This document shows positions 1 to 64,000 of a DNA stretch of 64,000 bases, piece by piece. The stretch spans positions 682,001 to 746,000 of the forward strand of contig NZ_JAJOZB010000001.1 in assembly GCF_023701745.1 (NCBI RefSeq), written 5' to 3'. The notes beneath the pieces are model-generated. The model was not told the origin of the DNA, searched no databases, and was given only the letters and a program-made list of their open reading frames with translations. The DNA comes from Streptomyces sp. RKAG293. Its GTDB lineage: Bacteria > Actinomycetota > Actinomycetes > Streptomycetales > Streptomycetaceae. Each line of letters starts with the position of its first letter. Position 1 is the first letter of the stretch. Both the position numbers and the translations under genes were made by a program.

Positions 1-183
1 GGAACCATCCCGGCCTTCATCCGCCTGGACTTCGCCTACGCCATCCGCACGGTCCTCTACTGCATGTCCGGGATCATGGCCGTCGCTGCGGTCGTCGCGA
101 TCCTGGGGCTGCAGCGCGGCCTCCAGCACGACCCGGACGAGGATGTGGCGGCCACGGAGTCCTCGACGACCCCACTGTCCTGA
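1..183 (+). CDS. MFS-type membrane transporter, C-terminal end only
   Basis: Only the last 60 codons are inside the window; the gene starts upstream. The visible part holds one hydrophobic helix (roughly residues 18-37 of the fragment, VLYCMSGIMAVAAVVAILGL) followed by a short polar, acidic tail ending in TGA at 181-183. A last transmembrane helix with a short cytoplasmic tail is what is expected at the end of a 12- or 14-helix major facilitator drug exporter, and 'AYAIRTVLYCMSGIM' fits the final helices of DHA2-type proteins. With so little sequence the family call is an inference; an unrelated multi-pass membrane protein is possible. Confidence 0.55.
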   Translation, partial: GTIPAFIRLDFAYAIRTVLYCMSGIMAVAAVVAILGLQRGLQHDPDEDVAATESSTTPLS

Positions 184-230
184 CGAACTGCGCGGGCGCG
201 TATCCGGGATCTCCCGTATCGACGAGGTAA

Positions 231-262
231 TGCTAGCAATCCATCGCCATAGCTTGCTAGCA
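231..262 (+). promoter_or_regulatory. TGCTAGCA operator pair
   Basis: Two copies of the perfect 8-bp palindrome TGCTAGCA lie at 231-238 and 255-262, start to start 24 bp, just upstream of the small ribbon-helix-helix gene at 285. Paired palindromes in front of an RHH gene are the usual autoregulation arrangement of antitoxin-like repressors. Binding is inferred. Confidence 0.65.
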
Positions 263-284
263 TGCTCATGTGGGAGACGAGGAT

Positions 285-449
285 GTGAAGCAGTTCAACG
301 TGTACCTGCCCATCGGGTTGATCAAGCAGGTCAAGCACCGCGCCATCGAGTCGGAGCTGTCGCTGTCGGCGCTGGTCGCCGAGGCGCTGCGCGCCTACCT
401 CGATGGCACACACCCGGAGCAAGAGCGACCGTCCGACAAGGAGAGCTGA
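285..449 (+). CDS. Small ribbon-helix-helix (CopG/Arc-type) DNA-binding protein
   Basis: Encodes 54 residues from a GTG start preceded by a purine-rich GGAGACGAGG. The N-terminal beta strand (KQFNVYLP) followed by two helices ([28 protein letters not shown]) is the ribbon-helix-helix pattern, in which a dimer inserts a two-stranded sheet into the DNA major groove. The acidic, charged C-terminal tail is typical of small antitoxin-like repressors. It lies 1 nt before the VOC gene at 451, so the two are clearly co-transcribed, and the TGCTAGCA pair upstream is its probable operator. An in-frame GTG at 270 is an alternative start. No recognisable toxin partner is present; the partner is a VOC protein. 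Confidence 0.75.
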
Positions 450-450
450 C

Positions 451-795
451 ATGACGACCGAAGGCATCGAGGCCGTGTTCATCGAGACCCACAACTGGGG
501 CAGGTCGGCGAAGTTCTTCCAGGGACTGGGCTACGAGCTGGACTTCGAGACGGATCACAACTCCGGCCAGCTGCGCAACGGCGACGGCCCCTACCTGTTC
601 ATCGCCGAGGTCCCGCAGGACAAGGAGCCCGAGGTGCGGCTCGTGCTGAAGGTGCCCGACGCGGATGCGTTCCACCCCGCCCCCGGCGTCGAGGTGGTCA
701 CCCCGTTCGAGGACACGCACTTCGGGACCAGGGAGATGACCGTCCGCGACCCCGACGGGCGCCTGTGGAGCCTCCAGGCCCCGGCGCAGCGGTGA
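451..795 (+). CDS. VOC-superfamily (glyoxalase/bleomycin-resistance fold) protein
   Basis: A 114-residue single-module protein with the betaalphabetabetabeta pattern of the vicinal oxygen chelate fold: FIETHNWGRSAKFFQGLGYEL at the start and the family hallmark MTVRDPDGRLWSLQ near the end. Such proteins dimerise to form a metal or drug-binding cleft, acting as dioxygenases, isomerases or drug-sequestering proteins; the substrate cannot be read here. The ATG follows the TGA of the RHH gene by one base, with AAGGAGAG of that gene's last codons acting as ribosome site, so translation is coupled. The RHH protein therefore probably controls it. Confidence 0.85.
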   Translation: MTTEGIEAVFIETHNWGRSAKFFQGLGYELDFETDHNSGQLRNGDGPYLFIAEVPQDKEPEVRLVLKVPDADAFHPAPGVEVVTPFEDTHFGTREMTVRDPDGRLWSLQAPAQR

Positions 796-822
796 GCACG
801 GGACACGGAGCGGGAGTGCGTC

Positions 823-1680
823 ATGGCTGACGAGGAGACGGCGGCGCCGGACAACACGGCGGTACGGGTGGCCTTGTGGCGTGCGCTGCACGTCCAGGTC
901 GATCCGCCGCCCCATGTGCTGGAGGACGAGATCGGCTTGCGGTTGGCCGCCCCCGGAGACGAGTGGCGCCGCCGCGGGGACATGGACGCCGGCGCGACCG
1001 GTTGGTTCCGGGCGTCGATCGTGGCCCGGGCCCGCTTCATCGAGGATCTGGTCGTCGAGCAGGCCGGTAAGGGCGTCGGCCAGTACATCGTCCTGGGGGC
1101 CGGCCTGGACACCTTCGCCCAGCGCAGGCCGGAGATCGCCTCCCGCTTGCGGGTGTTCGAGGTCGACCGGCCCGGACCCCAGGCCTGGAAGCGCCGGCGG
1201 CTGACCGAGCTCGGCTTCGGCGTCCCGGACTGGCTGCGACTCGTGCCGGTCGACTTCGAGGCGGGCGGGTCGTGGTGGGAGCAACTGACGGCGGCCGGAT
1301 TCGACGCCGACCAGCCGGCCGTCGTGGCCTCCACCGGTGTCGCCCTGTACCTGACCAAGGAGGCGAACGCGGCCACGCTGCGCCGGCTCGCCTCGCTGGC
1401 CCCCGGCTCCACGCTGGCCATGACGTTCCAGCTGCCGCCGGAGCTCCTCGCCGAGGAGAACCGCCCCGGACTCCAGGTTGCGGAGAAGGGGGCCAGAGCG
1501 GCCGGGACGCCGTTCGTCAGTTTCTACGCGCCGCAGGAAATGCTGGCGCTGGCGCAGGAGTCCGGCTTCGCCGAAGCCCGGCACGTGTCGGCGTCCCAGC
1601 TCAACGAGCGGTACTTCGCGGGCCGGGAGGACGGCCTGCACACGTCGAGCGGGGAGGAGCTGTTGGTGGCGACCACCTGA
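823..1680 (+). CDS. SAM-dependent methyltransferase, leucine carboxyl methyltransferase-like (PF04072 type)
   Basis: A 285-residue protein in which IVLGAGLDTFAQR (about residues 87-99) is the SAM-binding loop and VFEVDRPGPQAWKRR the following acidic strand, both typical of the actinobacterial class I methyltransferases related to leucine carboxyl methyltransferase. The later VVASTGVALYLTKEA matches the family's 'EGL.MYL' region. Many members methylate small-molecule hydroxyls or carboxylates in natural product pathways; the substrate here is unknown. ATG 823 is preceded by GGGAG at 812-816. It follows the VOC gene by 27 nt on the same strand and could share its transcript. Confidence 0.85.
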   Translation: MADEETAAPDNTAVRVALWRALHVQVDPPPHVLEDEIGLRLAAPGDEWRRRGDMDAGATGWFRASIVARARFIEDLVVEQAGKGVGQYIVLGAGLDTFAQRRPEIASRLRVFEVDRPGPQAWKRRRLTELGFGVPDWLRLVPVDFEAGGSWWEQLTAAGFDADQPAVVASTGVALYLTKEANAATLRRLASLAPGSTLAMTFQLPPELLAEENRPGLQVAEKGARAAGTPFVSFYAPQEMLALAQESGFAEARHVSASQLNERYFAGREDGLHTSSGEELLVATT

Positions 1681-1699
1681 CGTATCCATGCCGGTGCAC

Positions 1700-2425
1700 T
1701 CAGGCGGTCCGGGCCGCGACCCGGCCGGTCTTCACCGCCTGCACCAGGGCCTGGTGGTCACGTTCGTTCTGGTCGGCGTAGCTCTCGGCGAACCGGGCCA
1801 GTGCCTTGTCGAAGGCGTCGCCGGAGCCCAGATAGGCGGCGATCCCGACCCGGTCCCCGGACCGGGCGTGCGCCCGGGCCAGGGTCGCCCCGCACAGCTG
1901 ACCGAACATCCCCAGCCCTTCGGGCAGCATGACGCCGGGTTCGATGACGCCCTTCCAGTCGCGCAGCTGGCGGAGGTAGAAGTCGCGGGTCCGGCCGTCG
2001 ATACCACGGGCGCGCTCCCAGCCCTCGTCGAAGTCGTTGATGTCGAACATCAGCCGCCGCTCCGGCGAGGCCAGGAGCCGAAAGTTCAGCAGGTGCGCGT
2101 CTCCGCACAGCTGGGCCCTGATCCCGCTGTCCGCCGTGGTCGCGAGGTCGGCGGCCATGATGCCGGCGGCGCCGCGGTAGAAACGGAACGGAGACTCGGT
2201 CATGCGCCCGTAGCGGATCGGCACCAGCTCCGGCACCCGGACCGCCGACTGCTGCTGGAGCAGCTCGACAGGGTCCTGACGACCCCGCGCGGACTCGTAC
2301 TCCCCCTGACCGGCGCGTGGCGCGACGGCGCGCGCGGCCTTGCCCGCAGCGGCGCGCTCCTGCGGCGTCCGGTGCTCGGACGCGCCGGAGATGGCGACTC
2401 CGGTCATCGGAAGGGTCCCGGTCAT
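1700..2425 (-). CDS. DUF2252-family protein with large internal deletion
   Basis: 241 residues from an ATG with a textbook AGGAGGT eight bases upstream. The N-terminal half (RYGRMTESPFRFYRG, LCGDAHLLNF, FDINDFDE) and the C-terminal part (RARGIDGRTRDFYLRQLRDW, ARAHARSGD, YADQNERD) are highly typical of DUF2252 proteins, which are normally about 430-470 residues. Here FDINDFDE is joined directly to GWERARGI, so roughly 200 residues of the middle are missing while the frame is intact. DUF2252 folds like a kinase-type phosphotransferase; the deletion removes most of that core, so the product is probably inactive. The gene is recognisably a shortened relic rather than a complete family member. Confidence 0.8.
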   Translation of the reverse strand: MTGTLPMTGVAISGASEHRTPQERAAAGKAARAVAPRAGQGEYESARGRQDPVELLQQQSAVRVPELVPIRYGRMTESPFRFYRGAAGIMAADLATTADSGIRAQLCGDAHLLNFRLLASPERRLMFDINDFDEGWERARGIDGRTRDFYLRQLRDWKGVIEPGVMLPEGLGMFGQLCGATLARAHARSGDRVGIAAYLGSGDAFDKALARFAESYADQNERDHQALVQAVKTGRVAARTA

Positions 2426-2709
2426 GGGAAGAGACCTCCTGCCCGGCGCGAGCCTGTCGGTGGAGCCCCCGGAGCCGTGACGTGGCGGGATGGGCCTGGG
2501 CGCCCTCTCGGGAGGACGATGCGCCTCACCTGCCAAGTCAACGCCCGGTGCGCCACCTCGGCCACCGCAGGCAGCCGGAGGAGCGAGGGGGAAGCCGATG
2601 GAAGCCGATGGAAGGCGTCACCTCGCGCCGTAGGCTCCCCCACCGCACAGTGCCCCGGGCGGCCAGGGCGATCCCATGCGGCAAACCGAGGGCCACTGAT
2701 AATGGATGC

Positions 2710-3915
2710 ATGGGTGTCCGGCGCTGGTCGGGGAACCGCCTGCTGGAGGAGCCATGGAGCCGCTGGCTGGTGGCGATTCCACTCGCGCTGATCGTCGTGA
2801 TCACCGTGGTGGACCTCCAGGCCCCGACCGATGTCCATCTGGGCCCGCTGCTGGTGATCGCGCCCGCCCTCACCGCCTCCCTCGCCGGGGCCCGCCTCAC
2901 CGCGGTGGCCGGGGTCCTCGCGGTGGCCGCTCAGATACTCATCGCCGTGTTCCACGGCGGACTGACCACGACCAACCACATCGCCCAGCTCATCGCCCTG
3001 ACGTTTCTCTCCACCCTGGTGGTCTTCCTGCGCCACATTCGCGAGCGGCAGGAACGTGCGCTGGTCCAGGCGCGCTCGGTGGCGGAGACGGCGCAGCGGG
3101 TTCTCCTGCGGCCCCCGCCACGCCGGGTCGGGCCCCTGCGGATCGCATGGCTGTATCTGTCGGCCGAGGAGGAGACGGACATCGGGGGCGACCTGTTCGC
3201 GGTCGCCCGTGCCGGACATGCCGCGACCCGGGTGGTGATCGGCGATGTCCGGGGCAGCGGCCTGGCCGCCATCGGTGAGGCGTCACTGGTGCTGGGTGCC
3301 TTCCGTGAGGGGGCCCATCGCTACGACACCCTCCCCGAGCTGGTGGCCGTCCTCGAGGACAGCGTGTACCGCAACGTGGACGACGTCGCGGACACCGAGC
3401 ACGATCCCGGCGAGCACTTCATCACCTGCCTGGTCCTGGAGATCCCCGACGAGGGACCGCTCGGCGAGATGATCAACTGCGGGCATCCCCCACCGCTGCT
3501 GGTGCGCGACGGGCAGGTCACCGCGATGTACGCCAAGCACTCGGTGCCCCCGCTGGGCATGTGTGAACCGCCGATCCCGCTCCACCCCACCGACTCCTGG
3601 ACCTTCGAAGCCGGCGACATCCTCATCCTGTACACCGACGGGGTGATCGAGGCCCGCTCACCGGCCGGAGCGTTCTATCCGCTCGCCGAACGCGTCGCCT
3701 CCTTCCCCGCCGGCAGCCCCGATGCGCTGCTGGACCGCATCCACCGCGATCTGCTCAGCCACGTCGGCGGGATCCCCCTCGACGACGCGGCCATCCTGGT
3801 CATCGAGCACGCCGCGTCCCACCACCCCCACTTCGCACCCAGAAGCGTCAACGGCTTCCCCCGGTCGCATCCCAGCGCGACACGTCGGCCCCAGCCCCAG
3901 CCTCCGGTCAGCTAG
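2710..3915 (+). CDS. Membrane-bound PP2C/SpoIIE-type serine phosphatase
   Basis: 401 residues starting at ATG 2710. After a short basic N-terminus there are three to four membrane helices (about residues 18-105, e.g. WLVAIPLALIVVITVVDL), then a SpoIIE/RsbU-type phosphatase domain. Metal-binding aspartates are visible in DIGGDLFA, IGDVRGSGLAAI and LDDAAILV; MINCGHPPPLLV and LYTDGVIEAR are further family blocks. Such Streptomyces proteins dephosphorylate anti-anti-sigma (STAS) proteins and so control alternative sigma factors; no partner is adjacent, although a STAS domain occurs on the glutaminase at 20982. No strong Shine-Dalgarno is seen, so an alternative start nearby is possible. Confidence 0.88.
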   Translation: MGVRRWSGNRLLEEPWSRWLVAIPLALIVVITVVDLQAPTDVHLGPLLVIAPALTASLAGARLTAVAGVLAVAAQILIAVFHGGLTTTNHIAQLIALTFLSTLVVFLRHIRERQERALVQARSVAETAQRVLLRPPPRRVGPLRIAWLYLSAEEETDIGGDLFAVARAGHAATRVVIGDVRGSGLAAIGEASLVLGAFREGAHRYDTLPELVAVLEDSVYRNVDDVADTEHDPGEHFITCLVLEIPDEGPLGEMINCGHPPPLLVRDGQVTAMYAKHSVPPLGMCEPPIPLHPTDSWTFEAGDILILYTDGVIEARSPAGAFYPLAERVASFPAGSPDALLDRIHRDLLSHVGGIPLDDAAILVIEHAASHHPHFAPRSVNGFPRSHPSATRRPQPQPPVS

Positions 3916-4205
3916 GCCGAGTTCGTTCCTTCGCCGGCACAGCGGGGACGTGGCCGGAACGGAGCAGGATGACGGCCGAGACGCGTCGGGAGCACCAACA
4001 CTTTACCTGCCCCTGATGGCATGCTCTGGTCACATCTGCCAAGATTCCCGCAGCTGTCGTCCCGACCCCAGGGGTGACGGCAGATCTCCCATCTCAGCGA
4101 TCGTGCAAGCTCTGCGCACAGCCCGCGGCTTCCCTCCGGCGCACCCAAGCCGGCCGGGCGGCCACCGAGCAGGCCGGAATCCCGGCCGCCTCAAAGGAGT
4201 TTCGT

Positions 4206-6065
4206 GTGAGACCGTCCCCCCACAAGGCCCTCACCGCGACCGCGTTCGCAGTCGCCGCGTTGGCCGCCGCTTCGTTCCCCGCCACGCCGGCGGCCGCCGC
4301 GCCGCCCACGGCTCGGCCCGCCGCCGCCTGCACTCCGGCCCAGGTGGTCACCAACGGTGGCTTCGAAAGCGGTACTTCGCCCTGGACCCAGTCGTCGACC
4401 AGCGTGATCACCAACCGCGCCGGCGAGACCGCCCACGGCGGCACCCACTTCGGCTGGCTGAACGGTGTCGGCAGTACCCACACCGACACGCTCTCCCAGA
4501 GCGTCACGATCCCGGCCGGATGCAGCACCGCCACCCTCACCTTCTGGCTGCACATCGACACCGCCGAGACGACCTCGTCCACCAAGTACGACAAGCTGAC
4601 GGCGAAGATCGGCAGCACGACGCTCGCGACCTACTCGAACCTCGACAAGAACACCGGCTACGCGCAGAAGTCGTTCGACGTCTCGGCGTTCGTGGGCCAG
4701 ACCGTGAACGTCGCCTTCACCGGCACGGAGGACTCCAGCCTCCAGACGAGCTTCGTCGTCGACGACGTCGCCCTCGACACCTCCGGCGGCACGACCCCGC
4801 CCGCGGACTCCACCCGCACTCCGGCCTCGCCCTCGTACACCGTCAGCCTGAGCAGCAACACGAGCGGCACCGTCTGGACCGGTCACGAGAGCGCGACCTT
4901 CACCAACGCCTCCTCCACGCCGTTGAGCGAGGTGTACCTGAGGCTGTGGGACAACTACCACGGCACCTGCTCCGCCATGCCGATCACCGTCAGCAACGTC
5001 ACCGGTGGCACTGCCGGCGCGCTCTCGGTGGCCTGCACGGCCCTCAAGATCGACCTGCCGGTGCCCCTGACCCAGGGTCAGACCGGCACGATCGGCTTCG
5101 ATCTGGGCATCACCGTGCCCAGCGGCGCCGACCGCTTCGGGCACGACGGTGCCTTCAACATGATCGGCAACGCCCTGCCCGTACTCGCGGTCAAGGACGG
5201 GGCCGGCTGGCACCTGGACCCGTACACCAACAACGGGGAGTCGTTCTACTCGCTGGCCTCGGACTTCAAGGTGACCCTGGACCACCCGAGCACCTTGCTG
5301 GCACCGGCCACCGGCGCCTCGGTCGACACCCCCGGTTCGAGCGGACGCACGATCACCACGGCCACCGCGTCCAAGGTCCGTGACTTCGCCTGGGCGGCCG
5401 GCCCGTTCAGCAAGATCTCCGGCACCTCCGCCGCCGGCACCCCGATCAACATCTACTCCGTCTCGGGCATCAGCTCCGCCAACGCACAGTCGATGCTCAC
5501 CACCGCGAAGAACGCGGTGGACGCCCACGCGGGCCGGTTCGGCGCCTACCCGTACGGCGAACTGGACGCGGTGATCGACAACAACTTCTGGTTCGGCGGG
5601 ATGGAGTACCCCGGGTTCGTCCTCGACCTGGTCAGCACCACCGCGCTCACCCACGAGATCGGCCACCAGTGGTTCTACGGCATCGTCGGCGACGACGAGT
5701 ACACCAGCCCCTGGCTCGATGAGGCGTTCACCGACTACGCCACCGACCTGGCACAGAACCTGACCGGCACGAACTGCTGGAACAGTGTCTCCTGGGCCTC
5801 GGCGGCGGAGAAGATCACCAACTCGATGGCCTACTGGGACGCCCATTCGTCCCGGTACTCCACCGTCGTCTACGGCTACGGCAAGTGCGCCCTGCACGAC
5901 CTACGGCGCACCCTCGGCGACAGCGTCATGGCCAAGGTCCTCAAGGACTACGCCACGTCGCACTGGTACGGCGTCTCGACCACGGCAGAGTTCAAGGCGG
6001 CCGCCCAGGCGGCCACGACCACGGACCTGACCTCGTTCTGGACCCTGCACCGCATCGACAGCTGA
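4206..6065 (+). CDS. Secreted M1-family zinc metallopeptidase with N-terminal accessory domain
   Basis: 619 residues from a GTG with AAGGAG at 4193-4198. A signal peptide (basic start, [13 protein letters not shown], cleavage after an AxA run near residue 30) is followed by a beta-sandwich domain ([11 protein letters not shown]... to about residue 195) of the type attached to actinobacterial secreted proteases, then the peptidase. The zinc site is HEIGH at 483-487 with the third ligand E506 (HEXXH-X18-E), and FGGMEYPGF corresponds to the GxMEN exopeptidase loop. This defines the M1 aminopeptidase/gluzincin family; an extracellular role in peptide breakdown is inferred. A 20-bp hairpin follows directly. 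Confidence 0.9.
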
Positions 6066-6073
6066 CCTGACAT

Positions 6074-6120
6074 CGGTTCGCCGTGGCGGGCGCCACCCAG
6101 GCGCCCGCCACGGCGAACCG
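6074..6120 (+). terminator. Strong hairpin terminator
   Basis: A perfect 20-bp inverted repeat (6074-6093 and 6101-6120, arm beginning CGGTTCGCCGTGG) around a 7-nt loop begins 8 bp after the stop codon of the M1 peptidase. Streptomyces terminators often lack a U tract. Confidence 0.9.
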
Positions 6121-6152
6121 GCCACCGTCCCGGTGGGACGCTCCGTGACCGG

Positions 6153-6518
6153 TTTCCGGCCGGACCGCGGCCGGCCTGGCTCAGCGAGCGGGACCTCGAC
6201 GTGTACGCCGGGGAATTCGAGCGGACCGGCCTGACGGGAGCGCTCAACCGCTACCGGAACATGGACCGGGGCTGGGCGGACCTCGCCTCCTTCGACGGCG
6301 CGCCCATCACCCAGCCGTCGCTGTTCGCCGGAGGCGGCCTGGACGCCTCCACCACCTGGATGACCGAGGCGATCACGGCGTACCCCGCCACGTTGCCCGG
6401 CCTGCTCTCCTCGCACATCCTCGAAGACGGCGGCCACTGGATCCAGCAGGAGCGCCCCGCCGAGATCAGCCGGCTCCTGACCGAATGGCTGGCCGCGCTC
6501 CCCGCCCTCCCCGCCTGA
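6153..6518 (+). pseudogene. 5'-truncated alpha/beta hydrolase (epoxide-hydrolase-like) fragment
   Basis: About 120 codons of open frame without a credible start encode PAWLSERDLDVYAGEFERTG, LNRYRNMDRGW and HILEDGGHWIQQERP, which are the cap-domain end, the lid and the catalytic-histidine loop (GHW.QQE) of epoxide-hydrolase-type alpha/beta hydrolases. The nucleophile-containing N-terminal two thirds are absent. Homology starts just after the terminator at 6120, so an older deletion joined this 3' end to the peptidase locus. A GTG at 6201 could start a 105-residue product but it would not be an active hydrolase. Confidence 0.75.
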
Positions 6519-6559
6519 AGCCCCCGAGGCGTGGCGGGACCGGCCGACCGCACCGATCA

Positions 6560-6600
6560 GGAATCGAGAAGCGCCGGTCGACGAGGCCACCTAGTGTGAC
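6560..6600 (+). promoter_or_regulatory. Shared promoter/activator element, copy 1
   Basis: GGAATCGAGAAGC at 6560-6572 and TAGTGTGAC at 6592-6600, with starts 32 bp apart. The same two words at the same spacing occur at 10015-10055 in front of another VOC gene. The right word contains a -10-like TAGTGT; the left word is likely the binding site of the AraC protein encoded at 9606 or a -35-type element. It lies about 85 bp before the VOC gene at 6687. Confidence 0.65.
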
Positions 6601-6686
6601 GGTCAAGGGCGCATCCGGGGCCTTCCCGCTCGTCCTCGTACCCGACACACCCCGGGTCCCCGTGACCCACGGCTTCAGGAGCGACC

Positions 6687-7043
6687 ATGACCGACTCTTC
6701 CACCCAGGGAATCAAGACCGTCCTGCACCCCGTGTCCGACCTGGCGAAGGCCAAGGCGGTCTACGCCGCCCTGCTCGGCGTGGAACCGACCTCCGACGCG
6801 CCCTACTACGTCGGCTTCGATGCGGCGGGCCAGCACATCGGGCTGGTGCCGAACGGCGGGCCGCAGGGCGCGACCTCACCGGTGTCCTACTGGCACGTGC
6901 AGGACATCGAGGCGAAGCTGGCCGAGGTGACCGCCGCGGGTGGCACCGTGAAGGAGGCGGCGCACGACGTCGGTGGCGGCCGCCTGGTGGCCACCTTCAC
7001 CGACCTCGACGGCAACGTCCTCGGGCTGCTCCAGGACAGCTGA
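6687..7043 (+). CDS. VOC-superfamily protein
   Basis: 118 residues from an ATG with AGGAG six bases upstream. HPVSDLAKAKAVYAALLGVEP at the start and FTDLDGNVLGLLQ at the end are the two halves of a typical single-chain VOC module, with H and E positions that could ligate a metal. Proteins of this type include glyoxalases, dioxygenases and antibiotic-sequestering proteins. It is the first gene of the VOC / UvrA-like / AraC / VOC island and carries the shared promoter element upstream; a self-protection role is inferred from that context. Confidence 0.88.
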   Translation: MTDSSTQGIKTVLHPVSDLAKAKAVYAALLGVEPTSDAPYYVGFDAAGQHIGLVPNGGPQGATSPVSYWHVQDIEAKLAEVTAAGGTVKEAAHDVGGGRLVATFTDLDGNVLGLLQDS

Positions 7044-7177
7044 GTTCCCACTCCACGGGCCATGGGGGCGTGGATACTTGGGTACTCGCGCCCCCGGCCG
7101 AGCGGGTCGGATCGAGTCAGGCGACAGCGACGGAGACCGCGAAGGCGGCCCGCCTCACAGATGGAGACACGAAGAGC

Positions 7178-9562
<2,385 letters not shown>

Positions 9563-9605
9563 CGGGGGCCCTCGCGGACACGTCGGCTGTGGCACGATCG
9601 TTGAC

Positions 9606-10049
9606 GTGACCAGCAGACCCACCGCGGCGCAGCGGCTGCGCGACCTCGCGCTGCTGCGCCGCGTCCGTGACCGGATCGACCGGGAGTACGCGCAGCCGCT
9701 GGACGTCCTGGCGCTCGCCCGCGGCGTGAACCTGTCGGCCGGGCACCTCAGCCGCGAGTTCCGGCTCGCCTACGGCGAGTCTCCGTACGCCTATCTGATG
9801 ACGCGGCGTATCGAGCGGGCGATGGCGTTGCTGCGGCGGGGGGACCTCAGCGTCACCGAGGTCTGTTTCGCGGTCGGCTGTTCATCGCTGGGCACCTTCA
9901 GTACGCGGTTCACCGAGTTGGTCGGTGTGCCGCCCAGCACCTACCGGCGCGACGCCGCGCGCGCGACGGCGGGGATGCCGTCGTGCGTGGTGAAGCAGGT
10001 GACGAGGCCCATCCGGAATCGAGAAGCGGGCTCCTCGGACCGCGGCTAG
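9606..10049 (+). CDS. AraC-family transcriptional regulator (short, DNA-binding domain only)
   Basis: 147 residues consisting of the double helix-turn-helix AraC DNA-binding domain: LDVLALARGVNLSAGHLSREF and LSVTEVCFAVGCSSLGTFSTRF, followed by the PPSTYRRD end. No effector domain is present, so it may act constitutively or through protein level. The GTG start has no Shine-Dalgarno; CACGAT at 9593-9598 would make a leaderless transcript. Its last 12 codons overlap the promoter element of the next VOC gene. The shared element before both VOC genes is the obvious candidate binding site. Confidence 0.88.
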   Translation: MTSRPTAAQRLRDLALLRRVRDRIDREYAQPLDVLALARGVNLSAGHLSREFRLAYGESPYAYLMTRRIERAMALLRRGDLSVTEVCFAVGCSSLGTFSTRFTELVGVPPSTYRRDAARATAGMPSCVVKQVTRPIRNREAGSSDRG

Positions 10050-10055
10050 CGTGAC
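10015..10055 (+). promoter_or_regulatory. Shared promoter/activator element, copy 2
   Basis: GGAATCGAGAAGC at 10015-10027 and TAGCGTGAC at 10047-10055, the same words and the same 32-bp spacing as at 6560-6600. It is embedded in the 3' end of the AraC gene. TAGCGT ends 7 nt before the ATG at 10060, so transcription would start at or next to that ATG (leaderless mRNA). Confidence 0.7.
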
Positions 10056-10059
10056 TGCC

Positions 10060-10467
<408 letters not shown>

Positions 10468-10518
10468 GCCGTCCGGCCGGCGTCCCTTGACGCGGGCCGC
10501 CGCAGAAGGCGACATCTC

Positions 10519-10890
10519 CTACTCGAGCCGCGAGACCTGGTAGTGGCTGATCTGCCAGCCCTCTTCCGAGCGCCGCACCAGTACGCCGAGGTTGACGCTG
10601 ATGGTGGCCCGGTCGGTGAACGAGAAGTCGACACTCAGGTAGCCGAGGACGAGGTCGTCGGCAGGTCGTCTGGTCTCAAGAATCCGATAGGCCGCCGTCA
10701 TCCCGATGGGCTGGGAGTCGTAGTAGGCGGCGATGCCCGGCCTTCCGACGCTGTAGGGGTGCAGCCCCTGGAAGATCGCGTCGTCGGTGAACTGGCCGGC
10801 GACCTGCTGCGGTTCGTGCTGGTCGACGGCGTCCTTCCACCGGTCGAGGACGCCGCGCAGGATCGCTGCACTGTCAGTGGTGCTGTTCAT
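10519..10890 (-). CDS. SnoaL/NTF2-like (SgcJ/EcaC type) small protein
   Basis: 123 residues. The initial helix (AAILRGVLDRWKDAVDQHEPQQVAGQFTDDAIFQG), the HPYSVGRPGIAAYYDS loop and the final strands (NLGVLVRRSEEGWQISHYQVSRL) form the cone-shaped NTF2 fold with a deep hydrophobic pocket. SgcJ/EcaC-type members are found in enediyne and other pathways but also as general proteins of unknown function. GGAGAG lies upstream of the ATG. It starts 27 nt after the SDR gene's stop on the same strand, so SDR and NTF2 protein probably form one operon. Confidence 0.82.
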   Translation of the reverse strand: MNSTTDSAAILRGVLDRWKDAVDQHEPQQVAGQFTDDAIFQGLHPYSVGRPGIAAYYDSQPIGMTAAYRILETRRPADDLVLGYLSVDFSFTDRATISVNLGVLVRRSEEGWQISHYQVSRLE

Positions 10891-10917
10891 CAGGGCTCTC
10901 CTGCCGAGGGAAGCGGG

Positions 10918-11631
10918 TCAGTGGCCGGCGCTGACGCCGCCGTCGACATGGAGGATCTCGCCGGTGACGAACGGGGCGTTCTCCAAGTAGATCACCGCGT
11001 CGACGATGTCGCCCGGTTCGCCGAGCCGGCCGACCGGCTGCAGCGCGGCGAGGCCCGCGTAGGACTCCTCGGGGTGCATGGAGGTCCTGATGGTGCCCGG
11101 CGAGACGGCGTTGGCACGGATGTTGCGCGTGGCGTACTCGATGGCGAGGGACTTGGTGGCGGACTGCAGGCCGCCCTTGGTCAACGAGGCCAGCACGGAG
11201 GGGACGTTGGCGTCGGCGTTGTCGACCAGGCTGGTGGTGATGTTGACGATGTGGCCACCGCCCTGGGCGAGCATGCGTTCGACGGCCAACTGGGTGATGC
11301 GGAAGAAGCCGGTGAGGTTCACACCGGTCATGGCGGCGTAGTCGCCCTGGGTGTACTCGGTGAAGGGCTTGGCCTTGAAGAGCCCGGCGTTGTTGACGAG
11401 GGTGTCGATCCGGCCGAATCGCTCGACGCCGGCGGCGATGACGCGTTCGGCGGTGGCGGGGTCGGCGATGTCGCCCTGGACGGTCAGGATGCCCGCGTCG
11501 GTGGAGGGAGCGATGGTGCGCGAGGTGGCGACGACGGCGTAGCCGAGCTTGCGGTAGGCGTCGACGAGTGCGGCGCCGATCCCCTGTGAGGCTCCGGTGA
11601 TGACGGCGACCTTCTGGTCGTGAGTGCTCAT
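10918..11631 (-). CDS. SDR-family oxidoreductase-like protein lacking the catalytic tyrosine
   Basis: 237 residues of classical short-chain dehydrogenase type: the NAD(P) motif TGASQGIG (residues 12-19), NNAG, and the cofactor-side NAVSPG. At the active site the usual YxxxK reads ASLTK, so the lysine is kept but the catalytic tyrosine is not. This implies altered chemistry or a non-catalytic role. Upstream sits a CGACCGGTCG palindrome identical to that in front of the TetR gene at 15340-15960, so that TetR protein probably represses it. An IS630 copy begins 200 bp upstream. GGAGAAGGTC precedes the ATG. Confidence 0.82.
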   Translation of the reverse strand: MSTHDQKVAVITGASQGIGAALVDAYRKLGYAVVATSRTIAPSTDAGILTVQGDIADPATAERVIAAGVERFGRIDTLVNNAGLFKAKPFTEYTQGDYAAMTGVNLTGFFRITQLAVERMLAQGGGHIVNITTSLVDNADANVPSVLASLTKGGLQSATKSLAIEYATRNIRANAVSPGTIRTSMHPEESYAGLAALQPVGRLGEPGDIVDAVIYLENAPFVTGEILHVDGGVSAGH

Positions 11632-11680
11632 GATGACCTTCTCCGCGATGAGGTGGGTTTTCCGGTCGACCCGAACTAAC

Positions 11681-11695
11681 CGACCGGTCGACTAT
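11681..11695 (-). promoter_or_regulatory. TetR-type operator of the SDR/NTF2 operon
   Basis: CGACCGGTCGACTAT, containing the 10-bp palindrome CGACCGGTCG, lies 50 bp upstream of the SDR start and next to a -10-like TTAGTT on the minus strand. The identical 15 bases occur at 15973-15987 in front of the TetR gene. Confidence 0.7.
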
Positions 11696-11831
11696 TTGAC
11701 CGTAGACGGGTCGGCGCGATGGCGTCAAAGGTCCACGCGGCCCCGGCCAGGACCGGTTCTCTCCCTCCTGATAGGCGCAGCCTTCCAGCGCATGTCAGCG
11801 GGGCGATGGCGCCGGCGAAGCCCAGATACAC

Positions 11832-12923
11832 CTAGTGACCTGAGTCAGAGATTCGGTGGCAGTAGGCGGCGACCTTGTCGAGGATCTCGTCAGCGGTCTT
11901 CGTCCAAATGAAGGGCCGGGGTTGGTCGTTCCAGTCGGCCAGCCAGGTTCGGACGTCGCGTTCGAGGGCTTGGACGGAGCGGTGGACTCCGCGCTTGAGT
12001 TTCTTCTGTGTGAGCTCGGCGAACCACCGCTCGACCAGGTTCAGCCACGACGCACTTGTGGGTGTGAAGTGCAGGTGGAAGCGCGGGTGGGCCAGCAGCC
12101 ACTTCTTGATCTCGGGTGTTTTGTGGGTCGCGTAGTTGTCGAGGATCAGATGCACCTGGAGCCCGGCCGGGACTTCCTTGTCGAGCTTGGCCAGGAACTT
12201 CTTGAACTCGATGGCCCGGTGGCGGCGGTGCAGTGATCCGATCACCTTGCCGGTCGCGACCTCGAGTGCCGCGAAGAGCGTCGTGGTGCCGGCGCGAATG
12301 TAGTCGTGGCTGCGGCGTTCTGGAACGCCGGGCATCATCGGCAGCACCGGTTGTGACCGGTCCAGGGCCTGGATCTGCGACTTCTCGTCCACGCAGAGGA
12401 CCAGGGCCTTCTCCGGCGGATCGAGATAGAGGCCGACGACATCGCGGACCTTGTCGATGAAGAACGGGTCCGTCGAAAGCTTGAAGGTCTGCGAGCGGTG
12501 CGGGGCCAGGGCGAACGCCCGCCAGATCCTTGAGACCGTCGACTGCGACATGCCCGTGGCTGCGGCCATGGAACGGGTCGACCAGTGCGTTGCGTTCTTC
12601 GGCGTCTCCTCGAGCGTCCTGACGATCACTCGTTCCACATCCGCGTCGGTAATCTTCCGCGGGACACCCGGCCTGGGCTCGTCACACAGGCCGTCCAAGC
12701 CGTTCTCCAGGAAGCGCCGCCGCCAGGTGCGGACCGTGTCCGGAGCGATCCGCAGACGACGGGACACCTCCATGATCGAGTGACCGTCCGCGCACTCCAG
12801 CACGATCCGCGACCGTTGAGCCAACGCTTGCGCGGTTGTGCGCCGACGCACCCAGCCCTCCAGCACGGCCCGCTGGGGCTCAGTCAGTAACAACGGCGGA
12901 ATCTTCGGACCCGGACGGCTCAT
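11832..12923 (-). CDS. IS630-family transposase
   Basis: 363 residues: N-terminal helix-turn-helix region (AQALAQRSRIVLECADGHSIMEVSRRLRI, then TVRTWRRRFLENGLDGL) and a DDE catalytic domain with CVDEKSQ (D), LILDNYATHK (D) and SWLNLVERWFAEL (E), the IS630/Tc1-mariner arrangement. All catalytic residues are present and the frame is intact, so the element may be active. The stop codon TAG is completed by the flanking TA target and the base beyond it, so the reading frame ends outside the element proper. Confidence 0.93.
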   Translation of the reverse strand: MSRPGPKIPPLLLTEPQRAVLEGWVRRRTTAQALAQRSRIVLECADGHSIMEVSRRLRIAPDTVRTWRRRFLENGLDGLCDEPRPGVPRKITDADVERVIVRTLEETPKNATHWSTRSMAAATGMSQSTVSRIWRAFALAPHRSQTFKLSTDPFFIDKVRDVVGLYLDPPEKALVLCVDEKSQIQALDRSQPVLPMMPGVPERRSHDYIRAGTTTLFAALEVATGKVIGSLHRRHRAIEFKKFLAKLDKEVPAGLQVHLILDNYATHKTPEIKKWLLAHPRFHLHFTPTSASWLNLVERWFAELTQKKLKRGVHRSVQALERDVRTWLADWNDQPRPFIWTKTADEILDKVAAYCHRISDSGH

Positions 12924-12957
12924 ACCGAACTAACGCCAAACCTCCGACTCAGGTCAC
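11835..12957 (-). mobile_element. IS630-family insertion sequence, complete
   Basis: 1123 bp bounded by inverted repeats GTGACCTGAGTC / GACTCAGGTCAC (12 bp perfect, imperfect beyond) and flanked on both sides by the TA dinucleotide (11833-11834 and 12958-12959) that IS630 elements duplicate, each within a CTAG. It contains the transposase gene and nothing else. It has inserted between the SDR operon and the region of its presumed regulator. Confidence 0.9.
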
Positions 12958-12960
12958 TAG

Positions 12961-13118
12961 GGTCTGTCGTCTGGATCTCCGTGGGGGAAGGAGCGGTGTC
13001 CGGTGCGTGCAGCTGCAAGGCGGAGGAGGGAGGCGACGCGGAGCGTCGTCGACCGACGACAACGCGGCAGATGTGCGTGCTGGACACCGCGACGCCGCGG
13101 AGATCCAGACGACAGGCC
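12961..13118. mobile_element. IS5-type MITE (non-autonomous, 158 bp)
   Basis: Terminal inverted repeats of 21 bp with one mismatch (left end GGTCTGTCGTCTGGATC, right end the complement of GGCCTGTCGTCTGGATC) enclose 116 bp without a gene. CTAG stands at both ends (12957-12960 and 13119-13122), the YTAR-type 4-bp target duplication of the IS5 group. It abuts the IS630 copy, and the two share one CTAG. Confidence 0.82.
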
Positions 13119-14042
13119 CTAGTGCCGGTGCGGGTCTCCAGCGGGCAGCCAGGCGCCCACGGCGTGGAGGCCGAGGTCGCCCACGCCCTCGCAGAGGGCG
13201 TCGATGAGGGCGAGAACCGCAGGACGGTCCTCGCTCTCGCGCCGGACCAGGGACCAGGTCCAGTAGATCTCCGGCGCGCCGACCGGGCGTTGGACCAGAT
13301 CGGGTGGCAGCGGGGTGGTCTGGCCCTTGGGGCAGTTGATGACCGCGCGGCCGCTGCGGCGCACATGGTCGAAGAACCCGGGCCCGGTGATGCCGCCGTC
13401 GGAGATGCGTACCGCGCGGGCCCCGGTGTCCCGGGCCAGCAGCTCGGCATAGCGGTTCCAGGACGACCAGGAGGTGGTGTCGTCGTCGAGGAGGACGACG
13501 GTGTCACGGGCGTCCACGGTGCTCGTGTCGTCGCCTGCGGCGACGGCGTACAGCCGGTCGGCGCCGATGAGCCGGGCGCTCAGGCCACGGTGTTCCAGGT
13601 CGTCGGTCCGCACCCAGCACACCGCGAGATCCAGACTGCCGTCGGCGACCCGGGCGGCCTGGGTGTGCGAGGGGGCGATCCACGCGTCGATGTGGACCTG
13701 GGCCACCGCGGCGGCCCGGGCGGTCAGATCGGGCGGGAGCCAGTTGACGTAGCCGAGCCGCACCGGTTCCGAGCCGGACAGCTGAACTGCGCGCCGCTGG
13801 AGGTCCGTGGCCCGTTCCAGCAGGGCGCGGGTGTGCGGGAGCAGGGCCGAGCCGGCCGGAGTGAGGGACACGGAGCGGCGGTCGCGGTCGAACAGCCGCA
13901 CCCCCAGGTGCCGTTCGAGCGTCTTGATCTGCTGCGACAGGGAGGGACCGGCGATCAGCAGACGCTCGGCGGCCCGGCCGAAGTTCAGCTCCTCGGCGAC
14001 CGCTACGAAGTACCGCAATTGGCGCAGCTCCATGTTCGTCAT
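13119..14042 (-). CDS. LysR-family transcriptional regulator
   Basis: 307 residues with an N-terminal winged helix-turn-helix (LRQLRYFVAVAEELNFGRAAERLLIAGPSLSQQIKTLERHLGVRLFDR) and a two-lobed substrate-binding-like effector domain. The stop codon TAG lies inside the CTAG duplication of the adjacent MITE, so the last codons may differ from the ancestral gene. ATG 14042 or ATG 14033 may be used. It diverges from the muconolactone-isomerase-like gene at 14126, the standard arrangement of a LysR activator and its target. Confidence 0.9.
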   Translation of the reverse strand: MTNMELRQLRYFVAVAEELNFGRAAERLLIAGPSLSQQIKTLERHLGVRLFDRDRRSVSLTPAGSALLPHTRALLERATDLQRRAVQLSGSEPVRLGYVNWLPPDLTARAAAVAQVHIDAWIAPSHTQAARVADGSLDLAVCWVRTDDLEHRGLSARLIGADRLYAVAAGDDTSTVDARDTVVLLDDDTTSWSSWNRYAELLARDTGARAVRISDGGITGPGFFDHVRRSGRAVINCPKGQTTPLPPDLVQRPVGAPEIYWTWSLVRRESEDRPAVLALIDALCEGVGDLGLHAVGAWLPAGDPHRH

Positions 14043-14125
14043 GCTACGCCGGTGGGAGTCCAGGCCTCCCAGAAGGGAGGACGCCGGTTGTGGCGCCGCC
14101 CTGGTGGCTGACGGACGATGAGGGG

Positions 14126-14434
14126 ATGGACATGCGAGAGTTCCTCGTCGAGATCACCACCACCGTCCCTGAGGGCACCAGCCAGGACGAGGTCGACCGG
14201 CGGCGCGCCGCCGAGGCCGTCCACGCCCGGGAACTGGCCGCCACCGGCAACCTGGCGCGGCTGTGGCGCCCGGTCGGCGAGCTGCGCAGCATCGGAATCT
14301 GGCGGGCCGCCGACGAGGACGAGCTCCACGAGAAGGTGCTCGGCACACTCCCCCTGCACCCGTGGATGACGTTCACCGTCACCGCGCTGGAGCCCCACCC
14401 CAACGACCCGGGCCGAACCGACGCCACCCGGTGA
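14126..14434 (+). CDS. Muconolactone delta-isomerase-like protein
   Basis: 102 residues. MREFLVEITTTVPEGTSQDEVDRRRAAEA is the ferredoxin-like N-terminus of the muconolactone isomerase (MIase) family; LARLWRPVGELRSIGIWRAADEDELHEKVLGTLPLHPWM contains the conserved W-R-P..GIWRA..EL.....LPL.PWM block. Authentic members convert muconolactone to 3-oxoadipate enol-lactone in the beta-ketoadipate pathway, but stand-alone copies beside LysR genes usually have no tested role. GAGGGG precedes the ATG; an alternative ATG lies at 14132. It diverges from the LysR gene, which likely controls it. Confidence 0.85.
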   Translation: MDMREFLVEITTTVPEGTSQDEVDRRRAAEAVHARELAATGNLARLWRPVGELRSIGIWRAADEDELHEKVLGTLPLHPWMTFTVTALEPHPNDPGRTDATR

Positions 14435-14581
14435 CCCCCGTGGCTCGGGTGCCGCCACGCGGTGCATCGGCGAGCGGCACAACCTGGTGATGGTGCGACA
14501 TGCCTCCCAGGTAAGTCCGTCCGCAGCGGCGAATCCACCCCGGACCCGGGCAGACTCGGTGGGTGAGGGAGCGCAGCGGCG

Positions 14582-14626
14582 GCCGGAGGGCCGCTCTCGC
14601 CCCTGATGCCAGGCCGGCCCTCCGGC
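14582..14626 (+). other. Leader hairpin upstream of GPP34 gene
   Basis: A perfect 12-bp inverted repeat (14582-14593 and 14615-14626, arm GCCGGAGGGCCG, 21-nt loop) ends 47 bp before the start codon at 14674. It may be a terminator for the plus-strand gene at 14126 or a structured leader. Confidence 0.45.
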
Positions 14627-14673
14627 ACCGTACCGCCGCCGAAGCCACCGATGCTTCTGATGTGGAGTCCGTC

Positions 14674-15279
14674 ATGACCACTCCGCGGGACCTGTTGATC
14701 ATCACCATGGACGTCGCGTCCAGCCGTCCCGTCGAGCAGGGCGAACTGTCGCTGGCGCTCGCGGGAGCCGAACTGATCGACCTCGTCGACGCCGAGGTCC
14801 TCACCTTGGACGGCGAGCGCATCCTGCCCGGCCCACAGCGGACTCCGGGTGATCGCCTGTTGGACGAGGCGGCCTCGTCCATCACCCGCCAGGAGCCGTA
14901 CGAGACCGTCGAGGACTGGCTGTGGCGCCGGGGCCGTGGCCTGGCCACGACCTACCGCGCCGTTCTGGAGGCCGAAGGCGATGCGGCCCGGCCGCGCCAC
15001 CACTGGATTCCCCTCAGGACCGGCCCGGCGGCACTGACCGACTCACCCGCCCGTCGCCACGCAGCCGAGCGCTGGGCGTCGGGCGAGCCCGTCCTCGCCG
15101 GCCTCGCGGCGGCCGTGGGCATCCAGGACAAGCCGACCGAGGAGATCGCCGACCTCACCGATGACGCGGTCGTGACCGTGCTGGCCGCCGTCCACGGCGC
15201 CGCGACGGAGCTGGAAGGCGTACGGCAGCGGCGGCGCATCGAAGATGCGGCCTTCGACAACATCTGGCGCGGCCAGTGA
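14674..15279 (+). CDS. GPP34 (Golgi phosphoprotein 3-fold) protein
   Basis: 201 residues of the GPP34 family, which is strongly expanded in Streptomyces. DLLIITMDVASSRPV, LSLALAGAELIDLVDAEVLTLDGERI and ALTDSPARRHAAERWASGEPVLAGLAAAVG follow the family pattern of an alpha-helical bundle that in eukaryotes binds phosphatidylinositol 4-phosphate. The bacterial role is unknown; membrane-lipid association is inferred from the fold. The start is set by ATG with GGAG nine bases upstream. It converges on the TetR gene at 15340. Confidence 0.85.
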   Translation: MTTPRDLLIITMDVASSRPVEQGELSLALAGAELIDLVDAEVLTLDGERILPGPQRTPGDRLLDEAASSITRQEPYETVEDWLWRRGRGLATTYRAVLEAEGDAARPRHHWIPLRTGPAALTDSPARRHAAERWASGEPVLAGLAAAVGIQDKPTEEIADLTDDAVVTVLAAVHGAATELEGVRQRRRIEDAAFDNIWRGQ

Positions 15280-15302
15280 CGACGTCACGGGCGGACAGCG
15301 AG

Positions 15303-15313
15303 CCCCCCCCCCC
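15303..15313 (+). repeat. Run of 11 cytosines
   Basis: An uninterrupted C11 tract in the convergent GPP34/TetR intergenic region. It is a slippage-prone site and a place where read errors are likely. Confidence 0.9.
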
Positions 15314-15339
15314 GACGCCGAGCCCTCCGGCCCCCGGCG

Positions 15340-15960
15340 TCAGATGCCGGCCACGGCCTCCCGCGGCGGGCGGGCACCGAGCAGGGCCAGGCAGTTCGCC
15401 CACAGAGGGCCGAGCCGGTGGGTGTTGTTGTAGAGCTTCGCGAACAGCACCTGCCCCTCGAGCTGGGCGACCACCGACCGTGCGGCTTCCCGGGTGTCGA
15501 TCACGGTGACCTCCTTGCGCTCGAGAGCCTCGGCGATGACCGCGGCGACCATCCCGACCTGAGCGTCGAAGATCTCCTGCAGTCGCTCGCGGACGGCCTC
15601 GGTCTGGTTGCTCATCTCCAGAGTGAGATTGCCGAACAGGCAGCCCGACACGGTGCCGCAGCTCTGCTGCCCGGCGAGCTGGCCGGCCGCCGTCTCCTCG
15701 AAGAGCCGGCGCAGCCGCTGCAGCGGTTCCGCTGCACTGTTCAGGATGCGCGTCCAGGTCGCCTGCTGGCCGGCCCAGTGCTCGTCGAGCACGGCCAGGG
15801 CGAGCGCTTCCTTGGATGCGAAGAAGTAGTAGAAGCTGCCCTTCGGCACCCCGGCCGCCTTGCAGATCTCGGCCACGCCCAAGGCCGAGTAACCGCGCAG
15901 CTCGATGAGCGATTGCGCGGCACTGAGGATCTTCTCCCTGGCGTCGCTGGTCCGTCCCAT
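15340..15960 (-). CDS. TetR/AcrR-family repressor
   Basis: 206 residues: an N-terminal TetR helix-turn-helix (REKILSAAQSLIELRGYSALGVAEICKAAGVPKGSFYYFFASKEALALAVL) and an alpha-helical effector domain containing CGTVSGCLFGNLTLEMSNQTEAVRERL, a pattern of the YxaF/LmrA-like branch. The ATG is directly preceded, six bases away, by TACACT, a good -10 element, which predicts a leaderless transcript; the CGACCGGTCG operator lies just upstream of that -10. The same operator precedes the SDR gene at 11631, so this protein probably represses both itself and that operon. Confidence 0.92.
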   Translation of the reverse strand: MGRTSDAREKILSAAQSLIELRGYSALGVAEICKAAGVPKGSFYYFFASKEALALAVLDEHWAGQQATWTRILNSAAEPLQRLRRLFEETAAGQLAGQQSCGTVSGCLFGNLTLEMSNQTEAVRERLQEIFDAQVGMVAAVIAEALERKEVTVIDTREAARSVVAQLEGQVLFAKLYNNTHRLGPLWANCLALLGARPPREAVAGI

Positions 15961-15972
15961 GAAGCGAGTGTA

Positions 15973-16010
15973 CGACCGGTCGACTATCTCCGACTGGACC
16001 GGTCGGCTAC
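15973..16010 (-). promoter_or_regulatory. TetR autoregulatory operator
   Basis: CGACCGGTCGACTAT at 15973-15987, identical to 11681-11695, followed by a second related word GGACCGGTCGGCTA at 15997-16010. It lies in the promoter of the TetR gene. The palindromic core is CGACCGGTCG. Confidence 0.75.
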
Positions 16011-16036
16011 GCGGGCTCGTCCGCGCGCGGCGCTCC

Positions 16037-16135
16037 GACCAACAGACGATCTACCGCTGGTGGCCCTCCAAGGCCCACGTCCTCCTGGAGGCGCTCGCGG
16101 TGCAGGCCGACCTGTACGTCACGAACACCCCTGAT
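16037..16135 (+). pseudogene. Remnant of a TetR-type DNA-binding domain
   Basis: A short open stretch encodes QTIYRWWPSKAHVLLEALAV, which is the recognition helix and following helix of a TetR/AcrR regulator (normally xxTIYRRWPSKAxLxxxAL). No start, first helices or effector domain are present. It is a decayed fragment next to an intact but unrelated TetR gene. Confidence 0.7.
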
Positions 16136-16154
16136 CAGCGCCGGGGCCAGATGA

Positions 16155-16451
16155 TCAGGCCGGCCCGTGGACGACGAGCCGATTCTGCTCTCCGTCGAAG
16201 ATGCCGGCCAGGATCTCGGCCTCCCGCTGGTTCCCGTCGAAGAGACCTTGCTGATCGACGTGCACGATCAGAGTGTCGTGGCTGTCGATCACCTCAGAGA
16301 TGCCCCGACTGTTGATCGTGTCCGACCACGCGTCCAGGTTGCGGCCGAACCACGTCGGCAGCCCGCACGGCTCGCTCACCGCGTCCCAGAAGTCGTCAAG
16401 GGTCGCGATCAGCCGACCGCGCAGGTCAACGATCAGCTCATTGCTCGTCAT
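16155..16451 (-). CDS. Barstar-family protein
   Basis: 98 residues with the barstar pattern: IVDLRGRLIATLDDFWDAVSEPCGLPTWFGRNLDAWSDTI, in which the helix-loop 'LP..FGRNLDAWSD' is the barnase-blocking segment, then a strand (DTLIVHVDQQ) and a helix. Barstar proteins inhibit secreted or injected ribonucleases. No barnase-like gene is adjacent, so it is an orphan immunity or regulatory gene. TAGTCT at 16458-16463 lies six bases before the ATG, indicating a leaderless message. Confidence 0.88.
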   Translation of the reverse strand: MTSNELIVDLRGRLIATLDDFWDAVSEPCGLPTWFGRNLDAWSDTINSRGISEVIDSHDTLIVHVDQQGLFDGNQREAEILAGIFDGEQNRLVVHGPA

Positions 16452-16504
16452 CGCAGCAGACTAACCAGCCCCGCCACGCTTCACCGACCGATCAAGGAGA
16501 GGCT

Positions 16505-16837
16505 CTAGTCACCGATGAACCACAGATAGCTGCCCGGTGTTGCCGCACACACCGCGAGCAGCTCCGCGAGATCCTGCAGGGCGGCTCTCTGCGGTCCGTC
16601 CGCGCACTGCGGCAACAGGGCGGCGACCTCGCGGAGCGCGACCTCCGCCTCCTGCTCGTTGAACAGCGTGTCGCCGTAGGGGTCCACCCGGGCGAGCTTG
16701 CCCGGGCCCGTCGGGTCGTACGGGTCCAGCGCCCGTGCCAGCGCTTCGCCGTGCTCGTGGGACCGTCGAAGAAGGGTGGTCGTGGATGATCTGCCCCGCG
16801 CAGGCCGCCGGGAGTGCAGTTCCAACTCGATTCCCAT
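16505..16837 (-). CDS. Conserved-looking hypothetical protein, 110 residues
   Basis: Not recognised. The ATG at 16837 has AGGGGGC seven bases upstream. The sequence begins MGIELELHSRRP, is soluble and mostly helical (EQEAEVALREVAALLPQ, AALQDLAELLAVCAATPG) and ends in WFIGD. Proteins of this look often sit beside small toxin-immunity type genes in Streptomyces; here its downstream neighbour on the same strand is the barstar gene, 53 bp away. An in-frame GTG at 16855 is a weaker start. A role in immunity is only suggested by position. Confidence 0.65.
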   Translation of the reverse strand: MGIELELHSRRPARGRSSTTTLLRRSHEHGEALARALDPYDPTGPGKLARVDPYGDTLFNEQEAEVALREVAALLPQCADGPQRAALQDLAELLAVCAATPGSYLWFIGD

Positions 16838-16972
16838 GATCGCCCCCTGAACCACAACGTGCCGAGTGACGAAGGCCGTTCCCCGGCCGACGGCCAGAAT
16901 ACCGCCGGCACCGTCACCGGCCGCCCGTTGTCCCGCAGGTGACGGCGGACGGTTCGGCGGATCCCGGCTCCT

Positions 16973-18870
16973 TCAGCTCTCCGCGAGCACGATCACCCAG
17001 TCGTCCCGCGTGAAGCGCACGGGTTGTCGCTTGTCGGGGTTGATCCGAACCCCGTACGTCGGCCCCGTGGCGGCCTGCGCGCGCAGCCGGTACCCGAGGG
17101 CGCATTCATGGCGGCGGAGTGCTGAGGCGACGACGGTGGCGAACGTGACCCCCTCCCCCGCCCGGACGTAGTCGCCCGCGGGCTTGAGGTAGAGCTCGTT
17201 CCCCTCCGCCCTGAACAGTTCGTCGAAGAGGTCGGCCAGGTAGGGGCTCTCCGAGATCTGCGTCATCAGGAGGCTGATGAGGCGCCCGCTGACGATGAAG
17301 TCGGCGCCCGCACGCACCGGCGCGAGCAGCCGGTTGCGGTCGTCGGACATCTCGGTGGTGAGGGGGATCTCCTGGTGGGTGGCTTCCTCGATCGCTCTCA
17401 GATGCAGCAGCGTGACCAGCGTCCTGTCGTCCGCCTCCGGGGCCCGGGTGGTGACGAAGGGGGGCGGGGACGCGTGCCCCGTGTCTCCGATGACGATGAC
17501 GCTGTCGTACGAGAGCACGTCCAACCGCCCCAGCACGCGCGGGTCCGTGGTGTCCGCGCTGTGGAACGTCACATCGAGGTGCTGCGGCGCATCTGCCATG
17601 TCATGGATGCCGTCGAGCGCCGGTTCGTCTCCGAGTGCCACCACGTCGAGTCTGGTCGGGGCGGCCAGATAGAGGGCGAGTTGATCGAGGATGAGGGGAC
17701 CGCGACGGTTCCAGCCGAGCATGAGGAGCCGCTGTGGGGTGGGTGGCCGGGGGCTGGCCGTGACGATCGCTTCCTCGTCGATGCAGTTGGTTGCGTCCGC
17801 CACGACGGCTGTGTCGTCGTCCTGTGCGATGACGATGATCCGGTCGCTCGCGGTGATGGTCGTGCCGGGGTTCGGGTTGAGTGCGATGCCGTCGGCGCGC
17901 AGCAGTCCGACCACCGAGGAGTGGGAGAAGGCGAGCAGGGCCTCGCCGAAGGTGCGTCCGACCAGTGCGGGAGCGACCACGGTGTAGAACTCGTCCCCCG
18001 CGAAGTCGAGGAGTTCCTCGTAGACGAGGGAGAGTCCGGGCTGGCGGGCGGTCTGGACGACGAGGCGGGCGATGATGTCGTCGATGGCCAGCACCCGTCC
18101 GCGCGGTCCGGCGGCCAGCGTGGCGGTGAGGTGGTTGTGGGCGTCGTGGACCGCGGCGACCACGATGGCGTCGCCGGTCTCCGGTGTGAGCGCGTTGAGG
18201 GCGAGCAGGGTCTTCACGACGTGGGCGTCGCAGTCGTCCCCGTCGGGCGGCAGCACCAGGATGGCCTTCGCGGTCTGCGGACTGACCCTGGCCAGAACCG
18301 CCGGGTCGGTGGTGCAGCCGTTGCGGCAGACGATGTTGGTGGTGCCGGTGGCGCGGAGGCGGGCGCCGATCTCCTCCTCCATCTCCGCCTTGTCCTTGGC
18401 GGCGAGGACGGTCACGGTGGATCGGCGCTGGTTGGTGTTGGCCGTCACCAGTTCCGCGATCACGGAGAACACGGGATCGGACCAGCCCAGTACGACGGTG
18501 TGCCGCGCTTCGAGTACCGCGGAGTGGCCCATGCGGAGCTCCAGGATGCGTTGGTTGATCCCCGTGGTGATCAGACTGACCAACGCCGACACGAACAGCA
18601 GAGCGACCAGCGCCAGCAGGATGGACGCCAGTACGTACAGAGGGGATCCGACCGCCCCGCCGATCTTCAGCGTCTGCCCGACGCTGACCCATACGGCCTC
18701 GAGCCGGCCGGAGAACGTACTCGGGGCCGGCGATCGGTCCACACCAGCACCACGCTCACCGGGACGACCGCGCCGAAGCAGGCGAGCGTGAGCCAGCCGA
18801 TGAGTGCGGGAGTGCTGCGTGACACCAGATTGTCGAACCGGTACTGCAAACGCCGCCACAGCGACGCCAT
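16973..18870 (-). pseudogene. CASTOR/POLLUX-like ion channel protein, frameshifted near the N-terminus
   Basis: The full-length protein would be about 630 residues: MASLWRRLQYRFDNLVSRS and a first membrane helix (LIGWLTLACFGAVVPVSVVLV) in one frame, then, in another frame, SPAPSTFSGRLEAVWVSVGQ, a second helix (YVLASILLALVALLFVSALVSLI) and long RCK-like domains (TVVLGWSDPVFSVIAELV, LLMLGWNRRGPLILDQLALYL). The frame changes at about 18735-18750 as if one base were lost near TGGACCGATCGCC. GLGW-type Rossmann motifs and 'NQRILELRMGHSAVLEARHTVVLGWSD' match the DUF1012/CASTOR-POLLUX family of potassium-type channels. Either a recent frameshift or a read error. Confidence 0.8.
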
Positions 18871-19095
18871 GTGCTGCACCCCGCACCCCCTGCATGAGAC
18901 AACGCGGCTGCCCGCCGACGACCCGCCATCGTGCAGGTCACGTTAGAGAGGTTCGGCCGGCGGCCGGCCCGAAGACCGTTCCCCTCACCCGGAGGTATGA
19001 ATCGGGTGCCCAAGGGGTGTGAACGGGCAACTCGCGTGCCGACCGCCGGGCTCATCGACCGGTCTCTCCGGATCCGCCGTGAACGGCATCCCCAC

Positions 19096-19119
19096 GTTTA
19101 AGCAGGGAAAGCGGGGTAC
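19096..19119 (+). promoter_or_regulatory. SigB-type stress promoter
   Basis: GTTT at 19096-19099, 14 bases, GGGTAC at 19114-19119: a good match to the Streptomyces SigB-family consensus (GNNT, 14-16 nt, GGGTAC/T). It is about 77 bp upstream of the 24-residue membrane peptide gene. The rest of 18871-19196 shows no gene. Confidence 0.65.
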
Positions 19120-19196
19120 GCGGTCAACAGGGGCAACGCGGCGGCCGGGAAGGGCGGCCGCGGCCCATCGTTCGCCACAGGGAAGAGGAAACTCGC

Positions 19197-19271
19197 ATGT
19201 ACATAGGTCTCGGTACCGTCGTGCTCATCGTGATCGTCGTCGCTGTCGTGATGTTCCTGCGGCGCGGCTGA
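19197..19271 (+). CDS. 24-residue single-pass membrane peptide
   Basis: ATG TAC ATA ... encodes MYIGLGTVVLIVIVVAVVMF and four more residues (LRRG). It is one hydrophobic helix with a basic C-terminal end, which would place the C-terminus in the cytoplasm. GGAAGAGG lies seven to eight bases upstream of the ATG and a SigB-type promoter precedes it. Tiny hydrophobic proteins with this layout occur in many Streptomyces and are often stress induced; function is unknown. Confidence 0.65.
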   Translation: MYIGLGTVVLIVIVVAVVMFLRRG

Positions 19272-19324
19272 TCCCACCACACCGGGCGTGTACGTGTGCG
19301 CCCGCGGGGTACGCCCCGCGGGCC

Positions 19325-19370
19325 GTCCGGCAGTCCGGCAGTCCGGTCAGTCCGGTCAGTCCGGCAATCC
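19325..19370 (+). repeat. Short tandem repeat of CAGTCCGG units
   Basis: Imperfect 8-9 bp units (GTCCGGCA, GTCCGGTCA) repeated five times between the membrane peptide and the MFS gene; no function visible. Confidence 0.7.
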
Positions 19371-19454
19371 AGCGGTCCAGCAGGCCAGCAGTCCGCTAGA
19401 ATGAGCGGGTTGGCCTTCGGCGGCGCCCAGTGCGCGCGCCCGGAGGCTTTTTTC

Positions 19455-20705
19455 ATGCCTTCTCACAACTCCGCGCCCACGGCACCCGCCACCACCTCCT
19501 ATCGCGCCCTGCTCCGCAACAGAGAGTTCGCCGGCCTCTACGCCGGCTTCACCTTGACGGTCGCCGCGAGCACCGTGTCGGGCTTCGCGCTCGGCACCAT
19601 GGTCAACCGGCAGACCCGCTCCCCGTTCCTGACGGCCGTCAGCATGTACGGCGCCACCTTCGCGACCGTGTTCGGTGCGCTGACGCTCATGTCGGTCGCG
19701 GACGGACGCCGACCTCGCCGGACCCTCGTCTCGCTCCAGGGAATCTCCCTGCTGGGTATCGCCGCGCAGGCCGTCCCGGGGCTGCCCTTGGCCGCCCGGT
19801 TCGCCCTGCTCCTGGGGCTCGGTTTCTTCCAGTCCCTCGGGACCGGCACGCGGATGGGGCTGCTCGCCGAGGTCGTGCCGGTCTCGGCGTACGCGCTGGC
19901 ACGTTCACTCATGAACATCACATCGGGTGGCATGGCCGTCCTCGGCTACGCCTTGGGCGCCGTCCTGCTGCGGTACCTGAGCCCGCAAGGGGTCTTCGTC
20001 GTCGCCGCGGTCCTGACCGGACTCGGGCTGGCCGTGGTGACGACGACCGTCAGGGAACACTCGATCCGGCTGACCCGTCGCCCCGGACTGCGGCAGACCT
20101 GGACGACGAACGCCGCGCTCTTCTCCCGCCCCGGCCGGCGGGCGCTGCTGGTGAACCTCTGGGTTCCCAACGGCCTGATCGTCGGCTGCGAGGCCCTGTT
20201 CCTCTCCTACGATCCGGACCACGCCGGCATCCTCCTGGCCGCCGGGTCGGCCGGCATGCTCCTCGGGGACCTGACCGTCGGACGCCTCCTCAGCGCCGAG
20301 CAGCGACGCCGCTACGCCTTCTCCCTGCGGCTGCTGCTCGCCGTCCCTTACCTGCTGTTCGCGATCGACCCTCCCGTCCTGGTCGCGACAGCGGCGGTGT
20401 TCCTCGCCGGCACAGGTTTCGCCGCCACGCTGCCCCTGCAGGAACAGCTGCTCGCGCTGACCCCTGATCCCGTCCGCGGCCAGGTCCAGGGCGTGGAATC
20501 CGCCGGCCGGATGACCTGGCAGGGCCTCGGCGCCGCGATCGCCGGTGGCGCCGCCCAGCACCTCGCCGCCGGCCCCACGATCGCCGCCATCGCCGCGGTC
20601 TCCGTTGCCGTCACCGTTGTCTCCCGGCCGTTCATGGCCGGTGACCGCAGTCCCGGCTCCCAGCACGGCGAGACATCCCGCGAGCCGCATCCCTCGAACG
20701 GATGA
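19455..20705 (+). CDS. MFS transporter
   Basis: 416 residues with about 11-12 hydrophobic helices beginning at NREFAGLYAGFTLTVAASTVSGFALG; the loop DGRRPRRTL after helix 2-3 is the MFS 'motif A' equivalent, and SAYALARSLMNITSGGMAVLGYALG resembles antiporter motif C. This type of Streptomyces transporter (EntS/macrolide exporter-like) moves small molecules out of the cell. GGAGG at 19442-19446 fixes ATG 19455. The substrate is unknown; the gene stands alone between the membrane peptide and the glutaminase gene. Confidence 0.88.
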   Translation: MPSHNSAPTAPATTSYRALLRNREFAGLYAGFTLTVAASTVSGFALGTMVNRQTRSPFLTAVSMYGATFATVFGALTLMSVADGRRPRRTLVSLQGISLLGIAAQAVPGLPLAARFALLLGLGFFQSLGTGTRMGLLAEVVPVSAYALARSLMNITSGGMAVLGYALGAVLLRYLSPQGVFVVAAVLTGLGLAVVTTTVREHSIRLTRRPGLRQTWTTNAALFSRPGRRALLVNLWVPNGLIVGCEALFLSYDPDHAGILLAAGSAGMLLGDLTVGRLLSAEQRRRYAFSLRLLLAVPYLLFAIDPPVLVATAAVFLAGTGFAATLPLQEQLLALTPDPVRGQVQGVESAGRMTWQGLGAAIAGGAAQHLAAGPTIAAIAAVSVAVTVVSRPFMAGDRSPGSQHGETSREPHPSNG

Positions 20706-20882
20706 GCGGGCGCCGGCCTGGTCATGGACCCGGCCGGCACTCCCCGGGCTGCGGAGAAGCCTGCGGAGAGGAAGGATGGAGGTCCCGCCGCCAGGAGACG
20801 TCATGGGACGCACCACCATCCGACGATCCGGCCTCCGTGCGGCCGCGCCACCGCTCCAGCCCGAGTCGGAGCTCGCGGGCCC

Positions 20883-20972
20883 GGATCTCCGTGGCCCGGT
20901 TCTCCGTGGCCCGGTTCTCCGTGGCCCGGTTCTCCGTGGCCCGGTTCTCCGTGGCCCGGTTCTCCATGGGCC
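20883..20972 (+). repeat. 15-bp tandem array, 6 units
   Basis: Six head-to-tail copies of GGTTCTCCGTGGCCC (first unit GGATC..., last unit ...CATGGGCC), exact period 15 bp, ending 9 bp before the glutaminase start and directly upstream of its AGGAG. On the minus strand it would read as repeats of RATEN, on the plus strand SPWPG, but no gene in either direction is supported. Confidence 0.95.
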
Positions 20973-20981
20973 AGGAGCGCC

Positions 20982-22310
20982 ATGAGTTCCTCCCGGAGCG
21001 GCGTGGACGTCGTCACCGAGGCTCTGGCGGAGGTGCACGGTCGCTACGGGTCCCTGTCCGACGGCCGGGTCGCCGACTACATCCCGCAGCTGGCCTTCGC
21101 GGACCGTGACTGTTTCGGGCTCGCACTGATGAGCATGGACGGTCACGGCTACCGCGCGGGACGGTGCGGCGTGTCGTTCACGCTCCAGTCCCTGACGAAG
21201 CCCTTCGTCCTCGCCCTCGCGCTGGCAGAGCTGGGTCCCGACGATGTGGGGCGCAGTGTCGGAGCCGAGCCCAGTGGTGAGGCGTTCAATGCCATCAGCC
21301 TCGACGCGGTGACGGGCCGGCCCGCGAACCCGATGATCAATGCCGGCGCCATCGCGGTCACGGCCCTGGTCCCGGCCACCAGCCCCGCCGAGCGGTTCTC
21401 GCGGATCCTGGAGTGTCTCGGACGGTTCGCCGGCCGCTCCCTGTACGTGGACGAGGACGTCTACCGTTCCGAGGTCGAGACGGGTCACCGCAATCGGGCG
21501 CTGGCGTATCTGATGCGCGGGACCGGTGTGCTGCGGGGTGATCCGGTCCAGGCGGTCGACACCTACTTCCGGCAGTGCTCGGTACGGGCCACGGTGACCG
21601 ACCTGGCGGTGATGGGAGCCACCCTGGCGAACGGGGGCACGAACCCGGTGACGGGAGAGCGTGTCGTTCCCGAGCCGGTGGCCCTTCAGGTGCTGTCGGT
21701 GATGGCCATGTGCGGGATGTACGACGCCGCCGGGAGCTGGATGCTGCACGTGGGACTGCCGGCCAAGAGCGGGGTGTCCGGAGGGCTGGTCGCCGTCAGT
21801 CCGGCCCGCTTCGGGATCGCCCTCCACAGCCCTCCGCTGGATGCTGCCGGCAATCCCGTCCGGGGCGTCGCGGCGCTGCGGGAGCTGTCCGAGCGCTTCG
21901 GGCTGCATCTGATGCACAATGCCGCGCCGGGCGCCCCGACGGTGATGCTGTCGACGACCACGAGCAGCGGGCGGATCGCCCTGATCGCGGCTCAGGGCAA
22001 GCTGGACTTCACCGCGGCCGAGCGGGTGCTGTTCGCCCTGGAGCGGCGGAGAGTGGGCGCGCCGGGCGGGGTCGTCCTCGACCTCGAACGCGTCACCGGC
22101 ATGGACAGCACGGCCAAGGCGATGCTGGAGCGCGCGCTGACACTGCTCATCGAGGGTGGACATGATGTGACCGTGGTCGGCGACCTTCCCTTCAGGGCCC
22201 GGGGAACCTGGCGGCGGTCGACGGACCGCGCCCAGGCCCTCGCGGACGCCGAGCACGCACTGACCGCCGCCCGCGACCCGAACCCTGGCCCCGGTCGGCA
22301 CCCCGGCTAG
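20982..22310 (+). CDS. glsA: Glutaminase (GlsA type) fused to a STAS domain
   Basis: 442 residues. Residues 1 to about 300 are a serine-dependent beta-lactamase-like glutaminase: the nucleophile motif in FTLQSLTKPF (S-x-x-K), MINAGAIAV, and YFRQCSVRATVTDLAVMGATLANGG. It hydrolyses L-glutamine to glutamate and ammonia. Residues about 330-425 are a STAS domain (IALIAAQGKLDFTAAERVLFAL, GVVLDLERVTGMDSTAKAMLE), with the anti-anti-sigma phospho-site region GMDSTA. The fusion links glutamine hydrolysis to a signalling or oligomerisation module. AGGAG four bases upstream fixes the ATG. Flanked on both sides by 15-bp repeat arrays. Confidence 0.92.
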   Translation: MSSSRSGVDVVTEALAEVHGRYGSLSDGRVADYIPQLAFADRDCFGLALMSMDGHGYRAGRCGVSFTLQSLTKPFVLALALAELGPDDVGRSVGAEPSGEAFNAISLDAVTGRPANPMINAGAIAVTALVPATSPAERFSRILECLGRFAGRSLYVDEDVYRSEVETGHRNRALAYLMRGTGVLRGDPVQAVDTYFRQCSVRATVTDLAVMGATLANGGTNPVTGERVVPEPVALQVLSVMAMCGMYDAAGSWMLHVGLPAKSGVSGGLVAVSPARFGIALHSPPLDAAGNPVRGVAALRELSERFGLHLMHNAAPGAPTVMLSTTTSSGRIALIAAQGKLDFTAAERVLFALERRRVGAPGGVVLDLERVTGMDSTAKAMLERALTLLIEGGHDVTVVGDLPFRARGTWRRSTDRAQALADAEHALTAARDPNPGPGRHPG

Positions 22311-22385
22311 AACACCGGCACCGGTACCGGGGGCCATTCCCCGGTGGGCGGCCAGCATCTGCCGCCAGGAGCGGTCAGGCTTGGT

Positions 22386-22461
22386 CTGCCGTGGCCCTGG
22401 TCTGCCGTTCCCTGCTCTGCCGTACCCTGGCCTGCCGTTCCCTGGCCTGCCGTGGCCCGCC
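22386..22461 (+). repeat. 15-bp tandem array, 5 units
   Basis: Five imperfect copies of CTGCCGTTCCCTGGC (starts at 22386, 22402, 22417, 22432, 22447; one spacing is 16) between the convergent glutaminase and racemase-like genes. The sequence is unrelated to the array at 20883, but the period is the same. Confidence 0.9.
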
Positions 22462-22464
22462 GTC

Positions 22465-23589
22465 TCAGACCACCTCACAGGCTCGGTCGAAGGCGGCGGA
22501 GTCAAACGGGACGGGGTCGGGAATACCGGCGTCGGACGGAGCGGGCCATGCCTGGGCCGAGCAGTCGACGACCCGGTCGGGGTGGGTCACGGTGTGCCCC
22601 AGGCGCGCCACGAGTTCGCTGCCCACCGTCGGCTGCGGGACGTCCTGCGGGACGAAGAGAACCGAGACCTGCAGGTGCGGCGGCTCCGCGAACCAGCGCC
22701 GTCTGCCCGCCCAGACGAAGGGCGACAGGTGGTGATTGGCGGTGGCCAGACCGAGCCGGGCCACGTTCTTGGCCCGGGGCACCACACCGTGCAGGTCCTT
22801 CGGGGCTTCCAGGCCCACCCCGTGCGAGGTACCGCCCGAGACGACCACCAGGCAGCCGTCGGAGGGCACCTTGCCCTGCAGGAAACCGAAGCGCTCCCCC
22901 TTCACGACCTGCCTGACCTCCAGGACCGACGTCCGGAATTGGGTGGCTTCCTGGTCGCCCAGCCACAGCTGGGTCCCGATGCGGGCGCGGATGCGCGTGT
23001 GGGGGAACTGCGTCTGCACCTGGTCGAGTTGCTCGGCCCCCAGATGGCTGACGAACATCGTGTGCAGGGGAAGACCCGCGGCACGGAGTCGCTCCATGCA
23101 CGCGATGACCTCCCCTGCGGCGTCCGGGCCGCCGGTCCGGTTCAGCGGCAGGTGGATGGCGAACCCCTCCAGACTCACGTCCTCGACTCCGGACCGGAGC
23201 AGGTGCAGGTCGTGGGCGCTGACGCCCGGCGACTTCATGCTGCTCATCACCTCGACCACGACCCGGGCTCCCCTCAGGCTGCGCAGGCTCTCGACGCAGG
23301 ACACCGAACGGATCACCCGCCCCGGCAGCGCGGGGGCCTGCTCACCGCGCCAGTACGGCGACAGGACCAGAACCCTTCCGCTGTACACATCCTTCATCCG
23401 GGCCGCCTCGTAGGTCGTACCGACGGCGATGACGTCCGTGTTCAGGCGCATGGCCTCCTCGGCCAGCGCCTCGTGGCCGAAGCCGAATCCGTTGCCCCTG
23501 ACGACCGGGACCATCCCGGGGAACTGCCGGGTCACCACATCCTGATGCGCCCTCCAGCGCACGGGGTCGACGTAGAGCGTGAGCGCCAT
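22465..23589 (-). CDS. Alanine-racemase-like protein without the PLP lysine
   Basis: 374 residues of the actinobacterial alanine-racemase-like family found near peptidoglycan branching (FemX) genes. The TIM-barrel N-terminus MALTLYVDPVRWRAHQ, the block VVVEVMSSMKSPGVS, and VVSGGTSHGVGLEAPKDLHGVVPRAK are recognisable. The PLP-binding site that is usually KGNGYGFG (compare KANAYGHG in Alr) reads RGNGFGFG here, with Arg at residue 31, so covalent PLP binding should be lost. GGAGGT lies nine bases before the ATG. Either a paralogue turned into a pseudo-enzyme or an enzyme with a different cofactor mode. Confidence 0.8.
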   Translation of the reverse strand: MALTLYVDPVRWRAHQDVVTRQFPGMVPVVRGNGFGFGHEALAEEAMRLNTDVIAVGTTYEAARMKDVYSGRVLVLSPYWRGEQAPALPGRVIRSVSCVESLRSLRGARVVVEVMSSMKSPGVSAHDLHLLRSGVEDVSLEGFAIHLPLNRTGGPDAAGEVIACMERLRAAGLPLHTMFVSHLGAEQLDQVQTQFPHTRIRARIGTQLWLGDQEATQFRTSVLEVRQVVKGERFGFLQGKVPSDGCLVVVSGGTSHGVGLEAPKDLHGVVPRAKNVARLGLATANHHLSPFVWAGRRRWFAEPPHLQVSVLFVPQDVPQPTVGSELVARLGHTVTHPDRVVDCSAQAWPAPSDAGIPDPVPFDSAAFDRACEVV

Positions 23590-23740
23590 GACCGGTGACC
23601 TCCCTCTCGCGGCCGCGCGACGCGCAGCAGTGAAACTGTCGGCAAGTACGGGCATCGCCCGACGTCCGTTCAGAACCGGCCACAATGGAGCGGGAAACCA
23701 CATGCCGTGTGGTCTCGACGATCGTCTCCGGGTCCGTTGC

Positions 23741-23916
23741 TCAGCGCTGGTTGAGCCATCTGCGGACCCAGTAGTTCTGGTCCGCGTCCCGTTCGACGAT
23801 CCACTGGTGGCTGACGTCGCCCGCCAGGCGTCCGGCGAAGCCGAGCAGCGTGGAGCGCAGCCGCGGGCAGGGCCCCGGCGCAGGGCCTCCATGGTGTGGT
23901 TCTCCGGCCCGCCCAT
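23741..23916 (-). pseudogene. Small frameshifted gene upstream of the racemase-like gene
   Basis: A perfect AGGAGGTCTCG-ATG begins MGGPENHTMEALRRGP, then the frame carrying CPRLRSTLLGFAGRLAGDV and SHQWIVERDADQNYWVRRWL to a TGA at 23741-23743 is one base off. Repairing one missing base in the GGGGCCCTGCCC stretch gives about 58 residues. The protein family is not recognised; it is charged and tryptophan-rich at its end. A one-base deletion or a read error in the G/C run is the likely cause. Confidence 0.5.
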
Positions 23917-23933
23917 CGAGACCTCCTGTTCCG

Positions 23934-24263
23934 CTACGAGGTGATGGGGCGGTCGGAGAGGTGGGCGAGCTCAGTGAAGAAGGCGCGGTAGAGGGGCTCG
24001 TCGCCGGTCGGGATCTCGACGGTGGCGAGCAGGTGCCGGGAACTCGTCGTGCCGGCGTATATCGGTTCGTCGAGCTGCTCGACGTTGCCGAAGTGCAGCC
24101 GGGTCAGGCCGCCCTTGCGTGCCTCGGCGCGCACCTTCACCCAGCGCAGCGGTGTCCGGTACGACCCGATGATGCGATTGCGCCGGAACAGCTCGAAGAT
24201 GCCGTGGTCGACCCGCAGATGCACGTCACCGTGCTCGAAGACCTTCGCGTCCACCGAATCCAC
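23934..24263 (-). CDS. Small beta-rich protein, paralogue of the preceding gene
   Basis: 109 residues from a GTG placed one base after the TGA of the upstream gene, so the two are translationally coupled. HGDVHLRVDHGIFELF, YRTPLRWVKV, LTRLHFGNV and a final helix (DEPLYRAFFTELAHLSD) align along the whole length with the neighbour at 24265-24591. The run of beta strands closed by one C-terminal helix is what a PH-like domain shows (compare DUF4429-type bacterial proteins), but this is an inference from pattern only. Function unknown. Confidence 0.65.
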   Translation of the reverse strand: MDSVDAKVFEHGDVHLRVDHGIFELFRRNRIIGSYRTPLRWVKVRAEARKGGLTRLHFGNVEQLDEPIYAGTTSSRHLLATVEIPTGDEPLYRAFFTELAHLSDRPITS

Positions 24264-24264
24264 G

Positions 24265-24591
24265 TCAGTCCGTCCGACGGTCGGCGAGCGTGGCCACTTG
24301 GGTGAAGTACGCCCGGAACAACGTCTCGTCGGCGGGCTGCACCTGGACCGCCGGCGAGCTGGCGAATCTGAAGGCGAGCCGGTCGGTGCCGTAGAGCGCG
24401 GCGTTCGGATCGCGGACGACACCGAAGAACAACTGACCGGGCTTCTCCGGCTTCTTGTAGTGCACCAAGACCCCGAGCCAGCGCAACGGAACTCTGAACG
24501 TGTGCTCGGCGCCTGCCAGGTTGAAGAGCTCGAACACTCCCCGGTCCACGCGCAGGTGCAAGTCCCCGTAGTCGAATATGAGCGGTTCCAT
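24265..24591 (-). CDS. Small beta-rich protein, first of a tandem pair
   Basis: 108 residues. YGDLHLRVDRGVFELF, FRVPLRWLGVLV, GQLFFGVV and the C-terminal helix DETLFRAYFTQVATLAD correspond to the same blocks in the following gene, so the pair arose by duplication, with divergence to roughly one third identity. Strand-rich with one terminal helix, PH-like by appearance. It lies downstream of, and on the same strand as, the rpoA gene, but a strong terminator at 24628-24671 separates them. Confidence 0.65.
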   Translation of the reverse strand: MEPLIFDYGDLHLRVDRGVFELFNLAGAEHTFRVPLRWLGVLVHYKKPEKPGQLFFGVVRDPNAALYGTDRLAFRFASSPAVQVQPADETLFRAYFTQVATLADRRTD

Positions 24592-24627
24592 GCCGGAGAA
24601 GGTATCGCGGCCGTGGGAAGAACTGAA

Positions 24628-24671
24628 CCCGGCCCTGCCGCCTGAGGCTCTCCTCAGGCGGCAGGGCCGGG
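24628..24671 (-). terminator. Terminator of the rpoA-like gene
   Basis: A perfect 20-bp stem (24628-24647 and 24652-24671, arm CCCGGCCCTGCCGCCTGAGG) with the tetraloop CTCT, 24 bp after the rpoA stop codon. Confidence 0.92.
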
Positions 24672-24695
24672 AACGAGACGGAATTCCCCACCCCG

Positions 24696-25718
24696 TCAGT
24701 ACTGCTCGGTCTCCTGGAACCCGGTGTTCCCGTCGTCATCGGCGCTGAAGGCGTCCGCCGCGGCGGTCGGGTCGAATCCGGGCGGGCTGTCCCTGAGGGT
24801 CAGGCCCATGCCGGCCAGCTTCATCTTGACCTCGACGATCGACTTCCCGCCGAAGTTGCGGATGTCCAGCAGGTCCGCCTCGGAACGCGCCGTGAGCTCG
24901 CCCACCGAGTGGACGCCCTCGCGCTTGAGACAGTTGTACGAACGGACGGTGAGATCGAGCTCCTCGATCGGCAGCGCCAGATCGGCGGCCAGGGCCGCAA
25001 CCGTCGGGGACGGGCCCATGTCGATGCCCTCGGCGTCGGCATTGAGCTCGCTGGCCAGACCGAACAGCTCGACCAGGGTCTTGCCGGCCGACGCCAGGGC
25101 GTCACGCGGCAGCACCGCCTGCTTGGTCTCGATGTCGACGATCAGCTTGTCGAAGTCGGTGCGCTGCTCGACACGGGTCGCCTCCACCGTGCAGGTGGCC
25201 TTGAGCACCGGGCTGTAGATGGAGTCGACCGGGATGCGGCCGATCTCCTGGCCCTGCTGCTTGTTCTGGACGGCGGAGACGTAGCCGCGACCGCGCTCGA
25301 CGGTGAGTTCCACCTCCAGCTTGCCCTGGGCGTTCAGGGTGGCCAGAACCAGGTCGGGGTTGTGCACCGTGACACCGGCCGGCGGCGTGATGTCGGCGGC
25401 GGTCACGACACCGGGGCCCTGCTTGCGCAGGTACATCACCACCGGCTCGTCCTCCTCCGAGGACACCACGAGCTGCTTGATGTTCAGGACGATGTCGGTC
25501 ACGTCCTCCTTGACGCCCGGCACGGTGGTGAACTCGTGCAGAACGCCATCGATGCGGATGCTGGTGACAGCGGCACCGGGGATCGACGACAACAGCGCCC
25601 GGCGCAGCGAGTTCCCCAGGGTGTAGCCGAATCCCGGCTCCAGCGGTTCGATGACGAACCGTGAACGCCACACCTCGACGACCTCTTCGGTCAACGACGG
25701 ACGCTGAGCGATCAGCAC
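24696..25718 (-). CDS. rpoA: RNA polymerase alpha subunit, second copy outside the ribosomal operon
   Basis: 340 residues with the complete alpha architecture: N-terminal domain ([63 protein letters not shown]) and C-terminal DNA/activator-binding domain ([41 protein letters not shown]), then an acidic tail ending ETEQY. Dimerisation and beta-binding (NSLRR) and UP-element residues (RSYNC, NFGGKS) are kept. The housekeeping Streptomyces rpoA lies between rpsD and rplQ; none of those genes is here, so this is a paralogue. It differs at several positions from what I remember of the usual sequence (e.g. [33 protein letters not shown]). GTG start with GGAGG nine bases upstream; own terminator. 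Confidence 0.95.
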
Positions 25719-25932
25719 AGGAAAAATCCTCCATACTCCGGCGCCCCGACGCGGCGCCACCACCCGTGACTTTACTGGCGTCTGGCCTCCACCGAGCCGC
25801 GCCGTGCTGGCGTCGGCGGCTCCGACAGGTTTATCCCGCTTCTTCCGGCCAGCCGCTCGGGCCGGCCGGCCGGAAGCGACCGCTGGCCAACGCCCGTATC
25901 CGGACCGGCCGCGGAAGGGTCTCGGAGCTCGA

Positions 25933-26760
25933 ATGTCCGTGCGATACGGCAGGGTGGTCGCCATGCGAACACGACGTGGGACGGTGGCGATCACCGGTGC
26001 TGCCGGGCGGATCGGCTCGGCAGTACGAGCCGGATTGCGCGACGAGGTGAAGCGGCTGGTGCTCATCGACCGCGTCCAGCTCACCGCGCAGTCGCCGACG
26101 GAGGACGTCCACCAGCTCGATCTGCGGGACGCCGACGCGGTGGCGGAAGCTCTCCAGGGTGCGGATGCGGTGATCCACCTGGGCGGGATTCCGGACGAAG
26201 CCCCCTTGCCGGACCTCCTGGACGCGAACGTCCTCGGAACGCACAACGTGCTGGAGGGAGCGCGCCGACAGGGGCTGCGGCGGGTGGTTCTCGCCAGCAG
26301 CAACCGTCTCGGCGGCTTCCATCCGGTCACGGAGACCGTGACACCCGACCTGCCCGCACGCCCGGACGGCCTCTACGGGGTGAGCAAGGTCGCCATGGAG
26401 GCGCTCGGGCGCCTGTACGCGGACAAGTTCGGCCTGTCCGTGGTGTGCCTGCGCATCGGGAGCTACGAGGACACCCCGACCGAACGACGCCACCTGTCCA
26501 CCTGGCTGAGCCCCCGCGACTGCCTCGGCTTCGCCCGCGCGGCCCTCACCGCTCCCGACGTGCACTTCACCACCGCCTACGCGGTCTCCGCCAACACCCG
26601 CCGCTTCTGGGACATCGCGGCCGGCGCCGAGCTGGGTTACGTGCCCGCGGACGATGCGGAGGCCTTCGCTTCGAGCCTTCCGGCCGCCGGGGACTCGACT
26701 GGGAGCGAGCTGCAGGGCGGCGCGTATACCGGAAAGGAGTACACGCTCCGTCACATCTGA
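25933..26760 (+). CDS. NAD-dependent epimerase/dehydratase, uronate-dehydrogenase-like
   Basis: 275 residues of the extended SDR type: [18 protein letters not shown] is the NAD motif, [12 protein letters not shown] the adenine-side strand, [10 protein letters not shown] the hallmark of uronate dehydrogenase-like proteins, [10 protein letters not shown] the active-site serine strand, and [20 protein letters not shown] the catalytic YxxxK. Uronate dehydrogenases oxidise galacturonate or glucuronate to the aldarolactone. ATG 25933 has GGAG five to six bases upstream; ATG 25963 is an alternative. It diverges from rpoA and no sugar-acid genes adjoin it, so the substrate is uncertain. Confidence 0.85.
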
Positions 26761-26973
26761 AGACCTCCACGGCAACCGGATCGGGTGAACGACGCGGAGG
26801 TCCAGCGGGTGACACCGCTCCGCTCCACCCGCCTCGTCGTGGCCACCCTCGACGCCCAGCGGAAACCCGCCCGAACCCGGCCCGGTCCGGCAGGGCCGGC
26901 GCGACAAACGGGCGCGGTGACAAGGTCGACCGCTTCCTGGAGGTCGGTGTGGGGCGGCCTCTAGGATGGCGGT

Positions 26974-27795
26974 ATGGCGGATCCTCGACCCACTTCGGCG
27001 TTTCACGTGACCAACATCGGCGTCACGCCCACGGATCGACTGATCGGGGCGCTGGATGCGCAGGCCGACAGCGAGGGTGTACGCAGACTTCGGCAGTGGG
27101 CTCATGCCGCGGTGGCAGCTCAGCCCGGGGAGCGGGCGGTGGATGTCGGGGCGGGCACCGGGTCGGAGACCCAGGTTCTCGCGGCCGCTGTCGGGCCGGC
27201 CGGCGAGGCGGTCGGGGTCGAACCGCACGACGGGCTGAGGGAGGCCGCGGAACACCGCGCGGCCGCGGCCGGCAACGCCGCCCGGTTCGTCGCGGGTGAC
27301 GCGACGGCGCTGCCGCTCGACGATGCCGGCACGGATGTGGTGTGGTGCGAGCGCGTCTTCCAGCACCTCACCGAACCCGCGAAGGCGGTCGGCGAGATCG
27401 TCCGCGTGCTGCGCCCCGGCGGGCGCGTCGTCCTGCTCGACACGGACTGGGCGACCGCGCTCCTGCACCCCGGTGACCCCGAGGTCGTCGCCGCGCTGAT
27501 GCGCCGCGCGCTGACGGCCTCGGCGAATCCCCACGCCGGACGGCAGCTCGTCGGCCAACTGGCCACGGCGGGGCTGGAGATCACGGATGTCGGCTCCCAG
27601 GCACTGATCCAGAGCAACACCAAGGTCAACTGGCAGCTCATCCGCATGCTCGGCGAGTCCGCGCTGCGCGAGGAGCTGATCACCGCGCAGCAGCGGGACG
27701 CGCTGTACGCCGATCTCACCGCCGCCGCCGATGAGGGCGCGCTTCACATGTCCGTGACCATGTTCGGAGTGGCCGCGAGGCTTCCGTCCGCTTGA
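26974..27795 (+). CDS. SAM-dependent methyltransferase (class I, Methyltransf_11/25 type)
   Basis: 273 residues. AVDVGAGTGSETQVLA is SAM-binding motif I, GVEPHDGLREAAEHRAA the acidic loop region, VWCERVFQHLTEPAKAVGEIVRVLRPGGRVVLLDTDW motifs II and III. These small-molecule methyltransferases act on many substrates. TAGGAT at 26962-26967 stands six bases before the ATG, so the message is probably leaderless. The 213 bp upstream hold no gene. A hairpin with a terminator look follows the stop codon. Confidence 0.9.
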   Translation: MADPRPTSAFHVTNIGVTPTDRLIGALDAQADSEGVRRLRQWAHAAVAAQPGERAVDVGAGTGSETQVLAAAVGPAGEAVGVEPHDGLREAAEHRAAAAGNAARFVAGDATALPLDDAGTDVVWCERVFQHLTEPAKAVGEIVRVLRPGGRVVLLDTDWATALLHPGDPEVVAALMRRALTASANPHAGRQLVGQLATAGLEITDVGSQALIQSNTKVNWQLIRMLGESALREELITAQQRDALYADLTAAADEGALHMSVTMFGVAARLPSA

Positions 27796-27801
27796 TCCGA
27801 A

Positions 27802-27838
27802 CCCGTCGGGTCCGACGGGCCGGTCGCCATCACCGGCC
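27802..27838. terminator. Possible bidirectional terminator hairpins
   Basis: Two overlapping inverted repeats, CCCGTCGG/CCGACGGG (27802-27819) and GGCCGGT/ACCGGCC (27818-27838), between the methyltransferase stop and the stop of the minus-strand 49-residue gene. Confidence 0.5.
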
Positions 27839-27979
27839 GGTTCTTTCGGCCGCCCCTTTCCTACCGCGGCCCTTGCGAAGCCGTCCCTTTCCGTTGACCT
27901 TGCGCATTGCCAGCCCGGCCGCGCTGATGATCAGCGCGGTCGGCAACTGAGTAAGGATTCCCTGCAACACGTAGTGCAT
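27830..27979 (-). CDS. 49-residue membrane peptide with a basic tail
   Basis: ATG 27979 is preceded by GGGGAG eight bases upstream. The product begins MHYVLQGILTQLPTALIISA, continuing AGLAMRKV: one hydrophobic helix of about 18 residues, then about 25 residues rich in Lys, Arg and Gly (KGRLRKGRGRKG). This is the profile of a small inner-membrane peptide with its C-terminus in the cytoplasm, or of a membrane-active peptide. It diverges from the HTH/coiled-coil gene at 28178 across 198 bp. Function unknown. Confidence 0.6.
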   Translation of the reverse strand: MHYVLQGILTQLPTALIISAAGLAMRKVNGKGRLRKGRGRKGAAERTGR

Positions 27980-28177
27980 TTTCTGATCTCCCCAGCGGTT
28001 CGACGGCCACTCTCCACATCAAGGGATAGCAGGCAGAGCCGCGGAGTTACGGAGTCCGCGACAGACCGGACCGAAGGCCGACGATCCGGAACGCTGCTTT
28101 ACGGATCGATACAACCCCGGCCACATCATTACGGGGCAACCTCCGTGCAGGGCGGGGCGGTTGTGGATAATGAGCGC

Positions 28178-28972
28178 ATGGACTCCTTGCCGCGCTACCC
28201 GGCCCGGGAACGCCTGGGGCATGAACTGTATTCACTCTCGCGTGCGAACGACATCAGCCTGCGCGAGATATCGAAACTCATGAACCATGATCACTTTCTC
28301 AGCCATACCGCCATCGGCAGTCTGCTCAAGGGAAAGACCGTGCCCCGGCTGAGGCTGGTCCTCGAAGTCGTCCGGGTACTCGAAGGCGACGCGGACAAGG
28401 TCCAGGCCTTATGGGCGGCCGCGGATGCGGAGAAGCGCGAGAAAGGCGCTTCCTATCGAGAGCCCGTCGAACCGTCCGACGGCGAGACGAAGGAAACGTC
28501 GGGCTGGCGCTCCTCGTTCTCCCTGCTGGAGCTCGAAGCCGCCCATGAGGAGATCCAGGAGAAGATATCCAAGAATCGTGCGCGGGAGAAAGCAGCGCAC
28601 GAAGAGTACTACGACATGTTCGAGGAGCGAGCGAAGGTCGTCGGCCGGATCCTCAGGCTGCAGGCGGAACTGGCCGCGGAACGTGGTGACAAGACAGCGC
28701 TGGAGGCCCAGCTCGCCTCGCTCGCATCGGAGCGCAAGCGTCTCACGAAGAGGATTCAGGAGCTGGAGGCCGAGCTGAGCCGCGTGCAGGCAACCCTGTT
28801 GAGCCTGTCGGACGAGTCCAGCCAGGTGAATGAACGGCGCGCGGACTGCGGTAACGAGTGGGCCCGTACGGAGGAGTACCGGGCGATCGTCCTCGGCCGG
28901 CAGCTGAGTGATGAACGGGTCCGCCGGGAGGAATTGGAGCGCCGGCTGCACGGGTACGAAGGCGGCCGGTAG
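28178..28972 (+). CDS. HTH (XRE-like) protein with long coiled coil; contains a TTA codon
   Basis: 264 residues. Residues 6-75 are a helix-turn-helix of the XRE-like kind used by many Streptomyces regulators (ARERLGHELYSLSRANDISLREISKL, AIGSLLKGKTVPRLRLVLEVVRVL). Residues about 115-255 are almost uninterrupted heptads (AAHEEIQEKISKNRAREKAAHEE, RILRLQAELAAERGDKTALEAQ, RIQELEAELSRVQ), a long coiled coil. GATAAT at 28166-28171 lies six bases before the ATG, so it is probably leaderless. Leu78 is encoded by TTA (28409-28411), a codon that makes expression depend on the bldA tRNA and therefore on development. Base composition is lower in GC than the neighbours. Confidence 0.75.
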   Translation: MDSLPRYPARERLGHELYSLSRANDISLREISKLMNHDHFLSHTAIGSLLKGKTVPRLRLVLEVVRVLEGDADKVQALWAAADAEKREKGASYREPVEPSDGETKETSGWRSSFSLLELEAAHEEIQEKISKNRAREKAAHEEYYDMFEERAKVVGRILRLQAELAAERGDKTALEAQLASLASERKRLTKRIQELEAELSRVQATLLSLSDESSQVNERRADCGNEWARTEEYRAIVLGRQLSDERVRREELERRLHGYEGGR

Positions 28973-29020
28973 CCACCTCGTCAGCTGGCGACCGCCGTAC
29001 CCCTCTGGGCCGCGTCCTCG

Positions 29021-29599
29021 TCAGGCGGCCGCCGGACGGGCGTCGAGGACGTGCCCGGCCAGTTGGCGGGCGGAGGCCGCGGGGTGGGTTGCGGGGCGGG
29101 TGACCCCGGCCGCGAGTGCGCCGTCGATGAGCAGCAGAAGCTGGCCGGCCGCGGCCATGACGTGTGGATGCCCGAGCGCGAGGAGCTCGTGCTCCAGAAG
29201 CTGCTGCACCCGCATGCGGTACGCACGGGTGATGGCGTGCCCCGGGTGGTCGGGGTCGGTCAGGGCGAGATCCGCGGCCAGATAGCGGCAGCCGCGGAAG
29301 TCGGGCCGGTCGATGGCCACGGCGATGCCGTCGAAGACGCCCAGCAGACGGGCACGGGGGTCGTCGCCCGCCGCCTCCATGGCCTGGTGGTAGGCGGCCT
29401 CGTCCTCGGCGGTACTCCGCCGCAGGACTTCCGCGATCAGCCCGTCCTTGCCGCCGAAGTGCTCGTAGAGCGAGCGCCGGGCCACGTTCGCCTCCTTCAG
29501 CAGGGCGTCGACGCCCACGCCCATCCCATGGCTGTAGGTCAGCCGCTGGGCGGCTTCCAGGAGTCGTTCGCGAGGTCCCGGTGCGGTGCGCGTCGTCAT
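29021..29599 (-). CDS. TetR/AcrR-family repressor
   Basis: 192 residues. The helix-turn-helix is PRERLLEAAQRLTYSHGMGVGVDALLKEANVARRSLYEHFGGKDGLIAEVLRRS; the effector domain includes DFRGCRYLAADLALTDPDHPGHAI, close to the AcrR group that regulates adjacent oxidoreductases. ATG 29599 is chosen because the domain starts right after it; ATG 29620 is an alternative. Two palindromic operator-like sites lie upstream at 29627-29671. The oxidoreductase gene at 29884 on the other strand is its likely target. Confidence 0.9.
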   Translation of the reverse strand: MTTRTAPGPRERLLEAAQRLTYSHGMGVGVDALLKEANVARRSLYEHFGGKDGLIAEVLRRSTAEDEAAYHQAMEAAGDDPRARLLGVFDGIAVAIDRPDFRGCRYLAADLALTDPDHPGHAITRAYRMRVQQLLEHELLALGHPHVMAAAGQLLLLIDGALAAGVTRPATHPAASARQLAGHVLDARPAAA

Positions 29600-29626
29600 A
29601 AGTGACAGCCTGCCACCCATTGACGA

Positions 29627-29671
29627 GTAGATCAACTGGTCTATATGGTCTTGGTAGATCAATCGTTCTAC
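29627..29671. promoter_or_regulatory. Paired operator of the TetR gene
   Basis: GTAGATCAACTGGTCTA (29627-29643) and GTAGATCAATCGTTCTAC (29654-29671), start to start 27 bp. Each has TAGA...TCTA arms, and the second is a perfect GTAGA/TCTAC palindrome. Position between divergent TetR and oxidoreductase genes supports an operator. Confidence 0.72.
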
Positions 29672-29684
29672 TTCTGGACCGGCC

Positions 29685-29837
29685 GACTCCGCCCGCGGCG
29701 TCAACCTCATGCACCTACGGAACGGCCTGATCGTCGAGGCCCTCGGCTACAGCAGGACCACCGGCGACGTACCACTGGCCGTCGACGCGCTCGGCGGAAG
29801 CGACGGACGCGACGCGCTCGACCGACTCGCCGGCTGA
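29685..29837 (+). pseudogene. 3' end of an NTF2/SnoaL-like gene
   Basis: An open stretch ending in TGA at 29835-29837 encodes DSARGVNLMHLRNGLIVEAL and GYSRTTGDVPLAVDALGG, the final strands of a nuclear-transport-factor-2-like protein ('GVNLMRFRDGKIVEALGY' in intact relatives). The N-terminal two thirds are absent. An ATG at 29709 could give a 42-residue product but has no ribosome site. Probably a leftover of a gene once between the TetR and oxidoreductase genes. Confidence 0.55.
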
Positions 29838-29883
29838 CCCCAGCTGAACTCCCCCCAGCCACAGAACGAACGAGGAGAACACC

Positions 29884-30888
29884 ATGCGCAGTTACCACGT
29901 CAACAGCGGGGCCGGCATAGAAGGCCTGTCGATCAAGGAGCACGCGCGCCCGGTCCCCGGCACCGGACAGGTCCTGGTCGCCGTCAAAGCCGTGTCCCTC
30001 AGCAACCGCGAGCTGATGGTGCTGCGGGGCAACTACGTGCTACCGGTGAAACCGGACGTGATACCGGTGTCCGACGGCGCCGGCGAGGTCGTCGCGCTCG
30101 GTCCGGGAGTACACGGAGTGAAGATCGGCGACCGCGTTGCGGCGACCCTCTTCCCGAGCTGGCAGGACGGCCCGTTCGGCCTGCAGCATCTGCCACAGCG
30201 CGGCGGCTCCCTCGACGGCATGCTCACCGAGCTCGCGCTGATCAGCGAGGACTCGCTCGTCCCGGTCCCCGACCACCTCTCCTACCAGGAAGCGGCGACG
30301 CTCCCCTGCGTCGGGGTCACCGCCTGGAACGCGCTGACCGGTGACGGCATCGGCCTGCGAGCGGGCGAGACCCTGGTGACCCAGGGGTCAGGCGGCGTGT
30401 CGCTGTTCGCGCTCCAGTACGCCAAGGCGCTCGGAGCCCGGGTGATCGCGACGACGAGCGGCCCGGACAAGGCGCGGCGCCTCATCGAACTCGGCGCGGA
30501 CGAGGTCATCGACTACCGGGCCACCCCCGACTGGGCCGCCAAGGTCGTGGAGCTGACCGGCGGCCGAGGTGCCGACCGCGTGGTCGACGTGGCGGGCCTG
30601 TTGGACCAGTCGCTCAAGGCGGTGGCGGTGGCGGGTCACGTCGCCTGCGTGGGCTTCGTCTCCGGCGCGGCACAACCCCTGGACCCCGGCGTACTGTTCG
30701 CCTCCGGCGCCGCCCTGCGCACGGTGGCCGTCGGCAGCCGTAGCCAGTTCCTCGCGATGAACCGGGCCATGGCCGTGAACCGGATCCACCCGGTCATCGA
30801 CCGGGAGTTCACCTTCGAAGAGGCCCCCGACGCGTACCGCTTCTACGCCTCGGGCAAGGCCTTCGGCAAGGTCGTCATCACGCTCTGA
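29884..30888 (+). CDS. Medium-chain dehydrogenase/quinone oxidoreductase-like protein
   Basis: 334 residues of the MDR family. The GroES-like N-terminus (GQVLVAVKAVSLSNRELMVLRGNY) lacks the catalytic-zinc cysteine, pointing to the zinc-independent quinone-reductase branch; VTQGSGGVSLFALQYAKALGARVIATTS is the NADPH-binding Rossmann segment. It likely reduces quinones or enones with NADPH. GAGGAG lies upstream of the ATG. It diverges from the TetR gene, with the operator pair and an NTF2-like remnant in between, and ends in a terminator. Confidence 0.88.
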   Translation: MRSYHVNSGAGIEGLSIKEHARPVPGTGQVLVAVKAVSLSNRELMVLRGNYVLPVKPDVIPVSDGAGEVVALGPGVHGVKIGDRVAATLFPSWQDGPFGLQHLPQRGGSLDGMLTELALISEDSLVPVPDHLSYQEAATLPCVGVTAWNALTGDGIGLRAGETLVTQGSGGVSLFALQYAKALGARVIATTSGPDKARRLIELGADEVIDYRATPDWAAKVVELTGGRGADRVVDVAGLLDQSLKAVAVAGHVACVGFVSGAAQPLDPGVLFASGAALRTVAVGSRSQFLAMNRAMAVNRIHPVIDREFTFEEAPDAYRFYASGKAFGKVVITL

Positions 30889-30907
30889 GCCCACCAGCTG
30901 CGACGGA

Positions 30908-30945
30908 CCGCACGCACCTCCCTCGTGACGGGGAGGTGCGTGCGG
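30908..30945 (+). terminator. Hairpin terminator
   Basis: A 15-bp perfect stem (CCGCACGCACCTCCC, 30908-30922 and 30931-30945) with an 8-nt loop, 20 bp after the oxidoreductase stop. Confidence 0.88.
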
Positions 30946-31046
30946 TGCGTTCGGTACGTGCGGGCGCTCGAATTTCTTCTCATGAGGAGGTAAAACAAGG
31001 CCTCTTGGGGCAGGCGACGCACACAACACCGATCGAGGAGGCCCAC

Positions 31047-31235
31047 ATGCCCATCACCTTCCGCAAGTCGTTCCGGATCTTCCCGGGCGTCCGCCTCAAC
31101 GTGAACCGCAAGTCGCTGTCCCTGACCGTCGGTTCGAAGGGCGGTCATCGCACCTGGTCGACCACCGGCAGAAGGACCACTTCCACGGACCTCCCGGGCC
31201 CCTTCGGCTACCGCCACACCGACACCCGCGACTGA
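31047..31235 (+). CDS. DUF4236-family small protein
   Basis: 62 residues with GAGGAGG six bases before the ATG. ITFRKSFRIFPGVRLNVNRKSLSLTVGSKGG is the DUF4236 signature, a short beta-rich domain found alone or fused to other domains in many bacteria. The rest is short and polar. Function is unknown. It stands alone after a terminator. Confidence 0.85.
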   Translation: MPITFRKSFRIFPGVRLNVNRKSLSLTVGSKGGHRTWSTTGRRTTSTDLPGPFGYRHTDTRD

Positions 31236-31270
31236 AACCCAAGCCGACTGCCGGGCCTGGCCACGCAGGG

Positions 31271-31621
31271 TCAGAGCTCATGAGCTCTTTCGTGGCGGGG
31301 TTCGTACAGACCGACCTCGCCGCCTCCGGGCAGTTGCAGAATGCTCATCAGGCCCCACCCCTGGTCGGTCACCGGCTGGATGAACGTGACGCCCTTCGCC
31401 GTGAGTTCCTGCACGCTGGCGTTGACGTCGTCGCACATCAGGAAGAGCTCGTGGCGCTCCGGGCCGTCCGTGGGGTGCACGGCTATTTCGGCGGGCGGCA
31501 GCTTGAAGATGAGCCATCCGCCGCCCGCATCCACGTGCGGATAACCCAGCACGTCGCGGAAGAACGCGCGATCGGCTTCGGCATCCCGGCTGTAGATCAC
31601 CACATGAACACCATTGATCAT
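31271..31621 (-). CDS. VOC-superfamily protein
   Basis: 116 residues: MINGVHVVIYSRDAEADRAFFRDVLGYPHV at the start, HELFLMCDDVNASVQELTAKGVTF in the middle and GGGEVGLYEPRHE at the end complete one VOC module. GTGAGGATC lies upstream of the ATG. It starts 10 bp after the stop of the DNA glycosylase gene on the same strand and so is probably co-transcribed with it. Ligand unknown. Confidence 0.88.
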   Translation of the reverse strand: MINGVHVVIYSRDAEADRAFFRDVLGYPHVDAGGGWLIFKLPPAEIAVHPTDGPERHELFLMCDDVNASVQELTAKGVTFIQPVTDQGWGLMSILQLPGGGEVGLYEPRHERAHEL

Positions 31622-31631
31622 GATCAGATCC

Positions 31632-32201
31632 TCACTTGGCGGCCTTCGCCGCCGCCTTCAATTCCTGCTTGTGTGCCCGCACCTTCGCGAGCGACTCCGG
31701 CCCGGTGATGTCGGCGGCCGACCGGTAGACCCCGGCGGGCCCGTACTTGCCCGCGGCCTCCCGCCACCCCTTCGGCCGTACGCCCAGCCGCTTGCCCAGC
31801 AGTGCCAGGAAGATCTGCGCCTTCTGCTCTCCGAAGCCGGGCAGCGCCTTCAGCCGCCCCAACAGCTCCGCGCCGGTATCCGCGTCCGTCCACACGGACG
31901 CGGCATCCCCGTCGTAGTGCTCGACCAGGTACGCGCACAGCTGCTGGACCCGCTTCGCCATGGATCCCGGATAGCGGTGCACGGCCGGTTTCTCCGACAG
32001 CAGCGCCGCGAAGGCGTCCGGGTCGTACGCGGCGATGGCGTGCGCGTCCAGATCATCGGCACCCAGCCGCTGAGCGATGGTGTACGGCCCCGCGAAGGCC
32101 CACTCCATCGGCACCTGCTGGTCCAGCAGCATGCCCACCAGCGCCGCCAGCGGACTGCGGCCGAGCAGCTCGTCGGCCTCCGGCTGCTGGGCCAGCCGCA
32201 T
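31632..32201 (-). CDS. HhH-GPD base-excision DNA repair protein
   Basis: 189 residues (193 if the ATG at 32213 is used; the 32201 start has GGAGATCACG at better spacing). LAALVGMLLDQQVPMEWAFAGPYTIAQRLG and LKALPGFGEQKAQIFLALLGKRLGVRPKGWREAAG are the helix-hairpin-helix and following segments of the HhH-GPD DNA glycosylase superfamily. No iron-sulfur cysteine cluster is seen. It would remove damaged bases; many actinobacteria carry this short form without an assigned substrate. Confidence 0.85.
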   Translation of the reverse strand: MRLAQQPEADELLGRSPLAALVGMLLDQQVPMEWAFAGPYTIAQRLGADDLDAHAIAAYDPDAFAALLSEKPAVHRYPGSMAKRVQQLCAYLVEHYDGDAASVWTDADTGAELLGRLKALPGFGEQKAQIFLALLGKRLGVRPKGWREAAGKYGPAGVYRSAADITGPESLAKVRAHKQELKAAAKAAK

Positions 32202-32264
32202 CGTGATCTCCATATCTCCAGCTTCGCCCCCACCCGGGCTTTCCGCACGGTCGGCACACACGAA

Positions 32265-32292
32265 AGCCCCCGCGCGGCGGACGGCGGGGGCT
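32265..32292 (-). terminator. Possible terminator hairpin
   Basis: AGCCCCCG (32265-32272) and CGGGGGCT (32285-32292) with a 12-nt loop, between the transglycosylase and glycosylase genes. Could stop read-through on the minus strand. Confidence 0.45.
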
Positions 32293-32465
32293 GTATCCCC
32301 GCCAATTCCGCGCGGGGACGACTTCGCGCAATGCAGATTCGGCGCGGCGGTGGTACGTGTGCCGCGGACGCTGTGGACATACCGCCGGCGCGTCACCGGC
32401 GAGGCTCGCTGTGGCTGGCCTAGCCGGCAGGCCATGTGCCCTTCTCGGGCCCCACCGGTTGGGTG

Positions 32466-32491
32466 CTCTCCCAGGAACAGGCCTGGGAGAG
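32466..32491 (-). terminator. Hairpin downstream of the transglycosylase gene
   Basis: CTCTCCCAGG (32466-32475) and CCTGGGAGAG (32482-32491), 10-bp perfect stem and 6-nt loop, about 78 bp past the stop codon. The rest of 32214-32568 shows no convincing gene. Confidence 0.65.
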
Positions 32492-32568
32492 GCTGGAGAC
32501 GACCGGTCTGGGCACGGCCTTGGCCGAGGGAGCCGAGGGGGCTGGGTGAGGTTACTGAGCTGCGTCGA

Positions 32569-33291
32569 TCAGTACGCGGAGTTGACGTTGTCGATCGAAC
32601 CGTAGCGGTGGGCCGCGTAGTTGGCGGCGGCCGTGATGTTGGCGACCGGGTCGGTGAGGTGATTGGCGGTGCCGGCGACGTGGTAGGTGTCGAACGTCGG
32701 CTGGATCACCTGGAGCAGGCCCTTGGACGGGATGCCGTTGATGGCGTTGATGTCCCAGTCGTTGACGGCGTTCGGGTTGCCGCTGGACTCGCGGATGATG
32801 TTGCGGTGGAGGCCGGAGTAGCTACCGGGGATGCCCTTGGCCTTCATGATGGCCAGCGACTCGCGGATCCAACCGTCCAGGTTGTCCGCGTACTTCGGAG
32901 CCGACACGGCAACCGGCTTGCGCACGGTCGACCGGTTCGCGGCCGGCTTGGCCTTGTGCTCGGCGGCGGCGGCCGGCTTGGCCTTCGCGGGTGCCTTGGT
33001 GAGGTCGCGGGAGGTGTTCTTCGCGGCCGCGGCGGTGGGCTTGCCGACGTAGGCCGGGTAGGCCTTGTCGGCCACTCGCTGGGTGAGTCCCTCGACCTTG
33101 GTGCCGGCCTGGCTGCCGGCGGTGACCTTCGCGACGTCGATGGCGGGGAGCGCGGAGGTGCTCTGGGTGGCGGTGCCGGCCAGGGCGAGTGCCGTGGTGG
33201 CGCCGGCGGCGGTCAGAGCGACCGCGGAGACCTTGAGGCGCTTGGAGGGGCGGAAGGTGCGCAGGGCGGAGAGCTGAGTGCGTGCGGGCAT
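32569..33291 (-). CDS. Secreted lytic transglycosylase (SLT domain)
   Basis: 240 residues. A signal/anchor segment (LKVSAVALTAAGATTALALAG, about residues 19-39) is followed by an Ala/Lys/Pro-rich spacer (AKAKPAAAAEHKAKPAAN) and a C-terminal SLT domain, in which the catalytic Glu is in NIIRESSGNPNAVNDWD, followed by GIPSKGLLQVIQPTFDTYH and the TAAANYAAHRYGS end. It cleaves the glycan strands of peptidoglycan to 1,6-anhydro ends, with roles in growth or spore germination. GAGG precedes the ATG. The message probably has a leader of 150 nt or more. Confidence 0.92.
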   Translation of the reverse strand: MPARTQLSALRTFRPSKRLKVSAVALTAAGATTALALAGTATQSTSALPAIDVAKVTAGSQAGTKVEGLTQRVADKAYPAYVGKPTAAAAKNTSRDLTKAPAKAKPAAAAEHKAKPAANRSTVRKPVAVSAPKYADNLDGWIRESLAIMKAKGIPGSYSGLHRNIIRESSGNPNAVNDWDINAINGIPSKGLLQVIQPTFDTYHVAGTANHLTDPVANITAAANYAAHRYGSIDNVNSAY

Positions 33292-33910
33292 GCGGTAGGA
33301 ACCTCTTCCAGACGGGATCAGGGGACGGCCGGCCGTAGTGGCGGCGTGCGGAGCAGGTGGCGGGCCCGGTCTCGCTGATGTGTCGAGAGGGCGTGGCGCT
33401 CATGTTCGTCTTGCTCGATCCATGGTTAACGCGGCGCGTCAGCGATGGCAAAGACCTCGATTACTACCCGTCTTAGTAAACAGAGCCGAAAGGCACCCGT
33501 CGGGGCTGTGCGCGGCCCGAAAGGGAAGGCGAAAGTGTCCACTAAGCGGCTTCGGACGTGACGTACGTCCTGTGCCCGGGCTCACGCGATACGGGGTTTT
33601 CGGGCCGCCAAAACAGGCCCTCTTGGGCAATGTGTTGCTATCGCCCACCCATCCCGGGGCCCTTTGATCCCGGCGTTACGCACGCCCGGCGCGAAAGCTC
33701 CCACCGGCCCAGGACCGGCCCATTCTGTTTGACGAGTAGGACGAGCAGGACGAGTGAGACCAGTAATAAGAGGAGCGAAAGAGGGTGCCGTGACTTTCGG
33801 TGCGCGGAAACTCACTCATGCGGACAGCCGGACGGGCTGTCCCCGGCGCGGTGGGCGCACTCCGGGAAACAGCCCGTGATCAGAGAAGGTCCCTCACCAG
33901 GGAAGGCCTC
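33292..33910. other. 619-bp intergenic region with a long leader for the transglycosylase gene
   Basis: No gene is supported on either strand. On the minus strand, GGTAGTAAT near 33463 (with an upstream TGTTTA) resembles a promoter and would give a leader of about 165 nt. The leader contains GTTAACCATGGATCG. A duplicated CTCACCAGGGAAG (33893-33905, 33910-33922) spans the end of the next SDR gene. Confidence 0.5.
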
Positions 33911-34621
33911 TCACCAGGGAAGTGCGCCCTCGGCGTCGAAATACCCCCCGGTCGGGCCGTCAGGGCTCACCTGCGCCATACGCACGATGATCTCGGCGCC
34001 CTGCTCGACGCTCTGAATGCCGCTGTGCGCATTCAGGTCGGTCTTGGTGAAGCCGGGCTCCACCGCATTGATCCGCATGTTCGGGAACGCCTTCGCGTAC
34101 TGCACCGTGATCATGTTGACCGCGGTTTTCGACGCCGGATAGGCCACGCCCGGGTAGGCGTACGTCGGGAGGCCCGGGGTGGTGACCAGAGAAAGCGAGG
34201 CCAGGCCGCTGCTGACGTTGACCATGACCGGGGCGGCGGAACGCTGCAGCAGCGGGAGAAATGCGTGGATGACACGCACCGTGCCGAAGACGTTCGTTTC
34301 GAACGTCTTCCGCAGCACGTCCGCGGTCAGGTCCAATGCACCGATCACGACGGTGCCGTCCCGCATCTCTTCCTGGATACCGGCGTTATTGATCAGTACG
34401 TCCAGTCCTCCGTCGGCCTCGACGGCCTTCACCGCGGCCTGTACGGACGCGTCGTCGGTGACGTCGAGCTGCACCACGCGCGCGCCGAGCCGCTCGGCGG
34501 CCCGGCGGCCGCGTTCGGCGTCCCGGCTTCCGAGGTAGACGGTGTGTCCCGCGGCGATGAGCCGGCGGGCGGCCTCGAAGCCGAGACCCTTGTTGGCTCC
34601 GGTGATCAGTGTCGTTGTCAT
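33911..34621 (-). CDS. SDR-family oxidoreductase
   Basis: 236 residues with TGANKGLG (NADP motif), NNAG, VNVSSGLASL (Ser) and YPASK (catalytic Tyr and Lys), so all catalytic residues are present; this is the carbonyl-reductase-like group ('ANKGLGFEAARRL'). It reduces ketones or aldehydes or oxidises alcohols with NADP(H). It diverges from the XRE gene at 34725, with a GGAGTCCC...GGGACTCC palindrome between them. In Streptomyces such SDR/XRE pairs are common, with the regulator controlling the reductase. Confidence 0.9.
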   Translation of the reverse strand: MTTTLITGANKGLGFEAARRLIAAGHTVYLGSRDAERGRRAAERLGARVVQLDVTDDASVQAAVKAVEADGGLDVLINNAGIQEEMRDGTVVIGALDLTADVLRKTFETNVFGTVRVIHAFLPLLQRSAAPVMVNVSSGLASLSLVTTPGLPTYAYPGVAYPASKTAVNMITVQYAKAFPNMRINAVEPGFTKTDLNAHSGIQSVEQGAEIIVRMAQVSPDGPTGGYFDAEGALPW

Positions 34622-34657
34622 GCCTCCACGCTGCGGCACGGCTGCACGGGTCAGCCA

Positions 34658-34681
34658 GGAGTCCCGTTTTCCTGGGACTCC
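34658..34681. promoter_or_regulatory. Operator palindrome of the SDR/XRE pair
   Basis: GGAGTCCC (34658-34665) and GGGACTCC (34674-34681), perfect 8-bp arms separated by 8 bp, midway between the divergent genes. Likely the binding site of the XRE protein. Confidence 0.7.
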
Positions 34682-34724
34682 CAGTACCAGGACGATCCGG
34701 GCCCGGGCGGTGCACAGTGGTGTC

Positions 34725-35555
34725 ATGGCGACCACGGAGTTCGGGCACACTTTGCGGCGCTGGCGCGACCGGGTCTCCCCGGAGGCGGCAGGGCTGGCGG
34801 TCGGCGGCCACCGGCGCGCGGCAGGGCTGCGCCGCGAGGAGCTCGCCCTGCTGGCCGGGATCTCGGTCGACTACGTCACCCGCCTCGAACAGGGCCGCGC
34901 GACCAACCCTTCGGAACAGGTCGTCGAGGCCCTGGGCCGGGCTCTGCGCCTGTCCGTGGCCGAGCGCGAGCATCTGTTCCACGCCGCCGGGCTGGTACCA
35001 CCGGGGCGGGGTACGGTGCCTGCCTACATCACACCGAGCGTCCAGCGGATGCTGGACCGGCTGGCCGGGACGCCCGTCGCGGTCTCGGACGCGGCGTGGA
35101 CCCTGCTGCTGGCCAACCCCTTGTACGTGGCCTTGATGGGTGAGCTGCACGGCGACGAGCGCAACGCGGTGTGGCGTACCTTCCTCGGCCCGGCCGGCCG
35201 CGTCCGCCACACACCTCAGTCCCAGCGCGCACTCGAGATCGCGCAGGTCACGGCGTTGCGGGCGACCGCGAGCCGGTATCCGGCGGACCTGCGGGTACGG
35301 CGGCTGGTCGCGGAGCTGCGCGCGAAGAGCGACCGGTTCGCCGAACTGTGGGACGGCGGAGCCGTCGGCCGGCACGAGGCCGCGCGCAAGACCATCGACC
35401 ACCCGCAGGTGGGCGCCCTGACGCTCGACTGCGACATCCTCAGCGTCGCGGGAAGCGATCTGCGCATCATGATCTACACCGCCGAGCCCGGCACCACGGA
35501 TGCCGAACGCCTTGCCCTCCTCGCCGTGCTCGGCACCCAGACACTCACCGGATAG
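34725..35555 (+). CDS. XRE-family regulator with MmyB-like ligand domain
   Basis: 276 residues. The helix-turn-helix (LRREELALLAGISVDYVTRLEQGRATNPSEQVVEALGRALRL) is followed by AEREHLFHAAGL and an MmyB-like PAS-type domain (AWTLLLANPLYVALMG, LRATASRYPADLRVRRLVAEL, HPQVGALTLDCDIL). These proteins control divergently transcribed oxidoreductases and may bind a fatty-acid-like ligand. The ATG at 34725 has no clear ribosome site. Confidence 0.92.
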   Translation: MATTEFGHTLRRWRDRVSPEAAGLAVGGHRRAAGLRREELALLAGISVDYVTRLEQGRATNPSEQVVEALGRALRLSVAEREHLFHAAGLVPPGRGTVPAYITPSVQRMLDRLAGTPVAVSDAAWTLLLANPLYVALMGELHGDERNAVWRTFLGPAGRVRHTPQSQRALEIAQVTALRATASRYPADLRVRRLVAELRAKSDRFAELWDGGAVGRHEAARKTIDHPQVGALTLDCDILSVAGSDLRIMIYTAEPGTTDAERLALLAVLGTQTLTG

Positions 35556-35609
35556 CGGCCCGCACCCGTTCTCACCGGCTCCCCACCGGCTTTTCAGCGG
35601 ACCGCGGCG

Positions 35610-36347
35610 TCAGAAACGGATGTCCGGCGCCTGGAGGACGATGCGCAGGAGCTCGTCGGCACGCTCGGCGTCGACCTCGGGGCGCAGCCAGACGTTCTGG
35701 GCGGGGTCGGCGGCCGGGTCCTCGCCGACCGTCACCCAGAGCAGCAGGCCCCACAGCACCGTGGGGGAATGCCCGGCCATCCGAGAGCCGAGTCCGACCG
35801 GTACGGCCACGCCGATGCGCGGCGGCGGGGTGCCGTCGAAGTCGGGCGGAGCGAAGTCCGAGACGTCGTGACCGGCGAGGACCAGCGGTGTCCCGATGAT
35901 CTGGAGCCAGTGCACCTCGATGCCGTCGCTGCTCCGGCTGAGCGCGACCGACAGCCAGGCCCGCACCGTCGCCTCCGGGTCGGGGAGCCAGCTCAGCGGG
36001 CCGTCGGGGTCGGTGGCGCGGTGCAGGTCGTCCTGCGGTGGCCCGAAGTTCTCGTTCTCCACGGGTCCCTCGAGCTCGTTGCCGTCACGGTCCACCCGCC
36101 ACCAGCGGCGGATCGACTCCCGTGGCGCCCAGGTCTCCGACGAGTACTCCCCCGCGACCTCGTAGATCCAGCGGGTCCCGTCGTCGTCACCGCCGGGCAT
36201 GGGTGCGTCCTGCGGCCCGACCGGCCGCAGCGTCGGCTGAGGGCGTGCGTCCTCCGGTGCGTCCGGAGGTGTGTCCCGTGGTGCGTCTTGCGGTGTGTCC
36301 AGCGGCCGCGTGTCCGCAGGCCGTCTCTTGCGCCCGAAGATCCCCAT
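35610..36347 (-). CDS. Hypothetical protein with Asp/Pro repeat linker
   Basis: 245 residues from ATG 36347 with GGGGAGG seven bases upstream. It begins MGIFGRKRR, a basic start, then a repetitive linker (DTPQDAPRDTPPDAPEDA), then a folded region rich in Trp and Asp (RWIYEVAGEYSSETWAPRESIRRWWRVD) and a helical end (AERADELLRIVLQAPDI). Not recognised; proteins beginning MGIFGRK with acidic linkers are frequent in Streptomyces and often have unknown roles. No neighbour suggests a function. Confidence 0.7.
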   Translation of the reverse strand: MGIFGRKRRPADTRPLDTPQDAPRDTPPDAPEDARPQPTLRPVGPQDAPMPGGDDDGTRWIYEVAGEYSSETWAPRESIRRWWRVDRDGNELEGPVENENFGPPQDDLHRATDPDGPLSWLPDPEATVRAWLSVALSRSSDGIEVHWLQIIGTPLVLAGHDVSDFAPPDFDGTPPPRIGVAVPVGLGSRMAGHSPTVLWGLLLWVTVGEDPAADPAQNVWLRPEVDAERADELLRIVLQAPDIRF

Positions 36348-36483
36348 TCCCCGTCCTCCCCCTCGACCCGTGCGGTTGTGCGACATCCTTCCCCGGGCGG
36401 GGGGCGGTCAGGCGGGAAACGGGACTTTTCATCGGCAGCCATGGAGATCAACTCCCCTTACACGTCCGCCTGTTGCCGCCGTA

Positions 36484-37254
36484 TCAGCGACGGTAGGCGT
36501 CGATCAGGGCGAAGGTGGCTGCCGGCTGCTCGATCTGCGGCAGGTGACCCGCCTCGGGGATGATCTGGAGCCGGCCGTCACCGAAGGCTTCGGCGTACGC
36601 CGCGCCGTAGGCGGGGGTGACGATGCGGTCGCTCTCTCCCCAGAGCAGCAGCGCGGGAACGTCGACGCGCCGCAGGCGGCGGAGCAGTTTGGGGTCGTGC
36701 ATGTAGGGGTCGCCGGCGAGTTGGCGCATGGTGGCCTGGTTGGCCTGCTGAAGGGCGAGCCGCTCGGCGGGGACGTCGGCCGGGTCGACGTAGAAGCGGG
36801 CCGAGTCGTGCCAGGCGTACTCGGCTACGCCGGCGGCGTCGAGCGCGAAGAAGTCGACTATCGGCTCGGCTTCGACATGCACTCCGGCGGCGTCGATGAG
36901 GACCAGTCCGGTGATGAGTCCCGCGGTGTCCCGCACGGCCATTTCGGCGGCGGTCCACCCGCCGAGCGAGGAGCCGATGACGAGCACGTCGCGGAGCTTG
37001 AGGTCCTGGAGGCAGTGCAGGTAGGCGAGGGCGAGATCGTCGATACCGGTCAGCCACGCGGGGCGAGGAGCGCCGTTCCAACCGGGGTGGGTGGGGGTGA
37101 TGGTGTGCATGGTCGGTGCGAGGTGGTCCGCGAGTCCGGCGACGGTAGCCGGTCCCCCGCCGCCGTGCAGGATCAGACAGGGGCGGCCGGAACCGGCCTC
37201 GGTGAGGGTGATGGACAGGTCGGGGTACACGGCAACCGTGTGGTTCGTTGACAT
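36484..37254 (-). CDS. Alpha/beta hydrolase
   Basis: 256 residues. LILHGGGG is the oxyanion-hole loop, VLVIGSSLGGWTAAEMAV the nucleophile elbow (G-S-S-L-G), WGESDRIV the acid and EAGHLPQIEQP the catalytic histidine. TAGAGT lies six bases before the ATG, so the transcript should be leaderless. It diverges from a MarR gene across a region holding a 14-bp palindrome, which suggests MarR control. The substrate is probably an ester or a small lactone. Confidence 0.9.
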   Translation of the reverse strand: MSTNHTVAVYPDLSITLTEAGSGRPCLILHGGGGPATVAGLADHLAPTMHTITPTHPGWNGAPRPAWLTGIDDLALAYLHCLQDLKLRDVLVIGSSLGGWTAAEMAVRDTAGLITGLVLIDAAGVHVEAEPIVDFFALDAAGVAEYAWHDSARFYVDPADVPAERLALQQANQATMRQLAGDPYMHDPKLLRRLRRVDVPALLLWGESDRIVTPAYGAAYAEAFGDGRLQIIPEAGHLPQIEQPAATFALIDAYRR

Positions 37255-37260
37255 GCCCCG

Positions 37261-37309
37261 ACTCTAACTAAGGATGTTTATATAAACAAGCTTGGTCATG
37301 CTCTAGACT
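37261..37309. promoter_or_regulatory. Divergent promoters with MarR operator
   Basis: The 14-bp perfect palindrome TGTTTATATAAACA occupies 37275-37288. On the left, TAGAGT (minus strand, 37261-37266) is six bases from the hydrolase ATG; on the right, TAGACT (37304-37309) is six bases from the MarR ATG. Both transcripts look leaderless and both promoters are next to the palindrome. Confidence 0.78.
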
Positions 37310-37315
37310 GAGTCC

Positions 37316-37735
37316 ATGCCCGATGAACTGCAGGTCCTTGGAAGAGCGGTGAAGCAGGCCCAGTACAAGCAGCACCGGGCGCTCGAGGTCCGGCTCGCCG
37401 CTGCCGGTACGACGCTGGCCCAGTGGGACGCCCTCCGCGCGATCAGCCGCACGCCCGGATCAGCGGCCCGCGCACTGGCCGCGGCGACGTTCCAGAGCGA
37501 GCAGGCGTTCGGGACGCTCGCCGGCCGGCTGGCGGCCCTCGGCCTGATCGAGCGCAGGCCGGGCCACGGCCGGCGCATCGAGCACCACCTCACCCCCGCA
37601 GGCGAAGAGACCCTCACCGCAGGGCATCGGATCGCCGACGAAGTCCTCGCCACCTGCTACGCCGCCCTGTCCCCCACCGACCGCAGCACCCTGCTCGACC
37701 TGCTGGGGCGCATCGACAGCGGTCCGGGCGCGTAG
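37316..37735 (+). CDS. MarR-family regulator
   Basis: 139 residues with a winged helix-turn-helix: TTLAQWDALRAISRTPGSAARALAAATFQSEQAFGTLAGRLAALGLIERRPGHGRRIEHHLTPAGEE, where GLIERRPGHGRRI is the wing. MarR dimers usually repress a divergent gene and release on binding a phenolic ligand. The 14-bp palindrome before it is the likely operator and the alpha/beta hydrolase the likely target. Confidence 0.92.
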   Translation: MPDELQVLGRAVKQAQYKQHRALEVRLAAAGTTLAQWDALRAISRTPGSAARALAAATFQSEQAFGTLAGRLAALGLIERRPGHGRRIEHHLTPAGEETLTAGHRIADEVLATCYAALSPTDRSTLLDLLGRIDSGPGA

Positions 37736-37764
37736 CCCGGGCCGCCACGCGGACGCCGGACGAC

Positions 37765-37855
37765 CGGCGTCTTGAACGGACCCCTCGAACCGACGTCTCG
37801 AACCGACGTCTTGAACCGACGTCATGAACGGACGTCATGAACGGACGTCTTGAAC
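37765..37855 (+). repeat. 13-bp tandem array, 7 units
   Basis: Seven head-to-tail 13-bp units of the type CGACGTCTTGAAC / GGACGTCATGAAC at exact 13-bp steps (unit 2 diverged), starting 30 bp after the MarR stop. Because 13 is not a multiple of 3 it is not a coding repeat. It lies about 250 bp upstream of the LexA-like gene; each unit contains a GACGTC palindrome. Confidence 0.93.
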
Positions 37856-38023
37856 GGACGCTCTGCCGTCGATCAAGGCCCTGCGTCCAGCACCGCGCGG
37901 ATTTGTGCCAGCCGCGGATCAGGGGGGTTCCGTCCTCCTGGCCGCTCCGCTCGACACCCCGGAGGAACCGGCTGCCCGCACCCCACGGCGGCCGGCACGG
38001 CGTCGTGCCACATCAGCGTTATT

Positions 38024-38037
38024 CGAAAGGTCGTTCC
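38024..38037 (+). promoter_or_regulatory. SOS-box-like site upstream of the lexA paralogue
   Basis: CGAAAGGTCGTTCC differs at one base in each arm from the Gram-positive LexA box CGAAC-N4-GTTCG and is 70 bp before the LexA-like start codon. Autoregulation is inferred. Confidence 0.5.
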
Positions 38038-38106
38038 CTTACCCGGTCTGTCCGGGTTACTGTGCTTCTCTCACCATGATCACCAGCGAGGGAGGGCGCG
38101 CGGACC

Positions 38107-38784
38107 ATGGACAACCGCAAGACAGCAGGGCGCCCCGGCCGACCGCCGGGCGCCCCGGGCAACTACGACGGGCTCACCACCCGGCAGGCCGACATCGTCG
38201 CCACCATCCGCGACTTCATCGACAGCACCGGCTATCCGCCGTCGATGCGGGAGATCGGCCAGGCCGTGGGCCTGTCGAGCACCTCCTCGGTCGCCCATCA
38301 ACTGATGGTGCTGGAGCGCAAGGGCGCTCTGCGCCGGGATCCCCACACACCACGCGCCTACGTGCTCCCGGAGGACTCGCGCACCACGAAGACGGCCGGC
38401 CGCACGGCGACCGCACGCGTGCCGCTCATCGGGAGGATCGCGGCCGGGATCCCGATCACCGCGCAGGAAGACATCCAGGACGTGCTCGATCTGCCGCGGC
38501 TCCTGGTGGGTGAAGGGGAGCTGTTCGCCCTGGAGGTCGTCGGCGACTCCATGATCGACGCGGCCATCGTCACCGGAGACTGGGTCACCGTCCGCCGTCA
38601 GAGCTCTGCCGCCAGCGGCGACATCGTCGCCGCGATGATCGACGGCGAAGCCACCGTCAAGCGGTTCAAGCGCGACGCGGCCGGGCACGCGTGGCTCCAT
38701 CCGCACAACGACGCCTACTCCCCCATCGCCGGCGACGACGCGACGATCCTCGGCCGGGTCGTGGCCGTGATGCGCCGCATGTAG
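38107..38784 (+). CDS. lexA: LexA-family repressor/protease (probable paralogue)
   Basis: 225 residues with the full LexA layout: N-terminal winged HTH ([40 protein letters not shown]) and C-terminal S24 latent protease with the Ala113-Gly114 cleavage site (RIAAGIP), catalytic Ser148 (VGDSMID) and Lys185 (GEATVKRF). The recognition helix looks like that of the housekeeping Streptomyces LexA, so it may bind the same boxes. Its N-terminal extension is short and its neighbours are not those usual for lexA (nrdR/nrdJ), so a second copy is likely. GAGGGAGGG precedes the ATG. Confidence 0.85.
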
Positions 38785-38909
38785 TGCCGCACCCGCACCC
38801 CCAGCGGCACCCGCACCGGCACCGTGTCGAGCGTCCGCCGAGCTGGACGCGGGTTGTGTGCTCACCGGCTGTCAGTGCCCTCCCCTCACCCCACCGGAGA
38901 CGCCCCGCG

Positions 38910-39410
38910 TCATGTGCCGTTGGTGCGGGCCTCGTAGGCGGTGATCATGTCCTGAACGGCGGCGGGGCCGGGCGCGATGCCGACCCAGACACCGGCGTCG
39001 GTCCACATCTGGACGGGGTCCGCCCCGGTGCTGTGGGTGTTGCCGCTGACGATGACATACGGGCCGTAGCGGTCGACCGTGTCGGGCTCGATCTCGCGTA
39101 TCGGGGCCGGCGACAACACCTCAAGGGCTTCCACCCGCAGCCGCAGCACGCCGTCGGGGGTCCCGCCGGGCAGCATCAGCACGCCCTCCACCCGCAGCAG
39201 GTCGCCCTCTTCCAGATCCTCCAGGGCGGTCCTGACCAGGACCGGGTCCGTCACCAGGCACGGGAGCACCATCTCGTCCGCCGCGTGGTCGGTGGGCGAG
39301 TGGATCAGCCGGAACGCCGCCGTCGCCCCGTACTCATCGCCGGGCGCCGGGGCGGGGGCGTCTTCGATATAGCCGTCGAGCACCAGGGCGACGGGTTCCA
39401 GCGCGCCCAT
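38910..39410 (-). CDS. Hypothetical protein, OB-fold-like
   Basis: 166 residues, not recognised. The alternating strands (VALVLDGYIEDA, ATAAFRLIHSP, EGDLLRVEGVLMLPGGTPDGVLRLRVEALEVL) resemble an OB-type barrel as in small nucleic-acid-binding proteins, but no specific family motif is seen. The C-terminus (GPAAVQDMITAYEARTN) is helical. Convergent with lexA. Confidence 0.6.
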   Translation of the reverse strand: MGALEPVALVLDGYIEDAPAPAPGDEYGATAAFRLIHSPTDHAADEMVLPCLVTDPVLVRTALEDLEEGDLLRVEGVLMLPGGTPDGVLRLRVEALEVLSPAPIREIEPDTVDRYGPYVIVSGNTHSTGADPVQMWTDAGVWVGIAPGPAAVQDMITAYEARTNGT

Positions 39411-39749
39411 CAGCGGCCGGTGGTGGTAGCGGCGACCGGGGTCGGGGTCGTCATGGTCTCTCCGATGGATCAGTGGCCCGGTGCTGGGTCGACGGTCAGG
39501 CAGCGCGCGAGTACGAGGCTGTCAGCCCCCATTGTCTCAGCGCCACCGGTGTACCTCTGCCAGCCCTGCCCCGCGCAGGCGTTGGAGGCGATCTTCAACG
39601 GGGGGCGAAGGGTGCACGAGGTCGCCGAGTGAGGCCGGAGACGGTGGGATAGTCGCTGGTGGCAGCCGTGCCCCAGTGGGTCGCCGCAGCCGGTCGCCGT
39701 CCATGACGTTGGCGGCGGAATCCGGACAGCCGGTCTGCGCCACCGGCTG
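39411..39749. other. Intergenic stretch without a recognised gene
   Basis: No open frame with a ribosome site or protein-like composition was found on either strand in these 339 bases. A short plus-strand stretch with YLCQPCPAQALEAIFN ends in TGA at about 39630 and might be a gene remnant. Confidence 0.4.
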
Positions 39750-40651
39750 TCAGGGGGTCGGCGGGACGGCGTTGGCGGTGCGGAGGAAGTGGATGACGCG
39801 GCGGCGGCCGGTGGCGATGAGGTGCTCCTGCAACTCGGCGTCGAGTCGCTGCCGGGCGGCCGGGTCCGCCGACCACCACAGGTCAGCGGGGTCCGGGGGC
39901 GCGCCGAGCCGGATACGGACGCACGGACAGGGGTTGCTGAACTCACGGAAGGCGTCCTGCGGATCGGGGAACCACCGCACCACCCATGTACCGACCGCGG
40001 CATCGTGATGCTCTTCGGCCAATTCTCCCACCCGTTCGGCCTGTTCGAGCAGGCGCAGCTCCCAGAGCATCGCGCAGTGCGGGCAGCCCGGCACCGGCTC
40101 CGCGTCGGCTCGTACGAGGTCGTCGACGGCTTCCCGCAGCGGCGCGGGCAGGGTGCGGCCGTCGTCAGGGGCGGCGAGCGGGCGGGCACGGGGGAGGCGG
40201 GATCCGTCCAGGTGACCGCGATCCGCCCGTACTCCAGGACCTGGGTGCCGCCATCACGATCCTCGGCGAGGATGCGGACGAGGAAGAGCACCCGTTCCTC
40301 CAGCGCGTCTCCGACCGCGGGTCCCTCCGGATCCTGTGCCCAGGTGAGGTGGTACTCCAGCGCACCCGCGGTGGGCCACGGGGGCAGCAGATAGCGGTGC
40401 TCGCGCGGTTCGTCCGGCAGCACCACGGCTTGAACGTCCTCCAGGGGATGTTCCGCGGAGGACGTGCGGAGCCGCATCGAGGTGAGGGGGCAGGCGTAGC
40501 GGCGCACCTGCAGGATGTAAGCCGCTGCGGGGGTGGCGAAGAAATCGGCCGGCGGGGTCACGGCGATCACAGCGGTCCCCTGACGGACGCCTGCGGGCAG
40601 TTCGGCGTCGTAGCGCAGCGTGAGTTGGCCGGTGAAGTTGAATGCGATCAC
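39750..40651 (-). pseudogene. Hypothetical protein, one-base frameshift in the middle
   Basis: A GTG at 40651 with AGGGGGC upstream begins VIAFNFTGQLTLRYDAELPA and runs through YRYLLPPWPTAGALEYHLTW and ILAEDRDGGTQVLEYGRIAV. At about 40185-40195 the coding signal moves to another frame, where LAAPDDGRTLPAPLREAVDD and PGCPHCAMLWELRLLEQAE continue to a TGA at 39750. Repair of one missing base in the CCCGCCCGC run gives about 300 residues. The C-terminal half carries a CPHC pair and WWSADPAARQRLDAELQEHL. Family not recognised. Mutation or read error. Confidence 0.6.
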
Positions 40652-40787
40652 TGTTGGCACGCCCCCTCGAACGATGCGGTCCGCGAACCGCCTCCGTGCA
40701 CACCCGGGCCGGCCCGGCGACGGTTCGATTCTCCCCTCCACCGAGCCCCCGTGGCACCCGGTCGACGCAACGGCCGCCGGGTGGCGC

Positions 40788-41717
40788 TCAGACGCGCCGT
40801 GTCCGCGGCGCGCCCGTCACCGACATCACCAGCGAGTACAGCGTCGTGGTCGCCGTGATGAACAGCCGGTTGTTCTTGGGGCCGCCGAAGGCGATGTTGG
40901 AGACCGCCTCGGGGACCGCGAGCCTGCCGATCAGCGTCCCGTCCGGGTCGTAGCAGTGCACTCCGCCGTCCATGGCCGCGGCCCACAGCCGGCCTTCGTC
41001 GTCGAAGCGGATGTTGTCGAAGCGGCTGACGCCGTCGGTCGTCTCGGCGAAGACCTTGCCGTCCGAGAGGGTGCCGTTCCCGCGGACGTCGAACACGCGG
41101 ATCTGGCCCGCGCGGGTGTCGGAGACGTACAGCTGTCGCTCGTCGAGCGAGAAGACCAGACCGTTCGGGCCGCCGAAACCGTCGGCGACCAGGCGGACTT
41201 CCCCGGTCACCGGGTCCACCCGGTAGACGTTGCACGCACCGATCTCGCTGTCCGCCCGGTGGCCCTCGTAGTCGCTGGTGATGCCGAAGTCGGGGTCGGA
41301 GAACCAGATCGAGTCGTCGGACTTCACGGTCGCGTCGTTCGGGCTGTTGAGCCGCTTGCCCTCGAAGCGCTCCGCGAGGACGGTCAGTGTCCCGTCCGGC
41401 TCGGTCCGGCTGACGCGGCGGTTGCCCTGCTCACAGCTGATCAGGCGGCCCTGGCGGTCGAGCGTGTTGCCGTTGCTGTGGCCGGCCGGCGAACGGAAGA
41501 GGCTGACGGCGCCCGTCGCCTCGTCCCAGCGCAGCATGCGGTCGTTGGGGATGTCGCTCCAGATCAGCTGCCGCCAGGCGGGCAGATAGAGCGGGCCCTC
41601 GGCCCAACGGCAGTCCTCATACAGCTTCTCGAACCGTTCGTCGCCGTTCGCACAGCGTCCGGTACGGAAGCGATCGTCCAGAATCTCGTATATCGAGGGG
41701 CGAGCGACGGAAGACAT
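40788..41717 (-). CDS. SMP-30/gluconolactonase/LRE-family protein
   Basis: 309 residues forming a six-bladed beta-propeller. The calcium-site blocks are visible: RWAEGPLYLP (Glu), RLNSPNDATV (Asn), FGGPNGLVFSLDE (Asn) and SRFDNIRFDDEGRLWAA (Asp). The family hydrolyses sugar lactones or similar esters. AAGGTG precedes the ATG. It diverges from an Lrp/AsnC gene 65 bp away, which probably regulates it. The residue pattern is compatible with aldonolactones such as gluconolactone or arabinolactone, but the substrate is not determined. Confidence 0.9.
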   Translation of the reverse strand: MSSVARPSIYEILDDRFRTGRCANGDERFEKLYEDCRWAEGPLYLPAWRQLIWSDIPNDRMLRWDEATGAVSLFRSPAGHSNGNTLDRQGRLISCEQGNRRVSRTEPDGTLTVLAERFEGKRLNSPNDATVKSDDSIWFSDPDFGITSDYEGHRADSEIGACNVYRVDPVTGEVRLVADGFGGPNGLVFSLDERQLYVSDTRAGQIRVFDVRGNGTLSDGKVFAETTDGVSRFDNIRFDDEGRLWAAAMDGGVHCYDPDGTLIGRLAVPEAVSNIAFGGPKNNRLFITATTTLYSLVMSVTGAPRTRRV

Positions 41718-41782
41718 GATCACACCTTCATGACTTGAGGCCGAACTACATCCTGTCTCGTATGAATATCGCAGAATGAAGT

Positions 41783-42238
41783 ATGGTGGCAAGCGTGGAT
41801 GACATCGATCGTGAACTCGTCGCGCTGCTCCAGCAGGACGCCACTCAGGCCTATGCCGCCCTTGGCAAGGCCGTCGGCCTGTCGGCCGGCGCCGCGCACG
41901 AGCGGGTGCGGAAACTGCGCGAGCGCGGCATCATCCGGCGGACGACGGTGGACGTGGACCCGGCGGCCCTCGGGCAGGGCGTGCTCGCCTTCGTCATGGT
42001 CGAGTCGTCGGCCTGGATGGGCGAGTCGGGCGCGGCGTTCGCCGCAATCCCCGAGATCCAGGAGGCGCACATCATCGCGGGCAGCGCCTCGGTGCTGGTG
42101 AAGGTGCGCACCTCCACCACGGTGCAACTCCAGGACGTGCTCCGACGGCTCTACGCCATCGACGGCGTCAGCGGCACCCAGGCCACGGTCTCACTGGAGA
42201 CCTTCTTCGAGCGGCCGGTCTCACCGCTGGTGAACTGA
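41783..42238 (+). CDS. Lrp/AsnC-family regulator
   Basis: 151 residues. The helix-turn-helix (DDIDRELVALLQQDATQAYAALGKAVGLSAGAAHERVRKLRERGIIRRTTVDVDP) is followed by an RAM ligand-binding domain (GVLAFVMVESSAW, IPEIQEAHIIAGSASVLVKV, VSGTQATVSLETFFERPVSP). A GTG at 41795 is an alternative start. Divergent from the lactonase-like gene and therefore its probable regulator, usually with an amino acid or sugar-acid effector. Confidence 0.92.
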   Translation: MVASVDDIDRELVALLQQDATQAYAALGKAVGLSAGAAHERVRKLRERGIIRRTTVDVDPAALGQGVLAFVMVESSAWMGESGAAFAAIPEIQEAHIIAGSASVLVKVRTSTTVQLQDVLRRLYAIDGVSGTQATVSLETFFERPVSPLVN

Positions 42239-42254
42239 TGGCCGCGCAAGAACC

Positions 42255-43544
42255 TCAGACGTGTTCGGGAACGATGCGGTGCAGGCCCTTGCGGTCGTAG
42301 TAGCCGGTCATAGCGAACCCGAAGGCCAGAGCCGCGATCGAGCCGACCGCGATCATGATCCACGCACGCGTGAGACCGGCGTCGGCCTGGGCCCCGAAGT
42401 ACATGATCGCCCGTACACCGTCGGCGAGTTGCCGCATGGGTTCGAACTCGGACAGCACGCGGTAGAAGCTGGGCAGCGCCTGCAGCGGAATGGTGGCGCC
42501 CGAGGACGGCAGGGCCAGCGCGATGAACACGAACATGCTGATCAGCTGGCCGATCCCGCCGAAGGCGGCGAGCAGCGCCTGGACCCCGAGCCCGACCGCG
42601 GCGGTCGCGCAGAACGAGAAGACCCACAGCAGCGGCAGATGGGACGCGTCCATACCCAGGATCACCACGGTCGCCAGCATGATCAGACTCGAGGTCAGCG
42701 CGGAGAGCCCCAGCGACATCACACACGTGACGATGAACGTCCGGGTCCGGGTGATCGGCACGGTGGGCCGCTGGGTGCGCACCGGCCCCAGCTCGCTGGC
42801 CGCGTAGCCGAGGGCGACGTCCACGCCGTTGCTGATCACGCTCGCCCCGAGGAACCCGGACAGGACCAGGAGCAGGGTGTAGTAGAACGCGGTCAGACCG
42901 AGACCGCTGTGCGAGCCGATGGCATGCCCGACGGAGACCTTGACCGTCACGGGGTCCTGCAGGAGAAGCCGTTCGGCGTTGGTCATCGCGCCGCCCCCAG
43001 GGCGCTGCCGCTCGATGAGCGAAGCGCCGAGCTGCGCCGATGCCGCGTGTGCCGTCTGCTGGGAGATGGAACTCGCCAGCGAGGAGGCCAGGCTGCCCGC
43101 CCCCGGGTTGGTCAGCACCGACATCGTCGGCCGCACCGGCTGCTGCCCGGTCGGCGCCCCCAGCGCGCCGACGGCCGCGGTGAAGCCGTCCGGCACCTCC
43201 AGGACGCCGTAGAGCTTCCCGGAGGCGAGCCCGTCCCGGGCGGCCCCCGCGTCGAGCTGCCGCCACGACGCCTGCTGCTGTGACGTGGCCGATGCGGCGA
43301 TGCCGTCGGTGACCTGCCGGCCCAGGTTCATCGGCTGCCCCGCCACCACGGCGCCCCGGTCGGCGTTGACCAGGCCGATCGGCATGTGGTGCAGACTGCC
43401 GTTGGGGTTGAGGATGCCGCCCATGTAGACCAGGGAGAGCAGCAGGGCGACCAGCCCGATGATGGTCGCCGGGAAGGCCCAGATCTTGGGATTTCCCACG
43501 ACCTGCCGCACGGTCGCGCCGGTGATGCGCTGGTTCGCTGGCAT
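42255..43544 (-). CDS. DUF3533/YhgE-Pip-like membrane protein (ABC-2-type permease fold)
   Basis: 429 residues. One N-terminal helix (WAFPATIIGLVALLLSLVYMG), a large external segment of about 150 residues, then five to six helices (AFYYTLLLVLSGFLGASVI, IVTCVMSLGLSALTSSLIML, LLWVFSFCATAAVGLGVQALL, AWIMIAVGSIAALAFGFAM). This is the layout of DUF3533/YhgE proteins, related to ABC-2 permeases, which take part in export or envelope functions. GGAGAG precedes the ATG. It follows the carrier-protein gene cluster on the same strand (160 bp gap) and could export its product. Confidence 0.82.
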   Translation of the reverse strand: MPANQRITGATVRQVVGNPKIWAFPATIIGLVALLLSLVYMGGILNPNGSLHHMPIGLVNADRGAVVAGQPMNLGRQVTDGIAASATSQQQASWRQLDAGAARDGLASGKLYGVLEVPDGFTAAVGALGAPTGQQPVRPTMSVLTNPGAGSLASSLASSISQQTAHAASAQLGASLIERQRPGGGAMTNAERLLLQDPVTVKVSVGHAIGSHSGLGLTAFYYTLLLVLSGFLGASVISNGVDVALGYAASELGPVRTQRPTVPITRTRTFIVTCVMSLGLSALTSSLIMLATVVILGMDASHLPLLWVFSFCATAAVGLGVQALLAAFGGIGQLISMFVFIALALPSSGATIPLQALPSFYRVLSEFEPMRQLADGVRAIMYFGAQADAGLTRAWIMIAVGSIAALAFGFAMTGYYDRKGLHRIVPEHV

Positions 43545-43703
43545 CGCTCTCCATCGGTAGCAGTCCCTGGTGCCATCCGAGGGGAGAGTATCCCTTTATA
43601 GGGTGCTTTGGTCCGCTTCTGACGTCTCGTCGATCAAGTTCCGTGACGCGACGTTGGAGGAGCACCCCGCCCGGGCGAGCCGGTGTCCGTCACTGCCTGA
43701 TCG

Positions 43704-44747
43704 TCACAACCTGGTCGTCACCGCCTCGAGACCGCCCTCCTGGAGCAGTTGCCACATATGACGGCGGCGCAGCTTGCCGCTGGTGGTGCGCTTGAGCAGA
43801 CCGCGGCGGCCGGCGACGAGGGTGAGGGCGGGCTCGGGGCCGAGTTCGGCCCGCAGCATGTCGGTCACCTTCTCCGTCCAGGGGCCGGGGGCGGCCTCCA
43901 CGAAGACGGCGACACCGGCCCGGCCGCGATCGTTGAGGGCCACCAGCGCCGCGCGGTCCCGGTCCAGCCCGGCCGCCGCGGCGACCTTCGCGTCGAGGTC
44001 GTCGACGTAGACGCTGCGCCCGCGCAGTTTCAGGCTGTCGCCCATCCTGCCCAGGACGAAGAGCTGGCCGTCGTGCAGGAATCCGGCGTCCGCGGTGCGG
44101 AGTTCACCGTCGACGAAGCGGGTGGCGTCCGGACCGCCCTCCCGCCCCGCGTGGTAGCCCGGCGCCACCGAGGCGCCGGACACGGCGATCTCCCCGAGAT
44201 GGCCCGCCGGGACGGGGTCGCCGTCCGCGTCGACGATGCGGACGGCGACCCCGTCCCCCTCCTGGGGAAAGCCATGGCCGACCAGCCAGCCGGAGCCCGG
44301 CTCGACCGCCGCGTCGGCCAGCCGGGCGGTGTCCTCGACGGTCACCGCCCGGCCGATCCGCAGCGCCGCCCAGTCGGGGCGCACGATCAGGAGCGGCGCC
44401 GCGCCGCCCGTCACCGCGAGCGTGTTCTCCGCCAGACCGTAGGACGGCACATACGCGTCAGCGGAGAACCCGGCCGGCGCGGCGAACCGGGCGAACGCGG
44501 AGAGCGCCGCCGGGTCGACCGCCTCGGCGCCGACGCAGACGCTGCGCCAGCCGGACAGGTCCAGCTCGTCCAGCCGCCGCGGCCGGACCCGCCGGGCCGC
44601 GTAGGCGAACGCGAACGACGGCGCCGCCGAGTGCGCCGCCCGGCCGGGCGCGAAGCAGGCCAGCCAGCGGGCCGGATCCCGGATGAACTGGTCCGGGCGC
44701 ATCACCGTCGTTCCGCCTCGGGCCGGGGGCGCCGCAGGGCCGGTCAC
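43704..44747 (-). CDS. Acyl-AMP ligase (FadD32/FAAL-like), N-terminal half missing
   Basis: 347 residues from a GTG that overlaps the previous stop (GTGA). After about 15 unrelated residues the sequence enters a fatty acyl-AMP ligase in the middle: PDQFIRDPARWLACF, YGLAENTLAV (A5), LRTADAGFLHDGQLFVLGRMGD (A7/A8) and TTSGKLRRRHMW with the A10 lysine. Relatives are 570-600 residues and carry an N-terminal P-loop YTSGST..PKG, which is absent here. The frame is open and coupled to the operon. It would be inactive alone, unless the missing half is supplied in trans. It normally adenylates a fatty acid for transfer to a carrier protein. Confidence 0.82.
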   Translation of the reverse strand: MTGPAAPPARGGTTVMRPDQFIRDPARWLACFAPGRAAHSAAPSFAFAYAARRVRPRRLDELDLSGWRSVCVGAEAVDPAALSAFARFAAPAGFSADAYVPSYGLAENTLAVTGGAAPLLIVRPDWAALRIGRAVTVEDTARLADAAVEPGSGWLVGHGFPQEGDGVAVRIVDADGDPVPAGHLGEIAVSGASVAPGYHAGREGGPDATRFVDGELRTADAGFLHDGQLFVLGRMGDSLKLRGRSVYVDDLDAKVAAAAGLDRDRAALVALNDRGRAGVAVFVEAAPGPWTEKVTDMLRAELGPEPALTLVAGRRGLLKRTTSGKLRRRHMWQLLQEGGLEAVTTRL

Positions 44748-45340
44748 GGCGTGCCCTCCGCGACGGGCGGATCCTCGAAGGGCAGGTCGGGGCCGCTCAG
44801 GAAGGTGATGCGTTCGCCGTACTCCGCGAGGGTCTTCGCGTAGACCTCCTCGTCGGCCGCCGTGAAGCGGGCCAGGGTCGAGTCGATGTACTCCTGGCCG
44901 TACCGGCCCGCCATCTCCTCCAGGGCGTCCCTGACGTACTTCACATGCCAGCGCTCGTCCTCCATGATCGTCTCGATGGTCTGCCGGACCCTCGGATGGG
45001 TGTCCCCGGCCCGCAGATGGCGGCGGTACTGGGCGATCACCCGCTTCTCGAAGACCTGGGTGACCGCCATGACCTCCATGAGGTTGGCGGGCAGACCGAC
45101 GGCCTCCAGATACTGGTCCTGGTAGCTGCCGGACAACTTCGTCGCCGGGTGACCCAGGTCCTCGATGCAACGGGTCCAGTACTTCGCGTGGTTGGCCTCG
45201 TCGGCGAAGTGGTGGGTCACGTTCGCCTGGAGCGGGCCGCCGCGCAGGGTGCGGGCGACCCGGCCGAAGAACAGGGCGCCGTTGATCTCGGACGAGCGGT
45301 AGTAGCTCAGCAGCCACAGGTCGTTCTCGGAAAGGGTCAC
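44744..45340 (-). CDS. Ferritin-like diiron protein
   Basis: 198 residues, GTG start overlapping the previous stop by GTGA. Four-helix-bundle iron ligands are visible: Glu18 (SSEINGALFF), Glu48-x-x-His51 (DEANHAKYW), Glu98 (QVFEKRVIAQY) and Glu129-x-x-His132 (EDERWHVKYV), i.e. the E, ExxH, E, ExxH set of diiron oxidases/oxygenases. Together with the AurF-like enzyme it gives the cluster two separate O2-activating enzymes. Diiron proteins of this shape oxidise amines or hydrazines in some natural product pathways; the reaction here is an inference. Confidence 0.85.
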   Translation of the reverse strand: MTLSENDLWLLSYYRSSEINGALFFGRVARTLRGGPLQANVTHHFADEANHAKYWTRCIEDLGHPATKLSGSYQDQYLEAVGLPANLMEVMAVTQVFEKRVIAQYRRHLRAGDTHPRVRQTIETIMEDERWHVKYVRDALEEMAGRYGQEYIDSTLARFTAADEEVYAKTLAEYGERITFLSGPDLPFEDPPVAEGTP

Positions 45341-46440
45341 GGTGTCTCCTCGGGCCGGCGGCCCCACTTCGAGGCGACCAGCCGGGTGCAGGTGGCCCCG
45401 GTCAGCGCGTACGGATCGGGGGCCGCGTACGCGGGCCAGGCCGCGCGCAGCGCTTCGTTGCGGAACGTCTTCGGCAGATAGAGCTGGGCGGCGAACGGTG
45501 AGACCGACGCGAGTGACTGATGGAGCGGCCCGGCGCGCAGCCCGGTGGCGGCGTGCAGCAGGTCGTCGAAGCTCTCCCGGTCGCAGGGGACGGGCCGGAT
45601 CAGGCCCCGCCGCCGGAATCCCGCGTCGCGTTCGAAGACGCTGAAGGCGAGGTCGACGAGCTCGCCGAGGATCGGCGTTTGAGCCGGGTCGGGGCAGACG
45701 TGGTAAACGCCGTCGGCGACTGCGGGATCGAGCAGGCGGGTGACCGCCGAGACGGTGAAGGCGGCCGTCGCGAGGGAGAGCGGTGTCTTCTCGTCCCCCG
45801 GCAGCAGCGACAGCAGTCCGTAGTGGAAGAGCTTGAGCGTGTTGTGGAAGACGTTGTACTGCGTGACGTGCCCGCTGTCGTCGTCGGCGATGACCGTGGG
45901 CAGCCGCAGTACGGAGACCGGCATCTCCCCTGCCGCACGCAGGAGTTGTTCCTCGGCCGCCCATTTCGACCACTCGTAGTGGTTGACGAAGCCGGCGTCC
46001 GGGAGCCGCTCCTCCGCGATGTCGCCCTGATGCTCGCCTGCGGCGTACAGCGTGGACAGCAGGGCGAATCGCCTCAGGTTCTCGCACCGTGCGGCGAAGG
46101 CCCGCAGCCGACCGGTGCCCGCCACGTTGACGTCGTCGGCGATGTCGCGCTCGACGTTGAAGCGGGTGACGGCCGCCCCGTGGACGATGCGGGTGACCGC
46201 ACCCGGATCGACGTCGGTCAGCAGGGTGTCGTGGCGGACGTCCGCCACCACACACCGGGTCCGTCCTGCGGCGTCCGGTCCCAGCTCGTCCGCCAGCCGC
46301 TGCCGTTTCCCGTCGAGTTCGGTTGCGGAGGCGGCACGGACGGCCAGAATCAGGTCATCGTCCCCGTCGTCGAGCAGTGCTGCGGCAAGCCGGCGTCCCA
46401 GGTAGCCGTCCGCGCCGGTGATGAGCGTGGTTCCCCTCAC
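45337..46440 (-). CDS. Extended SDR, thioester-reductase-like
   Basis: 367 residues, GTG start overlapping the upstream stop. TLITGADGYLGRRLAAALL is the NADP motif, VVADVRHDTLL follows, FALLSTLYAAGEH is the Thr/Ser strand, and VNHYEWSKWAAEEQL has the catalytic Tyr and Lys (YxxxK). The combination with IVHGAAVTRFNVERDIADDVNVAGTGRL matches fatty-acyl reductase/terminal thioester-reductase proteins rather than sugar epimerases. It would reduce a carrier-bound thioester to an aldehyde or alcohol and so release the product. Confidence 0.82.
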   Translation of the reverse strand: MRGTTLITGADGYLGRRLAAALLDDGDDDLILAVRAASATELDGKRQRLADELGPDAAGRTRCVVADVRHDTLLTDVDPGAVTRIVHGAAVTRFNVERDIADDVNVAGTGRLRAFAARCENLRRFALLSTLYAAGEHQGDIAEERLPDAGFVNHYEWSKWAAEEQLLRAAGEMPVSVLRLPTVIADDDSGHVTQYNVFHNTLKLFHYGLLSLLPGDEKTPLSLATAAFTVSAVTRLLDPAVADGVYHVCPDPAQTPILGELVDLAFSVFERDAGFRRRGLIRPVPCDRESFDDLLHAATGLRAGPLHQSLASVSPFAAQLYLPKTFRNEALRAAWPAYAAPDPYALTGATCTRLVASKWGRRPEETP

Positions 46441-47372
46441 GCCGCGCCTCCCCGCAGCTTCGCCAGGACCGTCGTCGCCGCGTCCTCCAGGACGGGCCAC
46501 GAAGCCGGGTCGAGGCCGTGGCGGTCGGTGAGGGCGAACAGCCAGCGTTCGAGGCCGAAGGCCGCGCAGCAGCTGTCGGCGGCCCGGCCGTCGCGGGTCA
46601 GGCCGAAGCCGGACCCGAAGTGGTCGTGGTGCCGGTTGACCGAGGCGATGGCCAGGTCACCGCCGTACGTCGCCTCGTACTTCACCGGCTGGACGCGCTG
46701 CAGGAGATGGCGCGGGTTGTCCTCGGGCCGGAAGAACGGGTCGGTCGCCGGGAGCCACTCCAGGTCCAGGTCGATCAGCCCGAAGAACAGGTCGAGGGCG
46801 GTCCGGGCCTCGTCGAGGAAAGTGACCGTCTCGGCGGCGGTGCCGACGCAGACGATCTCCCGCATCGTGAAGCTGCTCAGCCGCCGCAGCGGCACGTAGT
46901 GCGTCTCCTGACGGAAACAGGTGTTACGGGTCGTCAGGTACAGGGCCTGGTCGAGTACTTCGCCCTGATGACCGCTGTAGAGGTGGTAGCAGGCCGCCGG
47001 GGTCAGGACCTCGGTGACCGGTGAGAGCCCGGACAGCGCGACCCGGCCGTCCGCATCCAGGACGGGGCCGGCGAGGAAGGCGTCGATGTTCGGCTCCTCG
47101 GGGCTCAGCCGGGCCACGAAGGTCGCCTGGTGCGGGAAGGAGCGGAGGTAGCCGACCTGCTGCAGCCGCTCCGCGGGCAGCGATGCGGGATGCCGCTCCT
47201 CCTCCGCGTTCCAGAGGGAGGCGAGCCGTACGAAGGCGCGGTCGCAGTCCTCGGCGAGCCGCAACAGCGGGCCGCGCAGGGCCGCCTGCCCGGACGGCTG
47301 CCAGGAAAGGCCGATTCGGTGCAGAGCGGCGAACCGGTCGGGGCCGGCCGCGCTCGCTGTCGCGCGCGTCAC
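46437..47372 (-). CDS. Amino acid:[carrier protein] ligase (class II tRNA-synthetase-like)
   Basis: 311 residues from a GTG overlapping the ACP stop. The fold is that of atypical seryl-tRNA-synthetase homologues (BLL0957 type), which lack the tRNA-binding arm and charge carrier proteins. Motif 2-like LTTRNTCFRQETHYVPLRRLSSFTMREIVCVG supplies a zinc Cys and Glu, and ADSCCAAFGLERWLFAL holds the third zinc ligand Cys and the motif-3 arginine. It would activate an amino acid with ATP and attach it to the pantetheine arm of the carrier protein encoded directly before it. Specificity (Gly, Ala or other small amino acid in known cases) cannot be read. Confidence 0.88.
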   Translation of the reverse strand: MTRATASAAGPDRFAALHRIGLSWQPSGQAALRGPLLRLAEDCDRAFVRLASLWNAEEERHPASLPAERLQQVGYLRSFPHQATFVARLSPEEPNIDAFLAGPVLDADGRVALSGLSPVTEVLTPAACYHLYSGHQGEVLDQALYLTTRNTCFRQETHYVPLRRLSSFTMREIVCVGTAAETVTFLDEARTALDLFFGLIDLDLEWLPATDPFFRPEDNPRHLLQRVQPVKYEATYGGDLAIASVNRHHDHFGSGFGLTRDGRAADSCCAAFGLERWLFALTDRHGLDPASWPVLEDAATTVLAKLRGGAA

Positions 47373-47629
47373 GGCGCCACCCCCGCTCCGCCGAACCGGT
47401 CCACCATCGTGTGGATGTCACGGAAGTCCCCGGGCCGCAGGTCCTCCACCTCGATCGGTGCGGCGCGCAGCCGTTCCAGGAGCAGCAGGAGTTCCGGCAG
47501 GTGCACGGACCTCAGATGCCGCTCCTCGAACAGGGGCGTCCGGTCGGTCAGGCCGTCGGCGGACAGGTCGGGGGCCTTGGTGAGGACCCAGGACCTGAGC
47601 CGGTTCCGGATCTCCTGGTCAGAAAGCAT
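47369..47629 (-). CDS. Acyl/aminoacyl carrier protein
   Basis: 86 residues. A short helical protein with the pantetheine-attachment serine at residue 41 in RHLRSVHLPELLLLLERL, equivalent to the DSL motif. The replacement of the usual Asp before Ser by Arg is atypical and resembles carrier proteins paired with amino acid ligases. ATG 47629 has GGAG seven bases upstream and overlaps the AurF-like gene by 11 bp; its own stop overlaps the ligase start. The partner of the ligase, KAS III-like protein and reductase. Confidence 0.85.
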   Translation of the reverse strand: MLSDQEIRNRLRSWVLTKAPDLSADGLTDRTPLFEERHLRSVHLPELLLLLERLRAAPIEVEDLRPGDFRDIHTMVDRFGGAGVAP

Positions 47630-48533
47630 CGGCCGGCTCCTTGTCGAGAATCCCCGCCTCGGTGAGGAAGGCCAGGACCCTCGTCGACACCGCACGCCGG
47701 TGAGCGCGCTGCGCCGGTGCGGACCAGGCCTGCTCGGCGACCTCCCAGGGATCGTCGAGCCCCGCGTCGGCGTAGACGTCGGGGTTGTAGTACTCGCGCC
47801 AGCTGACGACGAAGAACTGCTCCAGCTGACGGCGCAGGTCGGCCACCGTGTCATCGCCCCACGAAGGGACGCAGGCCTCCCACAACGCGGTGACCAGCTG
47901 GCGGCCGAAGACCAGGTGCCGCGATTCCTCGACGTGATGGTTGTCGTTGATGAACCGCGACACCGGGTGCAGCCGGGCGTCCCGGGCCTGGACCCAGTTG
48001 TAGCGGTCCACGATCTCCTCGAAGATCATGGTCTTGGCGAAGAAGAGGAAGTCCTCGACGCTCTGCGAACGAGTCTCCTCCAGCGCGAACTGGCGGCTCC
48101 GGTACACCTTCGCGTACCGGGTGCAGAAGCCGCCGAAGTAGATGCTGTGCTTGTTCTCCTCGTCGAGGAAGTGGTGCAGATACTCCGAGACGTCCACCAG
48201 GTCCTTGCGGTACAGCCGCTGCGCCAGGCCCTGCATCAGGCCCTTCTCGCCGTGGATGTTGAGGCTGTAGAAGTTGACGGCCTCATGAAAGGCCAGCCGC
48301 CGCCTGGCGGGCTCGTCGAGCGCGTCCCACAACGGGGTGCCGTACAGGCTCACGTACTCGGGTGAGCTGAACCAGTCCTCCTCGGGCCGGACCTCCTCCG
48401 GCCACTGCCGCAGCGTGATGTAGGGGTTCTGGTAGGAGCGCTTCGAGAGATGGCTGAGCCTGCTCACGGTGTCACCGAGCGAGGCGATGGCCTCCGCGAG
48501 CCGGGGCTTCGGAGCATTCGCTGTACTACTCAC
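47619..48533 (-). CDS. AurF-like diiron oxygenase
   Basis: 304 residues, GTG start with TGAGGAC upstream. The diiron ligands of the p-aminobenzoate N-oxygenase family are in place: Glu96 (NIHGEKGL), DEENKH around 124-129, FEEIVDRYNW (172-173) and His199-Glu203-His206 in HHVEESRHLVFGR, the H-x3-E-x2-H signature of AurF. AurF oxidises an arylamine to hydroxylamine and nitro. Its position immediately before the carrier protein suggests N-oxidation of a carrier-bound amine. Confidence 0.88.
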   Translation of the reverse strand: MSSTANAPKPRLAEAIASLGDTVSRLSHLSKRSYQNPYITLRQWPEEVRPEEDWFSSPEYVSLYGTPLWDALDEPARRRLAFHEAVNFYSLNIHGEKGLMQGLAQRLYRKDLVDVSEYLHHFLDEENKHSIYFGGFCTRYAKVYRSRQFALEETRSQSVEDFLFFAKTMIFEEIVDRYNWVQARDARLHPVSRFINDNHHVEESRHLVFGRQLVTALWEACVPSWGDDTVADLRRQLEQFFVVSWREYYNPDVYADAGLDDPWEVAEQAWSAPAQRAHRRAVSTRVLAFLTEAGILDKEPADAF

Positions 48534-48600
48534 ACTGTCCTCATCTGACGTGTCGTGTCGGTTCGCGTACCGGCGGCAGGCGGTCGGGGCGGATCCGCCC

Positions 48601-48660
48601 GGACGCCGGGGACGCGGACGCCGGGGACGCGGACGCAGCGAGCGCGGACGCTGCGGCCGC
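48601..48660 (-). repeat. 15-bp tandem array, 4 units
   Basis: Units of 15 bp at 48601, 48616, 48631 and 48646 (GGACGCCGGGGACGC twice, then GGACGCAGCGAGCGC and GGACGCTGCGGCCGC) in the 142-bp gap between the KAS III-like and AurF-like genes. Confidence 0.85.
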
Positions 48661-48675
48661 GGGCGCTCGTCCGGA

Positions 48676-49647
48676 TCACGCGGCGAAGGACTCGGTGGCC
48701 TGCAGGATCACGCACTGCCAGTTCAGGCCGAATCCGGCCATCACGAGCGCGACGTACTGACCGGGCCGCAGCCGGCCGGAAGCGATCAGTTCCGCGAGGT
48801 TGATGATGTTGTCGGCGGAGATGACGTGCCCCACGTCCCGCATGGACGAGAAGAAGACCTTCCCGGCGTCCACCCCGAGCAGCCGGGCCAGGATCTGCCA
48901 GGCCTTGTCGTTGGTGTTCTGGGTGACGACCCAGTCGAGGTCCGCGGCCGACAGCCCGGCCCGGGTCAGGGTCTCGCGCACCAGCCGGTGGGTGTACGCG
49001 AAGTACATGCCGACCGTTTCGTCGTCATCCGCCTGCCCGAGGCCGCCGTTGGTGATCTGGTGTGCCGTCACCAGGCGGAACGCGGCGGGTTCCCGGCTGA
49101 CGACACAGGCCGCCGCGCCGTCGGAGATGAGGTTGTAGGCCTGCTCGTACCGGGCTCCCGCCGGGAAGCGGTCGGCCGTCACGCACAGCACCCGCTCCCA
49201 GTCCTCCTCGGCCCGGAGCATCGCCCCGGCCAGCCGCAGGGAGCCCAGCATCGCCGTGCACGCCTGCTGGTTGAGCCCGATGACGACGGCCTTCCCGAGC
49301 CCGAAGTCAGCCTGCAGCCGGCCGGCGGGAAAGTCCATGAGGTGCTTCACGTCCCGGCTGCGCTCCCACGCCGCCGGGTCTCCGGCGTTGCCGTTGCCGG
49401 GCAGGCACGTCGCGTAGACGATCGCGTCCACGTCGCCCAGCCGGCCGGAGTCGGCCAGCTGCGCGGTGACGTCCCTGGCCAGGTCGTAGGCGCTGGTCGT
49501 CGGCTCACAGACGTGGTGCCAGCGGAAGCCGGCCGACTCCAGGTCCTGCGCCGAGGACATCAGGTGCCCCGCGGCCCCGGTCTCGCTGACATGGGCTTTG
49601 CGTTCGCCCAGTGTGTGGACGAACGAGTCGACGAATACGTCGGTCAC
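48676..49647 (-). CDS. Beta-ketoacyl-ACP synthase III-like enzyme (CerJ/DpsC-type active site)
   Basis: 323 residues, GTG start with GGGAGAG upstream. Thiolase-fold blocks include DAIVYATCLP and the active-site cysteine Cys130 in GLNQQACTAMLG. The usual KAS III HQAN histidine is replaced (VTQNTNDKAW), and a His274-x4-Asp279 motif (GHVISADN) appears instead. This Cys-His-Asp set is known from KAS III homologues that act as acyltransferases or unusual starters (CerJ, DpsC). First gene of the coupled carrier-protein operon; it could acylate an amine or join an acyl group with the carrier-bound amino acid. Confidence 0.85.
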   Translation of the reverse strand: MTDVFVDSFVHTLGERKAHVSETGAAGHLMSSAQDLESAGFRWHHVCEPTTSAYDLARDVTAQLADSGRLGDVDAIVYATCLPGNGNAGDPAAWERSRDVKHLMDFPAGRLQADFGLGKAVVIGLNQQACTAMLGSLRLAGAMLRAEEDWERVLCVTADRFPAGARYEQAYNLISDGAAACVVSREPAAFRLVTAHQITNGGLGQADDDETVGMYFAYTHRLVRETLTRAGLSAADLDWVVTQNTNDKAWQILARLLGVDAGKVFFSSMRDVGHVISADNIINLAELIASGRLRPGQYVALVMAGFGLNWQCVILQATESFAA

Positions 49648-49955
49648 AGCATCTCTCCCAGCAGGCACTCGGGGACCATGGGCCGTGCCGCGGTCCTTGC
49701 CGTCCGCCGCGCTGCGGACGGGACCATCGGCCCGAGAGGGTCGGCCGCTCATCTGGAAGCCGGGCCATGAACCGGCGGTGAAGCCGGCCACGTGTGCGTG
49801 TTCCCCCGCCTCCAGGGTCCCGTGCGCCGGCACCGGAGTCGATGGCCGCCCGCTGCGGATTGCCGGGACCCGGCTGTGCGCCGAGCACAACGCAGCAGGT
49901 CAGGAGCGGAACAAGAGGCCGGAACGGTCGGGAGCTGCGCATCGTGTCGGGGCGC
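49648..49955 (-). other. Promoter region of the carrier-protein operon
   Basis: 308 bp between the PucR-type gene and the KAS III-like gene. No additional gene is supported. It must hold the promoter unless the operon is read through from the regulator gene on the same strand. Confidence 0.5.
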
Positions 49956-51479
49956 TCATGGGCAGCGCACGGCCACCAGGGCCATCCGGCAGGCGAGTTG
50001 GTGCCGGTCGTCGTCGAGCATGCTGCCGGTGAGCGTCTCGATGCGGCGCAGCCGGTTGAGCACGGTGTTGCGATGGCAGTGCAGCTCGTCCGCGGCCCTG
50101 GCCGCCGAGCAGCCGCCGCGGAACCAGGCGTCCAGTGTCGCGAGCAGCAGGTCCCGCTCCTCCTGAGGGCAGTCGAGCAGTCTGCCGAACGTGTGGCGGG
50201 CCAGCCGCTGGGCGACGTGCGGGCTGGTCACCACGAGGGCCTCCAGCAGGTGGTCGTCGAAGGCCGCGACGCCTTCCGTTGCCGCCGGCAGGGTCTGCAG
50301 GGCGGTCTCGGCGCAGTGGTAAGCAGTGGCGATGTCGGAGAGGCTGTCGACCTCGCAGGAGATGCCCACCCGCCGGCCCACGCCGGCCGAGAGAGCTTCG
50401 ACCAGCCGCCCCAGCGAGGTGCTGCCCAGTTCCAGCAGTCCGATGTGCCGGTCGGTACGCCTGCGCCAGACGGCCAGCACCGCGTGGGAGGGCAGGGCAT
50501 GACGCAGCGCGCGCGGCGTCCCGCTCCCGAAGCCGTCGGCGTCGTGCTCCCCGCTCGGCACCGTCCCGTCGGCCATGGCGATCACGACGAACCGGCCGCG
50601 CGCCGGAAGGCCGAGAGTCACCTGCGCCTCGGCGGCGACCACCGGCTCGACGCCGCGGCCCTCGATCAGCGCGTCGATCACCGTCTCACGGCGTTCGGTG
50701 CTGCGGCGCTGGGCGTCGGCCTCCGCCACGCGGTGCCCCTCGACGAAGGCCTGCGAGTAGCTGTCGAGCGCGTCCCACACGGGGCCGCTCTCGTCGAGGA
50801 GCCGCTGCAGCACCTCCGGGGACAGCGCCCGGGCCTCGTCGAACAGCTTCTCCCAGAGCAGTTGGGTGGCCAGCCGGTGGACGCGGAGCAGGGATTCGAC
50901 CGACACGCCTTCCTGGGCGCGGTAGTGTCCCCACGCCATCGGGACGGCCAGTGGGTTGCTGTCGGCGGGCGGCTTGCCCGCGAGGATCCGCAGGAAGCCG
51001 AGGACGTTCTCGTGGAGGGAACGGCGTATTTCGGACCCTGGTACGAGCTCCAGATGCCGCACTCCCCTGCCCACGGTCAGTTCCATGAGCTCTTCGACGA
51101 GGTGGGGAAGCTGTCTCAGCAGGCCCTCGGCGAGGCCGCGCACCACCGGGGTGGGGCCGCCGCTCCTGTCCCCGTGCGGCGAGGGGAGCCGCAGTATTTC
51201 CCCGTGCCCTCCGGCCGGGGTGGAGCCTTGGACGGGGCTCTGAACTGCACTCTGAGCGGTGCTCCGGGCGGAGGTGAAATCCGCGTCGACCGCCGGATGG
51301 GCGCGGCCCGGTAACTCCGCCGGCCGGCCGTCGCGGGTCCTGCCCGGCGGTCCCGCCGGGATCCGGACTTCCGGGGAGGCGGACGCCTCCTGCGCGGCCG
51401 TCTCCCGCAAGCCGGGATACGACCTGTGCCCCACGTGCTGCTTCCCCACGGACGCGGTACCCCTGGTGGACATCGACAT
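49956..51479 (-). CDS. PucR/CdaR-family transcriptional regulator
   Basis: 507 residues from ATG 51479 with GGAGGGG upstream. After an unusual low-complexity N-terminus of about 130 residues, the body shows a sensory region (HLVEELMELTVGRGVRHLEL, NPLAVPMAWGHYRAQEGVSVESLLRVHRLATQ), a GGDEF-like central domain and the C-terminal HTH_30 of PucR proteins (LLATLDAWFRGGCSAARAADELHCHRNTVLNRLRRIE). It lies directly upstream of the KAS III/ACP operon on the same strand and is the most likely pathway regulator. Confidence 0.85.
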   Translation of the reverse strand: MSMSTRGTASVGKQHVGHRSYPGLRETAAQEASASPEVRIPAGPPGRTRDGRPAELPGRAHPAVDADFTSARSTAQSAVQSPVQGSTPAGGHGEILRLPSPHGDRSGGPTPVVRGLAEGLLRQLPHLVEELMELTVGRGVRHLELVPGSEIRRSLHENVLGFLRILAGKPPADSNPLAVPMAWGHYRAQEGVSVESLLRVHRLATQLLWEKLFDEARALSPEVLQRLLDESGPVWDALDSYSQAFVEGHRVAEADAQRRSTERRETVIDALIEGRGVEPVVAAEAQVTLGLPARGRFVVIAMADGTVPSGEHDADGFGSGTPRALRHALPSHAVLAVWRRRTDRHIGLLELGSTSLGRLVEALSAGVGRRVGISCEVDSLSDIATAYHCAETALQTLPAATEGVAAFDDHLLEALVVTSPHVAQRLARHTFGRLLDCPQEERDLLLATLDAWFRGGCSAARAADELHCHRNTVLNRLRRIETLTGSMLDDDRHQLACRMALVAVRCP

Positions 51480-51976
51480 GGCCCCTCCGGTCGTTTCAGC
51501 GGACGGCGACGGCGCCTTCGCGCACGCGCCTCGGACGACTGCCGGCCGGCGGGCCCGGTCGCGCGGTGCTCGGCGCGGCACCCGCCAGGGCTGCACCGCC
51601 GTGCCCACCAGCGGCGGCCGGGATCACCGGGCCACTGACCGTTTCGTCGGGAAACGCAACGGGGGCACAAGGCTGTACGGCATCCGACCGGGCGGTTCCC
51701 ACCCATGGACGCCCGAGCAGTCTCGCAGCATGTTTATCACCCTCTGGAACAACGAAGTTACCGAACGGTATCGAACCAGCCGCATCCTGCGGCGGGATGC
51801 GCTACGTTCAACTGACGCCGGTTGCGCGCGGGGTGACGCCCCCTCCGCCGCCGCCTCGGCCGCTCGCGCCACGTCGCCGCGCGGTCGCGGTTTCGGCGAA
51901 GCCTAAGGATTCCTAAAGCCGACCTCATGTTCCTGTGAAGGTTCCGGCGACGCAGTGCCGCCGAGGTTTGCTTTCC
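51480..51976. other. Long intergenic region, divergent promoters
   Basis: About 500 bp without a supported gene. The minus-strand promoter of the PucR gene probably lies near 51725-51760, where TTGTTC and GATAAA occur 16 bp apart (minus strand). Confidence 0.4.
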
Positions 51977-51992
51977 AGTGGTCTAGACCTCT
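51977..51992 (+). promoter_or_regulatory. DasR-responsive element (dre)-like site
   Basis: AGTGGTCTAGACCTCT differs at one base from the palindromic DasR consensus AGTGGTCTAGACCACT and has the perfect core GGTCTAGACC. It is 185 bp upstream of the metzincin gene, so N-acetylglucosamine-responsive control by the GntR regulator DasR is likely. Confidence 0.72.
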
Positions 51993-52176
51993 GGTGCAAT
52001 GTCACTGCAATACCCGGGACGAGGCAACCCTCCTCGCCCATGACCGTGCGTCAGTTCGGTCCGTCAGCGCCCCATCGGCAACTTTCGCCCCTCCTATAGC
52101 AACGAAATCCGGGTGGATGAACGGGCGTTCGATGTGGCAGTGTCCCGCCGCAGCGCAGTCCAGACCCAAGGATGGG

Positions 52177-54255
52177 ATGAACTTGTTGCAGCTCAACGAT
52201 CGAGGCGAGCACCGGCGCCGCTCGGCGGCCAAGAGACGGACGCTCCTCGCCATCGCGCTGGCCTCCGCCACGCTGGTCGCCGGCGGCGTCACCGCACTCG
52301 CCACCACGGGCGGCATCGGCGGCACGAACACCCAGCAGGTGGACTCCGCATCCCCGCAGGCGCTGGACGACGTTCCGCCCGACGAGCCGCGCAAGGGCAT
52401 GGTGTACAAGGGCCTGGAAGCCGCCCCCGAGGACAGCTCGTGTGTCGGCGGCTTCGAGGTCGAGGGCGTCAAGCAGTGCACGCACGGCCCCGACTCACCG
52501 CCCAAGGGCGTGGACATCACCAAGGACACGCCTCCGGCCGTCAAGGCGGCCGTGGTGTCCTCCATACCCGAGGCCGGCGCCGGCAAGGCCCCGGGCGGCG
52601 CCGAGTTGCTCTCCGACGTGCCGGCGACGCTGGACGCCGCCCACCCCGGCAAGGCCATCGCGTCGGCGCCGCCCGCCTCGACGGGCACCACAGGCACCGC
52701 CGCCAAGAGCGCCGCGGCGCAGGACGCGGCGTCGGCCGTGATCTGTGACGGCGACGGCTCGACCGGCAACCGCGTCCAGGTCGTCTACGCGCACGGCCCC
52801 GGTGCGAACCGGTTCGCCGAGTACCTGCCCTCGTTCAAGAAGTGGGCCCACGACTCCGACGTCATCTACAACGCGAGCGCGACGGAGACCGGCGGTGTGC
52901 GGCACATCCGCTACGTCACCGAGTCCGACTGCACCGTCGCGGTACTCAACCTCGAAGTGCCGGCTTCCGCGATGCAGGACTTCAGCGCCACCAACCAGGC
53001 GCTGGCGGCGCAGGGCCTGAACCGCCGCGACCGCAAGTACATGATCTTCGCGGACTCCAACGTCTACTGCGGCATCGGCAGCTTCGCGGGTGACGAGCGT
53101 CCCGGCCCGGAGAACTCCAGCAACTTCGGCCCTTCCTACGGCCGGACGGACTCCGGCTGCTGGGGAGGTTCGACGCCCGCCCACGAACTCGGCCACAACC
53201 TCGGCGCGGTCAACAACAGTGCCCCGCACACCAGCCGCGGCGGCCACTGCGTCGACGAGTGGGACATCATGTGCTACTCGGACACGCCGTACTACCCGCA
53301 GATGCAGATCCACTGCCCGAACCGCAGCAGTGACGACCGGCTCGACTGCAATCACGACGACTACTTCAACACCAACCCGCAGCCGGGCAGCTACCTGACG
53401 ACGCACTGGAACATCGCCAACAACCAGTTCCTGCTCAGCAACGGCGGCAGCAACCCCAATCCCAACCCGACGCCGAGCCCGACACCGTCCCCCACCAAGA
53501 CGGCCGGTCCGACGCCGAACCCGACCACCACCACGCCGAACCCCAACCCGACGACCGGTCCTGATGTCGTCGTGAGTCAGGTGACCCAGAACTCCGCGGT
53601 GCTCACGTGGAAGCCGGCCACCGGCGCCACCGGGTACGACCTGCTGCTGGACCAGAGGGCCATCGGCAACGTCAAGGCCACCACCGTGCGCGTGGTCAGC
53701 CTGAAGCCCGGCACGCAGTACAAGGTCGCCGTCGCCGTGCACGGCGCGGACGGCAAGGTCTCCGCACCCGGTCGTCAGGCGGCGTTCCGTACCCAGCCGG
53801 CCGGCGGAACGACGGCCGGCCCGGTCGAGCCCGGCAAGCGGTACCTGATGCTGAACAGCTTCACCGGACAGGCCGCCGACATGTACGGCTCCTCCCGGGC
53901 CAACGGCGCGGTGCTCATCGGCTACCAGCGGCACGGCTACACCAACCAGCAGTGGCTGTTCGAGAGCGTCGGCGGCGGCTACGTCCGGGTCAAGTCCGCG
54001 GTGTCCGGCAAGTGCCTGCAGATCGGCGGGAAGCCGGTCGCGGGTCAGTGGATCGCCCAGCAGCCGTGCGGCACCGCCGCATCGCAAGCGTGGAAGATCA
54101 CCGCCAACGCCACCGGCTACACGCTCGGCGTCAAGGGCTCACCGCTCGTCCTCGGCGTGAGCAACCGCGACTACTACGGCGGGGCGTTGCTGGAGCTGCA
54201 GCAGCCCGGCAACCAGGCCTGGCAGCGCTGGACTTTCCAGCAGTCCACGTCCTGA
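52177..54255 (+). CDS. Secreted metzincin metalloprotease with fibronectin III and ricin-type domains
   Basis: 692 residues. A twin-basic signal segment (RRRSAAKRRTLLAIALASATLVAG) leads to a propeptide-like region, then a zinc protease domain with HELGHNLGAVNNSAPH at 336-351 (HEXXHXXGXXXXXXXH) and the Met-turn in EWDIMCYSD. A Pro/Thr linker (PNPNPTPSPTPSPTKTAGPT) joins it to a fibronectin III domain (VVSQVTQNSAVLTWKPA) and a C-terminal ricin-type beta-trefoil (YLMLNSFTGQAADMYGSS, CLQIGGKPVAGQWIAQQPC) that should bind carbohydrate. AAGGA precedes ATG. A DasR-type site upstream suggests it is induced with the chitin/GlcNAc system. Confidence 0.93.
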   Translation: MNLLQLNDRGEHRRRSAAKRRTLLAIALASATLVAGGVTALATTGGIGGTNTQQVDSASPQALDDVPPDEPRKGMVYKGLEAAPEDSSCVGGFEVEGVKQCTHGPDSPPKGVDITKDTPPAVKAAVVSSIPEAGAGKAPGGAELLSDVPATLDAAHPGKAIASAPPASTGTTGTAAKSAAAQDAASAVICDGDGSTGNRVQVVYAHGPGANRFAEYLPSFKKWAHDSDVIYNASATETGGVRHIRYVTESDCTVAVLNLEVPASAMQDFSATNQALAAQGLNRRDRKYMIFADSNVYCGIGSFAGDERPGPENSSNFGPSYGRTDSGCWGGSTPAHELGHNLGAVNNSAPHTSRGGHCVDEWDIMCYSDTPYYPQMQIHCPNRSSDDRLDCNHDDYFNTNPQPGSYLTTHWNIANNQFLLSNGGSNPNPNPTPSPTPSPTKTAGPTPNPTTTTPNPNPTTGPDVVVSQVTQNSAVLTWKPATGATGYDLLLDQRAIGNVKATTVRVVSLKPGTQYKVAVAVHGADGKVSAPGRQAAFRTQPAGGTTAGPVEPGKRYLMLNSFTGQAADMYGSSRANGAVLIGYQRHGYTNQQWLFESVGGGYVRVKSAVSGKCLQIGGKPVAGQWIAQQPCGTAASQAWKITANATGYTLGVKGSPLVLGVSNRDYYGGALLELQQPGNQAWQRWTFQQSTS

Positions 54256-54276
54256 CGACGGACGAAACCTCATGAA

Positions 54277-54310
54277 CTGACGGGCCCGCCCCACCGGGCG
54301 GGCCCGTCAG
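54277..54310 (+). terminator. Strong hairpin terminator
   Basis: A perfect 15-bp stem (54277-54291 and 54296-54310, arm CTGACGGGCCCGCCC) with a 4-nt loop, 22 bp after the metzincin stop. Confidence 0.92.
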
Positions 54311-54377
54311 CACTCCTGTGGGCCCGCCCGCCGCCCGTCCCGCCGTGTCTCCCGACCCTCCCGAAAGCCGGTCCCCG

Positions 54378-54995
54378 ATGCACCTCCCGTCCCTCCGCCT
54401 GCTCCGGCCGCTCACGGCCGCACTGCTGATCACCCTCGCCACCCTGCTGTCGCTGCTGTCCACGAGCCCGGCGTCCGCCCATGGGGACACCATCCACCTG
54501 GAGATCACCGGCAACGCGGAGGGCCGCCTGACGGTCACGGCCACCTGGGACGAGGACCACCACCCCGTGGACGAGAAGGTCGCCGCGACGCTGCAGGCGA
54601 CGGCGGCGGACGGCAGGCAGGTCGGGCCGTGGGCCCTCACCCCGCTGGACATGGCGCAGGGCACCTACACCGTCGCCGTACCGCTGCCGCCCGGCACCTG
54701 GCAGATCGCGGCGGAGTCCGCGTTCCCGGCCATCGGCGCCGGAAAGACCACCCTCAAGGTCACAGCTGTTCCGGGCCGCCCGGCACCCAGCACGTCCGCC
54801 ACCACGCCCGCTCCCCCGGTCTCCGCCGCGCCGGCCCCCAGCCACCCGGCCGCCCAGCCGACCGCAGCCGCCGACACCGACGGTTCCGGTTCGTCGTCCA
54901 CCCTGCTGCTGGGTGCCGCCGCCACGGGAGTCGTCGTCGCGGCCGGCGCCGCGCTCCTGATCGTCCGCCGACGCCGGTCCGGCAGCCAGGCGTAG
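54378..54995 (+). CDS. Secreted, C-terminally membrane-anchored hypothetical protein
   Basis: 205 residues. A signal peptide (RLLRPLTAALLITLATLLSLLSTSPASA) ends before HGDTIHLEI; the mature part is one beta-sandwich-like domain (DTIHLEITGNAEGRLTVTATW, YTVAVPLPPGTWQIAAES), then a Pro/Ala/Ser-rich spacer and a C-terminal helix with a basic stop-transfer end (LLLGAAATGVVVAAGAALLIVRRRR). No LPxTG motif is present. An initial His right after the cleavage site is reminiscent of CopC-like copper proteins, but no further ligands are evident. Function unknown. Confidence 0.75.
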   Translation: MHLPSLRLLRPLTAALLITLATLLSLLSTSPASAHGDTIHLEITGNAEGRLTVTATWDEDHHPVDEKVAATLQATAADGRQVGPWALTPLDMAQGTYTVAVPLPPGTWQIAAESAFPAIGAGKTTLKVTAVPGRPAPSTSATTPAPPVSAAPAPSHPAAQPTAAADTDGSGSSSTLLLGAAATGVVVAAGAALLIVRRRRSGSQA

Positions 54996-55075
54996 TGCCG
55001 GAAGCGCGACGGCGCGGCTCTCCACGACCGCAGGACGGGAGCCGACCGCTGTGCGGCCCCCGTCGCGGGCGGTCG

Positions 55076-55450
55076 TCAGACCTCCAGGTCGGCCTCGATC
55101 TTCCTGAGCTGATGCCTGGCCATCGCCAGGTTGGCCCGTCCCTTGTCCAGTGCCAGGTAGAGGAAGAGGCCGTTCTTGCCGCGTCCCTTGATCAGCCGGA
55201 TCAGGTGGTACTGGCTGCCGAGGGTGATGAGGATGTCCTCGATGTCGTCCTTGAGGCCGAGCATCTCCATGGTGCGCACCTTCGCGCGCACCACGTCGGT
55301 GTTCCCGGCGGCGGCGACCGTCAGGTCGAGGTCCTTGCCGCCGCCGATCGTGCCCAGTGCCATGCCGCTGGTGTAGTCGACGAGCGCGACGCCCAGCGTG
55401 CCCTCGATCGATGTCGTCGCTTCCTTGAGGGAGGTCTCGATGTTCGTCAT
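55076..55450 (-). CDS. Roadblock/LC7-domain protein (third of the operon)
   Basis: 124 residues. The order helix-strands (IETSLKEATTSIEGTLGVALVDYTSGMALGT), helix (LDLTVAAAGNTDVVRAKVRTMEML) and final strands (DIEDILITLGSQYHLIRLI, GLFLYLALDKGRANLAMARHQL) is a typical single roadblock domain as in MglB and Streptomyces CvnB proteins, which regulate small GTPases. It is 77 bp downstream of the second roadblock gene on the same strand. No GTPase gene is present in the operon. Confidence 0.88.
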   Translation of the reverse strand: MTNIETSLKEATTSIEGTLGVALVDYTSGMALGTIGGGKDLDLTVAAAGNTDVVRAKVRTMEMLGLKDDIEDILITLGSQYHLIRLIKGRGKNGLFLYLALDKGRANLAMARHQLRKIEADLEV

Positions 55451-55527
55451 GAGCGGGTACTTCCTTCCGGTCTTTGCGGTGGTGTGCAGTGGTCTGCTGT
55501 GGGTGATGCGTCGGAACGGTGGTGCGG

Positions 55528-55920
55528 TCAGGTGGTCTCGGGCCGGATCAGCGTGCTGTCGGTCAGTTCGGCGATGCGCGCACTGCACCGGCGGGCCTCC
55601 AGGTGGAGTCGGCCCACGTTGGCGTCCGTCCCGGCCCATGCGGTCAGGACGACGGAGACGCCTGCCGCATAGGTGGCGACATAGCCCTGCTCGCCCCTGA
55701 CCAGCAGCTCCCGGAACGCGCCCCGGTCGGTTCCGTCCGCCAGGCGGAGGGCGACCGAGAGCACGGCGGCGCTGAGCGCGGCGACGGTCTCGGACTCCGG
55801 GGTGGGAAGGTCCTGGGCCAGCACCAGACCGTCGATACTCGCCGCGAGCACGCCGGTGAGGTGGGGAACGCGGGCCCGTAACCTCCGGAGCTCTTCCAGG
55901 ACATCGGCCTCCGTCGCCAT
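55528..55920 (-). CDS. Roadblock/LC7-domain protein (second of the operon)
   Basis: 130 residues from an ATG with AAAGGAG nine bases upstream. LEELRRLRARVPHLTGVLAASIDGLVLAQDL and VAALSAAVLSVALRLADGTDRG follow the roadblock pattern; RGEQGYVATYAAGVSVVLTAWAGTDANVGRLHLEAR is the C-terminal half. It is more diverged from the other two. 79 bp separate it from the DUF4388-like gene upstream. Confidence 0.85.
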   Translation of the reverse strand: MATEADVLEELRRLRARVPHLTGVLAASIDGLVLAQDLPTPESETVAALSAAVLSVALRLADGTDRGAFRELLVRGEQGYVATYAAGVSVVLTAWAGTDANVGRLHLEARRCSARIAELTDSTLIRPETT

Positions 55921-55999
55921 CAGCTGTCTCCTTTCGGCGCGCTGTCTCAGTGCGCGTCTCATGACGGCGTTGCCGGTGCCTCATGGGCGGGCCGGAAGA

Positions 56000-56764
56000 T
56001 CACAGGGTTGCCTCCAATGCGTCACGCAGTCGGCGCAGCAGGGATATGTCGGGGTCCGCGGACAGGTCCGCGACCCAGGCCGGGATGGGGGAAGGCTCGG
56101 CCGCCGCCGATCGGCGGGGTGTCCGCAGATGCCCGGCGGCGGCCAGCCGGCGCACGTCGACGAGGGTGTGGAAGGCGGGACGGCCCAGGAGCCGGGCCAT
56201 CGTGAACGGGGTCCGTACGCCGTCCGCCAGATCCAGGACGGCGCGCTGCCGCCGGGTGACCGCGGGGTTGTCGGCCGCCCGGTCGCGGACGACCGGCGCA
56301 CTGTCGACTTCGGGGTGCGGCCAGATCCCGTCCAGCAGCTCCTGCCGCCGCCGGGTCTCACGCTCGACGACCTCGGCACGCAGCGGGCGTACGGGCCCGA
56401 ACCAGTGGGTGGCTCCGTAGCGGAAGCGGGTCGGGCCGGTTCTGGGGGCGAGCGCGAAGAACGCGGCGTCGAAGACCGCGCCGAGATGGCAGATCTCCAG
56501 CTCCCCGCTGGTGAGCAGGTTGCTCTCGACGAGGCTGCGCCCGACCCGGCACCGTGCCCCCGCCCGGTCGATGGTCTGCTGCCACTCCGCCGGGGAGAGC
56601 CGGCGGCGGGCGAGCAGCAGCACGTCGACGCCGGGTGCCGCGGGACTCTCGGCGTGGACGACTTCTCCGTCGAGCAGATAGACCGTGCCCGTCTCCCGCA
56701 GCAGGGCGCCGGTGGCCCGGTCTCCGGCCATACGGACCAGCATCGAGGGGTTCAGCGCTCTCAT
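56000..56764 (-). CDS. DUF4388 (PATAN)-like protein
   Basis: 254 residues; its ATG overlaps the stop of the upstream roadblock gene (ATGA). MVRMAGDRATGALLRETGTVYLLDGEVVHAESP is the small beta domain typical of DUF4388/PATAN proteins, which associate with GTPase and two-component signalling; SLVESNLLTSGELEICHLGAVFDAAFFALAP and a C-terminal winged-helix-like part (NPAVTRRQRAVLDLADGVRTPFTMARLLGRPAFHTLVDVRRLAAAGHL) follow. The winged helix at the end could bind DNA or mediate contacts. Confidence 0.75.
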   Translation of the reverse strand: MRALNPSMLVRMAGDRATGALLRETGTVYLLDGEVVHAESPAAPGVDVLLLARRRLSPAEWQQTIDRAGARCRVGRSLVESNLLTSGELEICHLGAVFDAAFFALAPRTGPTRFRYGATHWFGPVRPLRAEVVERETRRRQELLDGIWPHPEVDSAPVVRDRAADNPAVTRRQRAVLDLADGVRTPFTMARLLGRPAFHTLVDVRRLAAAGHLRTPRRSAAAEPSPIPAWVADLSADPDISLLRRLRDALEATL

Positions 56765-57165
56765 CCGAGCACCAGGCGCTCGGCCAGTCCCTGGAGCCGG
56801 AGCCGGGCAAGGGCGAGATTTCCCTCGTCGCGGTCGAGCCAGAGATGGAAGAAGACGCTGCTGTCGAAGGTGGTGTCGACGAAGCGCAGCAGGTGATAGC
56901 TGGTGGGAGTGGTGACGATGACGTCCTCGACGGGCGATCCCTTGGCGCCCTCGGCGTCGCCCTGGTTCCCGGCCGGCGCGAAGGCGGTGTGTTCGGCGGC
57001 CATCCGGGCCAGTTCGGCCGTCTCGACCGCCGTGGTCTCGTAGTCGTTCGTGGGGGATACGCCGAGAGTGCCGAGCGCCAGTCCCGTGGTCCACTCGACG
57101 ACGGCGGCTCCCCGTGCACCGGGCAGACCCATCGCTTCGAGTAAGCACTCATCGATTCCGGGCAC
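56761..57165 (-). CDS. Roadblock/LC7-domain protein (first of the operon)
   Basis: 134 residues from a GTG with AGGGA upstream. LLEAMGLPGARGAAVVEWTTGLALGTLG and DYETTAVETAELARMAAEHTAF, then VEDVIVTTPTSYHLLRFVDTTFDSSVFFHLWLDRDEGNLALARLRL, show strong internal similarity to the third roadblock protein of the operon (same 'YHLLRF...GNLALARLRL' versus 'YHLIRL...ANLAMARHQL'). Duplication within the operon is probable. Confidence 0.87.
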   Translation of the reverse strand: MPGIDECLLEAMGLPGARGAAVVEWTTGLALGTLGVSPTNDYETTAVETAELARMAAEHTAFAPAGNQGDAEGAKGSPVEDVIVTTPTSYHLLRFVDTTFDSSVFFHLWLDRDEGNLALARLRLQGLAERLVLG

Positions 57166-57355
57166 GCGGATTCCCTCTCGGTTCGCGGCAGTTGAGGACC
57201 CCAGCTGCACTGCGGTGACCGTGAGACTACGCACGGCGATGCCCTGGATGCGGACGTAAGATGATTTCCCGCGAAAACACGCAGCGTTGGACTATGATCC
57301 GCCCTTGCCAGACGCATAGTCGATCGACGGGCGGGAAACCGACGCCTCCGGACGA

Positions 57356-59077
57356 TCAGCCCGCGTAGGGCTCGGGCACTTCGCCGGGCCCGGCCAGGAA
57401 ACGGAAGTCGCAGCCGGTGTCGGCCTGGGTGATCTGTTCCTGGTAGAGGGCGCCGTAGCCGCGTGAGAAGCGGGGCGGTGGCGGCTGCCACTCTGCGCGG
57501 CGGCGTTCCAACTCGGCGTCGTCCACCTCCAGGTGGAGTCGTCGCGCCTGCACGTCGAGGGTGATCAGGTCACCGGTGCGGACGAGTGCGAGCGGGCCGC
57601 CGGTATACGACTCAGGTGCGATGTGCAGGACGCAGGCACCGTAACTCGTGCCGCTCATCCGGGCGTCGGAGATCCGGACCATGTCCCTCACCCCCTGCTG
57701 GAGAAGGTGGTCGGGGATCGGCAGCATCCCGTACTCGGGCATCCCGGGGCCGCCGAGCGGACCGGAGCCGCGCAGGACCAGGACGGTGCCGGCGGTGATG
57801 CCCAGGCCCGGGTCGTTGATGGTGGCCTGCATCGTCCGGTAGTCGTCGAAGACCACGGCAGGACCGGTGTGCTTGAGCAGCTGGGGATCGGCGGCGATGT
57901 GCTTGATGACGGCGCCGTCCGGACAGAGGTTGCCGCGCAGCACCGCGAGGCCGCCCTCGTCGGCCAGCGGGTTGCCGCGGGGGCGGATCACGTCCGGGTT
58001 GTGGACGAGCGCGCCCGTGAGCTGCTCGCGCAGCGTGCGGTGCGCGACCGTCGGGCGCTCCAGATGCAGGACGTCCGTGAGCTGCGCGAGGAAGCCGGGC
58101 AGGCCGCCGGCGAAGTGGAAGTCCTCCATCAGATAGTGGCCGCCCGGGCGCAGGTTCGCCAGCACCGGCACCGTGCGGGCGATGCGGTCGAAGTCGTCCA
58201 GGTTCAGCTCGACGCCGGAGCGGCCGGCCATCGCGATCAGATGGATCACGGCATTGGTGGAGCCGCCCAGGGCGAGGACGGTGGCGACCGCGTCCTCGTA
58301 CGCGTCACGGGTGAGGATCCGCGACAGCTTCAGGTCCTGCCACACCAGCTCGACGATGCGCGCTCCCGAGGCGGCCGCCATCCGCTCGTGACCGGAGTCG
58401 ACCGCGGGGATCGAGGACGCGCCGGGCATCGTGACACCCAGCGCCTCGGCGGCGGCCGTCAGCGTCGAGGCGGTGCCCATCGTCATGCAGTGGCCGGGGG
58501 AACGCGCGAGCCCGTTCTCCAGTTCCGCCAGTTCGGCGTCGCCGATCAGCCCGGCGCGCCGGTCGTCCCAGTACTTCCACATGTCCGTGCCGGAGCCCAG
58601 CACTTCATTGCGCCAGTGTCCGGGCAGCATGGGTCCGGCCGGGACGAAGACGGCCGGCAGGTCCATGCTGGCCGCGCCCATCAGCAGCGCCGGGGTGGAC
58701 TTGTCGCAGCCGCCCATCAGGACGGCGCCGTCGACCGGGTAGGAGCGCAGCAGTTCCTCGGTCTCCATGGCGAGGAGGTTGCGGTAGAGCATCGGCGTCG
58801 GCTTCTGGAAGGTCTCCGAGAGCGTGGACACCGGGAACTCCAGCGGGAAGCCGCCCGCCTGCCACACCCCGCGTTTCACCGCCTGGGCGCGTTCCCGCAG
58901 GTGGGAGTGGCAGGGGTTGATGTCGGACCAGGTGTTGAGGATCGCGATCACCGGCTTGCCGAGGTGCTCCTCGGGGAGATAGCCGAGCTGCCGGGTGCGC
59001 GCCCGGTGGCTGAACGAGCGGAGCCCGTCGGTGCCGTACCACCGGTGGCTGCGCAGTTCCCCGGGAGACTTCCTCAT
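57356..59077 (-). CDS. IlvD/Edd-family dehydratase, probably L-arabonate dehydratase
   Basis: 573 residues, ATG overlapping the previous stop (ATGA). Cysteines for the iron-sulfur cluster are in DINPCHSHL, MGGCDKSTPAL and SPGHCMTMGTAS. Sequence order and length match the sugar-acid branch of the family (arabonate/xylonate dehydratases, about 575-590 residues) rather than IlvD itself, e.g. MRKSPGELRSHRWYGTDGLRSFSHR. It converts an aldonic acid to the 2-keto-3-deoxy acid. The next-gene DHDPS-family enzyme and a GH51 arabinofuranosidase point to L-arabonate. Confidence 0.88.
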   Translation of the reverse strand: MRKSPGELRSHRWYGTDGLRSFSHRARTRQLGYLPEEHLGKPVIAILNTWSDINPCHSHLRERAQAVKRGVWQAGGFPLEFPVSTLSETFQKPTPMLYRNLLAMETEELLRSYPVDGAVLMGGCDKSTPALLMGAASMDLPAVFVPAGPMLPGHWRNEVLGSGTDMWKYWDDRRAGLIGDAELAELENGLARSPGHCMTMGTASTLTAAAEALGVTMPGASSIPAVDSGHERMAAASGARIVELVWQDLKLSRILTRDAYEDAVATVLALGGSTNAVIHLIAMAGRSGVELNLDDFDRIARTVPVLANLRPGGHYLMEDFHFAGGLPGFLAQLTDVLHLERPTVAHRTLREQLTGALVHNPDVIRPRGNPLADEGGLAVLRGNLCPDGAVIKHIAADPQLLKHTGPAVVFDDYRTMQATINDPGLGITAGTVLVLRGSGPLGGPGMPEYGMLPIPDHLLQQGVRDMVRISDARMSGTSYGACVLHIAPESYTGGPLALVRTGDLITLDVQARRLHLEVDDAELERRRAEWQPPPPRFSRGYGALYQEQITQADTGCDFRFLAGPGEVPEPYAG

Positions 59078-60015
59078 ATCGCCCAGTCCTTGATGAGTGC
59101 CGCGACCTCGGCGCGCTGCGCGTCGGGCAGCTGACGGCTCGGCGGCCGCACCTCGCGGCGGCACAGGCCGAGTGCGGCGAGTGCCTCCTTCACGACGGTC
59201 ACGTTGTTGGCGGACTGCTGCGCGGCGCGCAGGTCCTCGAAGGGGCGGATCTGTTCCCAGACCTTCATCGCTCCCGGATGGTCTCCGGCCCGCAGGGCCG
59301 TCAGCATGCCCAGCGAGACGGACGGGGCGACGTTGACCAGGCCGGAGGTGAACCCGGTGGCGCCCATCGCCCAGTAGGCCGGCGCGTACAGCTCCGCGAG
59401 TCCTGCCACCCAGACGAACCGGTCGAGCCCGGCGTCGCGCGCGAAGGCCCCGAAGCGGGCTGCGTCCGGCACCGCGTACTTCGCGCCGATCACATTGGGG
59501 CACAGGTCGCCGAGCAGTGCCATCCGGTCGCCGCCGAGGAGGGGGTTGCGGATGTAGGGCACCACGCCCAGTTCGGGAACGGATTCGGCGATGGCGCGGT
59601 GGTAGTCCACCCATCCGTCCTGCGACACATAGGGATGGACGGGCTGGTGCACCATCACCATCTGCGCGCCGTGGTCACGAGCGTGCCGGGCGCCGGCGAC
59701 GGCGGTCGGAACGTCGTGTCCCACTCCCACGAGGACGGCGGCCGGTCGCCGCGCGGTCTCGGCGAGCGTGTCCTCGACGACGGTGAGGCGCTCCTCGGGG
59801 GCGAGTGCGTAGAACTCACCGGTGTTCCCGTTGGGCGTGAGCGTCCGGACGCCGCCGTCCAGCAGCCTGCGCAGCAGAAGCCGGTACGCGGCCCGGTCGA
59901 TCGCACCGTCGGCGTCGAACGGGGTCACCGGAATCGCGACGACGTCGGCGAGCGCGGCCCGCAGTGCGGCGCGGTCCATCGGTTCGGGGCGGGGCCTGTG
60001 TTCAGAGCGGTGCAT
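59074..60015 (-). CDS. DHDPS-family enzyme (2-keto-3-deoxy sugar acid dehydratase/aldolase)
   Basis: 313 residues; its ATG shares a base with the upstream stop (TGATG). A TIM barrel with Schiff-base Lys179 (GAKYAVPD), Tyr154 (VVPYIRNP) and the substrate loop NGNTGEFYAL. The family includes dihydrodipicolinate synthase, KDG aldolase, and L-2-keto-3-deoxyarabonate dehydratase; the last gives 2-oxoglutarate semialdehyde in the oxidative arabinose pathway. Context favours that role. Confidence 0.88.
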   Translation of the reverse strand: MHRSEHRPRPEPMDRAALRAALADVVAIPVTPFDADGAIDRAAYRLLLRRLLDGGVRTLTPNGNTGEFYALAPEERLTVVEDTLAETARRPAAVLVGVGHDVPTAVAGARHARDHGAQMVMVHQPVHPYVSQDGWVDYHRAIAESVPELGVVPYIRNPLLGGDRMALLGDLCPNVIGAKYAVPDAARFGAFARDAGLDRFVWVAGLAELYAPAYWAMGATGFTSGLVNVAPSVSLGMLTALRAGDHPGAMKVWEQIRPFEDLRAAQQSANNVTVVKEALAALGLCRREVRPPSRQLPDAQRAEVAALIKDWAI

Positions 60016-60665
60016 CAGGCGCCCGCCTCCTCGTGGTCGGGGAACGCGCGGCGGACGAAGTCCGAGATGTGGGCGTGCAGCAGCCTGGCGGCGCCGTCCG
60101 CGTCACCGGCGAGCGCCGTCCGCAGGATCTCCTGGTGCTCGCGGGCCTCCTGCTCCCAGGAGGGGGAAGCCGCCCAGGCGACGGTCGACACCAGGGCCGC
60201 CTGGTCACGCACCTCGTCGAGCATCCGCGTCAGGAGCGGGTTGCCGCAGGGGAGGTAGAGCGCCCGGTGGAAGTCGCGGTTGGCGAGGCTCCGGTCGGCC
60301 CGGTCCTCCGCGCCCCCGGCCCGCGCGAGCGCGTCCTGCGCCGCCGCCAGGGACTCCTTCCTGACGATGCTGCGGCGCAGCGCCTCAGGCTCCAGCAGCA
60401 GCCGCACGTCGTAGATCTCCCGCGCCATGGCGGTGTCCACGGTCCGCACCGTGACGCCCTTGTACTGGCTCATCACGACGAGGCCGGTGCCGGCCAGCGT
60501 CTTGAGCGCCTCGCGCACGGGCGTCTTCGAAACGCCGAACTGCGCCGCCAGATCGGCCTCGACGAGTGCCTGTCCCGGACTCAACTGCCCGGTGAGGATG
60601 CCGTGCTTGATCGCCTCCTGCACGTACTGCGTCCGGGAGGGGATCGGGGCGGGAGCAAAGGTCAT
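60015..60665 (-). CDS. GntR-family regulator (FCD/FadR type)
   Basis: 216 residues: winged HTH (TQYVQEAIKHGILTGQLSPGQALVEADLAAQFGVSKTPVREALKTLAGTGLV) followed by an all-helical FCD domain with metal/ligand histidines (DFHRALYLPCGNPLLTRMLDEVRDQ, HQEILRTAL, LLHAHISDF). It likely senses arabonate or a keto-deoxy acid and represses the operon. Its own promoter contains the TCATATATGA palindrome. Confidence 0.92.
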   Translation of the reverse strand: MTFAPAPIPSRTQYVQEAIKHGILTGQLSPGQALVEADLAAQFGVSKTPVREALKTLAGTGLVVMSQYKGVTVRTVDTAMAREIYDVRLLLEPEALRRSIVRKESLAAAQDALARAGGAEDRADRSLANRDFHRALYLPCGNPLLTRMLDEVRDQAALVSTVAWAASPSWEQEAREHQEILRTALAGDADGAARLLHAHISDFVRRAFPDHEEAGA

Positions 60666-60694
60666 ATGCGCTCTCAGATCTCAGATATCGCGTC

Positions 60695-60704
60695 TCATAT
60701 ATGA
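60695..60704 (-). promoter_or_regulatory. GntR operator candidate
   Basis: TCATATATGA, a perfect 10-bp palindrome, 30 bp upstream of the GntR start codon, in an AT-rich pocket that contains further ATAT/GTAC words. Confidence 0.6.
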
Positions 60705-60794
60705 CGTACGAAGTACGACCCAATGAAAGCTAGGGCCGCGCCGGAGGTCCGTCAATGCTGTGAGCGGATGTGAACAGAACTGATTCCGCGCCCG

Positions 60795-60828
60795 GGCGTC
60801 GGCCGGCCGGAAAGGGTCGGCCGACGCC
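60795..60828 (-). terminator. Terminator of the arabinofuranosidase gene
   Basis: GGCGTCGGCCG (60795-60805) and CGGCCGACGCC (60818-60828), an 11-bp perfect stem, 20 bp after the stop codon. Confidence 0.85.
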
Positions 60829-60847
60829 GTCAGGGACGGGCGTCCGC

Positions 60848-63800
60848 TCAGCCGATGGTGAGCTGCGTGACCGAGCTGGCCGGGAAGGTGCGGGTGAAGG
60901 AGGCTCCCAGACCCGTCACCGCTGTGGTGACCGGGACGATGTGGCGGGGATCGGTGAGGGTGTTGGTGTCGGACAGATGGGCGGAGGTCAGAGTGACGGC
61001 GGTACCGGTGGTCGGGACGGCCGCGCCGGCGCCCGTCAGGCGGACGGTGATCGACTGCGGATTCCCGCCCGGGTTCACGACGGTGATGTAGTACTTCCCG
61101 GTGCGGGACGAGCGGCTGACCACCTGGTTGACGGTGCTGGTGCCGCTGTACGAGGCGGTCAGGATCTGGTCGCCGTGTGCGGCGGCCATCATCTGCTGGA
61201 CGTAGGCGCCGGGAGAGTTGTAGCTGGTCGAGGCGTCGAAGGCGATCAGATTGGTGTTCCACTGGACGCTGTTCACGTTGGCCAGCAGCGGGGCGTACGC
61301 CTCCATCGCCACCACATCGGAATTGCGCTGCAGATTGGTCAGCCAGGACGCGTCGCCGATCGCACCCGCCAGCGTCGGGGTCGGCCGGCCGGCCTGGGAG
61401 GCCCACTCCCCCTCGAACACCTTCGGACCGCTCCGCGAGTAGGTGTCGTAGGCGTTGGCGTTCACGTTGAACCAGCCGGGCGAACGGTAGTTGTGCAGAT
61501 CCACCACATCGGGAGTGCGTGCGGAGACGGCGGTGGTGGCGATCAGCTTGAGCGCCGGGTAGGCGGCCCTGATGGCATCGTGGAACTGTGCGTAGCGGCC
61601 GTTGGCGCCGTCGTAGCTGCCGGTGGTGTCGAACCAGTCCTCGTTGCCGACCTCGACGTACTGGAGGGAGAACGGCGCGGGATGCCCGTCGGCGGCGCGC
61701 CTGGCACCCCATTTCGTCGTCACGTCGCCGGTGATGTACTGGATCTCGTCCAGGGCGTCCTGGACGTACGGGGAGAGCTGGTCCAGCGGGACGACATCGT
61801 GCTGCAGGGAGTAGCCGGCGTAGACCCCGAGGACGGGCCGGGCGCCGAGGTCCTCACACCATTCGAGGTACTCCAGCAGGCCGAGGCCGTCCGTGGACCA
61901 GTAGCCCCAGGGGTCCTGGTGTCCTGGCCGGGTCTCGGTCGGGCCGAGGGTCTTCTTCCAGTCGAAGCGTTCGGCGACCGTGTTGCCTTCGAGGTAGTTG
62001 CCGCCCGGCAGCCGGATGAAGGAGGGCTTGAGGGCCTTCATCTTCTCCATCAGATCGACCCGCAGCCCGTTGGGGCGGTTGTTGTAGGTGGGCGGGAAGA
62101 GCGACACGTTGCTCAGCCACAAGGTTGCTCCCGCGGCGCTCTCGGAGGAGAGCACGAAGCGGTTGGCGGAACCGGTGGGAGCGCCGGCCGTGGTGGTCAG
62201 GCGGACGGTGTACTTCTTCCAGGCCGTGGTCGGAGCGGGGATGGTGGCCGTCGCGTAGGCCGTGCCACCGGTGCTCTCCAGGGAGAGCTTGAGCGGTCCA
62301 GTGAAACCCGGGGCGGCCTTGGCGTACAGCGAGGCGGTGTAGGTGGTGGACGGCTTGACCGGGACACCCCAGAAGCCACTGTTCGCGACGCCCGCCCGGT
62401 TGCCCGGCGAGGCACCTGTCAGAGAGACCTTCAGCGACCGGGTCAGCGCGCTGTTGAGGGGATTCGCGGTGTCCAGCGCGATGCTCGCCGAGCCGCCGGT
62501 GGAGCTGACGGCGGACCAGGAGGTAGGACTGCTGGAGGTGGCCATCAGCGAGCGGTTCTGCAGCAGTTCGCCGTACAGGCCGCCCTCGCCGGAGTGGTTG
62601 ATGTCCTCGGTCATCAGGCCGGAGAAGTCGCTCGGCAGCGCGTGCGCGGCGGTGGCAGCGTTGACGGAGAGGGTGCCGTTGCCCTGGCCCAGGAGGGTCT
62701 CCAGCTCGGGAGCGGTCACCGGATGGTCGTAGATCACCACATCGTCGATGGCGGCGTCGGCGAAGTCGACCGGGTTGCCGTTGAACCTGCCGCGGCCGAC
62801 CGCCGTGCCCGCGGCGGCCTTCCACGGGGTGGTGTACGCGACCGTGGACTGCAGGATGCCGTTGACGTACAGCCTCAGCCGGCCGGACGCGTTGTCGCTG
62901 ACGCCGGTGAGGTGGTACCAGGTGCCGGCGGTCGGGGCGGCCGTCGCGTCGGCGTGGCGGACGGTGGCGGTGGAGCTGTCGGACGCCAGTCGGGTGAAGG
63001 CGAACTTTCCGGTGTCGCCGCGCAGTTGGAGGTAGCAGCCGGAGACGGAGGTCCCGTCGAGTCTCGCGAAGGTCTGGTAGCCGGTGAGGGAGTTGAGCCT
63101 GACCCAGGCCGAGACCGAGAAGGACTGCGAGGTGTCCGTCGCGGCGGCGCCGGTGGTGGCGGACGAGGCGGCCGTCCCGTTGGACCGCAGCGCGTACGCA
63201 CCGGCTTTGCCGGTGGTCCAGGCGGCCGTCGCGCCGAGGGTGAGCGGGTGGCCGTGGCCTGAGCTGTCCGCGGCGGAGGTTCCGGTGCCCGCGTCGAACG
63301 CCCAGTGCGCGGGCTGGTCCAGCGCGGTCACCTCGGACGCGGCCAGGGCGCCGGTGTAGAACCGCAGGTCGTCCACGCCTCCGTCGAGGTGGTCCACCGG
63401 ATTCCCGGCGTACTTGCCCCGGCCGGCGAAGGCGTGCCCGGTGGCCTTCCACGGAGTGGTGTACGGAACGGCCGTCTGCAGTGCGCCGTTGACGTACAGC
63501 GACAGCGTGCCGGCCGCGGTGTCCTGGACACCGGTGAGGTGGTACCAGGAACCGGCGGCCGGACTGTCGCCGGAGGCGGCGACGGCCGCCGTCCCGACGG
63601 TGTCGGAGGGCAGCCGGGCGAAGGCGAACGTCCCGGTGTCGCCGCGCAGTCCGAGGTAGAAGCCGCTGACGTCGGCGCCGTCGATGCTGACGGCGGTCTG
63701 GTAGCCGTCGGTGTTGTCGAGCTTCACCCAGGCGGAGACGCTGAAGGAGCCGGAGGTGTCGACGATCGGGGCGCCGAGGTCGATGGTGCCGGTGCCGGTG

Positions 63801-64000
63801 CCGTTCGTCGCGACGCTCCCGGCACCCACCTGCCCGGCCGCGTGGCTGGCTCCCGCCGCGAGAGTGCCCGGGTGGGCGCCGCCGGAGTCGTCGGCGGCGG
63901 TACTTCCGGTGGCCTCGTCCAGTGCCCAGTGCCCGGCGAGGGCGGTGGCCGCGGCGGCGGGGGTGGCCGCGAGGGGGACGAAGCCGACGGTGAGGAGTGC
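60848..64000 (-). CDS. Secreted GH51 alpha-L-arabinofuranosidase with LamG-type domains (5' end beyond window)
   Basis: 1050 codons are visible and the frame runs off the right edge; the first visible residues (LLTVGFVPLAATPAAAA) are the end of a signal peptide, so little is missing. Domains in order: two LamG/concanavalin-like domains (HWALDEATGSTAADDS, then HWAFDAGTGTSAADSS), a carbohydrate-binding beta-sandwich (about residues 470-630), and GH51 with the acid/base Glu in VEVGNEDWF and the nucleophile Glu in VFEGEWASQ. It removes L-arabinose from arabinoxylan/arabinan outside the cell, feeding the dehydratase operon that follows on the same strand. Confidence 0.93.
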   Translation of the reverse strand, partial: ALLTVGFVPLAATPAAAATALAGHWALDEATGSTAADDSGGAHPGTLAAGASHAAGQVGAGSVATNGTGTGTIDLGAPIVDTSGSFSVSAWVKLDNTDGYQTAVSIDGADVSGFYLGLRGDTGTFAFARLPSDTVGTAAVAASGDSPAAGSWYHLTGVQDTAAGTLSLYVNGALQTAVPYTTPWKATGHAFAGRGKYAGNPVDHLDGGVDDLRFYTGALAASEVTALDQPAHWAFDAGTGTSAADSSGHGHPLTLGATAAWTTGKAGAYALRSNGTAASSATTGAAATDTSQSFSVSAWVRLNSLTGYQTFARLDGTSVSGCYLQLRGDTGKFAFTRLASDSSTATVRHADATAAPTAGTWYHLTGVSDNASGRLRLYVNGILQSTVAYTTPWKAAAGTAVGRGRFNGNPVDFADAAIDDVVIYDHPVTAPELETLLGQGNGTLSVNAATAAHALPSDFSGLMTEDINHSGEGGLYGELLQNRSLMATSSSPTSWSAVSSTGGSASIALDTANPLNSALTRSLKVSLTGASPGNRAGVANSGFWGVPVKPSTTYTASLYAKAAPGFTGPLKLSLESTGGTAYATATIPAPTTAWKKYTVRLTTTAGAPTGSANRFVLSSESAAGATLWLSNVSLFPPTYNNRPNGLRVDLMEKMKALKPSFIRLPGGNYLEGNTVAERFDWKKTLGPTETRPGHQDPWGYWSTDGLGLLEYLEWCEDLGARPVLGVYAGYSLQHDVVPLDQLSPYVQDALDEIQYITGDVTTKWGARRAADGHPAPFSLQYVEVGNEDWFDTTGSYDGANGRYAQFHDAIRAAYPALKLIATTAVSARTPDVVDLHNYRSPGWFNVNANAYDTYSRSGPKVFEGEWASQAGRPTPTLAGAIGDASWLTNLQRNSDVVAMEAYAPLLANVNSVQWNTNLIAFDASTSYNSPGAYVQQMMAAAHGDQILTASYSGTSTVNQVVSRSSRTGKYYITVVNPGGNPQSITVRLTGAGAAVPTTGTAVTLTSAHLSDTNTLTDPRHIVPVTTAVTGLGASFTRTFPASSVTQLTIG

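Follow-up and report, generated by a model that had tools for sequence, protein, structure and literature searches.

Carrier-bound glycine is reportedly taken to the nitronate in work by He and Ryan from 2021, the title of which is said to include 'denitrification'. In the glycine nitronate pathways of enteromycin carboxamide and akazaoxime/A-76356, as set out in the accessible portion of one account, glycine is loaded by an NRPS A-PCP, oxidised on the carrier by a diiron oxygenase, and O-methylated as a nitronate (PMC9967187, citing He & Ryan 2021). For althiomycin (alb/alm), the AurF-type Alb2 has been proposed to turn a carrier-bound amino group into an oxime that is then O-methylated (PMC3445576, in part). 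A diiron N-oxygenase or ferritin-like protein is also combined with lipid and amino acid parts in the fragin/valdiazen (ham) and azoxy (vlm/ady) systems, as far as the available text of the two sources describes them (PMC9379638, PMC11705231).

Here, we describe a locus of Streptomyces sp. RKAG293. Our reading, with a probability of about 0.55 for the whole, is that a widespread cassette for a small N-oxidised lipid, apparently not yet described, works as proposed below and that this strain carries a copy of it that was truncated recently. With the glycine nitronate pathways, within the portion of the source cited, the cassette would share a carrier-held amino acid and an N-oxidising diiron oxygenase, but it would load the amino acid through a stand-alone aaRS-like ligase, and a KAS III-like enzyme (KASIII), a thioester reductase (TR), a ferritin-like diiron protein (FLD), an acyl-AMP ligase and an ICMT-like methyltransferase replace the O-methyltransferase and NRPS/PKS genes (PMC9967187). 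An AurF-type N-oxygenase that would act on a carrier-bound intermediate links it to althiomycin, which is built on an NRPS-PKS assembly line; an aaRS-like ligase, KASIII and FAAL were not seen in the althiomycin clusters in the part of that source available (PMC3445576). The cassette ligase resembles Bll0957 in its catalytic domain (E=8.3e-52) and its Cys/Glu/Cys pattern, whereas Bll0957 has a liposaccharide-type neighbourhood according to the accessible text (PMC2922099) and the cassette ligase sits with AurF, KASIII and TR. KASIII shares its fold and active Cys with FabH, ChlB3, CerJ and DpsC, but has Gln in place of the catalytic His and His in place of the catalytic Asn. The presence of both a thioester reductase and an ADO-like diiron protein recalls the cyanobacterial pair of acyl-ACP reductase (AAR) and aldehyde-deformylating oxygenase (ADO); however, family matches place the cassette TR with the NRPS-type SDRs and not with AAR, and the ADO likeness of FLD is predicted from a structural model. 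As a difference from the ham, vlm and ady systems, no cupin, VlmO-type or transaminase family was found among the scanned cassette proteins. Nocuolin A was considered and rejected, since its cluster, as given in the part of the source available, is a different set of FAAL/ACP, aminotransferase, acyl-ACP reductase, CylC/AurF-like, NRPS and PKS genes (PMC5333925). The sequence-only reading had recognised no described pathway with exactly this set, and none was found in the literature searched, which covered few subscription papers, so that one may exist beyond it.

Gene content and distribution of the cassette

In the window (the whole stretch of 64,000 nucleotides analysed), the cluster forms an operon-like run on the minus strand from 49647 to 43704. 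The minus-strand genes named in the sequence-only reading are present and are backed by codon bias and ORF structure. The run starts with a KAS III-like condensing/acyl-transfer enzyme of 323 aa (48676..49647; Pfam ACP_syn_III_C, E=1.4e-17), followed by an AurF-family diiron oxygenase of 304 aa (47619..48533; Pfam AurF, 3.4e-35) and a stand-alone carrier protein (CP) of 86 aa (47369..47629), which had no Pfam match and was assigned from its neighbourhood and the conserved Ser41 in LRSVHLPEL. Next are a class II aaRS-like amino acid:[carrier protein] ligase of 311 aa (46437..47372; amino acid--[ACP] ligase NF005479, 8.1e-39), a thioester-reductase-like SDR of 367 aa with Y155xxxK159 (45337..46440; Pfam NAD_binding_4, 4.4e-27; TIGR01746, 3.6e-21), and FLD of 198 aa (44744..45340). 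The last ORF (347 aa, 43704..44747; Pfam AMP-binding, 2.7e-13) is a probable pseudogene formed by deletion and fusion. The four Pfam matches exceed their cut-offs, and the two NCBIfam matches (NF005479 and TIGR01746) fall below the curated ones. A PucR/CdaR-type regulator lies upstream (49956..51479, minus strand; HTH_30, 1.3e-18) and a DUF3533/ABC-2-type membrane protein, possibly an exporter, downstream (42255..43544, minus strand; DUF3533, 3.3e-30), both syntenic in the corresponding loci of four related species (L019-L022).

A scan of genome contigs yielded the best 80 of 106 relatives, a set biased to this type of AurF by the requirement for conserved AurF peptides. The cassette, with the core KASIII-AurF-CP-aminoacyl:CP ligase-TR and frequently also genes for FLD, ACP, an ICMT-like protein and an acyl-AMP ligase, was found in 55 of these best 80 loci, and because the gene order is kept across them the cluster is not a chance assembly. 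Conservation of the set elsewhere, which the sequence-only reading had raised for checking, is therefore borne out. The rest of the best 80 comprised 17 loci grouped by a match to nitronate monooxygenase (NMO) and eight others, including L081 and L084 (probably KASIII-type, cut by contig ends), L102, L104, L115 and L123. Among the 55 KASIII-type loci of the best 80, KASIII, AurF and the ligase occur in all 55, CP and TR in 53 each, FLD in 43, ACP in 42 and the ICMT-like gene in 36; matches at E<=1e-5 to large families, which may include other enzymes, number 37 for FAAL, 35 for PPTase and 15 for MMPL. Adjacency in the same loci is 53/55 for KASIII-AurF, 53/53 for AurF-CP, 52/53 for CP-ligase and 49/53 for ligase-TR. 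Ten KASIII-type loci of the best 80 have TR with no FLD match, and eight of these, where the contig leaves room, also have no ACP, PPTase, ICMT or FAAL match, which indicates that such parts are not essential to the core.

The hosts are actinomycetes, together with MAG contigs labelled as other phyla; the non-actinomycete members are all MAG contigs except that of Polyangium (L095), which has neither KASIII nor TR. With the KASIII profile at E<=1e-60, the gene was detected in 1 of 396 genomes of a phylum sample (the window's own genome) and in 11 of 394 genomes of a family sample, 8 of the 11 from the genus. Intact forms include L085, with nine genes in about 7.5 kb, and the Streptomyces fildesensis locus (L044), with ten genes from KASIII to the acyl-AMP ligase.

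Proposed carrier loading, N-oxidation and acyl transfer

The expectation that an amino acid is loaded on the carrier was supported by the match of the ligase profile, across the catalytic domain, to the characterised Bll0957 (3mey) and by the nearly invariant AurF-CP and CP-ligase neighbourhoods counted above among the best 80 of 106 relatives. Residues C128, E156 and C269 of the ligase, which we take to be its zinc site, were kept in 73 of 73 rows, and Ser41 of the carrier protein in at least 95% of 52 rows. A score of 133 bits against the NF005479 cut-off of 357 makes the ligase a relative and not a member of the same subfamily; by analogy, glycine would most likely be its substrate.

N-oxidation by the AurF homologue, also part of the sequence-only reading, is a reasonable role. 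Seven residues (E84, E126, H129, E172, H199, E203 and H206) are invariant in all 81 rows, that of the window among them, and by their numbering and spacing they are presumably the AurF metal ligands. The relation to AurF/CmlI is predicted from the Pfam match and this spacing, as the AurF profile gave no PDB chain at E<=0.01. The sole match in the profile and single-sequence PDB searches, interleukin-25 at E=0.042, was discarded as chance. The AurF proteins of KASIII-type and NMO-associated loci group in a single clade with support of 0.93, and 18 further PF11583 proteins from the genus lie outside it. AurF-family enzymes usually go beyond the hydroxylamine. Nitroso, nitro and nitronate are listed as their products in the accessible part of one source (PMC12154687).

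An NMO-type gene accompanies the same AurF/ligase module in 17 of the best 80 of 106 loci (Pfam 3e-27 in the one locus tested), and no NMO match was found in the 55 KASIII-type loci of that set. In the 17-locus group it would fit the 'denitrification' of the He and Ryan title; in the KASIII-type group a possible nitronate methyltransferase, the ICMT-like protein, is matched in 36 of the 55 loci (same best 80) and is deleted in the window. Together with the published glycine-nitronate route, the NMO-paired loci suggest that the intermediate is an N-oxidised aminoacyl carrier, probably glycine nitronate, and the outcome may be a nitro, nitronate, oxime or hydroxamate product.

The KASIII model (pLDDT 93.2) adopts the thiolase-like fold of ChlB3, FabH and DpsC, with Foldseek E down to 1.5e-24 and TM of about 0.8. 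All 56 rows, that of the window among them, have Cys130, Gln243, His274 and Asp279, and in each of them Gln243 and His274 occupy the catalytic His and Asn positions of FabH. The Cys-His-Asn triad of FabH is thus broken, with Cys kept, His replaced by Gln and Asn by His, which fits an enzyme that works without malonyl decarboxylation. CerJ-type KASIII enzymes have a Cys-His-Asp arrangement. The sequence-only reading had assigned KASIII a Cys-His-Asp site, and the three residues (C130, H274 and D279) are indeed present; however, the arrangement differs from the CerJ type, since H274 sits at the Asn position of FabH.

CerJ/ChlB-type KASIII-like enzymes are acyltransferases, and the alternative that survives best, although we consider it doubtful, is that KASIII acylates nitrogen or oxygen and not carbon. 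AurF would then give an N-hydroxy-aminoacyl-CP, KASIII would acylate the N-OH group or the oxygen, and TR would free a hydroxamate-type N-acyl amino aldehyde or alcohol. In its favour, Foldseek places chains of the acyltransferase ChlB3 at the top for the KASIII model, sequence comparison also picks up CerJ and DpsC, and the lack of the canonical His and Asn beside an invariant Cys130, His274 and Asp279 is consistent with such a role. Against this, FabH proteins have about equal Foldseek scores, the residue pattern is unlike that of the CerJ-type enzymes, and AurF-family enzymes, as noted above, usually oxidise beyond the hydroxylamine.

The deletion in the window copy

By blastn, the window cluster is collinear with the locus L019 of a related species on both sides of a junction at 44703..44704, which joins L019 position 7815 to 3120 with a 2-bp match at the join. 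About 4.7 kb is gone, namely 4,694 bases of L019 (3121-7814) that have no counterpart. At this site the genomes of four related species (L019-L022, the same as L044-L047) encode a PPTase-ACP fusion protein, an MMPL transporter and an ICMT-like methyltransferase, along with the N-terminal part of the ligase. The gene calls of MMPL in L021/L046 and of the ligase in L020/L047 are incomplete or in two pieces (candidate frameshifts). The seven genes taken by the sequence-only reading for the cluster are consequently not complete, as the relatives hold three further genes and the whole ligase, of which some two fifths is missing here. Its 'partial acyl-AMP ligase' does include the C-terminal region of a fatty acyl-AMP ligase, but in frame with the first 15 codons of the deleted PPTase-ACP gene. 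The fusion ORF lacks the ATP-binding FTSGSTGRPRG stretch, its remnant aligns at 93% with the intact ligase over residues 238-573, and it is a deletion scar and probably a pseudogene. No close second copy of the lost segment was found in the strain's own genome (best 66% over 528 bases), which elsewhere encodes three acyl-AMP ligase relatives of nearly full length (34-37%).

On the window branch, the ligase remnant has accumulated 11 non-synonymous and 6 synonymous changes; the S. fildesensis branch shows 2 and 12 (Fisher p=0.009, uncorrected, nine genes tested). This excess of non-synonymous change fits a dead gene and not an assembly error. The six upstream genes are open, with a pooled ratio of 27 non-synonymous to 36 synonymous changes on the window branch versus 25:48 (p=0.38); KASIII alone gave 3:3 versus 0:12 (p=0.02, uncorrected). 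Given the truncated acyl-loading ligase and the loss of the genes for PPTase-ACP, MMPL and the ICMT-like protein, a block at acyl supply is expected unless other genes substitute. The window copy is probably non-functional as it stands, and we infer a probable loss of pathway function in this strain.

It is unlikely, in our view, that the window cluster is instead a working, rewired pathway in which the acyl-loading genes are dispensable and acyl-ACP or acyl-CoA comes from primary metabolism. Among the best 80 of 106 relatives, eight loci from Catellatospora, Hamadaea and Allorhizocola, all with room on the contig, do have KASIII-AurF-CP-ligase-TR with no FLD, ACP, PPTase, ICMT or FAAL match, and the six open upstream genes show no significant change in pooled constraint. 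However, acyl-loading genes are retained in the four clusters closest to that of the window, the leftover ligase is truncated with relaxed constraint, and the pump and the ICMT-like gene went with the same deletion.

The ferritin-like protein and the proposed pathway

Family matches of FLD were weak and below the cut-off, and six candidate metal ligands (E18, E48, H51, E98, E129 and H132) are invariant across all 43 rows of the alignment. Its AlphaFold model (pLDDT 89.5) resembles 3ez0 (structural Z 19.3), aldehyde-deformylating oxygenases (ADO; about 18), MiaE (about 17), VlmB (16.5) and PaaA/PaaC; in Foldseek alone PaaA/PaaC came out on top, and no match had an E below 0.001. ADO enzymes turn an aldehyde into an alkane plus formate, and FLD has about 10-17% sequence identity to them. 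Each of the 43 KASIII-type loci with FLD (best 80 of 106 relatives) also has TR, whose YxxxK motif supports the reductive release foreseen in the sequence-only reading.

Azoxy or hydrazine-type products had also been suggested, in which case FLD would act in a VlmB-like manner on a hydrazine made by the cluster. VlmB (8wvr) does resemble FLD in structure (rmsd 2.9 over 189 residues), and VlmB-type proteins occur in azoxy clusters in the available parts of two sources (PMC9379638, PMC11705231). VlmB is, however, near and not nearest: 3ez0, ADO and MiaE score as high or higher and are closer in length (197-223 residues versus 318 for VlmB). No VlmO/DUF4260-type, cupin, hydrazine-synthetase or other N-N-forming family was recognised among the scanned cluster proteins, and the only DUF4260 match of the strain's own genome (C1:8095363) lies outside the window. 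DUF4260 occurs in 7 of 35 genomes, three loci inspected by eye (L124, L125 and L130) have no recognisable azoxy neighbourhood, and membership of the VlmO-VlmB systems was rejected. N-N products are thus without specific support, and we regard this pathway type as very improbable. Least credible is an assembly error hiding an intact cluster: one assembly of the species stands behind the deletion, but it comprises three contigs with an estimated completeness of 100%, the junction is clean and in frame with its 2-bp match, and the ligase remnant carries the additional non-synonymous change on the window branch.

Our preferred reading, a cassette for a small N-oxidised lipid, would work as follows. 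The fatty acyl-AMP ligase would load a fatty acid onto ACP, itself activated by the fused PPTase, while the class II aaRS-like ligase would load a small amino acid, most likely glycine, onto the stand-alone CP. The AurF homologue would act on the amine held by CP and oxidise it, probably as far as the nitronate or nitro stage, and KASIII would take the acyl group on Cys130 and join it to the CP-bound N-oxidised amino acid. The SDR would release the chain by thioester reduction, the ADO-like diiron protein and the ICMT-like methyltransferase may tailor it, and the MMPL pump would export the product. More tentatively, carrier-bound glycine nitronate may meet a third fate here, beside O-methylation and denitrification, in which its carbon attacks the fatty acyl group held by KASIII. 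A nitroacetyl thioester would be acidic enough for KASIII to have given up the residues for malonyl decarboxylation; TR would then reduce the product and the ADO-like protein, where present, would remove the former glycine carboxyl, giving 2-nitro-3-oxo or 1-nitro-2-oxo lipids in many bacterial phyla.

For product mining, the window copy is a caution, as work in this strain would probably fail and an intact relative is preferable; the forms in L085 and S. fildesensis are small enough for direct expression. If the proposed reading is right, one pathway would unite three modules so far known apart from each other, namely carrier loading by an aaRS-like ligase, N-oxidation on the carrier and an atypical KASIII, and a compact gene set in actinomycetes and, on MAG contigs, several other phyla would encode an unrecognised class of N-oxidised lipids.

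Probable truncation of the window cluster

Along the direction of transcription on the minus strand, the cluster comprises a PucR-type regulator, a KAS III-like enzyme (KASIII), an AurF-like oxygenase (AurF), a stand-alone carrier protein (CP), an aaRS-like amino acid:carrier protein ligase, a thioester-reductase-like SDR (TR), a ferritin-like diiron protein (FLD), the C-terminal remnant of an acyl-AMP ligase (43704–44747), and a DUF3533 membrane protein, with KASIII to the remnant spanning 49647 to 43704. Genes were called from codon bias, open reading frames, and family searches. From AurF through the remnant, every stop codon overlaps the start of the next gene in window coordinates, and these genes are thus arranged as in an operon. 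The genome measures 9.27 Mb in three contigs (window at G000:C1:682001–746000), and the closest relative of the cluster is that of Streptomyces fildesensis INACH3013 (AurF 97%). Elsewhere in the window, we recognized by eye an RNA polymerase alpha subunit gene at 24696–25724; rpoA is duplicated in this genome, with a second copy at C1:5377066–5378085 that is 89% identical to the window gene.

The run from KASIII to FLD is shared with four species of the genus at 83–99% identity (loci L019–L022, the same places as L044–L047). There, a PPTase–ACP fusion, an MMPL transporter, an ICMT-like methyltransferase, and then the N-terminal part of the acyl-AMP ligase follow the FLD gene ahead of the rest of the ligase. 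The corresponding Pfam matches in L019 were ACPS (4.4e-11), PP-binding (2.3e-9), MMPL (2.6e-86), ICMT (1.2e-5), and, in a ligase of 573 aa, AMP-binding (4.2e-52); gene calls were broken for MMPL in L021 and for the ligase in L020. By blastn, the window and L019 are collinear on both sides of a break at 44703/44704 that joins L019 position 7815 to 3120. Two bases match at the junction, and the reading frame stays open for 347 aa: 15 codons of the PPTase–ACP gene run directly into the ligase sequence starting with MRPDQF. The FTSGSTGRPRG stretch (residue 176 in the intact ligase) is missing. The missing segment, searched as DNA in the same genome, gave 18 matches (63–94%), none longer than 528 bases, and protein searches of that genome returned three nearly full-length acyl-AMP ligase relatives (34–37%) and a single weak match to PPTase. 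The remnant shows 11 non-synonymous and 6 synonymous changes along the window branch, against 2 and 12 on the S. fildesensis branch (p = 0.009, uncorrected, nine genes); KASIII alone gave 3 and 3 versus 0 and 12 (p = 0.02, uncorrected), and the six upstream genes pooled showed no significant shift (27 and 36 versus 25 and 48, p = 0.38). The additional genes of the relatives, the blastn break, the lack of a close second copy, and the branch substitution counts together indicate that the truncation is probably real and recent. The cluster described in the sequence-only reading was confirmed in outline, but its seven genes did not stand as a complete set, since they are the remnant of a larger cassette.

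Distribution of the intact cassette

Genome contigs were searched with the AurF alignment, and the best 80 of 106 relatives were taken as loci, comprising 55 with the ligase and KASIII of the same type (KASIII-type), 17 with a nitronate monooxygenase match (NMO-type), and 8 others. At E ≤ 1e-5, the 55 KASIII-type loci contained CP and TR in 53 each, FLD in 43, ACP in 42, and ICMT in 36; matches to FAAL-like, PPTase, and MMPL proteins (37, 35, and 15 loci) may take in other members of large families. Gene order was highly conserved for KASIII–AurF (53/55), AurF–CP (53/53), CP–ligase (52/53), and ligase–TR (49/53). TR was found in all 43 FLD-bearing loci and directly adjoins FLD in 27 of them, and a match to the PPTase–ACP query sits between the two in 19 loci. 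FLD had no match in ten TR-bearing loci, eight of which, with contig room present, also gave no ACP, PPTase, ICMT, or FAAL match.

A minimal KASIII–AurF–CP–ligase–TR form was observed at L057 (9006–14149) and in related Catellatospora, Hamadaea, and Allorhizocola loci, none of which matched FLD, ACP, PPTase, ICMT, or FAAL; in L057, a DUF3419 protein (6.8e-51) comes after the five genes. Two ferritin-like genes were present in L024 (3596–4147 and 10408–10974, nearly identical) and likewise in L025, one copy beside the thioester reductase and the other after the ligase, and P450- and PKS-like genes were seen by eye at the edge of the two-FLD cluster.

Named members include Streptomyces, Streptantibioticus, Mycobacterium simulans, Catellatospora, Micromonospora, and Nocardia, among others, and MAG contigs with the cassette are labelled Obscuribacterales, Omnitrophota, Nitrospirae, Acidobacteria, Bdellovibrionota, and Proteobacteria. 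GC content ranges from 0.40 to 0.73 across the 55 loci. The cassette is rare, occurring in 11/394 genomes of the family sample and 1/396 of the phylum sample; the ligase was found at ≥59% identity in 8/35 genomes of the genus.

The AurF–CP–ligase module

The ligase profile matched Bll0957 (8.3e-52), and C128, E156, and C269 are kept in all 73 rows (56 KASIII-type, window included, and 17 NMO-type). In AurF, seven positions, which we take to be the AurF metal ligands by numbering and spacing, are kept in 81/81 rows (one for the window and one for each of the 80 loci, among which L084 and L096 have no ligase match). The 81 homologues group together with support 0.93, to the exclusion of 18 further PF11583 proteins from the genus, which were sampled as every third of 55. 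The NMO-type homologues form a clade (0.98), and the KASIII-type clade (0.85) also includes L081, L084, L095, and L096. Within PF11583 itself, E84, E172, and H199 are absent in 8 of the 18 sampled proteins, so some members may lack the two-iron binding of AurF. A high-scoring member occurs in 35/35 genomes and a low-scoring one (42–63 bits) in 32/35, and a divergent gene pair lies at G000:C1:5959566–5961489 and in other genomes of the genus.

The module occurs with KASIII and TR, with NMO, and, in Polyangium, ahead of a large NRPS-like protein; its recurrence in these settings argues that AurF acts on a CP-bound amino acid. The Polyangium locus (L095, Polyangium sp. y55x31, 9986–18161) continues from AurF–CP–ligase into methyltransferase-like and large NRPS-like proteins (by eye) and has no KASIII or TR match, placing the loading and oxidation module in another setting. 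The second cluster type is represented by L105 (Streptomyces scabiei 87.22, 8953–17611) and 16 further loci; as the group is defined by its NMO match, NMO in 17/17 is no independent count. L105 encodes a protein without Pfam match (with a relative in 16/17 NMO-type loci), AurF, CP, the ligase, NMO, an alpha/beta hydrolase, proteins recognized by eye as ACP- and PPTase-like, and a fusion of an aminotransferase with a reductase-like domain. The presence of NMO in this group points to a nitro or nitronate product of AurF.

Proposed chemistry of the cassette

In FabH, the His and Asn serve malonyl decarboxylation. KASIII keeps the Cys (Cys130) and has Gln243 and His274 at the FabH His and Asn positions (HQAN and GNTS in the reference 4ryb) in 56/56 rows, with Asp279 likewise invariant. 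With these replacements, KASIII probably uses a different nucleophile. TR shows the motifs G9xxG12xxG15 and Y155xxxK159. The FLD model (pLDDT 89.5) aligned with 3ez0 (Z 19.3, rmsd 2.7, 184 residues), aldehyde-deformylating oxygenases (Z about 18), MiaE (about 17), and VlmB (16.5); Foldseek alone placed PaaA/PaaC chains on top, with no match below E = 0.001.

Citing He & Ryan 2021, PMC9967187 traces the nitronate ester of enteromycin carboxamide to carrier-bound glycine, which a diiron oxygenase oxidizes and which is O-methylated; the title of He & Ryan 2021, as cited there, also names denitrification. Nitronate is among the products of the same enzyme family in PMC12154687. From these accounts, the module settings, and the NMO group, we propose that CP would carry glycine nitronate, KASIII would acylate it, TR would release the product reductively, and FLD and the ICMT-like protein would tailor it. 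C-acylation by KASIII is the boldest form of this proposal, and N- or O-acylation is its main rival. The NMO-type cluster possibly represents a branch in which glycine nitronate is denitrified; alternatively, it may supply nitrite for N–N bonds.

The product class is narrower than the range first suggested, of which nitro, nitronate, oxime, or hydroxamate compounds are retained and N–N products are not. In agreement with the sequence-only reading, the literature searched yielded no known pathway that has precisely these genes. The object of interest is the intact, widespread cassette, not the seven-gene remnant in the window.
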